Source of the DNA: Candidatus Poribacteria bacterium
GTDB lineage: Bacteria > Poribacteria > WGA-4E > WGA-3G
Reading direction: 5' to 3'
Length of the DNA: 41,489 bases
Assembly (NCBI GenBank): GCA_026706025.1
Contig: JAPOZO010000101.1
Coordinates: 1 to 41,489 of the forward strand
Shown here piece by piece: positions 1-41,489 of the stretch; within the stretch, counting starts at the first letter, position 1, and each line of letters opens with the position of its first letter. The notes under the pieces were generated by a model. The model was given only the letters and a program-made list of their open reading frames with translations. It searched no databases and was not told the DNA's origin. Position numbers and translations under genes: made by a program.

Positions 1-1525
1 CGCTTTGTGTATGATACGACGAAGCAGCACACAAACGCCCGAGATGCTCACCACACGGCAACATCTTTCGATGATGTCGGCGTGTCTCGGAAGTGGATGG
101 CTCAGAACAGACATAATACAGATGGCTCCGACATGGAAATGCCACCTCACGATGCGAAAACGATTCGTTTGATGGATAGGTATGCCCACAGGCTCCCGTG
201 ACTTGCGGGTATGTGTGCGTATGTGAACACAGATAGAAGTTGGTTGCGATACAACTGGAGTCCGTCGAACAACTCGCTTGGAGGGAATGATCGCCGGACG
301 CTGTGAGACTGTGACCACACGGGCGTGTCTGTGGTGTTGTCTCGCTACTACCAGGGTTCCCCGCATTGCCGTTGTTTGGGTTGTTATTATTGTTGTTACT
401 ACTCTGGAGAGCACTATCCGTGCCTTGCGGCGGCAACGAAAACGTCCGCGCATCTTTGGCAGTTTTCTTGCGTGCCGCCCATCTAACAGGCGAATTCGGT
501 GCCCAGTCGGCATGAACATGCGTCGTACCGGAATACAGTTGAGACCAACGTGCTCGATTCGGTTGGGGGATCGCATAGGCAGCATCCACCATATCTTGCC
601 TGTCTAATGTGCCGTTGCCATCAAGGTCTTTGCCTGCTACATCCAACGCATACCCATACATGTGTGGACTCAAACCGCTTGAACCTGCATGGTGGTGGTT
701 GTGATGCGGATTACGATAACCGCTGTTCAATGTGAAGTTACTCTTCGTCAAAGCAGCTTTATTCCCGCGATAATCTGTATTCATCTGATTAATCCACTTT
801 TGATACCAACCTGATAGCCCCTCGTTGAGCATTTTCTCGTAGTGTCCGAAGTCGTAGGTGTCTTCACTTTTAAATTCGCTGCGCTTAGGGATCGGTCTGT
901 TCAGATCAACATACTCCTGACGCACTTGGTCTATGTCGTCTGCCTTCAACACCAACTCCGTTTCCACTTCTTGACCGTCTTCGGTATCCGCAGTGAACTT
1001 AAGCGTGAACCCTAACTTCTTGTTACCACGATGCAGTGGGGTCCGCTCGTGCCGTCTATGGTTGTTCTCGTCTTTACATATATCTGGCTTCGCCGTCGGA
1101 GTATACGCAGGAACGCTGATCGTACCGACAACATTAAATGAGGTGCCTGGGTCCAACTTCGACGGATGCTTCGTACCCGACCAGTTTTTCTGCGAGGTAA
1201 CAAGTTTCATACTCGATGGGTCGGCATTAGGAACAGTCCATGAAACCGTAGATGGATCAATCGGTGAGACACTATCCCCTTGATTGCCGTCATAACCCAC
1301 AGACGCTGTAAAATGGCATTTATCCTGTGTACTCGTGATAAACGAGGTCGGATTATCGTTACTGCTGTCCGTACTTTTATCACTCCGACCAATCTGCCAC
1401 GACTTGAACTTCACCGACGGCTTACCCAACAGACTTGATCCGGAATCCGATTGCCTCTGGGTCGCTGAAAAGATTGGGAACACAACTGAAAACAAATAGA
1501 AAAAAAACAAAAACCGTTTCAACAT
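1..1525 (-). CDS. Secreted M15-type (DD-carboxypeptidase-like) peptidase with EF-hand insert and Cys/His-rich tail, 3' end cut by window edge
   Basis: An uninterrupted reading frame of 508 codons runs from ATG 1525 off the left edge; I translated it by hand. AGGAGG lies about 7 nt before the ATG and overlaps the stop region of the upstream gene. Residues 1-21 form a signal peptide. The peptidase signature spans about 268-342: SGYR, then SPHMYGYALD (the SxHxxGxAxD metal motif, H289 and D296), then HVHADW (H337/H339). These are the zinc-ligand and catalytic motifs of the M15 / Hedgehog-DD-peptidase fold, which cleaves peptidoglycan stem peptides. Residues 301-312 form a canonical 12-residue EF-hand loop inside this domain. 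An Asn-rich linker (about 377-390) leads to repeated CGH...H...C units (C404, C420, C426, C434, C447, C466, C474, C492, C500), probably metal-binding. It is exported, and the likely role is cell-wall trimming. Fold assignment is strong; substrate is inferred. Confidence 0.82.
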   Translation of the reverse strand, partial: MLKRFLFFFYLFSVVFPIFSATQRQSDSGSSLLGKPSVKFKSWQIGRSDKSTDSSNDNPTSFITSTQDKCHFTASVGYDGNQGDSVSPIDPSTVSWTVPNADPSSMKLVTSQKNWSGTKHPSKLDPGTSFNVVGTISVPAYTPTAKPDICKDENNHRRHERTPLHRGNKKLGFTLKFTADTEDGQEVETELVLKADDIDQVRQEYVDLNRPIPKRSEFKSEDTYDFGHYEKMLNEGLSGWYQKWINQMNTDYRGNKAALTKSNFTLNSGYRNPHHNHHHAGSSGLSPHMYGYALDVAGKDLDGNGTLDRQDMVDAAYAIPQPNRARWSQLYSGTTHVHADWAPNSPVRWAARKKTAKDARTFSLPPQGTDSALQSSNNNNNNPNNGNAGNPGSSETTPQTRPCGHSLTASGDHSLQASCSTDSSCIATNFYLCSHTHTYPQVTGACGHTYPSNESFSHREVAFPCRSHLYYVCSEPSTSETRRHHRKMLPCGEHLGRLCAASSYHTQS

Positions 1526-1540
1526 ACAAATAACCTCCTA

Positions 1541-2368
1541 TTACCTCAACACGGAAAGTGCTTCACTGGCACGCTTTACATCCGCATACCTATAAAACTC
1601 GTTATCTTCATCTGCAGCGATCACCTCTAACTTCGGGATGATGATGTGGTCAACAATACCGCCGAGATCACCGCGATACCGCGCACCAAGACGACCTAAA
1701 CTCTCAAAAACTGCCAACCGAATATCTCCTCCCTCTGTCACGCCTTTTTCAAGATACGGCAGAATGTAAGGCAAGGCTGGCGGCCCGATAGTATCCAAGC
1801 CCTCGAACATCGGTTCACCAACAGTGTGCCCTTCACACATGTGCGTGATTAAGACCTCCGCAGCGCGTGGGTCGTTCTGCGCGATGAGTTCTAAAATCTG
1901 TTCGATGACAACCTCACCGTGATCTTCGTCCATCAAAATCGGTGGTGGCATTAACTGCGCGATGAGTTCAGTGGCGCGTTCGGAGTGAACACCGCCCCAC
2001 GCATACGGATTGTTTTTGATATACTCCAGCCGTTTATACGCCGCTTCAACGGGATCCTCGTTGGGATCGACAGACGGGAAATCAGGGGTTGTCGCCGCAC
2101 CAGGGGGTGTCATGTTTGGCGCAGTGGGCGGCGCGTGTGCCTCGTGAGTCCCCTCGTGCCAAGTGCCATCCTCGTGGACGTGTCCACCCCGTTCCGTTTC
2201 TCCAATAGGAATTTCTGCTTTCGGTTTCGGCATGGGTTCGACAGGCGTATAAATCTTGATCGGTTCTTCGGGGAGGTCTGTGCGTAGGAAGTAAACGCTC
2301 ACGACACCACAGATGATAAGAACCAAAATACCTATAAAAATGCGGTTGGATAACAGGTTTTTCAACAT
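1541..2368 (-). CDS. Membrane-anchored HEAT-like repeat protein with His-rich linker
   Basis: 275 residues. One N-terminal membrane segment (about 10-28, ILVLIICGVVSVYFL) precedes a Pro-rich stretch and a His-rich patch, GGHVHEDGTWHEGTHEAH, about residues 61-78. The C-terminal half is helical and HEAT/ARM-like, with units such as TIGPPALPYILPYLEKG and LGRLGARYRGDLGGI that suggest a short alpha-solenoid for protein binding. RBS AAAGGAG precedes ATG 2368. It sits 15 bp upstream of the M15 peptidase and is surely co-transcribed with it. The His patch may bind metal; together with the zinc peptidase next door this hints at a shared metal-dependent envelope role, which is inference. No enzyme motif is visible. 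Confidence 0.72.
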   Translation of the reverse strand: MLKNLLSNRIFIGILVLIICGVVSVYFLRTDLPEEPIKIYTPVEPMPKPKAEIPIGETERGGHVHEDGTWHEGTHEAHAPPTAPNMTPPGAATTPDFPSVDPNEDPVEAAYKRLEYIKNNPYAWGGVHSERATELIAQLMPPPILMDEDHGEVVIEQILELIAQNDPRAAEVLITHMCEGHTVGEPMFEGLDTIGPPALPYILPYLEKGVTEGGDIRLAVFESLGRLGARYRGDLGGIVDHIIIPKLEVIAADEDNEFYRYADVKRASEALSVLR

Positions 2369-2414
2369 TTCTTATTCTCCTTTCGGTTAGGACATCACCA
2401 ATCAGATGTTGGGA

Positions 2415-2603
2415 TTAAGGCTTTGGTGTGTTATCTGCTCTGTATGGACAAGTAGGAGCCGGATACGGGCAAACTTGATCGCGGGGTGCCTCGGGGCATT
2501 CTTGGGTGCGTGTAAACAAACAGACGATTATACCCGCACCTATCAGCAGTGCAACCGGCAACCAACGCTTCAGTCGTTTCCATACAGAGAAGATCAATAC
2601 CAT
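2415..2603 (-). CDS. Small single-pass membrane protein with Cys/Pro tail
   Basis: 62 residues. Basic start (KRLKRW), a hydrophobic segment at about 15-30 (LPVALLIGAGIIVCLF), then a short tail with ECPEAP, QVCPYP and PTCPY. It lies 46 bp upstream of the HEAT-like gene in the same direction. The RBS is weak (AGG about 4 nt before ATG). Similar in size to small membrane partners of ECF systems, but no anti-sigma motif is visible. It could be spurious; the clear TM-plus-Cys tail and the operon position favour a real gene. Confidence 0.5.
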   Translation of the reverse strand: MVLIFSVWKRLKRWLPVALLIGAGIIVCLFTRTQECPEAPRDQVCPYPAPTCPYRADNTPKP

Positions 2604-2687
2604 AACCTATTAAAACCCAAAAGGAAGATTGTTTTCAAGACCTATTCAGGGGGTGCTGAACCTATCAAGAAAACGGGTTAGAAGATA

Positions 2688-2720
2688 ATAGCAACCGCTG
2701 ATAGAAGTCTCCGTTGCTAT
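2688..2720. repeat. Inverted repeat, possible weak terminator after the sigma gene
   Basis: Perfect 8-bp arms ATAGCAAC (2688-2695) and GTTGCTAT (2713-2720) around a 17-nt loop, 55 bp beyond the stop of the ECF sigma gene on the minus strand. No strong T-tract follows, so termination is only possible. Confidence 0.35.
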
Positions 2721-2774
2721 TTCGGGCAAAGGTTGCCAACCCCTAACAATTCAAAACAGGTTCGCACCTCTACC

Positions 2775-3377
2775 TCACTCAAATAGATACGTAAATTCAC
2801 CCGGGTATTTCGCCTCCAGCTGCTTTCGGAGGTTTTGCTTGCCTCGCCGCCATCGAGTTTTCACAGCATTCACGGAGATCCCCAATGTTTTGGCGATCTC
2901 TTTTTGCGGCGTGTCAGGATCCGCAAATTTCAATAGGAACACTTCACGTTCCGATTTCGGCAGCCGATCCACCATACTGCGGACAATGTCCAAATGTTCT
3001 TGCGCAGCAACGAGATGCTCGGGTTGCTGATATGCCGGTATGGCATAGGTAGATCTCGGCTCCGCTATGATGGTAGCGGCGGGAGCCTCGTCAAGCGGCG
3101 TATGTATCCCGCGGCTGGCGTTATCTCTGAAAAATTTTGCCAAGATTCCATGTGCGATCTTATAGAGCCACCCCCGAAAACTTTCAGGATTCTGAAGTTC
3201 GGAGAGGTTAACCATCGCCTCAATGAGCGTTTCCTGAGCGAGGTCTCTTGCATCTTCACAGTTTCCGGTCCTATTCACGAAAAACCCGAAAAGTTCACCT
3301 ATATATCGCTCGCAGAGGCTATCCCACGACTTTCTGCCCCCTTTTAGATAATCCTCTACGAGTTCTCCATCGCTCAA
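2775..3377 (-). CDS. ECF-type RNA polymerase sigma factor
   Basis: 200 residues, normal for a compact ECF sigma factor. Sigma-2 region about 5-85: DARDLAQETLIEA is the core-binding and -10-recognition helix, followed by FRGWLYKIAHGILAKFFRD. A Pro/Ala linker spans about 93-120. Sigma-4 is about 128-188: LPKSEREVFLLKF then the helix-turn-helix KEIAKTLGISVNAVKTRWRRGKQ. The start is TTG 3377, with GGAG about 11 nt upstream; no in-frame ATG exists nearby and the N-terminus SDGELVEDYL matches the family. It directs polymerase to a small regulon. The genes just downstream are the obvious candidates, and the region upstream carries an ECF-like promoter (see 3424-3480), which suggests autoregulation. 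No classical anti-sigma gene is adjacent. Confidence 0.93.
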   Translation of the reverse strand: MSDGELVEDYLKGGRKSWDSLCERYIGELFGFFVNRTGNCEDARDLAQETLIEAMVNLSELQNPESFRGWLYKIAHGILAKFFRDNASRGIHTPLDEAPAATIIAEPRSTYAIPAYQQPEHLVAAQEHLDIVRSMVDRLPKSEREVFLLKFADPDTPQKEIAKTLGISVNAVKTRWRRGKQNLRKQLEAKYPGEFTYLFE

Positions 3378-3423
3378 GCCTTCATCAACTCCTAACCAAA
3401 ATTCCGTCTACAAGAACAGCAAG

Positions 3424-3480
3424 AACAGTACGTTAACAGTACGTTAGTGTTTAGTGACAAAATTGAGCAAAAAGGTTACA
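3424..3480 (-). promoter_or_regulatory. Candidate ECF promoter and 11-bp tandem repeats upstream of the sigma gene
   Basis: On the minus strand TGTAACC (3480-3474) resembles an ECF -35 (GGAAC-type). It is followed after 15 nt by GTC (3458-3456), as in ECF -10 elements. Between this and the gene are two perfect copies of AACGTACTGTT on the minus strand (3445-3424), next to two copies of CAAGAACAG (plus strand 3411-3428). The -10 is about 78 nt from the TTG start. The repeats could be an operator. Sequence-only prediction. Confidence 0.4.
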
Positions 3481-3757
3481 TTAAACTGACTTTCATGTAA
3501 TGCCTCCAGAAACAAAAATAGAGGCTTCATATTACTGTAACGCGTATGTTAGGACGAAAGGTTGCATAAAATAGACCTTAGACATAGTAGTGGGTAAATT
3601 GTGTGCCCTTATTCACCTATTTTTGGTCATTCGACAAACACATTTTGCTTAAAATGGCAAAATGAGAACAACTCGCAAATGATCCCGCTAAAAGACAACA
3701 AAACAACGTGAAATATATCCTAAGAGTTAATTTGCACAATATGTTCTTAAATCGTTC

Positions 3758-3857
3758 AGGACTTACGCAAATTTAGTATGCAGCGCGATATTTTGGTATA
3801 TTTAACCCCCTAAATCCCCCTTATCAGGGGGACTTTAAGAGAAAATGCGTAAGTTCT
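3758..3857. mobile_element. MITE-like 100-bp element with inverted ends
   Basis: Left end AGGACTTACGCA (3758-3769) and right end TGCGTAAGTTCT (3846-3857) are inverted repeats matching at 11 of 12 positions. They enclose about 76 bp containing a C-tract/G-tract hairpin (CCCCC, TTATCA, GGGGG). It has no coding capacity. It looks like a non-autonomous element whose transposase lies elsewhere. Confidence 0.55.
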
Positions 3858-3970
3858 AATCGTTATAATGTCTATTATCGTCCTATTTCCTTTAAAAACC
3901 TCATTTTTCGGTGGAAATCGTGCATAATGTTCCATCCATCTTTAAAATGTAGATAGATTGGTTCGTAGTA

Positions 3971-3986
3971 GTGCGATTTATCGCAC
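3971..3986. repeat. Short near-perfect palindrome
   Basis: GTGCGAT, TT, ATCGCAC: a 7-bp perfect inverted repeat with a 2-nt centre. It lies in a gene-free stretch beside other palindromes. It could be a protein-binding site or part of a dispersed repeat. Confidence 0.5.
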
Positions 3987-4023
3987 GTCTGTCGATCAGA
4001 ACGGGCAATAATGCACTTCGCAA

Positions 4024-4052
4024 CCCCCCTTTATCCCCCCTTATCAGGGGGG
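4024..4052. repeat. C-tract/G-tract hairpin repeat, second copy
   Basis: CCCCCC, TTTAT, CCCCCC, TTATCA, GGGGGG. Same core as the hairpin inside the 3758-3857 element (3806-3831). The C-runs can pair with the G-run around a TTATCA loop. Confidence 0.6.
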
Positions 4053-4248
4053 CAGGCGAGTACACCGCAGAATTGCCCTACTACAAACGGGTTACTGCCA
4101 ATTTTAAACTGGACAGACTAATGATAAAAAAAGTGACACAGTTTGAGTTTTATAGTAAAATCTAAACGACTGATACATCGAAAGACAGGCAGAATTACGC
4201 CACTGTTTTTGCACAAGTAGCGACACTATGGGGAGTTGGAGGTAACTT

Positions 4249-5316
4249 ATGAGAACGCTGGTGACGGTAGCACTTTTGATGTTAGGCGGTGCTGAGATGG
4301 TATCAGTGAAATCTGAAAATGCGACTCAAAAAGAGGAATCCACGATGCAAACAACTTCTGCCCAAGATTTGTCTCACATCATCATTGACTTAGCCACAAG
4401 GAGAGGTGTTCACAGTGTCGCGTTCAGTCCGGACGGTTCAATAGTCGCAAGTGACAAAGATAACACCGTCAAGCTCTGGGATGCTGTCACAGGACAGGAA
4501 ATAGAGATGGAGCAAAATTTCTGGGTGGCTTTTCAGGGAAACTTCACTGCGGATATCAACAGCGTCGCGTTCAGTCCCGATGGACGGATGATCGCAGGTG
4601 GGATCAACGAAAGTGAAGTTATTTGTATTTGGGACGCTGCCACGGGTGAGAACCTCAGATTCATGAAGGAAAATGCGCCGAATGCTTTGCATTGGGTCAA
4701 TACGGTGGCATTCAGTGTCGATAGCAAGATACTCGCAAGTGGCAGTGAGGATGGCAATCTCTATCTGTGGGATGTGGAGACAGGTAGAAGGCTGAAAGCT
4801 CTTACCGAAGATGCGAAGAATATCTTTAGTGTCGCCTTCAGTAGGGACGGCAAAACGTTAGCGAGTGGCGATGCGGGGAACACGATCCGTTTGTGGGATA
4901 TTGCTACCGGTGCGCTATTGAAAACACTCGTTGGGCATACGAATTGGGTCTTCAGCGTTGCTTTCAGTCCAGATGGTCAGACGCTTGCAAGCGGAAGTTG
5001 GGACAAGACCATTCGACTCTGGGATACAACTACAGGGCAGCAACTGAAAGTGCTTACTGGACATACGCTGACTGTGTGGAGTGTCGCGTTCAGTCCGGAT
5101 GGATTAACCCTCGCGAGTGGGAGTCATGACAAGACCATCCGACTCTGGAATGTTGCTACCGGTGCGCACATCGCAACCCTCACGGGGCACACAGCACCTG
5201 TCAAGAGTGTTGCGTTCAGTCCGGGTGTAACGCTTGCAAGCGGCAGTATGGATGGTACAGTCCGTCTATGGGACCTTACGTCTCCTTTGTTATTGCGAAA
5301 AAGGGAAGAAGAATAG
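4249..5316 (+). CDS. Secreted WD40-repeat beta-propeller protein
   Basis: 355 residues with GGAGG 6 nt before the ATG. A short hydrophobic N-terminus (TLVTVALLMLGGAEMVS) suggests export. Seven WD40 units follow from about residue 50, each with a SVAFSPDG-type strand and an (I/V)(R/K)LWD end: four near-consensus copies at about 190-345 (for example TLASGSWDKTIRLWD) and more divergent ones before. Seven units make one closed propeller, a platform for protein-protein contact; no enzyme domain is fused. The last unit lacks the usual D of SPDG (SPGVTLAS). It stands alone with a long repeat-rich leader and converges on the next gene. Ligand unknown. Confidence 0.88.
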   Translation: MRTLVTVALLMLGGAEMVSVKSENATQKEESTMQTTSAQDLSHIIIDLATRRGVHSVAFSPDGSIVASDKDNTVKLWDAVTGQEIEMEQNFWVAFQGNFTADINSVAFSPDGRMIAGGINESEVICIWDAATGENLRFMKENAPNALHWVNTVAFSVDSKILASGSEDGNLYLWDVETGRRLKALTEDAKNIFSVAFSRDGKTLASGDAGNTIRLWDIATGALLKTLVGHTNWVFSVAFSPDGQTLASGSWDKTIRLWDTTTGQQLKVLTGHTLTVWSVAFSPDGLTLASGSHDKTIRLWNVATGAHIATLTGHTAPVKSVAFSPGVTLASGSMDGTVRLWDLTSPLLLRKREEE

Positions 5317-5352
5317 GGTGAATGAGGGACTGTGAATTTGTGTGTTCCGATG

Positions 5353-5373
5353 GCACAGGCTGACAGCCTATGC
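5353..5373. repeat. Hairpin between convergent genes
   Basis: GCACAGGCT, GAC, AGCCTATGC: a 9-bp stem with one mismatch and a 3-nt loop, between the ends of the WD40 gene and the minus-strand gene at 5398. It could stop transcription from both sides, but there is no clear T-run. Confidence 0.4.
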
Positions 5374-5397
5374 TACAAGTGTGAACTATAGAATTAT

Positions 5398-6345
5398 TTA
5401 CCGGCGTGACTGAATCGCCTGTACCAGAAGTGGGATCATCAGCTCATGATGTCCCGTGAATGTGTACCCTTTACCCCCCATCTCTGTCGGGCGTTTGACG
5501 ACGTTTTCTACAGGGCGGTATTGCTGGTTCATGTCGAAATTGGCAGCGGTGAAGTGGGATACGGTATGCCCCAAGTTCCGTGCGATGGTTAACGCCTTCA
5601 GGAAAACCTCCGGTAGAATCACAGCCGAACCCAAATTCAATACAACGCCACCACCTTCCAAATCTGTCACTAAAGTTGTCAACAACTGGAAGTCGGTGAA
5701 GCTTGCCGCACCGATAGCAGCACCGTTCGCACTCGGATGTTGATGGATGATATCCGTACCGATGGCGACATGCACGGTGATTGGGACATCGTATTGGATG
5801 CCAGCAGCAAGGAGACTATATGTGTTGTAGGGCGCGTCCATTTCAATCAGTTGCTTTCCCAACGCTTCACCCATTCCGATGCCTGTATCTGCAGCGTGCT
5901 GAATTGCGCTGTTCATCAACTGTCCAGTCTCTTCCCACATTCCGAACTTACCTGTCTGGAGATAGGCAGAAACATCTTCGGAGGTCTCACCGATGAGGGC
6001 AATCTCGAAGTCGTGGATGCTACTTGCACCGTTGAAAGCGAATCCAGTAATCACACCTTGCTTTACTAATTCAATTAAGAGGGGGCTTAACCCGCACTTG
6101 ATGACATGTCCCCCCATCATCACGATGACCGGTTTTTTGTTTTGATATGCAGCAACGATGTCATCAATGAGTGATAGAAAGTCTGGTGCTTTGAGAATCT
6201 TCGGTAGACTTGCTAAAAAGGGAGACAGGTCTATCTTTGATTCTGGGAGTGTCGCGAAATCGTGAACAGAGACTTTGTTGATACGATCCTGTAGCGGGTA
6301 GGTTGTTACAGAAGATATATCAACCGGTTTCGGTTTTTTTTTCAT
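5398..6345 (-). CDS. Conserved uncharacterised protein, possibly deoxyhypusine-synthase-like
   Basis: 315 residues, soluble, no signal peptide. Notable motifs: VIVMMGGHVIKCGLSPLLI (about 74-92), GFAFNGASSIHDFEIALIG (about 100-118), TSEDV and GKFGMWEETG (about 120-141), VLNLGSAVILPEVFLKAL (about 236-253) and GHHELMIPLL near the end. The Gly-rich strands and the NGA..IHD motif suggest an NAD-dependent Rossmann-like enzyme related to the deoxyhypusine/homospermidine synthase family. That is a recollection of family flavour rather than a firm match, so treat function as unknown. The start overlaps the end of the O-antigen-ligase-like gene by 26 nt, with AAGGA before its ATG, so translation is probably coupled. 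Confidence 0.65.
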   Translation of the reverse strand: MKKKPKPVDISSVTTYPLQDRINKVSVHDFATLPESKIDLSPFLASLPKILKAPDFLSLIDDIVAAYQNKKPVIVMMGGHVIKCGLSPLLIELVKQGVITGFAFNGASSIHDFEIALIGETSEDVSAYLQTGKFGMWEETGQLMNSAIQHAADTGIGMGEALGKQLIEMDAPYNTYSLLAAGIQYDVPITVHVAIGTDIIHQHPSANGAAIGAASFTDFQLLTTLVTDLEGGGVVLNLGSAVILPEVFLKALTIARNLGHTVSHFTAANFDMNQQYRPVENVVKRPTEMGGKGYTFTGHHELMIPLLVQAIQSRR

Positions 6346-7861
6346 GTTTTTTGTCCTTAAGTAGGTTTGTGTAAAATATTATGCCGATAATAAAATAGAA
6401 AAGCAACACTGTGCGTTGGTGTAGAATGTTGTCTGCGAGTCCATAAACAAGTGCAGAGATTAGAAATCCACTCGCCCCGATGAAAGTGCCGCTGCCCCAG
6501 AAATCATTCGCCTGCCGACCAGCGAAAACCTGCTGATAGATAATCACCATTATCCACATAAACAGCAAAAGCGATGGAATGCCGTGCTCAACAGCGATGT
6601 GCAGATAGATATTATGCGCGTGATAGGGGACGTTATATTGTTCAGGCGGTCCACTATTTTGGTATTCATAGCGAAATCTACCTAACCCGATGCCGGTGAA
6701 TGGGTATTTCCGAATGAGTTCCAGCGAGGTTTGCCACCACTGCGGACGTTCACCCATGAATCCAACAGGATGCTCAATCATCGTTTGGAAACGTGCCTTA
6801 ATATGTTGCGGCACGAGAAATAACGATAGACTCAGGAGTACGAGGATTATAGTGGACCCCAACAGTATACGTTTCCATAATCCATACTCGGCGTCAAGTT
6901 TCCGCAATGCTATCACAATGAAGTAGACACCGAGGAAGGCTGTGGCGATAATAGTGCTTACCCAAGCGGCACGTGTAAGGGTCAGCACGAGGTTAGCACT
7001 CATCACGATTACAACAGCACCAAGTCCCAAGATTCTCCATATCCGATACTTCTGTTTTGGGTCTCTTCGCCAACTTACCACAAAGTAGCCCATCACGAAT
7101 GGGAGGCTGAGCGCGAGGTACACCCCGAGGTCGTTTGGCATCTTAAAGGTCCCGGTGAGCCGTTGTTCGATCATGTAGACCATCAGATGCGTTTCGTTCG
7201 GACGAATCATATACCGTCTCTGCCGCGCAGGATCGTTAATCCGCCATTCATTGGGAAGCCGATTTGAAGGTGAAATTGAGACATTTTCAGAGAGCGGTAC
7301 GTTGCATGCCCGTAATTCGGCGCGAAAGTCTTCCGATATTTGTAAATCTGGATTGTTTGCTCCGTCGAGTTCTTCCTTAAATTGTAACCCGACCCGTCCC
7401 ATAAAGTCAATCGCTAAACGTGTGTCGTTTGCGTAGTACCAGAGTCCGAGTACAGAAGATATACCTGCTGCTGCGATAAAGGCAATGACGACATGTTTCC
7501 AACGGGAGCCCAAGCGGCTATGAATGACGGCGTAAAAGAGCAGAATCGCACGGAGCAGTTTCCAGAAATAACCGAGGCTACTCGTGGCAGGGTGTGGAGC
7601 CAAGAAACAGGCTATGAAAGCCAATCCTAAAAATAGTGCGATGGGGATGTCAAGCGGTGTGCGTTGCCAACCGAGTTTCCGTTCTGAAACCATGCGTCCG
7701 ACCCACCCGATGAGCACGAGTGAGAGTCCGATGTTGAGAAACACTGTTGAATAGCCGAAAGGCAATGCAAGCACAAAGATTAGGAATCCAATATAGATGG
7801 TGATATCAAAGACTGTTTCAGATGTGAAGGATAAAGGGAACGAAAGTTTCAATTTTGACAT
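6320..7861 (-). CDS. O-antigen ligase / Wzy-like polysaccharide membrane protein
   Basis: About 514 residues from ATG 7861 (MSKLKLSFPL). A TTG at 7912 would add 17 residues; neither start has a good RBS. There are about eleven to twelve hydrophobic segments and one large periplasmic loop (about residues 150-240). Near the C-terminus is the family hallmark RPQWWQTSLELIRKYPFTGIG followed by HAHNIYLHIAVEHGIPSLLL, typical of the O-antigen ligase/polymerase family (Wzy_C). It would join or polymerise lipid-linked sugar chains at the outer face of the inner membrane. There are no other polysaccharide genes beside it, so the substrate is open. Its 3' end overlaps the gene at 5398 by 26 nt. Confidence 0.85.
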   Translation of the reverse strand: MSKLKLSFPLSFTSETVFDITIYIGFLIFVLALPFGYSTVFLNIGLSLVLIGWVGRMVSERKLGWQRTPLDIPIALFLGLAFIACFLAPHPATSSLGYFWKLLRAILLFYAVIHSRLGSRWKHVVIAFIAAAGISSVLGLWYYANDTRLAIDFMGRVGLQFKEELDGANNPDLQISEDFRAELRACNVPLSENVSISPSNRLPNEWRINDPARQRRYMIRPNETHLMVYMIEQRLTGTFKMPNDLGVYLALSLPFVMGYFVVSWRRDPKQKYRIWRILGLGAVVIVMSANLVLTLTRAAWVSTIIATAFLGVYFIVIALRKLDAEYGLWKRILLGSTIILVLLSLSLFLVPQHIKARFQTMIEHPVGFMGERPQWWQTSLELIRKYPFTGIGLGRFRYEYQNSGPPEQYNVPYHAHNIYLHIAVEHGIPSLLLFMWIMVIIYQQVFAGRQANDFWGSGTFIGASGFLISALVYGLADNILHQRTVLLFYFIIGIIFYTNLLKDKKHEKKTETG

Positions 7862-7958
7862 AAGTGTGAAAAATAAATAGTGCTTGAAAAATATAAGGAG
7901 GATGTTATACAATATCCGTTAACTTAGACAATCCCTCATGTATAAAAAGGATTTCACC

Positions 7959-9161
7959 ATGCGCTTTACATACAGTCTCGTTGCTTCACTCTTAGTGTTT
8001 TGTCTTATCGGTTTACTATTCGCGCCACCCGCGTCCGCATTTATTGAGCGAGAATATACGATTCGTGAAGTCCTCAATGCTTGCACGAACGTTGTCTTCG
8101 GCAAAGTAAAAAGTGTGGATCGGAACCGGTTGCGGGGTGTTGTCACTGTCGAAGAAGATGTCAAAGGTAAAAGTGATCTTAAAGAAATCAAAATGAATTT
8201 CGCCACCGGGCATTACAAACGCGGCACTTCGCCACAAAAGTTGGTGAAATTGCTCAAACCGGGAATGCCTATCATCGTTTTTTATCGTGATCATTACGGT
8301 ATTGATAGCATGTGCTTTGTTGATGACACATGGTTTCAGATGCGTGCGTATCGCGGCAGATATGGTGGCGGTTCATGGTGGTCATTCACACACATTGACC
8401 CAATGATGTCTCGGACATTTGATGGCAAGACGAAGGCATTTCAAAAAATTGTTCGCGACATGTTAGCAGGTAAAATGTGGGTTGCTGCGCCGAAAGATGC
8501 CATAAAAGTTTTAGTCCTGACAGGGAATAGTACGTATCCGACATGGAGTCAAACACCTGTGAGTGCTAACGTTGCAACGTATGAATATCAGACATTGCGG
8601 TCGATTAAAGAGAGTGGCAAACGTGCTGTTGGTTATGAACTCACCAAAGAACGGACCCTGCCGCAATTAGAGAAAGCCGATATTTTGTGGATCGGATATG
8701 AAGAAATTTCGAGTTATGGACGCTACCTCCTTTCCACTGAAGCCGAGAAAAAGATTAAAACGTTCGTAAAAAACGGCGGTATCGTTGTCGTTGCCGGGCA
8801 GGACAGTAGTGCCGAAAAGCCGTGTGGTATCGGGTGGCTACAAGGCGGCAAGTTGAAGGGTGTTGAAAGTCCACCAACCCAAGATTTCGTTGTTACCCAG
8901 AAAGGGAGTTCCTTTTTCTCGACCCCTAACGCTATCATGTCAGGTAAAATCTTTGTTGATGATGCTTGGGTTAATTGGGGTCGGCAAGATGAGGTTTTTG
9001 CGACCACTAAGGACAACAAAGAACTGGTTATAGGTGTAAGACGCTCCGGTAAGGGTTTATACATTATCACGAGCCTTCGCAACGACGGTCAATATACGAC
9101 TTCAGTGAACAAAGCATTCATGGAAAATATCATGTATTATGCTGTCAATCAACTGAAGTAG
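7959..9161 (+). CDS. Secreted protein of unknown function with C-terminal amidotransferase-like fold
   Basis: About 400 residues from ATG 7959 (AAAAGGA 6 nt upstream); an in-frame ATG at 7938 would put 7 charged residues before the signal peptide, so 7959 is preferred. Signal peptide MRFTYSLVASLLVFCLIGLL ends near PPASA. The N-terminal domain (about 28-110) is beta-rich, with TNVVFGKVKSVDRNRLRGVV and later strands. The C-terminal part (about 180-395) has KVLVLTGN, ADILWIGYEEIS, KIKTFVKNGGIVVVAGQD and GKGLYIITSLRND, the alternating strands of a ThuA/class-I glutamine-amidotransferase-like fold. No catalytic Cys-His pair can be assigned. It is divergent from the O-antigen-ligase-like gene. Confidence 0.72.
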   Translation: MRFTYSLVASLLVFCLIGLLFAPPASAFIEREYTIREVLNACTNVVFGKVKSVDRNRLRGVVTVEEDVKGKSDLKEIKMNFATGHYKRGTSPQKLVKLLKPGMPIIVFYRDHYGIDSMCFVDDTWFQMRAYRGRYGGGSWWSFTHIDPMMSRTFDGKTKAFQKIVRDMLAGKMWVAAPKDAIKVLVLTGNSTYPTWSQTPVSANVATYEYQTLRSIKESGKRAVGYELTKERTLPQLEKADILWIGYEEISSYGRYLLSTEAEKKIKTFVKNGGIVVVAGQDSSAEKPCGIGWLQGGKLKGVESPPTQDFVVTQKGSSFFSTPNAIMSGKIFVDDAWVNWGRQDEVFATTKDNKELVIGVRRSGKGLYIITSLRNDGQYTTSVNKAFMENIMYYAVNQLK

Positions 9162-9304
9162 TTATCAGTTATCGGTTGTCAGTTATTGGTTGCCAGTTAA
9201 GGAGTTATGTTGTGGTATTCACTTTTGCTGTTCATGCCACCAGAATCCTCTTAACTGAAAACTGAAAGTTTTTTTCGCAGAAAAAAAGCGTACTGATAAC
9301 CGAC
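9162..9304. repeat. Dispersed CAGTTATC-type palindromic repeat, copy 1
   Basis: The left half has tandem GTTATCAGTTATCGG and GTTGTCAGTTATTGG units. The right half has the complementary TTAACTGAAAACTGAAAG and CTGATAACCGACAACC. It can fold into a long imperfect hairpin between two convergent genes. Confidence 0.6.
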
Positions 9305-9309
9305 AACCC

Positions 9310-10491
9310 TTAAAGAAACTTCGCCACAACTAAGGTAATATCATCATTGACACTTTCGTCTTGTTGATATGCTTGGAGGTCGGACAGAATCTCTGCCTTA
9401 ATCTCCAGCGGAGAGAGATGACGTTTTTCTGAGATGAGTGCTTTGAGACGCTCCAATCCATACATTTCGGCATCTGGATTGAATGCCTCGGTGATGCCAT
9501 CTGAGTAGAGCACGAGCAGATCACCAGAGTGCCACCCCACTTCGGTGCTGTAATATTGTTCTGATTCACTTTCACTGAATCTTGAGAAACCGACCGGCAT
9601 AAACGAGGATTCTAACTCAAGTGGGTCGCCATTGTCTCCACGATAGAGGAGCATCTGCGGGTGACCGGCGTTGGCAAACTCGAACCGGTTGTCTGGATGA
9701 ATAATAAGATAACAGCAGGTCATGTAGATGAAGGTTTGCGAATCTTCTATGACTCGGGTAATGGCTTTCATGACTTCAGGCACGGAAGCGTCAAAGCGGA
9801 TTTGTGTTTGCAAACAACTTTTTGTCATTGCAGCTACCATCGCTGAATGATAGCCGTGCCCCATCACATCGCCGAGGAAAATGGCGATGTTGTTGTCGGA
9901 GAGACGCAAATAGTCATAATAATCGCCACCAACACTGTTCGCCGGTCGGCAATACCCTGCAGAAGAGACATAAGGATGCGAGATTTCTTGATCGGGGAGA
10001 AGAGACTGTTGAACTTCGGCAGCGAGCCGCATTGACTCTTCCTGTGCGACTTCCTTGCGGATGGCACTCATCTGAATCTCAAGGTCGCGCCGGATTTTGT
10101 CATTTAAGACGCGGAACATACCGCTGCCGATCCGTGGCTCACGCGCCATTGCGTTGTAAAAATCGTGCCTCGTGATTCGTAAGAACTGTGTGGATTTCAC
10201 CGTTTTGACGGTAGCACTCCGCGGTTTGTTGTCAATGAGCGCGATTTCACCGAGGCAGTAGCCTTTTTCATTAAAGAACAAGACCTCAGTTCCTGCCTTG
10301 ATGATGCTGACTTCACCATCAACCATCAGATAGAGCGAATCGCCTTCATCACCTTCCTCAAATAGCGTTGCATCGGCAGGGTAAGCGACTTCGTTTGCAA
10401 TCTGACAGATTGATTTTAACTCGGTTTGCGGGAGTTCCGAAAATAGTTCTGTCTTCTGTAAAAACTGTAGTTTATCTGCTTCTGTCAGCAT
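9310..10491 (-). CDS. Cyclic-nucleotide-binding domain fused to SpoIIE/RsbU-type PP2C phosphatase
   Basis: 393 residues. CNB domain about 10-130 (ATLFEEGDEGDSLYLMVDGEV and the phosphate-binding-cassette-like GEIALIDNKPRSATV). A helical linker about 135-170 contains RLAAEVQQSLLPD, the usual start of RsbU-type phosphatases. The phosphatase domain is about 178-392 with metal-binding motifs VGGDYYDY, LGDVMGHGYHSAM, LVLYSDGITEA and NDDITLVVA. Such proteins dephosphorylate a partner, normally a Ser-phosphorylated STAS anti-sigma antagonist, when the sensor binds a ligand. No anti-sigma/STAS pair is nearby, so the partner is elsewhere. The cassette has RSAT, as in cAMP-type sites, but ligand identity is inference. 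Confidence 0.93.
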   Translation of the reverse strand: MLTEADKLQFLQKTELFSELPQTELKSICQIANEVAYPADATLFEEGDEGDSLYLMVDGEVSIIKAGTEVLFFNEKGYCLGEIALIDNKPRSATVKTVKSTQFLRITRHDFYNAMAREPRIGSGMFRVLNDKIRRDLEIQMSAIRKEVAQEESMRLAAEVQQSLLPDQEISHPYVSSAGYCRPANSVGGDYYDYLRLSDNNIAIFLGDVMGHGYHSAMVAAMTKSCLQTQIRFDASVPEVMKAITRVIEDSQTFIYMTCCYLIIHPDNRFEFANAGHPQMLLYRGDNGDPLELESSFMPVGFSRFSESESEQYYSTEVGWHSGDLLVLYSDGITEAFNPDAEMYGLERLKALISEKRHLSPLEIKAEILSDLQAYQQDESVNDDITLVVAKFL

Positions 10492-10681
10492 TATCGATTC
10501 AGCCTTTGACTTTTTGTGGGAAATGTGTTATTTTTAATACCATATTTTGCTCGAAGTTACGTCCTGAGTGATTTGCCGAAACGTTAGGCGAAATTTAGGG
10601 ACATCAATTGAGAGCAATGCGGGAACATCAAGAATTCGTACTACATGATCAAGTATCTATCATGCCATAGAAAAGAGAATT

Positions 10682-12298
10682 ATGTCAATAACTGATTTTT
10701 TTCGAGGAAAAGTTCTACTCATCACTGGTGGGACCGCATTTTTGGGGCAGCCGTTGGTAGCAAAGGTTTTGACCGCGCTTCCCGATGTCGAAAAGATTTA
10801 CCTCCTCATCCGAAGTCGCACCGATACTTCCGGGAAACGCGTTTCTGCCCAAGAACGGTTAGAAAATGAACTTCTTACCTCGGATGTTTTTGCTTCCCTC
10901 CGTCGTCGGCATGGTGAAAATTTTGATACATGGGCACTGCAGAAACTCGCAGCTGTTGAAGGCGACCTCACCGACGAACGCCTCGGCTTCAGCGATTCCG
11001 ATTACCAGAGGCTCCAGAACGAAGTACAGGTCTTTATTAACGTCGCAGGACTCGTGGATTTCGATCCACCTTTTGATGACTCTTTATGGGGCAACGCGCT
11101 TGCTGCCAAACACGTCGTCAACTTCGCGAAGGGATGCCAAGATACAGTGTTCCTGCATGTCTCAACAGCTTATGTTTGCGGTGACAAGCCCGGACACGTA
11201 CCTGAAGAATTACCACCCCCCTATGAACAATATGCGGTCGCACACCGTGAAAAGACCGGAACATCTATTCCAGAGACGCTTTCTGAGGAAATTGAAGGAT
11301 TGTTATCTCTGAGTACTGCTATTCATGCCGAAGTTGGTTCACCTGAGAATCTTCAACGCTTCCAGCAAGAAGCAGAGCAGCAGACAAAAGGTACCCGCAA
11401 GGCGGTCGATGTGCAAGTTGAAGAACTGAAGGCAGAGTGGCTTGAGAACCGTTTGGTTGAAGCGGGACTGAAGCACGCCCGCTCGCGCGGCTGGAACGAT
11501 ACCTACACCTACATGAAATTCCTCGCTGAACAGATGGTTATGGAATTGCGCGAGGAACTTCCTACCGCTATCGTGCGCCCCTCAATCATTGAAAGCAGCT
11601 TTGATGAACCTGAACCCGGTTGGCTTGGAAAGTTTCGGATGTCCGAACCCTTGATCGTCGGATTTGGAAAGGGTCGCCTTCCAGATTTCCCCGCAGATCC
11701 AAATATTATTCTTGATATTATTCCTGTTGATTTTGTTGTGAACGCTATGTTGGCAGCCGCTGAAGCGATAGCGAAACGCGGTGGTATTGAAGTGTATCAC
11801 ATTGCAACTGGAACACAGAATCCTCTTTACTTTCGCGGTATCTTTGAGGCGACTTACGAGTACTTCGTCAAATATCCGATGTTGGAAAATGGGAAACCGA
11901 TCGCGGTGCCAATATGGGAATACCCAAGTTTAGAGGAATTTCAACGGAAGTTGGATAGCCGTATGCGTCTGGCGAACCTTGCCGTTTATACGCTCGGTAA
12001 GCTCCCGATGCGTGCTGCGAAGCGGAAACGTCGCCAACTTGTGCTTAAGCAGAGCGGTATTAAGGCACTCCTGCATTATATTCGAATTTACGCACCCTAC
12101 ACGCGGACGAGTTTTGAATTTGAGACGCAAAAAATGCAAGGACTTTACGAGGCACTCTCTCCGGCGGAGCAGCAACAGTTTAACTTTGATGTCTCACAAA
12201 TCCATTGGAAACGGTATTTTCAAGAGATACATATCCCCGGTATCAAACGGCATGTATTGAAACTTGAAGATGACACAGAGGACGATTCGGAGGCGTAA
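10682..12298 (+). CDS. Fatty acyl-CoA reductase (alcohol-forming type)
   Basis: 538 residues. It reduces acyl-CoA or acyl-ACP with NADPH towards a fatty alcohol. Rossmann motif at 16-22 is GGTAFLG, where most family members have GxTGFLG; the Gly to Ala change is odd. The SDR catalytic set is VSTAYVCG (160-167) and Y275-T-Y-M-K279. About 108 residues separate these, with the charged helical insert and the GWNDTYTYMKFLAEQM end also seen in Marinobacter-type FARs. IVRPSIIESSFDEPEPGWL follows, then a C-terminal helical FAR domain. It is first in the operon; the next start is 7 bp after its stop. The product may be a fatty alcohol for waxes or ether lipids. Confidence 0.9.
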   Translation: MSITDFFRGKVLLITGGTAFLGQPLVAKVLTALPDVEKIYLLIRSRTDTSGKRVSAQERLENELLTSDVFASLRRRHGENFDTWALQKLAAVEGDLTDERLGFSDSDYQRLQNEVQVFINVAGLVDFDPPFDDSLWGNALAAKHVVNFAKGCQDTVFLHVSTAYVCGDKPGHVPEELPPPYEQYAVAHREKTGTSIPETLSEEIEGLLSLSTAIHAEVGSPENLQRFQQEAEQQTKGTRKAVDVQVEELKAEWLENRLVEAGLKHARSRGWNDTYTYMKFLAEQMVMELREELPTAIVRPSIIESSFDEPEPGWLGKFRMSEPLIVGFGKGRLPDFPADPNIILDIIPVDFVVNAMLAAAEAIAKRGGIEVYHIATGTQNPLYFRGIFEATYEYFVKYPMLENGKPIAVPIWEYPSLEEFQRKLDSRMRLANLAVYTLGKLPMRAAKRKRRQLVLKQSGIKALLHYIRIYAPYTRTSFEFETQKMQGLYEALSPAEQQQFNFDVSQIHWKRYFQEIHIPGIKRHVLKLEDDTEDDSEA

Positions 12299-12305
12299 GT
12301 AGGAT

Positions 12306-14924
12306 ATGCGACCTGAACGGATTGCCCCAAAAACGATTGTAGATCTGATTAAAACACAGGCATCGCGAATTCCTGATAAAGTTGCACTGCTAATGGCAAA
12401 TGAGGGTGAGTGGGAACAGTATACCTATGCGGAGACCTACGCGCTGTCACGCCGGGTTGCGTGGCAGTTGTGGCAAAGCGGTTTGCGCAAAGGTGACCGT
12501 GTTGTTCTCATCTCCGAAAATCAACCTGAGTGGTGTATCGCCTATCTTGCCGCTGTCCAGATTGGTACTGCTGTCGTTCCACTTGACGCGCAAACACCTA
12601 CCCGCGAAATCTTAGCAATTGCCGAGTTCACCGATGCCAAATCAATTTTAGCCTCTGAAAGTGTGTTAGGGCAGTCTGGTAAAGCCTTGTCAGCGGCAGA
12701 ACGGGGTCTACACAACATCAATAAAAACTGTGAAATCGTGGGGGGCAGTACTTCGGATGCTGAGATTCCAACCGATTTCCCTGATGTGGAAGTCACACCA
12801 GATACCGTTGCCTCAATTATCTTCACAATGGGGACTACTGTGGAAGCAAAGGGAGCAATGCTTACGCACGGCGGTTTTATCTCTAACGTGCAAGCGGTTG
12901 CGAAAGCACTCCCACCAACGGACACAGAACGCATCCTGTCGGCACTTCCACTGTATCACGCCTTGAGTTTTTCGTGCAGTCTATTGATGGCACTCTACAG
13001 CGGGACCACGGCAACCTATGTCAATGCGCTCCGTCCGACAACACTCCTGAAGACGATGCGTGAGGCGAAGACAACGGCTTTTATCGGTGTTCCGCGTCTA
13101 TTTCAAATGCTCCAGAGCACGATTGAAAGGCAGGCGGCGCGAGCAGATACACCCGGTGAGACGTTGGCGGAAAAGGCGCAGGCTGTTATGGGTGGTGAGA
13201 TTCGCGTGCTCGTCAGCGGAGGTGCTTCGCTCGCCGATGCCATCTATGACGGATTTCAAAAGTTCGGTATGACGCTTTATCAAGGCTACGGCATGACGGA
13301 GACTGCCCCTGTCCTCAGTGTTAATCCTTATCTAAAAAGCAAGCGCGGGTCGGTCGGTCCGGCAGTGGAGGGGGTAGAACTTCAAATTCAGAATCCAAAC
13401 AGTAACGGCATCGGGGAAATCATCGCTAAGGGACCGAGTACAATGAAAGGGTATTATCAGAACCCTAATGCGACAGAGAAGGCTATCCGCGATGGATGGC
13501 TCTACACGGGTGATCTCGGTTATATGGACGAAGATGGCTACCTCTATCTTACAGGTCACTGTAAAGACATCATCGTTCCAGCTTCTGGAAAGAATGTCTA
13601 TCCTGTTGAATTGGAGGTACTCTATCGGGAGAGTCCTGCTATCTCTGAAATATGTGTTGTCGGTATCCCATACGAAGATGGATCGGATACTGCTATTCAC
13701 GCTGTAATTGTGCCGACGGCATCTGGCGAGACGACAAAAACAGAGATTCATGAACACCTTCAAGCGTGTGCAAAGGCGTTACCGAGTTATCAGCAATTTC
13801 ACAAATTCCATCTTTGGGAGGATGCGCTACCGAAGACTGCAAACGGTAGTATAGATCGGGAACATCTAAGGTGCGGCTTAGAGGCGCATATTAAAGAGAT
13901 GGAGCGTCTACAGGAAGATTCCGCAGCAGAAAGCGAGACTGTAGGCGTACCCAGAATGAATATACCCGAAGAAATTCTCTCTACGCTCGCGAGATTGGCA
14001 CGTATGCCGACACACCAGATTCGCCGAGAAAGCCGTTTGGATACCGATTTAGGGCTTGATTCCCTCACGCGGCTGGATCTATTATTGGTCCTTGAAAACA
14101 GACTTGGCGAGACAATTCCGGATGCACTGCTCGCTAACTTGGAGACGGTGGGTGACGTTGTTGAGTTAATCGAGACATTCCATACAGACGCTGCGCGAGC
14201 AGGAGATGAATATCGCGAAAGAAAAAAAATAGAGTTTAGACAGGTCCCACGATGGTACGCGCGTGCCTTTCGTTCGGTGATTACCGGTATCTACAGAAAC
14301 TATTTCTCGCTGGAGTGCCAAGGGCTTGAACATATCCCGCGAGGGAGACCGTACATTATCATGCCGAATCACACAAGCCATCTTGATACGTTGACGGTGA
14401 TTACGGCTCTCGGAACCAAGGCATACCGACTCTGGACACTCGCCGCGCGGGATTACTGGTTTGCTACTCGCCTTCAAGGATGGTTCGCACGGACATGTCT
14501 CAACGCACTCCCGATAGAGCGGGAAGGCAATTTCACCGAGTTCCTACAGGACTTAAGAGCCGCAAACGAAGTAATGGCACTCAATAACGGTCTGCTTATT
14601 TTCCCTGAAGGTACACGTTCGCTTGATGGCAACCTTCAACCTTTTAAACCGGGGGTCCTGAGTCTGCTTATTTACGGTCCCAATGTTCCGATTATACCGG
14701 CGTATATTGAAGGCACTTACCACGCCTTACCGAAGGGGCAAAATTTGCCTAAGAGGCATCCAGTGCGTATTATTTTTGGCGAACCGCTCACCTTCCCACG
14801 AGAGAGTTGGAGCAGCCAAGATGGGACACCGATTGACCCAGACAGATACCAAGAATTCTTGGACTTGGCACAAAACCGAGTTGCAGAACTTGGAACGATG
14901 CTAAGACAGGAAAAAGACGCTTAG
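12306..14924 (+). CDS. Three-domain fusion: AMP-forming acyl ligase, acyl carrier domain, PlsC-type acyltransferase
   Basis: 872 residues. Residues about 8-530 form an adenylating acyl-CoA/ACP ligase: YQGYGMTETAP, DGWLYTGDLGYMDEDGYLYLTG, and C-terminal NVYPVELE. The P-loop is FTMGTTVEAKG (173-183), altered from the usual YTSGTTGxPKG. Residues about 555-625 form an acyl carrier domain with LGLDSL, where Ser586 would hold phosphopantetheine. Residues about 640-865 form a glycerolipid acyltransferase with NHTSHLD (688-694) and FPEGTRS (766-772). The protein would charge a fatty acid, hold it on its own carrier and pass it to a lysolipid or similar acceptor. It resembles Aas with a built-in ACP. 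It lies between FAR and HAD genes in one operon. RBS AGGAT is very close to the ATG. Confidence 0.93.
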   Translation: MRPERIAPKTIVDLIKTQASRIPDKVALLMANEGEWEQYTYAETYALSRRVAWQLWQSGLRKGDRVVLISENQPEWCIAYLAAVQIGTAVVPLDAQTPTREILAIAEFTDAKSILASESVLGQSGKALSAAERGLHNINKNCEIVGGSTSDAEIPTDFPDVEVTPDTVASIIFTMGTTVEAKGAMLTHGGFISNVQAVAKALPPTDTERILSALPLYHALSFSCSLLMALYSGTTATYVNALRPTTLLKTMREAKTTAFIGVPRLFQMLQSTIERQAARADTPGETLAEKAQAVMGGEIRVLVSGGASLADAIYDGFQKFGMTLYQGYGMTETAPVLSVNPYLKSKRGSVGPAVEGVELQIQNPNSNGIGEIIAKGPSTMKGYYQNPNATEKAIRDGWLYTGDLGYMDEDGYLYLTGHCKDIIVPASGKNVYPVELEVLYRESPAISEICVVGIPYEDGSDTAIHAVIVPTASGETTKTEIHEHLQACAKALPSYQQFHKFHLWEDALPKTANGSIDREHLRCGLEAHIKEMERLQEDSAAESETVGVPRMNIPEEILSTLARLARMPTHQIRRESRLDTDLGLDSLTRLDLLLVLENRLGETIPDALLANLETVGDVVELIETFHTDAARAGDEYRERKKIEFRQVPRWYARAFRSVITGIYRNYFSLECQGLEHIPRGRPYIIMPNHTSHLDTLTVITALGTKAYRLWTLAARDYWFATRLQGWFARTCLNALPIEREGNFTEFLQDLRAANEVMALNNGLLIFPEGTRSLDGNLQPFKPGVLSLLIYGPNVPIIPAYIEGTYHALPKGQNLPKRHPVRIIFGEPLTFPRESWSSQDGTPIDPDRYQEFLDLAQNRVAELGTMLRQEKDA

Positions 14925-14935
14925 AAAGGTTTATC

Positions 14936-15616
14936 ATGTCGGTTCCAGCCCCGAAAAAGACAGCTGCATTTTTCGATGTAGATGGCACTTTATTGAAGTC
15001 CACAATTGTGCATTGCTACATCTGGATACGATCTTTACAGATTCCGTTCTTTCTAAAACACTTGTGGCTCATCGGGTTTCTCCCCAAAATTGTGTACTAT
15101 CTGATTTTGGACAGTATAAGTCGAATCCGTTTCAATCAGGTGTTTTATCGTAACTATCGTGGGAAAAATGCTGCCGAGATTAAAGCGTTGTCTACAAAGA
15201 TATTCGAGGCTTACATTCGTCCCAAAATTTTCTCGGAAGCGGTATCTCAAATTCAAGAACATAAAGAACAGGGGGCAGCTGTGGTTCTCGTAACTGGATC
15301 GCTTGATTTTATCGTCCAACCCATCGCGGATTATCTTGGTGTTGATTCTGTATTGGCACCGCAACTTCGTGAAGAGGACGGGCAGTTTACTGGTGAACTC
15401 ACAACCGCACCTCTCATCGGTGACGAAAAAGCGAAAGCGATGCGCAACTACGCCGATCAACACGAAATTTCACTCGAGGAAAGTTATGCTTACGGCGATA
15501 GTCAATCCGATCTCCCAATGTTGGAATGTGTTGGAAATCCTGTTGTCGTGAATCCAGCAAAATCACTTCGCCAGAAAGCATCTGCATCTGGGTGGGAGAT
15601 GCACGAATGGCTTTGA
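14936..15616 (+). CDS. HAD-superfamily phosphatase, subclass IB (SerB/CicA-like)
   Basis: 226 residues. Motif I FFDVDGTLL, nucleophile D14 and acid D16; motif II VLVTGS about residue 119-124; motif III lysine in GDEKAKAM about 160-167; motif IV GDSQSDLPM from 187, with D188 and D192. The cap contains a hydrophobic stretch (about 36-58, FLKHLWLIGFLPKIVYYLIL) that could lie on or in the membrane, suiting a lipid phosphate substrate. AAAGG precedes the ATG, 11 bp after the acyltransferase fusion stop. In some bacteria such HAD proteins pair or fuse with PlsC acyltransferases. Likely substrate: a lysophosphatidate- or phosphatidate-type lipid; inferred from context only. Confidence 0.87.
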   Translation: MSVPAPKKTAAFFDVDGTLLKSTIVHCYIWIRSLQIPFFLKHLWLIGFLPKIVYYLILDSISRIRFNQVFYRNYRGKNAAEIKALSTKIFEAYIRPKIFSEAVSQIQEHKEQGAAVVLVTGSLDFIVQPIADYLGVDSVLAPQLREEDGQFTGELTTAPLIGDEKAKAMRNYADQHEISLEESYAYGDSQSDLPMLECVGNPVVVNPAKSLRQKASASGWEMHEWL

Positions 15617-15715
15617 ATGGCTCTCGGCTATCAGCGTGTAGCGGTTGCGTCCTGCTTTCTGCCACAAACTACTCTGAAAACCGACTGCTAATGGATATGA
15701 AAAAGGAGAATAATT

Positions 15716-15928
15716 ATGAATGTGAGACGTTATTTTGAATCCATGTCTGAACCCAACGATACGATGTTTGTTGAAATTGGGGATAGACACCGATTTACCC
15801 GTCGTGGGGACGATTGGGTTAAATTCCGCGCGGATCTGATTGAACTCTTGGAGCAGACGATTTCTGAGGAGTTGTCTCAGGAATTCGAGGCAGCGACCAA
15901 AGATTGGGTTTCAGAGGGTTCTCCATAG
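15716..15928 (+). CDS. Small uncharacterised acidic protein
   Basis: 70 residues with a strong RBS (AAGGAG, 7 nt). MNVRRYFESMSEPNDTMF then helical, charged sequence, no cysteines, membrane segment or known motif. It follows the HAD gene by 99 bp, a gap holding fragments of the dispersed palindromic repeat, so it may be on a separate transcript or the last gene of the lipid operon. Function unknown. Confidence 0.62.
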   Translation: MNVRRYFESMSEPNDTMFVEIGDRHRFTRRGDDWVKFRADLIELLEQTISEELSQEFEAATKDWVSEGSP

Positions 15929-15965
15929 ATAAGACTCAAACAAGCATCAAGGAAGCACACCCGTT

Positions 15966-16913
15966 ATGTCAAATCCAATTACTGATGCACAGGCGTTAGA
16001 AACAAAGGGCGAATTCGCTGAAGCCATCCAAGCCTACGACGACATCCTCAATACAACGGACGACGCGTCAACCCTCGCGCTGGCTAATTTCCGACTGGGT
16101 ACTATCTATCAGGAATGGCGAGAACTTTTCACAGCACAACGGTTTTTTGCACAGGCACATCAACTTGACCCAAGTAATGCCAACATCCGGGATGCGATCA
16201 CTGAACTCAATCAGCATTTTTCAGAGAATCGGGAGGCGGTTGCCGATGAGATGTCCCGCAAAAACAGCGACCAGATTGTGTCCCTCTTCCGTATTGCTAC
16301 CGGGATTAAACTCCTGACGATGGAGAAACCCGTACAAGCCTACCCGTTGCTAAAAAGTCGAACCAAGATTTTCCCGAATGCCGCCATGGCGAAGCATCTC
16401 CTCACCGATATCCAGATCACGGAAGATGAGCGAAACGCAGCGATCAATTTCCTATTAGAAAGGGATTGGCTCGTGAATACAGGTGCATTGCTTTATACAA
16501 TCACAGAAAAGGGGTTATATAACTTTTATGTTGAACTTGCGCAGCTGCACATCGCCAACGCCGCTTGGACGGAAGCGGTAATGTGTTATGAGCAGACATG
16601 TTGGCTGGATCCAGAACAGCAGTATCCGCGCTACCAACTCGTTATCTGTCATGCAGGGGTAGAGGCTTGGGATGTAGCTGTCCGGATTATTGCGGAACTT
16701 TCGGCTGAAGTTCCAGAAGGTGTAGACCCTATCGCATACCATACTGCTGTGGCGCAGAGTTATCACTATGTTTATCAAACTACACAAGACGAGGAGACGA
16801 AACAGAAAGTGATTGAGGCGTGTGAGGCGGTATTGCGTTTGGACAAAAAGGCGAAGGAGATTTCAAAACTCCTCGCCTCCTATCAGGGCAAAAAAGCGTG
16901 GTGGCGTAGGTAG
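15966..16913 (+). CDS. TPR-repeat protein
   Basis: 315 residues, cytoplasmic (no signal). Tandem helix pairs in TPR style: ALETKGEFAEAIQAYDDILN (about 9-28), NFRLGTIYQEWRELFTAQRFF, then about 180-240 YVELAQLHIANAAWTEAVMCY and later pairs up to VIEACEAVLRLDKKAKEI. TPR arrays bind partner proteins; there is no catalytic domain. RBS AGGAAG, 37 bp after the small acidic gene. Partner unknown. Confidence 0.8.
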   Translation: MSNPITDAQALETKGEFAEAIQAYDDILNTTDDASTLALANFRLGTIYQEWRELFTAQRFFAQAHQLDPSNANIRDAITELNQHFSENREAVADEMSRKNSDQIVSLFRIATGIKLLTMEKPVQAYPLLKSRTKIFPNAAMAKHLLTDIQITEDERNAAINFLLERDWLVNTGALLYTITEKGLYNFYVELAQLHIANAAWTEAVMCYEQTCWLDPEQQYPRYQLVICHAGVEAWDVAVRIIAELSAEVPEGVDPIAYHTAVAQSYHYVYQTTQDEETKQKVIEACEAVLRLDKKAKEISKLLASYQGKKAWWRR

Positions 16914-17048
16914 CGGCATTGAAACGTCACGGCTAAAATAGAGAAACTCGGTTGACAAAAAGGGATGCATCTGGTAAAGTGTCACCATATTTCGTGCCTT
17001 TTTTATCCGGACTTCTGAACTACACCCTAACATTTGTGGAGGAGAAAG

Positions 17049-18308
17049 ATGGCAGCACGTTTAGCAATAGATGGCGGAACGCCCGTTATCGCCGAATCTA
17101 TACCCGGCGGAATGCATGGACCCAGTGTGATTGATCAGCGTGAGATTGATGCTGTAACCGAGGTCTTGCGCAGTGGTAAACTCTTTCGATTCGTTGAGGA
17201 TTCAAATGTAGCCAGTTTTGAGAGCGAAGCAGCCGCATACCTCGGGGCAAAACACGCTTTAATGGTGAACTCAGGTACCTCGGCGATCATCTGCGCGCTT
17301 ACCGGTATCGGTATCGGACCGGGTGATGAGGTGATTTTACCCGGTTACACCTTCATTGCGACTGCTGCGGCCATCGTCGGTGTGGGGGCAATTCCGGTCA
17401 TCGCAGAAATTGACGATTCACTCGGTTTAGATGTCGCTGATGTTAAACGGAAAATTACACCGCATACCAAAGCCATCTTACCTGTACACATGCAAGGCGT
17501 GCCGTGCCGTCTCGAGGCGATTGTCGAACTTGCACAGCAGCACGATCTGCAAGTTGTTGAGGATTGCTGTCAATGTGTCGGCGGGCAGTATAAGGGTAAA
17601 TATGCTGGAACTTGGGGGCATGCGGGGGCATGGAGTCTCAATTACTACAAGGTGATCTCTTGTGGAGAAGGAGGACTCGTCTTTACCGACGACTATGATG
17701 TCTATGAGCGCGCAGCGTTCGCGGCGGAACCCGGTCTGCCGATGTGGATGAGCGATTCTGAATGGCAGAACAAACCCTTCTCGCGGCAGTGCTACCGGAC
17801 GAGTGAAATTTTGGGGGCGATTGCACGTGTGCAGCTCTCAAAGTTAGAAGATATCTTGGGACATACACGCCGCCTCAAAAAGGCGTTCACCGCAGAACTT
17901 GCCGACGATCCGAAGGGTTATATCCGGCAACATGTAGATGATCCAACCGGTGAGTGCGGTATAAGTGCGGCGATTATCGTGCGTGATGTGGAACTCGCGA
18001 AGAAGTACGCCGATGCGCTCAGGTCTGAGGGGCTCAATGCTGGCACCGCTTACAACGAGGGTTTCCCTGATCGACACATCTATACCTATTGGGACTCCAT
18101 CTTATTCAAGCATTCACCCGACGCGTCGGGGTATCCGTGGAAGGATCCGCGCTATAAAGGGGATGTTGAGTATTCACGGGATATGTGTCCACAGACATTA
18201 TCTATCTTAGGGCGTGCGCTACGGTTTGGGTTCAACGTGAATATGCAAGAAGAGCACGCGCGATTGATGGCTGCCGCGATTAATAAAGTGGACGATGCTC
18301 TCGGATAA
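17049..18308 (+). CDS. DegT/DnrJ/EryC1/StrS-family PLP aminotransferase
   Basis: About 420 residues from ATG 17049 with GGAGGAG upstream; a TTG at 17034 reads through the RBS and is rejected. N-terminus LAIDGGTPVIAESIPGG is family-typical. HALMVNSGTSAIICAL binds PLP phosphate, VEDCCQCVGG holds the conserved Asp, and YYKVISCGEGG carries the PLP lysine at K201. The family aminates keto-sugars for antibiotics or surface glycans, or acts as a dehydratase on similar substrates. No sugar-nucleotide gene is adjacent, so the substrate is uncertain. It converges with the GNAT gene 8 bp away. Confidence 0.92.
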   Translation: MAARLAIDGGTPVIAESIPGGMHGPSVIDQREIDAVTEVLRSGKLFRFVEDSNVASFESEAAAYLGAKHALMVNSGTSAIICALTGIGIGPGDEVILPGYTFIATAAAIVGVGAIPVIAEIDDSLGLDVADVKRKITPHTKAILPVHMQGVPCRLEAIVELAQQHDLQVVEDCCQCVGGQYKGKYAGTWGHAGAWSLNYYKVISCGEGGLVFTDDYDVYERAAFAAEPGLPMWMSDSEWQNKPFSRQCYRTSEILGAIARVQLSKLEDILGHTRRLKKAFTAELADDPKGYIRQHVDDPTGECGISAAIIVRDVELAKKYADALRSEGLNAGTAYNEGFPDRHIYTYWDSILFKHSPDASGYPWKDPRYKGDVEYSRDMCPQTLSILGRALRFGFNVNMQEEHARLMAAAINKVDDALG

Positions 18309-18316
18309 TAGAGATT

Positions 18317-19078
18317 CTATTCTGGTGAAGTGGGAATAACATAAGTACGCCGACCGACTTCGGTGAAACCTAATTTTTGCGCGACGCGGAGCGAGGCGAA
18401 ATTGTCTTCACCGCAGCTCCAAGCTGGCATTTTACCTCTCGCCTGAATCTCCTTGGCGACAAGGGATGCCGCAGCGGTAGCGAATCCTTTTTCGCGCCAC
18501 TGTTCAAGTGTGGAGACACCGATGTCGGCATGCAGGTCGGTTTCTGCATAAGTATGCGCGATGGCAACAATATCGCCGTCCACAACGGCTCCAGCGGTGA
18601 TGCCCTCTGTTACCATTGCCTCGTGTGTTTTGTAACCGTTGCCTTGGACTTCTGCAGGGGCTTTTGTCAGACGTTCGACATCCGCTAAGGTTAGAAGGCG
18701 AACTGCCTCGTTTGAATGACGGTGGACAGGTTCTAAAAGCGCGTGACAGACATCGCCATAATAGCGGATAGTTGTGTCTCTGTCTGCTTCAATAAGGGCA
18801 CCGAGCGATGCAGCGCATGGGGTGTCAACGTTGATACAACCCCAACCGTCGGTTGCTTTTAACAGCTGCCACAATGCGTCGGCATCGGTGCCGAAACCGC
18901 ACGGCTCATCTGGACAGTAAGCATCAAAAACAAGTGCAGCGGTTACATCCGGCAGCGTGCCAGCGACATAGGCATTGCACATCCCCTGTTTCAAACGGGA
19001 TGCGGAGATAACTGTCATCGGAGTATCACCGAGGACATCAGCCAGAACCAGACATTCTTGGGGTGTAAGTTTGGTCAT
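18317..19078 (-). CDS. GNAT-family N-acetyltransferase
   Basis: 253 residues. The C-terminal half (about 125-250) is a GNAT domain: GDIVAIAHTYA, then VSTLEQWREKGFATAAASLV with the acetyl-CoA loop R-E-K-G-F-A, then N-F-A-S-L-R-V-A-Q-K-L-G-F-T-E-V-G-R. The N-terminal half (about 1-120) is an extra domain often seen in two-domain GNATs. It transfers an acetyl group to an amine; substrate unknown. No clear RBS: the upstream DNA is a dispersed palindrome, so expression may depend on a leaderless or repeat-borne start. Confidence 0.85.
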   Translation of the reverse strand: MTKLTPQECLVLADVLGDTPMTVISASRLKQGMCNAYVAGTLPDVTAALVFDAYCPDEPCGFGTDADALWQLLKATDGWGCINVDTPCAASLGALIEADRDTTIRYYGDVCHALLEPVHRHSNEAVRLLTLADVERLTKAPAEVQGNGYKTHEAMVTEGITAGAVVDGDIVAIAHTYAETDLHADIGVSTLEQWREKGFATAAASLVAKEIQARGKMPAWSCGEDNFASLRVAQKLGFTEVGRRTYVIPTSPE

Positions 19079-19081
19079 TTA

Positions 19082-19150
19082 ATAGTTGTCAGTTATCAGT
19101 TGTCGGTTATCCGAAAGAAAACAAGTCTCTACATGAAAACCGACAACCAC
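19082..19150. repeat. Dispersed CAGTTATC-type palindromic repeat, copy 2
   Basis: Tandem GTTGTCAGTTATCAGTTGTC with perfect 10-bp arms GTTGTCGGTT (19099-19108) and AACCGACAAC (19138-19147). Lies between divergent genes. Confidence 0.6.
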
Positions 19151-19190
19151 GTCTCCGAGATAGAAAACTATAGAAATTGAGAGATAATAA

Positions 19191-19991
19191 ATGAAGATTA
19201 CGATTTTGGGTTCAGGCACCTCAACAGGCGTTCCTGAGTATAAATGTGAGTGCGAGACCTGCGAAGATGCACGGGATGTTAACTCGAAAAACTACCGGAC
19301 CCGTTCATCAATCCATATTGAGAAAGATGGCAAACATCTCCAATTCGACCTCGGACCCAACTTCATGGATCAGATTGTCCGAAATCGGATTGACAGGATA
19401 GATGCTGTTATCTTCACACATTCTCACGCCGATCACGTCAGTGGAACAAACGATATTGTGATGCCGTGCCGGAAACAGCAGATGGATATGCCGATCTACG
19501 GTCCGGAGCAAACGATTGGTATCTTACAACGGAACTTCGATTATATGTTCACAAAGGAGACGTTCCAAGGTGGTGGTGTTGGTCATCTGCTCCCGAATGT
19601 CGTTGAACGGGATCAAAGGTTCGAGCTGCTCGGTTTTGATATTATTCCGGTTCCTGTTGAACACGGAAATGTTCCCACTTACGGCTACCGGATTGATGAT
19701 TTCGGGTATCTGCCAGATGTGAAGCGACTTCCAAAGGAATCGCAGGACTTGTTAAACGGGATAAAGGTATTGGTGATTGACGCGCTGAGTTTCAATCCGA
19801 GGCATCCAACGCACCTTTCGGTTGGTGAGGCGTTAGAGATTAGCGATGCGCTGAAAACGCGGGAAACCTATTTCACGCACATTATGCACCGACTGGATCA
19901 TCGTTATTTCAAAGAGCAGTGTGAAGAGGTAGACATTGAACTGCCTGATAACGCTGATTTAGCTTATGATGGTCAGATTATTCAACTATAA
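19191..19991 (+). CDS. Metallo-beta-lactamase-fold hydrolase, PhnP-like
   Basis: 266 residues. N-terminus ILGSGTSTGVPEYKCECETC matches the PhnP / phosphodiesterase branch of the MBL fold, including the Cys pair that can hold a structural metal. Metal motif THSHADH (76-82), then later VPVEHGN, LVIDALSFN and FTHIMHRLDH supply the other ligands. It hydrolyses a cyclic phosphodiester or similar small substrate in the cytoplasm. No phn genes are here, so it should not be called phnP with confidence. It is monocistronic and flanked by palindromic repeats on both sides. Confidence 0.88.
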   Translation: MKITILGSGTSTGVPEYKCECETCEDARDVNSKNYRTRSSIHIEKDGKHLQFDLGPNFMDQIVRNRIDRIDAVIFTHSHADHVSGTNDIVMPCRKQQMDMPIYGPEQTIGILQRNFDYMFTKETFQGGGVGHLLPNVVERDQRFELLGFDIIPVPVEHGNVPTYGYRIDDFGYLPDVKRLPKESQDLLNGIKVLVIDALSFNPRHPTHLSVGEALEISDALKTRETYFTHIMHRLDHRYFKEQCEEVDIELPDNADLAYDGQIIQL

Positions 19992-19993
19992 TA

Positions 19994-20092
19994 ACCATTA
20001 GCCGTCAGCCATCAGCGGTCAGTTAAGAGAGTCTACGGAACTTCAAAACCTCTTTCCGATTGCTGAAGGCTGATAGCCGATAACCGCTTGTG
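19994..20092. repeat. Dispersed palindromic repeat, copy 3
   Basis: TTAGCCGTCAGCCATCAGC at the left and GCTGAAGGCTGATAGCCG at the right form a long imperfect hairpin between two convergent genes. Confidence 0.55.
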
Positions 20093-20109
20093 ATATAGAT
20101 TAAGTTATC

Positions 20110-21996
20110 TTATTTTCCCCAACCGCCGCCTTGTGGCGGTTTTCTTTTTTGCAGAATAACTCGGTCGCCTTCGGTGGCACCGCTTGTGATAACGACTTTC
20201 GTCTCGTTTTGCATGCCTGTTTCAACGGGCGTTCTCTTGCCTTTAGCACTGCCATCATCCAACATGACGAACTTCCCTTTTGAGACATTTACCTGGGCGC
20301 GGACACCGTCGGCTTCCTTTTTCCCTTTGATCAGAAGTGATACAGTCGAGGGGCCTGGCATAATCCCACGTTGGCTGCTATCCAAACTGATGGTGACGCT
20401 ACCGTCCCCAACGCTCTCAACCGTGCCATTGAATATCTTCTCGCTAATGGTCTGCATCTCAATGGGTTGCTTCGGTTTGAAAGGAGATGTATTACCCACC
20501 AGTGCGTTGACCGTCACACGTTTTTCGTTGATGAGGGCATCAATGGGCACCATGAGTACATTTTTCTCCTCGTAGGTGATGATGTCAACATCTGTGCTCA
20601 TACCGGGTTTGAGTTCCTCTGGGGATCCAAGTACTTCTATCATTACCTCAAAAGAGATGATATTGTCCTGTTGCTGTCCACTGGGCGATATCTCATAAAC
20701 CCTACCTTCGTATGTTTTGGTCTGGTAGGCATCGACTTTGATTTCTGCTCGTTGTCCGTCTTTCAACCGTTCCATATCCACTTCGTTGATGAAGGTTTTG
20801 ACGACCATTTTTGATGGGTCAACGATGGTCATCAACGGTGGACTTTGCGAGAATGCTGAACGTCCGGAAGTCACGATTTCACCCTCTTCAAGTTCGAGAA
20901 GTGTGATGATTCCTGCCATAGGAGCCTTGATGGTCGTCCATTCCAGCCGTTCTGTCTGGTTTTTCAGCGTACTCTCGCGTCGGAGTCGATTGGCGTCGGC
21001 ACTCACTCTGGATTGCTCGGTTAGAGATTTCTCGTTTTCAAGAGTGAGATTCAATTCGTCTAAACGGGTTCGAGAATTTTCGACGCGGAGTCTGGCTTCT
21101 TCTTCTGAATTTTTCCGCATCTTTTTCAGATCTTCAAGGTTGTGCTTCTGGTTTTCCAATGTTAATTCGCGTGATGCTATGGAAGTTTCTCGTACTTTAA
21201 TCGTTCTTTGCTGTGAAGTGATCGTCTGTTTCTGTGATTCCACCCGTTTTTCGGCGTTTTCATATTGCACCTTGGCGTTCACGTGTCCAGCTTGCGCGTC
21301 TTCCAACGCTTTTTTGGAAACCAATTCCTTGTCATAAAGTTCGGTATTTCGATCGAGTTCCGATTTCGCGTTATCCCAGGCAATCTTGGCTGAATTTAGT
21401 GATGTCTCCTGTTCAGACAGTGTGATTTTTGCCTGTTCAAGCGCGATTCGGGCTTGCTCCAGAGCGATGTTATCTTGGTCAAGTGAGTTTTTCGCGGTCA
21501 GAATGTCTGTTTCTGCTTGATTGATTTGTGTTATGGTTGAGGCTTGTGTCGTCTCAAAATTCGCCTGAGCGATTTTAAAGTCGGATTCAGCCTGAACCAA
21601 CTGGCTTTCGAGGCGTTCCTTTTTGAGTAAGATGTTCAGATCCGCCTGCTTGAGTTGCGCTTTAGCAGCTCGGACATCCGCTTCCGCCTGTTTTTTTTCT
21701 TCCTCATAGAGTTCGGGATCGAGTTCTATCAGGACTTGACCTTCTTCTACGTATTCACCGTTTTTAACATGAAGTCCAACGATCTCACCTTCGACGTTGG
21801 ATTTGACCTCTACGTCAATAAGCGGTTCTAGGTTGCCGGTGGCGCGGATACTCATTTGGAAATCGCCGCGTTCAACGACCTCGACTTTTTTCAATGCAGC
21901 CGGATCGGCACCGTTTTTGCTACGTCCAAGCACAACCCAACCGATTGCTACAACGAGGACCAAGACAACGGCGACAGTAATAATTAGATTTTTCAA
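20110..21996 (-). CDS. MacA/HlyD-type periplasmic adaptor with very long coiled-coil
   Basis: 628 residues, much longer than the usual 370-400 for MacA. Start TTG 21996 with AGGAGGG upstream. One N-terminal membrane anchor (about 4-24). Lipoyl half-motifs flank a huge coiled-coil: VEVKSNVEGEIVGLHVKNGE at the front and TIKAPMAGIITLLELEEGEI at the back. About 250 residues between them (about 85-345) are Glu/Gln/Lys-rich heptads. Beta-barrel and membrane-proximal domains follow. It would bridge a MacB-type permease and an outer-membrane channel. It is last in a run of permease genes on the same strand, 98 bp after the 438-residue permease. The long hairpin suggests a wide periplasmic span. Confidence 0.9.
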   Translation of the reverse strand: MKNLIITVAVVLVLVVAIGWVVLGRSKNGADPAALKKVEVVERGDFQMSIRATGNLEPLIDVEVKSNVEGEIVGLHVKNGEYVEEGQVLIELDPELYEEEKKQAEADVRAAKAQLKQADLNILLKKERLESQLVQAESDFKIAQANFETTQASTITQINQAETDILTAKNSLDQDNIALEQARIALEQAKITLSEQETSLNSAKIAWDNAKSELDRNTELYDKELVSKKALEDAQAGHVNAKVQYENAEKRVESQKQTITSQQRTIKVRETSIASRELTLENQKHNLEDLKKMRKNSEEEARLRVENSRTRLDELNLTLENEKSLTEQSRVSADANRLRRESTLKNQTERLEWTTIKAPMAGIITLLELEEGEIVTSGRSAFSQSPPLMTIVDPSKMVVKTFINEVDMERLKDGQRAEIKVDAYQTKTYEGRVYEISPSGQQQDNIISFEVMIEVLGSPEELKPGMSTDVDIITYEEKNVLMVPIDALINEKRVTVNALVGNTSPFKPKQPIEMQTISEKIFNGTVESVGDGSVTISLDSSQRGIMPGPSTVSLLIKGKKEADGVRAQVNVSKGKFVMLDDGSAKGKRTPVETGMQNETKVVITSGATEGDRVILQKRKPPQGGGWGK

Positions 21997-22017
21997 GGCT
22001 AATCCCTCCTATAGTAG

Positions 22018-22090
22018 CCGTTAGCCATCAGCCTTCGGCTATCAGGTTCTCTTTCTGACTGCTGACAGCCGAAGGCTGACAGCCATTCCT
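22018..22090. repeat. Dispersed palindromic repeat, copy 4
   Basis: CCGTTAGCCATCAGCCTTCGG pairs with CCGAAGGCTGACAGCC around a TTCTCTTTCTGACTGC-type centre. It lies in the spacer between permease and adaptor genes, so it may affect the mRNA between them. Confidence 0.6.
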
Positions 22091-22094
22091 CTGA

Positions 22095-23411
22095 CTAATC
22101 GGTCCGAAGTGCCTCGACAGGTGTCAATTTCGCTGCCTTGTTGGCAGGGTATAACCCGAAGAAGACACCGATTGCGACAGAGACGAGTAACGCAATCACC
22201 ATCGTTCCAAATGAGATGACCGAGGGCCAGTTGCTACCTTCCCAGACGAACTTAGAGATGAGTGCAGCTGTACCGCGCCCCATAAAGACACCTAAGATCG
22301 CACCAAGAATACCCCCCGCAAGCGTCAGCACCGATGCCTCGATCAAGAATTGGGCTAAAATATCGTTCCGCGTAGCACCGAGTGCTTTCCGGAGCCCAAT
22401 TTCCTTTGTCCGATCAGTGACAGAGACGAGCATAATATTCATCACGCCGATACCCGCGACCATGAGCGCGATAGCAGCGATGCCGCCCATCAAGGCTTTC
22501 ATGACCAAGCCGACCTTATTGGCGGTTGCTAATTCCTCTGTAGCTGTCCAATAGTTATATTCTTCACCGGTGTTGTTGTGCTGTCTCCCTAATATATCTT
22601 TGGCATCCACTATTGCGGTGGGGATAGTATCAACATCAACGGCTTCGACACGGATGCGTTCAACGTCTTGGCGTCCTTTGAAACGCTGTTGGAGTGTGGT
22701 TATCGGAATAATGAACCGGTCATCCCAACCGGAAGTATCCATTGCGTCGCCTTTCTCTTCCATCACACCAATCACTTTGAGACGTACCTCATAAAGTCCA
22801 CTCATTCCGCGCCAATAAGACGGACGCGAGGCTTTGATTTCTCTCCCTATAGGGTCTTCTTCAAGGAAGACTTCTTCGGCAATTTTCGAGCCAATCACAG
22901 CGACGCTACTCGCAGCTTCCACCTCTTCAGCGGTGAAGAATCTACCACTTGAGGGGTACCAGTTATGCGATCGGTCGTATCCAGCGGTTGAGGCGACGAT
23001 ACGGGATTCCTTTGATCGTCCTTTATAATTCACGTTCCATCCGCCCATATCATCCTCAGCAACGACATCAATAACACCGCGGGCATACTTTAAGATCTCA
23101 AAAGCATCCTCGGTTTCCAAGTTCTCGGCGCGATTCCTTTGCCAGCGGCCTCTGCCGCGTACGGCTTCCCCAGCTGCGCGACTCAGTGTTCCAGACTGTT
23201 TGTCCCAATCGTCTTTATAGATTTCAATGATTTTCGTACCACCGGTTCGCTCAATCTCACGTAGAACCATGGCACTTGATCCGTCTCCGACGGATACCAT
23301 GCTGACAACGGATCCAACACCCACGATAATCCCTAAGATCGTCAAGGCGGAGCGGAGCGGGTTTCGCCGCAAACTCGAAATCCCTAAAATGATACATTCA
23401 ATCAAATTCAT
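22095..23411 (-). CDS. MacB-like ABC transporter permease (FtsX/MacB domain), divergent member
   Basis: 438 residues. TM1 about 18-40 (LRSALTILGIIVGVGSVVSM), a large periplasmic MacB_PCD domain about 45-285, then three TM helices about 312-430. The family coupling motif VSVTDRTKEIGLRKALGATRNDI lies between TM2 and TM3. No ATP-binding domain, unlike full MacB. It is clearly different from the three 433-residue copies upstream. GGAGG precedes the ATG and overlaps the stop region of the preceding gene (12-bp gap), so it is co-transcribed. Moves a substrate such as a lipid, peptide or lipoprotein with a separate ATPase. Confidence 0.93.
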   Translation of the reverse strand: MNLIECIILGISSLRRNPLRSALTILGIIVGVGSVVSMVSVGDGSSAMVLREIERTGGTKIIEIYKDDWDKQSGTLSRAAGEAVRGRGRWQRNRAENLETEDAFEILKYARGVIDVVAEDDMGGWNVNYKGRSKESRIVASTAGYDRSHNWYPSSGRFFTAEEVEAASSVAVIGSKIAEEVFLEEDPIGREIKASRPSYWRGMSGLYEVRLKVIGVMEEKGDAMDTSGWDDRFIIPITTLQQRFKGRQDVERIRVEAVDVDTIPTAIVDAKDILGRQHNNTGEEYNYWTATEELATANKVGLVMKALMGGIAAIALMVAGIGVMNIMLVSVTDRTKEIGLRKALGATRNDILAQFLIEASVLTLAGGILGAILGVFMGRGTAALISKFVWEGSNWPSVISFGTMVIALLVSVAIGVFFGLYPANKAAKLTPVEALRTD

Positions 23412-23423
23412 TTATAGTGCCTC

Positions 23424-24725
23424 CTACTCGGCACGTAGTGCTTCGATCGGTGAGAGTGCTGATGCTTTTATTGCAGGATATAGCCCGAAAGAGATACCGA
23501 TTATGGCTGAAAATGACACGGAAATCAGTATCCACTGTGTGGAGATAACCGAGGGCCATTCGGGTACAATTTGGACGATTTTAACAGCAAGGAGTGCCAT
23601 CCCTTCACCAGCAAATAGACCTACCAGAACCCCGATTGCCCCTCCGACAGCACACATAGCAACGGCTTCTATTAAGAACTGCACCAGAATGTCCGCACGT
23701 TTTGCCCCGAGTGCTTTTCGGAGCCCAATCTCACGCGTGCGTTCGGTTACAGCGACCAACATCATGTTCATAATGCCGATGCCACCGACGAGAAGCGAGA
23801 ACCCTGCGATACTCCCAAGTGCGATTTTTATGACTTTACCGATTTTCTCCAATTGCGCCATGCCTTCGCGCATATCCCTGAGCGAAAAGAAATCGTCTTG
23901 GTTCTTATGCCGTTTCCGCATAACGGCTTTCACCTCTTCAATCGCTTGTGGAACCTCTTCAACGGTATTGGCGTGGACGGAAAGCATCATAATCCTATCG
24001 TTGCCCGTGAAACGTTTCTGTGTTGTTGTGAGTGGGAGAAAGACCATGTCATCCAAGTTCCACCCAAATCGTAGGCTTCGCCCGCGGGGTGCCATCGTTC
24101 CGACGACGGTAAACCGTTCTGTTAAGCGATTTTCTTCCTTTCGCCCGTACCGGCTATACCGATCGCCGCCTCTGCTAATCTTAATTTCTTGACCTATAGG
24201 TGAGGCGTTACCGAATAAGGTCATCACAACCTCTGTACCTAATACACAGACTTTTGTTTCGTTTTCAATATCTTCTTCAGAAATGAACCGGCCTTGCACA
24301 ACGTCCCAATCCATCGCCTCCGCGAACGTGTAGTTTACGCCGTTATAGCCTGTTCGTGCTTCAGAGCCATCGGCGACTTGGACGAGGACACCTCGCCATT
24401 CTGGAATTCGCGGCACGACAACCTCCACAGATGGACATTCCGCTTCAATCGCTAACACGTCTTCAAATTCAAAGTATTCGTTGCTACGGTTCGGCATCCA
24501 ACGACTTCCAACCCGTTTGTAAGAACTGCGGTACATCGTAAACTGATTCACACCGCCTAATTTCTCTGCGTCTTGCAGCACAATCGCCTTGGCACCATCC
24601 CCGATAGCGATCATCGCCAGTACCGCGGCCACACCGATGATAATACCGAGCATGGTAAGCAAGGAGCGCAACTTATTGCTGCGAATCGCAGAAACTCCAA
24701 CAGATAACCCTTCAAATATACGCAT
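23424..24725 (-). CDS. MacB-like ABC transporter permease, paralog 1
   Basis: 433 residues: TM1 about 18-40 (LRSLLTMLGIIIGVAAVLAM), periplasmic MacB_PCD domain about 45-280, three C-terminal TM helices, and VAVTERTREIGLRKALGAKRADI in the cytoplasmic loop. Closely related to the next two genes along their whole length, with the same length and the same GLYPAIKAS..PIEALR end. No ATPase domain. GGAGG before the ATG. Most of its difference from the others is in the periplasmic domain, where partner or substrate binding would occur. Confidence 0.93.
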   Translation of the reverse strand: MRIFEGLSVGVSAIRSNKLRSLLTMLGIIIGVAAVLAMIAIGDGAKAIVLQDAEKLGGVNQFTMYRSSYKRVGSRWMPNRSNEYFEFEDVLAIEAECPSVEVVVPRIPEWRGVLVQVADGSEARTGYNGVNYTFAEAMDWDVVQGRFISEEDIENETKVCVLGTEVVMTLFGNASPIGQEIKISRGGDRYSRYGRKEENRLTERFTVVGTMAPRGRSLRFGWNLDDMVFLPLTTTQKRFTGNDRIMMLSVHANTVEEVPQAIEEVKAVMRKRHKNQDDFFSLRDMREGMAQLEKIGKVIKIALGSIAGFSLLVGGIGIMNMMLVAVTERTREIGLRKALGAKRADILVQFLIEAVAMCAVGGAIGVLVGLFAGEGMALLAVKIVQIVPEWPSVISTQWILISVSFSAIIGISFGLYPAIKASALSPIEALRAE

Positions 24726-24911
24726 TTCTCGCCTCCAAATTAAGTGTGTTCCTATGCTTAATTTTTAGACAAAGAAGGGTAAACAAAGTTCGCTTTTTTT
24801 GGAATAATTTTCTTAGAGGCGATCCTAAATTGCGATTTTCATGAAACTGACCACTTCATTAGACGCAATCCCCTGAAATCGGTTTAGTATTCCGTATTGT
24901 GTTGGCGTGGG

Positions 24912-26213
24912 CTATTCCGTGCGGAGTGCTTCAATCGGCGAGAGCGATGATGCTTTTACCGCAGGATATAACCCGAACAAGATACCGATCACAGCCGAAA
25001 ACGACACGGAGATCAATATCCATTGCGTAGAGATAACAGCGGGCCATTCGGGTACGATTTTGGCGATTTTGACGGCGAGCATTGCCATGCCTTCACCAGC
25101 AAAGATACCCAACCCAATGCCGATTGCGCCGCCGACACTGCATATGACAATAGCTTCCATCAAGAACTGTGCCAGAATATCGAAGGGTTTAGCACCGAGA
25201 GCCTTGCGTAAGCCGATCTCGCGGGTTCGCTCACTCACAGCGACGAGCATCATATTCATAATACCAATACCACCGACGAGGAGTGAAAACCCTGCGATAC
25301 TGCCCAAGGCGATTTTAATCATCTTACTAATTTTCTCTAATTGTGCCATGCCTGAACGCATCTCAAAGATTCCAACGAATTTATCGTCGCCCTTGTGCCG
25401 CTTTCGGATAACTGTTTTTACCTCCTCAATTGCCTTCGGGACATCCGCGACGGTATGCGCGTAGACGACGATATCCTGAATTCGGTTATCGCCCGTGAAC
25501 CGTTCTTGGACTGTAGAGATCGGTATAAAGACGAGATTATCGTAACTCCAACCGAACCGGAGGCTTCGCCCGCGAGGCATCATTGTTCCGACGACCGTGA
25601 ACCGTTCTGTGGAGCGTTTACTGTCTCTACGTCCCCATCGGTCATAACGACCACTCCCTTTTGCGATTTTGATCTCCTGTCCCAAAGGCGACTTGTCGCC
25701 GAAGAGTTCAGTAACGACTTCTTCGCCGAGGACACAGATTTTCGTTGAATTTTCGACATCTGCGTCTGTAATAAAACGTCCCTCTTGAACATCCCAATCC
25801 ATTGCGGTTGGATAGGCGGCATCTACGCCGTTATAGCCTGCGCGGGTTTCGGTTCCGTCAGCGGTTTGAATTAACAACCCTTTCCAATCTGGGATTCGAG
25901 GTGTGACTGCCCTGACCGACGGACATTCGGCTTCAATCGCGAGGACATCTTCATATTCCATGTATTCGTTGCTACGGATGCGAATCCAGCGTCCACCTTC
26001 TCGTTTATACGACGTTCGATACATTGTGAACTGGTTCGCGCCGCCTAATTTTTGTGCATCTTGTAGCACAATTATCTTGGCACCATCACCGATAGCTATC
26101 ATTGCCAGCACTGCAGCGACGCCGATGATAATACCGAGCATTGTAAGCAACGAGCGCATCTTATTTGCGCGGATAGCGGAGATTCCGATGGAGAGTCCTT
26201 CAATTAGACGCAT
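24912..26213 (-). CDS. MacB-like ABC transporter permease, paralog 2
   Basis: 433 residues with the layout of paralog 1. Begins MRLIEGLSIGISAIRANKMR; coupling motif VAVSERTREIGLRKALGAKPFDI. It is nearer to paralog 3 than to paralog 1 by eye (shared EGRFITD, GYNGVDA and FAGEGMAMLAVKIAKIVPEW). The start has GGAAAC about 5 nt upstream, a modest RBS. A 186-bp A/T-rich gap separates it from paralog 1, so it may have its own transcript. Confidence 0.93.
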   Translation of the reverse strand: MRLIEGLSIGISAIRANKMRSLLTMLGIIIGVAAVLAMIAIGDGAKIIVLQDAQKLGGANQFTMYRTSYKREGGRWIRIRSNEYMEYEDVLAIEAECPSVRAVTPRIPDWKGLLIQTADGTETRAGYNGVDAAYPTAMDWDVQEGRFITDADVENSTKICVLGEEVVTELFGDKSPLGQEIKIAKGSGRYDRWGRRDSKRSTERFTVVGTMMPRGRSLRFGWSYDNLVFIPISTVQERFTGDNRIQDIVVYAHTVADVPKAIEEVKTVIRKRHKGDDKFVGIFEMRSGMAQLEKISKMIKIALGSIAGFSLLVGGIGIMNMMLVAVSERTREIGLRKALGAKPFDILAQFLMEAIVICSVGGAIGIGLGIFAGEGMAMLAVKIAKIVPEWPAVISTQWILISVSFSAVIGILFGLYPAVKASSLSPIEALRTE

Positions 26214-26361
26214 ATAATGTTTCCAAAACCTTTAAAATTATGTATTGATTGTAGTCACGTTGTTTGGATTAATTAGACGTAATTAAGCGAAATAGGTTTA
26301 TAGCGGTTAATCTCTGATTCTGGATTGATGTCGGTTCTGGGGATGGAAATGAAAAAATTAA

Positions 26362-26382
26362 GGCGCGCTTTCTGAGCGCGCC
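26362..26382 (-). terminator. Rho-independent terminator after permease paralog 3
   Basis: Perfect 8-bp G/C-rich stem GGCGCGCT / AGCGCGCC with a 5-nt loop; on the minus strand it is followed by TTAATTTTTTC. It lies 32 bp after the stop of the 26414-27715 gene. Confidence 0.72.
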
Positions 26383-26413
26383 TACAAGAACAGATGTTAC
26401 TTGAATGCTGGGT

Positions 26414-27715
26414 TTAGTCTGTGCGTAGAGCCTCCTTGGGCTGGAGCATAGAGGCTTTTATGGCAGGATAGAGTCCAAAGGAGATACCGATCGCCGCGGA
26501 GAACGATACCGAGATGAGTACCCACTCCATAGAGACGACGGCGGGCCATTCGGGCACAATTTTAGCGATTTTGACGGCGAGCATCGCCATACCTTCGCCG
26601 GCAAAGATACCTAATCCAACGCCAATTGCGCCACCAACACCACACATGATTACGGCTTCTATCAAGAATTGAAGTAGGATATCTAAAGGTTTGGCACCGA
26701 GTGCTTTTCGTAAGCCGATCTCGCGCGTACGTTCAGTGACGGCGACTAACATCATATTCATAATACCGATGCCACCGACGAGGAGCGAGAACCCGGCGAT
26801 GCTGCCTAAGGCGACTTTAATCACCTTGCTGATTTTTTCTAATTGTGCCATGCCTGAACGCATCGCCCGAATTCTAACGAAGTCATCTTGGTCTCTATGT
26901 CGTTTTCTGATGACTGTTCTCACTTCTTCAATTGCTTTCGGGATAACGTCAATGGTGTTTGCAAAAACCATAATGTCCCCAATCCTATCGTTACCGGTGA
27001 AGCGTTCTTGTACGGTTGATATAGGGATAAAAGCGAGATTGTCGTAGCACCAGCCGAACTGGAGACTGGTACCCCTTTGCACCATTGTCCCAACAACCGT
27101 GAGGCGTTCGGTGGATCGCCTGCTTGCCCTCCGTCCCCATTGATCGCGGTAGCGAATCCTTTTTACAATTTTGATTTCTTGTCCGATCGGAGATTGATTA
27201 CCAAACAGTTCGGTCGCGAGTTCATCACCCAGTACACAGATTCTTGCTGCGTTTTCGACATCTCCATCTGTAATGAAGCGTCCCTCTTTGACATCCCAAC
27301 CCATTGCGGTTGTATAGGTGGCATCTACGCCGTTATAACCGGCGTAGGCTTCAGTACCATCCGAGGCTTGAAACAAAACGCCTCTCCAGTCGGCAAGTCG
27401 AGGCGTGACTGCGCTCACGGAAGGGCATTCTGCTTCGATTGCCAATACATCTTCGTATGCCATGTATTCACTGCTACGGATGCGGATCCATCTGTTATTT
27501 TCGCGTTTGTATGATGTATGGTAGAGTGTGAATCGGGTCGCGCCGCCTAACTTTTGGACATCCTGTATTACAATTTCTTTAGCACCATCACCAATGGCGA
27601 TCATTGCCAGGACCGCTGCGATACCGATGATAATTCCTAACATCGTTAATAGCGAACGCATTTTGTGCGCTCGAATTGCAGCGACCCCAATAGATATTCC
27701 TTCAATTAAACGCAT
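26414..27715 (-). CDS. MacB-like ABC transporter permease, paralog 3
   Basis: 433 residues, same architecture: TM1 (LLTMLGIIIGIAAVLAMIAI), periplasmic domain, three C-terminal TMs, VAVTERTREIGLRKALGAKPLDI. Differs from paralog 2 mainly in the periplasmic part (for example VKRIRYRDQWGRRASRRSTE). AGGAG 5 nt before the ATG. It is the first gene of the array on the minus strand and is cut off from the others by a good terminator, so it is likely a single-gene transcript. No ATPase domain. Confidence 0.93.
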   Translation of the reverse strand: MRLIEGISIGVAAIRAHKMRSLLTMLGIIIGIAAVLAMIAIGDGAKEIVIQDVQKLGGATRFTLYHTSYKRENNRWIRIRSSEYMAYEDVLAIEAECPSVSAVTPRLADWRGVLFQASDGTEAYAGYNGVDATYTTAMGWDVKEGRFITDGDVENAARICVLGDELATELFGNQSPIGQEIKIVKRIRYRDQWGRRASRRSTERLTVVGTMVQRGTSLQFGWCYDNLAFIPISTVQERFTGNDRIGDIMVFANTIDVIPKAIEEVRTVIRKRHRDQDDFVRIRAMRSGMAQLEKISKVIKVALGSIAGFSLLVGGIGIMNMMLVAVTERTREIGLRKALGAKPLDILLQFLIEAVIMCGVGGAIGVGLGIFAGEGMAMLAVKIAKIVPEWPAVVSMEWVLISVSFSAAIGISFGLYPAIKASMLQPKEALRTD

Positions 27716-28099
27716 GTTTTCTCCTAAGTATTTTAACGGATCTATTCGTGTATTTTTGATATGTCATTAAGAACATAGAGGTATTTGACTGACTTAACGG
27801 AGATAGGTTTAAGCAAGTTTCACATAAAGCGAAAAGGGTTTCTTGTTTTTTTACAGATATGTTAGGATAGTACCAGTGATTGACCTGAAGGGAAGCTTCT
27901 GAAAATGTTGAGCATCTCGGAACCGGTTTCTCAGTCAATCTATTCGGTTCAGCATGGAATATCTGATAGGTGTGTCTCTGAATTTTTCATTTTTTTAAAC
28001 CTTTTTTTCAAAATCTACCTCTTTATAATTACGACTTAAGTTTGGATAATTTTAAGTGACCAAAGGTCCCTATTAACCACCATCTAAGGAAACGCGCCA
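27716..28099. other. 384-bp divergent promoter region
   Basis: Separates the minus-strand permease gene from the plus-strand WD40 gene, so it should hold two promoters. A TATAAT lies near 28022 on the plus strand about 75 bp before the WD40 start, without a good -35. No gene is seen; the minus-strand frame at 27702-27938 has no recognisable content. Confidence 0.45.
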
Positions 28100-30070
28100 A
28101 TGTTTAAATGTATGCTATCAATCCTTGCATTGCTCCTTGCCAATTTAATATCTTTTTCTTTTTTCACAACAGTTTTAGTTGACGAGAAAGGGCGGGCAAA
28201 GCAGGTTGAAACAGTAGATATAGATCCAAAAGTTTTAGCAAATATCTATCCACAAGAAACCACGATTGCTTTACCATCCGATGCAGTTGCGCGATTTGGA
28301 AGAGGCGGTAGATCCCATGTCGCGGTGTCGCCAGATGGAAGTCTCATGGCTGTAGCATCCAGTGTTGGTGTATGGCTCTATTCCGCTTACACCGATGAAT
28401 TTTTATCGCTACTCTCTTCTGAACATAGGCGTATTCCATCAACAGTCGCTTTTTCACCCGATAGTGCCCAAGTTGCTATTGGATATAGGGACGGTCGTGT
28501 AATATTGTGGAATGTTTTTATTGAAAACGTTGAGGCGGATCTTCCCATCTTTCTTCATGGTGGTGCTGTGACCTCGGTTACATTCTCACCCGATGGAGAA
28601 CTCTTAGCGATAGGGAGTTCGGACAATAGTGCTACGTTATGGGATGTTGCTGATAGGGCAATCCGCTTCACCTTCAAACATGAAGATTCTATAAGGGTAG
28701 TCCTGTTTTCGCCAGATGGTAGACGCTTGGCTACAGGCAGTATGGATGGGACCACAAAGTTGTGGGACATTGAAACTGGGAAGCAGCTCCGATCTTTTGC
28801 GCACCCGGACCACCATAAATCTGTCACATTTCCGTCCGGTCACACCATGCCCTACAATGAAGGGGGTATTCGTTGCGTCGCGTTTTCACCCGATGGCAAA
28901 CTTTTGGCAACGGGTGGTATCCATCAGGACAGAGATATTAAATTGTGGGATATTGCGCTTGGAAAACAACGTTGGTCTGTTACCCACGCAGAATCGGCTA
29001 AATCTATCACATTTTCACCGGATGGAACGCTTATCGCAACGTACTTCTCCGACGAGGTTGTTCATGTATTAGGGGTTGAGGATGGTACACCTATCGCTCT
29101 TGATCCAGATACGGAAGCGTGGATTCGCAGAAACGCGAAGAAACTACCTGCGGAACATACGTCGGAGGGAGGGCATGTCGAATTTTCACCGGATGGAAAA
29201 TATCTCATCAGTCTTAGCGCGAACAATACAATCAGGGCGCGAGATATTAAAACTGCGGCACATGTCAAAACACTCACAAGTACTGGTGGGTACACTAAGA
29301 CAGTGGCACTCTCATCTGAAGGAGACTATCTTGGGATTAGCATTATGCCTGAAAACACAGTCAAACTTTGGGGCGCGGAAATTGTCGTCCTTTTTCGACA
29401 CGAGACGCGGGTTATGGCTGCTGAAATATCGGACGATGCGACATTGTTAGCGACCGGAGGGAAGGACAAAAAGGTCAGACTTTGGAACGTGGAAACTGAG
29501 GAACTTCAGCAGACATTGTCCGGTCATATAGGTCCCATTAAAACACTTGCCTTTTCGCCTGATGGCACACTTCTGGTGAGTAGTGGTAGCCGCAATTGGG
29601 AAGAACAGGAAGGTCACAATGGCATCACCTATATCCTTTCCCTGCGCGATAGTATTGTGGATAGAACGGCTAAGGTATGGGATGTAGCAACGGGGGAAAA
29701 TATTGCTACCTTTAAACATCTGGATGAAGTCAGAGCGATAGCGTTTTCGCCTGATGGCACACTTCTCGCTACGAGTGCTGGCAGAACCGATATCCGATCT
29801 ACAAAAACTTGGCAAGATATTGCAACGCTGAGTACAGTCAACGCAACATGCCTCACATTTTCGCCTGATGGCACCCGCATCGCTGTCGGTATGAGTGGAC
29901 GGCAACCGACGGTTCAAATATGGGATATAGCGACAAGAAAGCCTATTGCAACATTCATCGGACACAAGCGCGGTATTCAATCTCTCGCTTTTTCGCCTGA
30001 TAGTCGTCTGCTTGCAAGTGGCGGTTCTGATGGAGTTACCTATTTGTGGGATGTAACATCCTATAGGTAG
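28100..30070 (+). CDS. Large WD40-repeat protein, probably two propellers, membrane-anchored or secreted
   Basis: 656 residues. N-terminal hydrophobic segment (about 5-26, MLSILALLLANLISFSFFTT) for export or anchoring; AAGGA about 11 nt before the ATG. About thirteen FSPDG-type strands run from about residue 72 (VAVSPDGSLMAVAS) to the C-terminus, several ending in (L/V)WD. Thirteen to fourteen blades fit two seven-bladed propellers. Some units are degraded or have insertions (the long segment with EEQEGHNGITYILSLRD). No catalytic domain. It converges with the nitrilase gene 10 bp away. The role is a scaffold; the partner is unknown. Confidence 0.88.
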   Translation: MFKCMLSILALLLANLISFSFFTTVLVDEKGRAKQVETVDIDPKVLANIYPQETTIALPSDAVARFGRGGRSHVAVSPDGSLMAVASSVGVWLYSAYTDEFLSLLSSEHRRIPSTVAFSPDSAQVAIGYRDGRVILWNVFIENVEADLPIFLHGGAVTSVTFSPDGELLAIGSSDNSATLWDVADRAIRFTFKHEDSIRVVLFSPDGRRLATGSMDGTTKLWDIETGKQLRSFAHPDHHKSVTFPSGHTMPYNEGGIRCVAFSPDGKLLATGGIHQDRDIKLWDIALGKQRWSVTHAESAKSITFSPDGTLIATYFSDEVVHVLGVEDGTPIALDPDTEAWIRRNAKKLPAEHTSEGGHVEFSPDGKYLISLSANNTIRARDIKTAAHVKTLTSTGGYTKTVALSSEGDYLGISIMPENTVKLWGAEIVVLFRHETRVMAAEISDDATLLATGGKDKKVRLWNVETEELQQTLSGHIGPIKTLAFSPDGTLLVSSGSRNWEEQEGHNGITYILSLRDSIVDRTAKVWDVATGENIATFKHLDEVRAIAFSPDGTLLATSAGRTDIRSTKTWQDIATLSTVNATCLTFSPDGTRIAVGMSGRQPTVQIWDIATRKPIATFIGHKRGIQSLAFSPDSRLLASGGSDGVTYLWDVTSYR

Positions 30071-30080
30071 TGTATCCGTG

Positions 30081-30908
30081 TTACCGCAAACGGTCAACGG
30101 TTTTTTGATAACGTGCTTCCATCTCAGGTCCCTGCGTTTGTAAATACGCTTGCTCCGAGCGACGTGCAGCCTCGGTTGAAGGTGGTTGGGGAATGTCAAT
30201 GTCTGCGGTGCTGATCTGGTCGTTTCCCCATTTGTAGGCGACAATTTCGCCTTTGCTGATGATGAGATTCATGCCGACGTTTGCTTCTACAATCGGCACA
30301 CCGTTTTCACGGGCTCTGGCGAGGACGGTTTGATTTTGTGATTTGCCCTTTGAACCATAGGAAGGGATCAGTAGAAATTGCGCCCCATCTAAAACCAGCG
30401 TTCGTGCAATCAATGGATTCCACCGATCATTGCAAATTAAGATGCCGGTGCGTCCGAAGGGTGTGTTGAACGCACGAATCGTCTCGCCGATGCAGTTAAA
30501 ATTCCACGATGGATGTGTGCCTTCGGCGAATTGTGTTTTATGATAGGTACCGCATATCTCACCATTGCTGTCAATAAACACAGCGGAATTGTAGACGGAG
30601 GCGGAACCACACCGTTCAGCGAAACCGAAACAGAGGCACGTCTTGAGTTGCTTCGCAAGTTTACGGAATCGGTGGATATATGCGCCATCAAGCGGTTCTG
30701 CGATATCAAGCATCGCCTCTGGCGTGGCTCTGCCTTCAATGATATCCATAACGACATAACCTTCCAATACACCTTCGGTCGCCAAAATTAACTGTGGCGC
30801 GTCCTTGGCGGCTTCAACGAAGAAAGCCTCCAATTTTTCAGCGTTGGAGGCTTTATCCCATTTGATAGGTTTCAGCGAAATTGCGGATACTTTGACTGAC
30901 TGGTACAT
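30081..30908 (-). CDS. Carbon-nitrogen hydrolase (nitrilase superfamily)
   Basis: 275 residues. The catalytic Glu-Lys-Cys triad is visible: E45 (LATEGVLEGY), K124 (TYHKTQFAEG) and C159 (TGILICNDRWNP). The length is usual for the family, which hydrolyses amides, carbamoyl groups or nitriles. The exact substrate cannot be read from sequence. The ATG is at 30908 and a decayed transposon-like segment lies just upstream, so its native promoter may have been displaced. Confidence 0.9.
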   Translation of the reverse strand: MYQSVKVSAISLKPIKWDKASNAEKLEAFFVEAAKDAPQLILATEGVLEGYVVMDIIEGRATPEAMLDIAEPLDGAYIHRFRKLAKQLKTCLCFGFAERCGSASVYNSAVFIDSNGEICGTYHKTQFAEGTHPSWNFNCIGETIRAFNTPFGRTGILICNDRWNPLIARTLVLDGAQFLLIPSYGSKGKSQNQTVLARARENGVPIVEANVGMNLIISKGEIVAYKWGNDQISTADIDIPQPPSTEAARRSEQAYLQTQGPEMEARYQKTVDRLR

Positions 30909-30959
30909 GCTTCACCTACATGCTCCGGAAGTCCTCATTCCCGCTGGTAAGGTTAAAGA

Positions 30960-31260
30960 ACCTCGCCCGCAGGAGTGTGAAAGATATTGTGATAGCACCC
31001 ACTACCTGAAGATAGGGGCTTCGGCTTCGTAGCAGTTTGCGTTCTTCCCGAAGGTTGAACGTCTTATGTCTGCTCCACCAGTAGGCGATTCCCCGAAGGG
31101 TGAAAAATCTCCGCGGGCATATCAAGTCGAAATGTTCTTGGCTATCCCCGCCTACCTCTCTCCGAAAACAGAGAGAAAAGTTGAAAAAGTGGGCAGCAAT
31201 ACAACGTGCGAGATTTCACCTTCGCTCCGAAACTTACGCGTGAACTGCCCAAAATACTTT
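30960..31260 (-). pseudogene. Probable tnpB (IS200/IS605) 3' remnant with highly structured RNA
   Basis: On the minus strand one frame reads KYFGQFTRKFRSEGE, then a stop, then AGIAKNIST, stop, then YARGDFSPFGESPTGG and finally NANCYEAEAPIFR before TAG at about 30998. The pieces resemble the AAKNIL..GRGD end and short C-terminal tail of TnpB nucleases, broken by two stops. It ends in a C-rich/G-rich hairpin (CCCCTATC, TTCA, GGTAGTGG), as IS605 right ends do. The DNA is full of complementary arms: TGGGCAG/CTGCCCA, CTCTC/GAGAG, GTAGGCG/CGCCTAC, two UUCG tetraloops. This could be the guide-RNA scaffold region of the element. Assignment by motif only. Confidence 0.4.
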
Positions 31261-31310
31261 TTCAGTGGTATTGAACACTAACACTTTTTTGACTACTTCT
31301 GACGGTAGTG

Positions 31311-31354
31311 GACACCTCCTCTACAGGGTTTGTAGAGGGTCAGAACGGTGTCCA
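31311..31354. repeat. Nested inverted repeats at the start of the remnant
   Basis: Outer arms GGACACC / GGTGTCC and inner arms CCTCTACA / TGTAGAGG around GGGTT. It could be the left-end hairpin of an IS200/IS605-like element or the 5' part of a structured RNA. Confidence 0.45.
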
Positions 31355-31367
31355 AAGTGTCAGTATA

Positions 31368-31396
31368 CTTATACAACATTTTTGTGTAAATGTCAA
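31368..31396 (-). promoter_or_regulatory. Strong sigma-70-like promoter reading into the tnpB-like remnant
   Basis: Minus strand: -35 TTGACA (31396-31391), 17-nt spacer, -10 TATAAG (31373-31368). Consensus -35 and ideal spacing. The -35 is also part of an ATGTCAA/TTGACAT hairpin. It would transcribe the structured segment and could read on into the nitrilase gene. Confidence 0.6.
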
Positions 31397-31424
31397 GTTT
31401 TTTTTTTGACATAAACCCTTAGCC

Positions 31425-31466
31425 CGCCTACATCCCACAAGCTTAAGCATGGGGCTTTGGCGGGAA
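31425..31466. repeat. Second C-rich hairpin, right-end-like
   Basis: Minus strand: outer arms CCCGCC / GGCGGG enclose AAAGCCCCATGCTTAAGC and TTGTGGGATGTA. Layout parallels the hairpin at about 31000 (AAGCCCC..., then GTGGG), so it may be a second IS605-like end or a terminator for the 31486-32598 gene. Confidence 0.4.
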
Positions 31467-31485
31467 GGTTGGTAAGATAGGTCAT

Positions 31486-32598
31486 CTATTTCGGGTAAGC
31501 GGTATCGAGACCGAGAACGACGTAAGCGGTCACGAGTCTCGGATCTGCTTCCATCCAGCGACTTTGTTCATTCACCCAGAATCCATCCGGTTTCTGCAAT
31601 TCAATCATTTTTTCTGCGAATTCTCGGTACCAATCGTGTGAGATGCCTTTTGCGTCTACAAAAGTTGATTGACCATAAAGCCGCAGTGCTTTCGCCATTG
31701 TGTGATAGTGATAGTATAACCCTTGTGAACCCATACCGTAGTTTTCTTCAAGCGTGAAGTGTTCATTTATCCACTTGAAAGCAGCCTGCACGCGTTCATC
31801 GTCCTTGTCGACATTCGCGTAGATGAAGCTCAATAAACCAGCATACGTCATACTGGCGTAGGAGCGCGGACTTCCTGCGGCATCTGTTCCGGCTTTGCTT
31901 TCACCGTCAGGCGAATAGATAAAACCGCCATCGTTGCCTGCCCATTTCTGATCGTTGCTCTCACTGCGATTCTGAGTGCGTTCGAGAAATTTAATCGCTT
32001 TGTCCCAAACCTCTTGGTCATCAGAACCACTCTCTTTTAGGGCTTGGATAGCAATGTTTAGGTTGGACAAGTCTTTCACATCTTGGCGGCTACCATAACC
32101 GATACCACCGTAATAGACGCTCTCCTCATCTGTGACTTGTAGGTTTTTCAGGAAGCCTTGCGCCTTTTCAATGACAGAGTTATACTCTGGATTTCCGGTT
32201 GAGGAAAGAGCCATTACAGAGATAGAGGTGTTGTAATTCGGCAGTGCAGGCTGCATCTCAACATCGTAGATCGCACCGTTCGGTTGTTGCATCGCAACCA
32301 ATCGCTGAAGACCTTTCTGGATGAAAGGATGATCCGCCTCTGCATATTTCTTTTCAGGATGCCGCAAAAAGGCGGTGAGTACCAGAGCCGTTATTCCGGG
32401 ATGGTTGGCGAAGAGTCCATCCTCGGCTTGTTGTCCCTTGAGCCACTCTAACCCTTTGTCAATGCTTTTGACAACCTGCTTGTTTAATTCTGTATATGTT
32501 GACGTGTCTGCTGCGTGATGATCGGCTATACCGTTCTGTAAAACGGCAAATACGAGGAGTAATATCAGTATGAACCCATACTGTGTTTTCGTTTTCAT
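31486..32598 (-). CDS. Secreted prenyltransferase/squalene-cyclase-fold repeat protein
   Basis: About 370 residues from ATG 32598 (GGAGAGA upstream); a start at 32697 would bury the signal peptide. Signal sequence about 5-25 (YGFILILLLVFAVLQNGIA). Alpha/alpha-toroid repeats with family flavour: GLEWLKGQQAEDGLF, GLQRLVAMQQPNGAIYD, NTSISVMALSS, GGFIYSPDGES, QKPDGFWVN, VTAYVVLGLD. The DxDD catalytic motif of squalene-hopene cyclases is absent, so it is probably a non-catalytic or unknown-function relative, located outside the inner membrane. Flanked by a hairpin downstream. Confidence 0.85.
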   Translation of the reverse strand: MKTKTQYGFILILLLVFAVLQNGIADHHAADTSTYTELNKQVVKSIDKGLEWLKGQQAEDGLFANHPGITALVLTAFLRHPEKKYAEADHPFIQKGLQRLVAMQQPNGAIYDVEMQPALPNYNTSISVMALSSTGNPEYNSVIEKAQGFLKNLQVTDEESVYYGGIGYGSRQDVKDLSNLNIAIQALKESGSDDQEVWDKAIKFLERTQNRSESNDQKWAGNDGGFIYSPDGESKAGTDAAGSPRSYASMTYAGLLSFIYANVDKDDERVQAAFKWINEHFTLEENYGMGSQGLYYHYHTMAKALRLYGQSTFVDAKGISHDWYREFAEKMIELQKPDGFWVNEQSRWMEADPRLVTAYVVLGLDTAYPK

Positions 32599-32950
32599 TG
32601 TGTCTCTCCGTTGTGACCAGTTGTTTGTGTCATACTGTGTAGCAAATACGATGCCAACGCTGAAAGCCTTTTTTTCCCCTAATTCCTCGGAATTCAAGGA
32701 ACAATTGTGTCAAAAAATGAACGCTATTGTCCATAATCTGAACAATTTGATTAGGATCTACCCGCCTTCTTGTAGGAGGGATTTCCAAATCCCGACTCTT
32801 AACGGCTTGCCATCGGGTGTCGATGAGAAAAAATCCTAATGTTGTCTAAGGTCTTATAAGATGAATTATATAGTGCTATTTTAGAAGTTTTGGATACAGT
32901 TTTAGAAAGTGTACTAAAATGAATGAGATTTCACAGTGTGTAAGAGATGT
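32599..32950. other. 352-bp gap with a palindromic repeat
   Basis: No gene seen. Contains a perfect 7-bp hairpin GGGATTT, CC, AAATCCC at 32778-32793 embedded in TTGTAGGAGG...CGACTC, a probable dispersed repeat. Confidence 0.55.
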
Positions 32951-33340
32951 CTATTTTACCACGACCGCGTCCGCTTCAATTTCCACTAACATTTCCGGTT
33001 CAATCAAGCGGCTGACTTCGACCATGCTGGTAGCGGGACGAATTTCACCAAAAAATTCACCGTGTGCCATTCCAACCTTCTCCCAATCGTTGATAGCCGT
33101 CACATAGATACGTGTGCGAACCACATCTTTCAGACTAGCACCGGCGGATCTGAGCGCATTTTCTATGTTGCTTATGGTCTGCACTGTCTGCTTGTAGGCA
33201 TCTCCCACACCAACGATTTTGCCGTTTTTATCTGTTGCTGTCGTTCCTGAAACATGGACATGTTGTCCTATTCGGACAGCCCGTGAGTAACCTACAATCG
33301 GTTCCCATTTTATTCCTGTTGAAATGTTTTGTCTTTTCAT
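32951..33340 (-). CDS. RidA/YjgF-family deaminase-like protein
   Basis: 129 residues, the normal family length. [19 protein letters not shown] at the start, [16 protein letters not shown] in the middle, the key Arg in [10 protein letters not shown] (R101) and E122 in [10 protein letters not shown]. RidA proteins hydrolyse reactive enamine/imine intermediates of PLP enzymes; other branches act on different imines, so the exact subgroup is uncertain. AGGAGG before the ATG, 12 bp after the upstream dehydrogenase gene, so the two form an operon. Confidence 0.93.
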
Positions 33341-33352
33341 TTAGGAATCCTC

Positions 33353-34387
33353 CTATATCCGCACCGTCTCTCCACTATCCGCAGACTGCATCGCTGCGTC
33401 GTAGACCTGCATGACTTTTCGGATTTCCTCAGGTTTGACGACCAGTTCTTCGCCTTTGTTCAGCACGTCTGCGATGTTCTGGTAGTAGGATTTCCACGTC
33501 GTCTGGATACTTTCGACGACAAGTTCACGGTTCTCACCACCTGCCTCTGTCCAGACTTTGGCATAGTTTTCGGGGTCTTGCTGCGCGGCATCAATGTTAC
33601 CCTCGCGCATCGGTCCCTCCTGCGGGTCGAGTCCGTATTTGATCAACCCACCCAAATCTCCAACGATATACCAGCGCGGTTTCTCGGCTTTTGAGAGGTT
33701 GCCGATCTCAATCTGGTACCGGACGTCGTTCTCAAACTTGATAATGAGGTTCCCGTAGTTACCGATGTCCGTGTTCCATCTCGTGTTGTAGTGAATATCA
33801 CAGAAGACAGATTCAACGGGTGCCGTTACGAGTTGCAGTGCCTGATCGACGAAGTGCGCGGGCCAGTCGTAAAGGATGCCACCGCTCTGGCTTTTAATGC
33901 CACGCCAACCCCCCGGTGCGCCGTAACGCATAATCGCAACTTGATAGAGATAAGGTGTTCCGAGCAGACCGTCGTCAATAATCTTTCTGATCGTGGTATA
34001 GTCCCAATCCCATCTGCGATTATGGAAGACGCTGAGCAGAACATCGTTCCGTTGACTCGCGGCGATCATTGCGTCCGCTTCATCGGTATTCATCGCCATG
34101 ATTTTGTCTGTGACGACGTGTTTACCTGCATCCATTGCTTTGATAGCGAGTTCGGCGTGGGTGTCGTGGGGTGTGGCTAATACAACGAGATCAACGGTAT
34201 CATCTGCGATGACTTCATCAATTGTCTGATAGTTTTGTGCGTTTGGGTATGCTTGACGTGCAGCCTCGCGGCGTTCAGCATTCCGCGTGGCAATAGCGTA
34301 AAGGTTCAATCCATCTGCCAAGCCGACGAGGTAAGAATGAAAAGCGCGTCCAGCGTAACCATAACCGATAACGGCAGTATTTACCAT
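33353..34387 (-). CDS. Gfo/Idh/MocA-family oxidoreductase
   Basis: 344 residues. Rossmann motif VIGYGYAGRAFHSYL (6-20), LVVLATPHDTHAELAIKAMDAGKHV (about 69-94), then TDKIMAMNTDEA where most members have EKP; the C-terminal sheet domain has WRGIKSQSGGILYDWPAHFVDQAL. It is an NAD(P)-dependent sugar or cyclitol dehydrogenase of the YdgJ-like branch. The DK in place of EKP changes the usual catalytic Lys context (Lys is kept). In an operon with RidA. Substrate unknown. Confidence 0.92.
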   Translation of the reverse strand: MVNTAVIGYGYAGRAFHSYLVGLADGLNLYAIATRNAERREAARQAYPNAQNYQTIDEVIADDTVDLVVLATPHDTHAELAIKAMDAGKHVVTDKIMAMNTDEADAMIAASQRNDVLLSVFHNRRWDWDYTTIRKIIDDGLLGTPYLYQVAIMRYGAPGGWRGIKSQSGGILYDWPAHFVDQALQLVTAPVESVFCDIHYNTRWNTDIGNYGNLIIKFENDVRYQIEIGNLSKAEKPRWYIVGDLGGLIKYGLDPQEGPMREGNIDAAQQDPENYAKVWTEAGGENRELVVESIQTTWKSYYQNIADVLNKGEELVVKPEEIRKVMQVYDAAMQSADSGETVRI

Positions 34388-34503
34388 GATTAGTTTTCAG
34401 TTTTCAGTTTTCAGTTTTCAGTTACGCTCTTGTGACAGAAGTTTTATCTGTTACCGCCACAAGGTATCTCTGACTGAAAACCGATGACTGATGACTGACG
34501 ACT
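34388..34503. repeat. Dispersed palindromic repeat with AGTTTTC heptamer array, copy 5
   Basis: Four perfect AGTTTTC heptamers (34392-34419) plus AGTTACG at the left; GACTGAAAACCGATGACTGATGACTGACGACTC at the right is complementary (shown in parts: GACTGAAAACCGATG, ACTGATGACTGACG). It forms a long imperfect hairpin upstream of the dehydrogenase gene. Confidence 0.62.
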
Positions 34504-34539
34504 CCTTTATTTAAAAGTTAATTTGCAAATTTATAATGT

Positions 34540-35337
34540 CTAATGTTGATCGTTCAGTGTCCAGTCATAGTCCAAATGGTGAAGTTTCACATCCGTTGAT
34601 GCCAAAAATTCAGCGTCTTCAGGGGGCAGGTAATCGGTGAGAAAATCCGCTACCCCCTCATAACCTTCCGTAAAATCATCGTCGTACCACTTAAAAATTT
34701 TCGAGAGGTAGACGCGACGTTTCGCGCGGTCAATCCTAACCTGTTCAGGGTTCTGAACAAATTTGAACGTTGCAGTCTCAAGACGTTCCTCAATTGTTTC
34801 AGCGGAAAAAGCACTGTTTTCCAAGGGAGGACAACTCGTCGAGGCACAGACAAGGATGAAGTGAACGCGCGGATCCACGAATTCTGTGCGGATAATGCCG
34901 TGTTCAATTTGATTGAGTGTGTAAGTTTCACCTGCCACTTGGAATTTTAGTCGAGAGAAAAACCCACCGAACCATTTGACTTTTCGGACGCTGGTTGTCG
35001 GGTAGTGATCAATAACGCCTTTAATGACAAGCGCGTTGTAAGCGTTGACCCAGAACGCCAACTGTGCATTATAGGGCAATTCTGTAGGTTTGGCAACCGC
35101 TAATAGATCCAAATACCGCTCCAATTTTTCAGGGTTCGCCTTCAGTTTTGTATAGTTAACGCGTCCCTCTTTATCAACATGTTCCTGCAAAACCTGATCA
35201 AATAGATCATGAGAAAATGACACTACGTCTACAGACTCCTGCGTGCGCGAATCCGCTTCGACGCGAAAATGATAGAGAAAGAGCACGCTGCACACAGATA
35301 AGAGCAAGAGGCATACAATTAAGATTCGGTTTTTCAT
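34540..35337 (-). CDS. DUF547 protein, signal-anchored
   Basis: About 265 residues from ATG 35337; a frame start at 35406 would add 23 residues before the hydrophobic segment, so 35337 is preferred although its RBS is weak. N-terminal hydrophobic segment (NRILIVCLLLLSVCSVLFLY). DUF547 core: FDQVLQEHVDKEGRVNYTKL, NAQLAFWVNAYNALVIKGV, DPRVHFILVCASTSCPPL, then RVYLSKIFKWYDDDF. The function of DUF547 is not established; the C-A-S-T-S-C-P pattern and the conserved His suggest a thiol or metal site. It is an isolated gene between palindromic repeats. Confidence 0.85.
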   Translation of the reverse strand: MKNRILIVCLLLLSVCSVLFLYHFRVEADSRTQESVDVVSFSHDLFDQVLQEHVDKEGRVNYTKLKANPEKLERYLDLLAVAKPTELPYNAQLAFWVNAYNALVIKGVIDHYPTTSVRKVKWFGGFFSRLKFQVAGETYTLNQIEHGIIRTEFVDPRVHFILVCASTSCPPLENSAFSAETIEERLETATFKFVQNPEQVRIDRAKRRVYLSKIFKWYDDDFTEGYEGVADFLTDYLPPEDAEFLASTDVKLHHLDYDWTLNDQH

Positions 35338-35486
35338 GTTTTTAATTATGGGGTTTCTGATCGGTTTTTCTCCCTCTTCCCAGTAACGGGTGGGGCCCCC
35401 TGTCAAAAAACCGGTTTTCGTTGTAATAAGATTTGTAATTGATGATACACTCTGTTATGAAAAATAAACCGCCAGCGGATAAGCTT

Positions 35487-36566
35487 TTATGCATACTTTT
35501 CCAATACATCTCGGTCGATTTCAATTCCGAGTCCGGGTGCTTGTGGGACATTGACATAGCCATCAATAGCGTTTATCGGTTGCTGTGCCAGTGCCGTACG
35601 GAGACGGTTTTCGGTCATATCAAACTCCAAGAGTGAGGGGATCGCGTTGAGTGCCTGCGGTGCGTCTGGAAGGGTGGCTTGCCAGTGCAGGGTTGCTGCG
35701 AGACGAATGCTGCCACCCCACATGTGCGGTAGCACTCGAACGTAATTTGCACTCGCCATAGCGGCGATCTTTCGGCATTCCGTGAAACCGCCTGCGATGC
35801 TCACATCCGGTTGCACAATATCCAACCCGCGTTTCTGTAATAGGTCGCGGAACGCCCAACGTCCCATCAGCATCTCACCACCAGCAATTCTCACCTTCAG
35901 TGCGTTTCGGATTTCCCGATAGCCTGCGACATCGTCACTGGTAATCGGTTCTTCATACCAAAAGAGGTCGTAGTCTAATATCTTTTGCCCAACGTCAATT
36001 GCCGTGCCGACATCATAGCCACAATTAGCATCAACAGCGAAGAGGGTATCGTCACCAATGGCGCGTCGAACTGCAGCGACGTTTTTCACATCGTACGCCT
36101 CACCGAAACCGATCTTCATCTTGACAGCGGGGAATCCTGCATCAACATAGCCTTTCGCTTCATCCATCAACGTTTGGGTTATGTCGGGTTTGTCTTTCTT
36201 GAAAAGTCCGCTTGCGTAAGCCGGAATTTTCAATCGGAACGCACCACCGAGGAGTTGGTAGATCGGCATATCGAGTGCTTTGCCCATGATGTCCCATAGG
36301 GCGATGTCAATCCCGCTCAAGGCACCGATGTTGCCGCGCATCGCTTCCCAAATCCGTTCCGTTTCAAAGGGCGATTGTCCAATCAGATGTGTTTCAACCG
36401 CTGAGGTGGACGGGATACTTACACCTTCACCCCAACCCGTAATTCCGGCATCCGTGCAAATTTCGACCACAACGGCAGACCGCGTCCCCGTCCAACCGCG
36501 CGAATTCGCGAAGGGTTCAAGGAGCGGGTAGCGTAAGTCGTAAGTTTTAACGTCGGTGATTTTCAT
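35487..36566 (-). CDS. Mandelate racemase/muconate-lactonizing enzyme (enolase superfamily)
   Basis: 359 residues. Catalytic and metal residues are visible: KxK motif VKMKIG (K149, K151), metal ligands D179 (FAVDAN), E205 (WYEEP) and E231 (GGEML), and H281 in LPHMWGG. The N-terminal capping domain (1-110) has AVVVEICTDAGITGWGEG. These enzymes abstract an alpha-proton from a carboxylate, giving dehydration or racemisation of an acid sugar. The K-x-K plus His arrangement fits the mandelate-racemase subgroup. ATG at 36566. The next gene on the same strand ends 390 bp upstream, so it probably has its own promoter. Confidence 0.93.
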   Translation of the reverse strand: MKITDVKTYDLRYPLLEPFANSRGWTGTRSAVVVEICTDAGITGWGEGVSIPSTSAVETHLIGQSPFETERIWEAMRGNIGALSGIDIALWDIMGKALDMPIYQLLGGAFRLKIPAYASGLFKKDKPDITQTLMDEAKGYVDAGFPAVKMKIGFGEAYDVKNVAAVRRAIGDDTLFAVDANCGYDVGTAIDVGQKILDYDLFWYEEPITSDDVAGYREIRNALKVRIAGGEMLMGRWAFRDLLQKRGLDIVQPDVSIAGGFTECRKIAAMASANYVRVLPHMWGGSIRLAATLHWQATLPDAPQALNAIPSLLEFDMTENRLRTALAQQPINAIDGYVNVPQAPGLGIEIDRDVLEKYA

Positions 36567-36956
36567 GATTTAGGCATTTGTGTTTGATTTTAAAGTATTT
36601 ACCTTGTCGTATTAGTGCTCACGATTTACATTTATTCTATCACAACCGCCACATTTTTTGCAGGAAAAATGGAATGTGATAGAGTGTATAAATGGAAACC
36701 ATTAGCAGTTGGGGTTTGGTATGATCGCGAGCGACAAGAAATCCGCAGAAATCCGCAGAAACACCCTATCAAATACCCCTATCAAATACCCAAGCAAAAA
36801 CACTCGCTTCTACAGAAGATATGAGTGAGCGAAACCTTGCATGGAAAAGAAAAAGGCGAGGTTAGAAACCCCGCCAATGAAGAAGGAGACACATCTGGAA
36901 AAAACAATATTGGAAATTCAATTACCGACTTTTTTTCATCGTTTGCCCGTTTCCAC
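36567..36956. other. 390-bp gap with tandem repeats and a hairpin
   Basis: No gene seen. Contains ATCCGCAGAA twice (36741-36760), the perfect 13-bp tandem CTATCAAATACCC twice (36766-36791) and the hairpin 36855-36875. Confidence 0.6.
36855..36875. repeat. GGCGAGGTT hairpin repeat, copy 1
   Basis: GGCGAGGTT, AGA, AACCCCGCC: near-perfect stem with one mismatch. Same family as 41250-41270. Confidence 0.5.
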
Positions 36957-38834
36957 TTATCTTGGGTCGTAAACTTGGACACTCGTCACGGGGCCGCCCC
37001 CAAAAATATAGATTTGCCCATCTATCACCTCAGTTTTATGTCCCCATTTACCAATGGGCATGTCCGACGCTTGGGTCCAACGGTCGGTTGCGGGATCGTA
37101 GATTTCAATCGTTGAAAGTTTTTTAAATTCCCTGTCTTTCTTAAAGTAACCACCTATGACATAGATTTTTCCATCAATTACGCTGGCTGTGTGCAATGCT
37201 TTCGGAGCAGGCATTTCTGTTTTTTCTTGCCATTGATTCGTTTTTGGATTGAATACTTCAACGCTGGAAAGATACAGATCTGACTGGTCCTGAATAGGGT
37301 GCGAACCTAACCCACCTATAGCATAGATTTCTCCGTTTACAACATCAATTGCTGCGGAACAACGCGCACAGTTCATGCTTTGGGCTTTTGTCCATGTGTC
37401 CGTTGCTGGATCATATACCTCCACAGTTTCTAAGTGCGGCTTTTCATTAGGAGTTAACCACCCACCAATGGCATAAATTTTTCCGTTCACAACGCAGGTC
37501 ATGGTTTTCTTTGGTGTCGGCATATCTGCTTTCTGGGTCCATGTGTCCGTAACCGGATCATACATTTCTACGGTTGCGAATTCTTCACTCTCGAAAGTGG
37601 AACCGCGAGGCACCTGAATTGTCTTTGTTTTTGACCCACCAATGGCGTAGATTTTTCCATCCACAACTGAGACAGATACACCAGCCCGCGCCGTTGGCAT
37701 ATCCGATTTTCGTTCCCATGTGTCGGTTTTCGGGTCGTACATTTCTACTCTTGAAACCGATATATCCCCAAATTCGCCCCTTTTGAGTTGTATGTTCCCG
37801 CCTATCACGAACACTTTTCCATTCACGACAGATGTAGCAAAACCCGTTCGAGCTGTTGGCATGTCGGATTTCCGTGTCCACTGCAACGTAGCGGGTCCGA
37901 GAGAATTCCGCTGGGTATCGGACACAAGAGGCGTTTCAACAGCCTGTAGTCCTGCCCCGATGTTTTTATCGGTGGAAACTGGTCGTCCGACCTGGTTCCG
38001 TAGATCGGGTTTTGAATCAATATCAAGAAGGATAGCGGTATCAACAATTTCAACCGTGGGTTCAGCTACTGCCTCGAAACTGTACGGTTTCTGGAAGCGG
38101 GCGAGGTATTGGTTGCTTGCGCCTAATAGCATGGTAACCAGAAGGGTCGCTATACCAACAGCACCCCACGGGAGTAGTGGCTTTGCGACCGGAGGCGGTG
38201 TCGGTTTCAGGTCAGCGATTTCCCGCATGATGTTCTCGGTTAGATTGGCAGGGAACTGTACGCCGCCGAGAACTTCTTGAATCATGAGTTCTTGGTCCTC
38301 CCGCAAACGCTTTCGCGCCCGCCAGAGACGGTTTGTAATCGTGTTTACGGAAACTCCTAAGAATTTGCTGATCTCCTTCGCTGTCATTTCACCGAGATAG
38401 TGGAGCGTCATTACCGTACGCTCGCTCTCTGGCAATTTGGACAAAAGTTTTTCGGCCATTGCATAACGATGCTCGGTGCCTTCTGCTTCGCGCTGTTCCG
38501 CGGCATAATGGGTATAAGAAGATTCTTCTATTTCTTCCACAGGCGTGTCCTCCAGCGACTGCATCGCGGGTTTGTGTCTTTGGATCCAATTAATACAAAG
38601 TCGATTTGCGATGACGTAGAGCCACCCCGCAAATTGATTCGGATTTTTGAGTGTTGAGAGTTTCTTGTATGCTTGAAGAAAGGTATCTTGTGTAATTTCT
38701 TCAGCATAGTGAAAATCGCTAACCTTCCGCCACGCAAGGGCGTGAACACCCCTTTGGTGCCTTTGAACTAAAGTGTTAAAGGCATCATCGTCGCCTGACA
38801 GAATTCTGCGAATCAGTTGAGCATCGTTTTCCAC
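36957..38834 (-). CDS. ECF sigma factor fused to a transmembrane segment and a kelch propeller
   Basis: 625 residues in one frame. Sigma-2 about 4-85 (YAEEITQDTFLQAYKKL, FAGWLYVIANRLCINWIQRH). Sigma-4 about 128-182 (LPESERTVMTLHYLGEM, KEISKFLGVSVNTITNRL). A Pro-rich stretch leads to one membrane segment about 222-240 (PWGAVGIATLLVTMLLGAS). A linker follows, then six kelch motifs from about 318 to 625, each with VV(N/D)GK(I/V)(Y/F)(A/V)IGG and YDP.TDTW. A six-bladed propeller outside the inner membrane would tether the sigma factor on the inside. The fusion replaces the normal anti-sigma partner with a built-in sensor. ATG 38834, GGA about 8 nt upstream. Release may need proteolysis. Confidence 0.92.
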   Translation of the reverse strand: MENDAQLIRRILSGDDDAFNTLVQRHQRGVHALAWRKVSDFHYAEEITQDTFLQAYKKLSTLKNPNQFAGWLYVIANRLCINWIQRHKPAMQSLEDTPVEEIEESSYTHYAAEQREAEGTEHRYAMAEKLLSKLPESERTVMTLHYLGEMTAKEISKFLGVSVNTITNRLWRARKRLREDQELMIQEVLGGVQFPANLTENIMREIADLKPTPPPVAKPLLPWGAVGIATLLVTMLLGASNQYLARFQKPYSFEAVAEPTVEIVDTAILLDIDSKPDLRNQVGRPVSTDKNIGAGLQAVETPLVSDTQRNSLGPATLQWTRKSDMPTARTGFATSVVNGKVFVIGGNIQLKRGEFGDISVSRVEMYDPKTDTWERKSDMPTARAGVSVSVVDGKIYAIGGSKTKTIQVPRGSTFESEEFATVEMYDPVTDTWTQKADMPTPKKTMTCVVNGKIYAIGGWLTPNEKPHLETVEVYDPATDTWTKAQSMNCARCSAAIDVVNGEIYAIGGLGSHPIQDQSDLYLSSVEVFNPKTNQWQEKTEMPAPKALHTASVIDGKIYVIGGYFKKDREFKKLSTIEIYDPATDRWTQASDMPIGKWGHKTEVIDGQIYIFGGGPVTSVQVYDPR

Positions 38835-38908
38835 TGTTACAATCTCCCATGGTGCGCGAGCAGATTTAGTTGTACCTACATTGCCATGATAATTTATCTC
38901 ACAAAAAA

Positions 38909-38926
38909 TTTATAGTAAAATCTAAA
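38909..38926. repeat. 18-bp A/T-rich repeat, copy 2 of 4149-4166
   Basis: TTTATAGTAAAATCTAAA occurs identically at 4149-4166 and here. Both are in gap sequence near gene starts, in opposite orientation to the neighbouring gene. Confidence 0.5.
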
Positions 38927-38980
38927 ATTACCTATACACCGGTACCCCTTACGCTGCTGATAGAAATCATTTTAGAGGTT

Positions 38981-39874
38981 TCATCGCTTAAGTCGTCCCC
39001 ATGTTATAGCGAGTTTCCCTTCTGCTTCGACAGCAAGCGCGTTCCCAATTTTCGCGCCATTTTTACCCTCCAGATGATGTGCGTTGCCCGATGCATCTGA
39101 AAATTGCTGGGTGCCACCCGGCTCATCAAAATGCCACAACGCAGCTGTCTTTGCGTCATTTTTGAACTTGTTGTCTGGCATAAAGCCTTTTTTGTCTACA
39201 TCGTAACGCGCCTCCGTTGAGATGCGGACCTCGTCAATATATCCAGTAAAGGAACCCCAAAACGTTTTGTCTGGCGGACGACCAGGTATCTCAATTATTT
39301 TTCCAAACCCTCCAAGCACGAAGTCTTGTGGACGCAAGAAAACAACGCGTCCAAGAGGTGCCCCGTCTTGCCATATTCCTACGAGATCATTGACGATTGT
39401 TATTTTCTGATCCCCTTTTGACTGGTAAGCGATGTGGTGCCATTGGTTCAGCTCAAGTGGGAATGGGAAAGGTATGGTCCTGCCTTTGTTGGCTCCCCCA
39501 AAGCGATAGGCATTTATTAGTAAGATGAGGTCCCCTTTCAGGGGTTCGATATTGTGCAGATTAGCCAGATTATTTAGGTACGGTTGGAATTCATCGTTCA
39601 CGATGACCATACGCACCTGTTGATGAAGTATTGTCAATAACGTGTCCTTGTTGTCGGGCGGTGTGGTGGGATATATCCATGCTTCAAAGGTGAATTCCTC
39701 CGTGCCATCCGGTAAGAGATAACCAAAGGTTTCAAAATCCAAAATGGCGTAATCATCAACCCCGTCAAGGACTAAATAGTTACCCCCCGCGGGTGAAGGC
39801 GGTGGCAACGCTTTAGTACTTAGTGGAATTATAGCAATCAAAAAGAGGCATGTAAAAAATTGTCGGTGTCCCAT
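38981..39874 (-). CDS. Secreted LamG / concanavalin-A-like lectin domain protein
   Basis: 297 residues. Signal peptide about 1-22 (FFTCLFLIAIIPLSTKA). LamG-like jelly roll about 32-270: NYLVLDGVDDYAILDF, EFTFEAWIYPTT, LNQWHHIAYQSKG, WGSFTGYIDEVRISTEARY and TAALWHFDEPGG. This is a carbohydrate- or protein-binding fold. The C-terminus ends LAVEAEGKLAITWGRLKR, a tail almost repeated in the partial protein at 41311. It lies 147 bp downstream of... the thioredoxin gene is separate upstream; no operon link is visible. Ligand unknown. Confidence 0.87.
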   Translation of the reverse strand: MGHRQFFTCLFLIAIIPLSTKALPPPSPAGGNYLVLDGVDDYAILDFETFGYLLPDGTEEFTFEAWIYPTTPPDNKDTLLTILHQQVRMVIVNDEFQPYLNNLANLHNIEPLKGDLILLINAYRFGGANKGRTIPFPFPLELNQWHHIAYQSKGDQKITIVNDLVGIWQDGAPLGRVVFLRPQDFVLGGFGKIIEIPGRPPDKTFWGSFTGYIDEVRISTEARYDVDKKGFMPDNKFKNDAKTAALWHFDEPGGTQQFSDASGNAHHLEGKNGAKIGNALAVEAEGKLAITWGRLKR

Positions 39875-39933
39875 TTTCCTCCCCTTTTTCGTCGAAAAAG
39901 AAAATCTGTGAGTCTTGGAAATTCAATTGATAA

Positions 39934-41226
39934 TTAGTCTAATTTATCTTTTAGTGCATCTGCTACCAGACGTTCTAACGCGTCCCCTCTCGCTTGATGC
40001 GTAATTAACGTGCCATCTCTATCAATAAGCCACGGTGTTGGGATTGAGTTAATGTGGTACTGTCGTGCGACGGGGCTCTGTCCTTCTTTCCCACTAAACA
40101 CCTGCCGCCAAGGAATCTCATTCTCTTTGAGGTAATCCCGCAGTATATCTTCATCAGTGTCAAGGCTAATACCAATAACGTCAAATCCTTCGTCTTTATA
40201 GGTGTCATAGACTTTTTTGACATTCGGCATTTCTGCGATGCACGGACCGCACCAGACTGCCCAAAAATCGAGTAGGACGACTTTGCCACGATATTGCACA
40301 AGTGAAATTGGATTGCCATCAAGGTCCGTAGCGGAAAAATTAGGCACAGTCTTACCAATTAACGCCAGCGCAGGATTAGCCTTTATGCGGTATTCATTTG
40401 CCAGTTCGGTGTTACCTAATCTTTCATGAATCTTGGCAAGTCTCCTGAAAACACCACTGTTTTCTGGGAACTGCTCCTCAAGTTTCGTAAAAAGCTGCAG
40501 CAGCTCTTCATCCCGGTTCATCATCCGAAGCATATCACCGAGGACAAAGTGTTCTCGAAGGTTGTCAGGTTTTAGTGTTTCTTTATAACGGTTGGTGAGA
40601 TTCTCGGCATCTTCCGCTCGTTCGACTTTCATGTAGAGGCGCACAAGTGCCAAATATACATAAGTCCGATCCTCGTTGTCTGGATGCTCCTGAATTCCAG
40701 CAGCCAAGGTGGAAATGGTTTCTTCAAGGTTTTCGTATATCTCTTCGGGTCTGTATTCCCAAACACTGGATGACCAGTAAATTCTTGAGGAAAAACTCAA
40801 GTTTAGAGCCATAAATTCTTCATTTTCATGATGTCGACACCGGACGAGCGGCATGGCATCACCATACAACTTGCGTTGTTCAGTTTTCGATGCTCTGTAG
40901 TTTGGGTTAAGCTCATAGCTATAGCTCACTGGCATTTCTGGATCTGTACTCTGCGTAAAAATCGGTTTACCGCCTTCTTTATCTGAAGGGCAGATTAGCA
41001 CATTCTCATCTGTCAAATGTTTTGGATGGATATCTGAAAGCCATGCTGGAAAATCGCCATGCTCTTTCTGATAGGCTTGGATCGCCTTGCCGATAGCAAG
41101 CAGGTTTTCGGTGCAGACTTCGATATTTTTTTCATTTTGTTCAGGCGGTTTTGGTGTTGCTATCTCCGCATGAGCGAAGTTAACCAGCACCCCCAACACG
41201 ATTCCTAACGTCAAAATCACTTTCAT
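39934..41226 (-). CDS. Exported TlpA-like thioredoxin-fold protein with N-terminal pseudopilin-like and TPR regions
   Basis: 430 residues from ATG 41226 (AAGGA upstream); a start at 41307 would put 27 residues before the signal peptide. Signal peptide about 1-20 (VILTLGIVLGVLVNFAHA). Region 38-85 (CTENLLAIGKAIQAYQKEHG and LICPSD) resembles the N-terminal helix domain of planctomycete-type pseudopilins. Helical TPR-like pairs about 160-285. Thioredoxin domain about 288-428: FSATDLDGNPISL, VLLDFWAVWCGPC (C326, C329), NSIPTPWLIDRDG with the cis-Pro. It would reduce or shuffle disulfides in the envelope. Expressed alone as far as can be seen. Confidence 0.9.
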   Translation of the reverse strand: MKVILTLGIVLGVLVNFAHAEIATPKPPEQNEKNIEVCTENLLAIGKAIQAYQKEHGDFPAWLSDIHPKHLTDENVLICPSDKEGGKPIFTQSTDPEMPVSYSYELNPNYRASKTEQRKLYGDAMPLVRCRHHENEEFMALNLSFSSRIYWSSSVWEYRPEEIYENLEETISTLAAGIQEHPDNEDRTYVYLALVRLYMKVERAEDAENLTNRYKETLKPDNLREHFVLGDMLRMMNRDEELLQLFTKLEEQFPENSGVFRRLAKIHERLGNTELANEYRIKANPALALIGKTVPNFSATDLDGNPISLVQYRGKVVLLDFWAVWCGPCIAEMPNVKKVYDTYKDEGFDVIGISLDTDEDILRDYLKENEIPWRQVFSGKEGQSPVARQYHINSIPTPWLIDRDGTLITHQARGDALERLVADALKDKLD

Positions 41227-41249
41227 TTGATTGTCCTTACACACTACTC

Positions 41250-41270
41250 GTGAGGTTAGGAAACCTCGCC
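41250..41270. repeat. GAGGTT hairpin repeat, copy 2
   Basis: Perfect stem GAGGTT (41252-41257), loop AGGA, AACCTC (41262-41267), inside GTGAGGTTAGGAAACCTCGCC. It lies 24 nt before the thioredoxin-gene start, so it could form in the 5' leader. Confidence 0.55.
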
Positions 41271-41310
41271 GTAGGATTAGAAAATACGCCCATAGAAGCC
41301 GTGGCATGTT

Positions 41311-41489
41311 CTATTTGCGTTTAATAACACCCCAAGTTGTTGCTAATTTTCCAATGGGATCAATAGCAAGGGCACCAGCGACTTCCTCAAAGAAACTTCT
41401 CTGATCTACCGCTTTGTCCGGATAGATGTCAACAGTGGCATGCGTTTTATCGTCGAAATGCAGGTTCATATATGCAGTACCAGATTTTT
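41311..41489 (-). CDS. 3' end of a secreted protein sharing the GKLAxTWG tail
   Basis: 59 codons with a TAG at 41313-41311, open to the right edge. Translation ends VAGALAIDPIGKLATTWG then VIKRK. The tail GKLATTWGVIKRK mirrors GKLAITWGRLKR of the LamG protein. The upstream part (AYMNLHFDDKTHATVDIYPD) is hydrophilic and cannot be classified. The start lies outside the window. It is a real coding end judging by the continuous frame and the shared tail. Confidence 0.6.
   Translation of the reverse strand, partial: KSGTAYMNLHFDDKTHATVDIYPDKAVDQRSFFEEVAGALAIDPIGKLATTWGVIKRK

Follow-up and report, generated by a model that had tools for sequence, protein, structure and literature searches.

A probable ElbD-type ether-lipid cassette in Poribacteria with its large enzyme split between two adjacent genes

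Poribacteria are bacteria known from marine sponges. The stretch of DNA analysed here (the window, 41,489 nt) is a MAG contig from a poribacterial genome (G000) assembled as 6.27 Mb in 103 contigs. Three closely spaced genes and their neighbours are considered, with Pfam E-values in brackets.

9310 to 10491, reverse strand: cNMP-binding and SpoIIE-type phosphatase protein, divergently transcribed, conserved next to the cassette at most of the family's loci
10682 to 12298, forward strand: ORF1, fatty acyl reductase (FAR), 538 aa, corresponding to the FAR region at the N terminus of fused ElbD-type proteins; NAD_binding_4 (PF07993, Rossmann; 1.8e-62) and Sterile/FAR_C (PF03015; 1.4e-15)
12299 to 12305, forward strand: fission junction, a 7-bp gap left over from former linker codons, as comparison with relatives shows
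12306 to 14924, forward strand: ORF2, fusion of acyl-CoA/ACP synthetase (ACS), ACP and PlsC-type acyltransferase (AT), 872 aa; AMP-binding (4.9e-74), AMP-binding_C (1.2e-9), PP-binding (3.8e-9) and Acyltransferase (1.2e-21)
14936 to 15616, forward strand: ORF3, ElbB-like HAD-IB phosphatase, 226 aa, whose cap is helical and hydrophobic; HAD (1.7e-37)
15716 to 15928, forward strand: small ORF of 70 aa lying between the HAD and TPR genes, matching no Pfam family, conserved at this position in relatives (tblastn, 60-99% identity)
15966 to 16913, forward strand: TPR protein, a conserved neighbour

The ORF positions and the Pfam domains agree with the first-pass annotation, which had placed three genes with these functions here, 7 bp (ORF1 to ORF2) and 11 bp (ORF2 to ORF3) apart. 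This spacing, together with derivation from a single ORF, predicts that the three share one transcript. The 70-aa ORF is a possible fourth member of the operon, and the cNMP-binding/SpoIIE-type phosphatase gene is a candidate regulator of the cassette. Scans for promoters and terminators gave results at about the level of shuffled sequence and were uninformative, and an Rfam search of the window returned no match. Elsewhere in the window, an unusual fusion ORF of 625 aa (36957 to 38834, reverse strand) combines ECF-type sigma-70 regions 2 and 4 with a Kelch propeller; four tandem MacB/FtsX-type permease genes, three of them mutually 68-78% identical, lie at 22095 to 27715 (reverse strand), followed by an HlyD-type protein at 20110 to 21996; and two WD40 propeller proteins are present (4249 to 5316 and 28100 to 30070, both forward strand).

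Residues S161, Y275 and K279 of the FAR are kept in all 54 sequences covering those positions. In ORF2, Ser586 of the ACP and H689, D694, E768 and R771 of the AT are invariant (55 sequences), as is the A10 Lys510 (54 sequences). The HAD protein scores above the cut-off of TIGR01490 (HAD-IB), and its DxDGT and DSxxD motif residues are invariant in 15 sequences. The closest solved relative of the FAR, with which it has its fold in common, is rice DPW (7eoz), a plastid fatty acyl-ACP reductase (phmmer 5.2e-79). This structure was also the best Foldseek match of the FAR model (pLDDT 84.7; E 8.7e-36; 29% identity in the structural alignment); next came CAR and NRPS enzymes, matched in their thioester reductase domains (13-17% identity). 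DPW is, however, a plant enzyme of pollen-wall synthesis, and is not in an operon with an ACS-ACP-AT protein. The AT domain of ORF2 matches PlsC (5kym), and the HAD model (pLDDT 94) has the fold seen in 3fvv and phosphoserine phosphatases.

Myxococcus xanthus ElbD, from the elb cluster (MIBiG BGC0000871), has the domain order FAR-ACS-ACP-AT, and its operon also contains a HAD gene, elbB (PMC9131029). Compared by published description, these four functional domains are present in identical order in the cassette, across the two adjacent ORFs of the window and within one ORF in sister lineages. The likeness to ElbD, which had been noted as functional only, therefore extends to the domain order, and close relatives encode the whole as one ORF. 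The domain comparison that had been suggested as a check recovers FAR, ACS, ACP and AT in the published order, over two ORFs. An HAD-IB gene directly downstream, after 11 bp, is a further feature in common with the elb operon; the window HAD is likened to ElbB, an HAD-superfamily phosphohydrolase, by family and position. In M. xanthus, too, elbB stands apart from elbD as a gene of its own, so the ElbD equivalent here is split over two genes, not over the three that had been proposed. M. xanthus ElbD is one polypeptide, whereas in the window the FAR and ACS-ACP-AT parts are in separate genes, with stops between them and a shifted frame, and the locus is therefore regarded as a split ElbD-type system rather than as ElbD itself. 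The elb operon also differs in including elbA/elbE (NAD epimerase/dehydratase). No elbE/elbA-type gene was seen among the ORFs scanned on the contig, on which there is a single PF07993 match.

Clusters of the elbD type have been reported in sponge Poribacteria and Acidobacteriota, including a poribacterial ElbD homologue (PMC9426513). In these VEPE-related clusters, Poribacteria MAGs included, the elbD homologue is flanked by hydrolases and dehydratases, and the core gene is described as holding all of the domains (PMC9426513), and no mention of a split form was found there. Given the published ElbD order and these reported clusters, the cassette is of a known kind; no report of the split form was found in the literature.

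Comparison across Poribacteria supports this assignment. The gene order FAR, ACS-ACP-AT, HAD recurs at 36-98% identity, with few loci lacking an adjacent HAD, and is therefore not due to chance. The majority of Poribacteria examined have FAR and ACS-ACP-AT in a single ORF of about 1,420-1,500 codons, usually with the HAD next. Orthologues from the same genus or family with 79-86% identity are single ORFs of about 1,435-1,505 codons; the examples L021, L033 and L043 (about 1,435-1,470 codons) are 78-87% identical over both parts and have the same neighbours. The two-ORF form was found in 11 loci of the lineage of the window (the window, L016-L020, L022, L026, L046, L048 and L049), and together with six fused sister loci (L021, L023, L024, L025, L027 and L042) these form one clade with full support. 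The tree does not settle whether the split loci are monophyletic, and the AU test does not reject a single origin (p-AU 0.456). The shared context of the stop and ATG argues for one fission event. Deep relatives (family f7, L093-L097; 36-43% identity) also have two genes, a state that may be ancestral or the result of an older fission, and no elbE-type gene was seen among the scanned ORFs flanking them. Downstream of the HAD in L093 (10840 to 17469) are genes for a DNA methylase-like protein, a zinc alcohol dehydrogenase, a LarA-like protein, a YegS/DAGK lipid kinase and CstA; this region is partly matched by L096, which has the alcohol dehydrogenase, and by L095, which has CstA, and the remaining ORFs correspond by size only. 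A plasmid search returned remote ACS-type matches only; the sole match over >80% of the query was to an AMP-binding protein of Ilyobacter, whose annotated neighbours include no FAR.

Median dN/dS values, which are approximate since they come from pairwise Nei-Gojobori estimates with dS near 1, are 0.079 (FAR), 0.104 (ACS-ACP-AT) and 0.122 (HAD) for the split loci, and 0.065, 0.093 and 0.121, respectively, for the fused loci. On these estimates, both halves of the split gene remain under purifying selection, with catalytic residues intact.

The manner of the split can be read from the junctions. In fused Poribacteria ElbD-type proteins the single ORF runs through a flexible linker without a TAG. 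Four of the split loci (L022, L026, L046 and L048) retain a 129-nt linker, equal in length to that of the fused sisters, with one in-frame TAG and a new ATG two codons after it; the fused linker ...DESEESVAEPERI... has here become ...DESEA*(G/D)MRxE(R/Q/W)I.... In the window the junction reads gcg TAA gTAG gat ATG, and the linker is shortened and the frame shifted, as in L016. L017-L020 and L049 instead have an enlarged linker region in which TTAATGGTTAATAGTT-like repeats abound. Each new ATG, that of the window included, is closely preceded by a GGAGG within the former linker coding stretch. Judged from these alignments, fission is shown to have occurred as the linker acquired a nonsense codon and a fresh ATG start, with a GGAGG from the old linker coding sequence placed to act as a putative ribosome-binding site. 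Readthrough of the stop codons to restore the fusion was considered as well. It may occur at the four loci with one in-frame TAG; it need not be invoked for the split form, given the shifted frame in the window, L016-L019 and L049 and the several linker stops in L020.

As the window lies on a MAG contig, an assembly or frameshift artefact in one MAG, with the gene really being fused, also has to be weighed. This is extremely improbable, as the split is found in 11 loci whose junctions diverge, showing several stops and gaps that reach about 220 nt, and one of these loci (L020, OX639973.1) is in a 6.66-Mb single-contig chromosome. The independent assemblies refute an artefact of a single one.

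The locus is thus probably an ElbD-type ether-lipid cassette in which gene fission has divided the large enzyme into FAR and ACS-ACP-AT proteins, next to an ElbB-like HAD phosphatase. In such a cassette, the ACS domain would adenylate a fatty acid and load it on to its own ACP, both of which M. xanthus ElbD has been shown to do. As a separate protein, the FAR would reduce the acyl thioester with NADPH to a fatty alcohol, possibly via the aldehyde, as suggested by its FAR_C domain and its kinship with DPW. According to PMC5711870, DPW converts fatty acyl-ACP to fatty alcohol, an activity that would suit a FAR drawing its substrate in trans from the ACP of ORF2. The alcohol or aldehyde would then supply a glycerol ether with its alkyl chain, a step for which the cassette has no recognised enzyme. 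To judge by their families, the PlsC domain would acylate a lysophosphatidate-type intermediate and the HAD protein would take the phosphate off a lipid phosphate.

In animals, the ether bond is formed by AGPS (alkyl-DHAP synthase). No AGPS orthologue was found in the window genome or in five closed relatives. The three full-length FAD-oxidase_C proteins of the genome have D-lactate dehydrogenase or glycolate oxidase as best match, far above AGPS; a fourth, weak FAD-oxidase_C match adjoins a glycolate-oxidase-like gene, and the set in the five closed relatives is identical. Likewise, PF09989, which we take to be a marker of Ger in the anaerobic Ger/PlsA plasmalogen pathway, had no match in the window genome and was detected in controls. 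The CarF plasmalogen desaturase (PF10520) gave no match over the cut-off in 85 genomes, with no control genome detected either; of the products first suggested for the locus, plasmalogen-like lipids of the CarF type are tentatively disfavoured. Wax was another of those products, and it is possible to read the cassette as one for fatty alcohols or wax esters, in which the alcohol from the FAR is esterified for storage and no ether is made. A FAR with FAR_C is of the alcohol-forming type, and the searches for AGPS and the Ger marker, which would point to an ether route, found neither. On the other hand, WS/DGAT (PF03007) was found in none of 85 Poribacteria genomes, with no control genome detected either, and the fixed pairing with a PlsC domain and an HAD phosphatase points to a glycerolipid; classical wax esters are tentatively disfavoured, and a cassette of this type is unlikely.

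Ordinary phospholipid remodelling or acyl recycling, as by the Aas-type acyltransferase/acyl-ACP synthetases, with the aldehyde or alcohol from the FAR put to some other use, is likewise quite unlikely. The presence of ACS and PlsC on one protein does recall Aas, and PRK08633 is among the NCBIfam matches, far below its cut-off. The FAR, however, is fused in most relatives, adjacent in the rest, and under purifying selection, indicating that reduction belongs to the function of the cassette.

For the ElbD-type reading, ether lipids are a plausible, as yet unproven, product. As AGPS, Ger, CarF and WS/DGAT were not found in the genomes searched, an ether, if made, would have to come from ElbD alone or from an unrecognised enzyme. 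In M. xanthus, disruption of elbD or elbE lowers ether lipids, while the effect of elbB disruption was put down to polarity; loss of the AGPS homologue there removes few ether lipids, and an attempt to demonstrate the FAR and acyltransferase activities of ElbD in vitro failed (PMC9131029). In cultured Pontiella, which has elbD homologues, ether lipids were not detected (PMC11868695), a reason for caution. Either ElbD-type proteins suffice with an unrecognised partner, as the M. xanthus genetics hint, or the product is not an ether. It may tentatively be proposed, as a conjecture that could easily prove wrong, that Poribacteria make alkyl-ether glycerolipids with the ElbD-type cassette in the absence of AGPS and Ger, that ElbD-type proteins form the ether bond or hand on to an unrecognised enzyme, and that the FAR need not be covalently tethered to the ACP for this.

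Judged from its conservation, the cassette is real and under selection, and is an architectural variant of the ElbD system with an unproven product. It is a clear example of gene fission in which the nonsense codon lies in a variable linker, next to a GGAGG. The split could also help to show how ElbD makes ether lipids: FAR and ACS-ACP-AT occur here as naturally separate proteins that can be compared with close fused sisters, and AGPS was not found in the genomes concerned.
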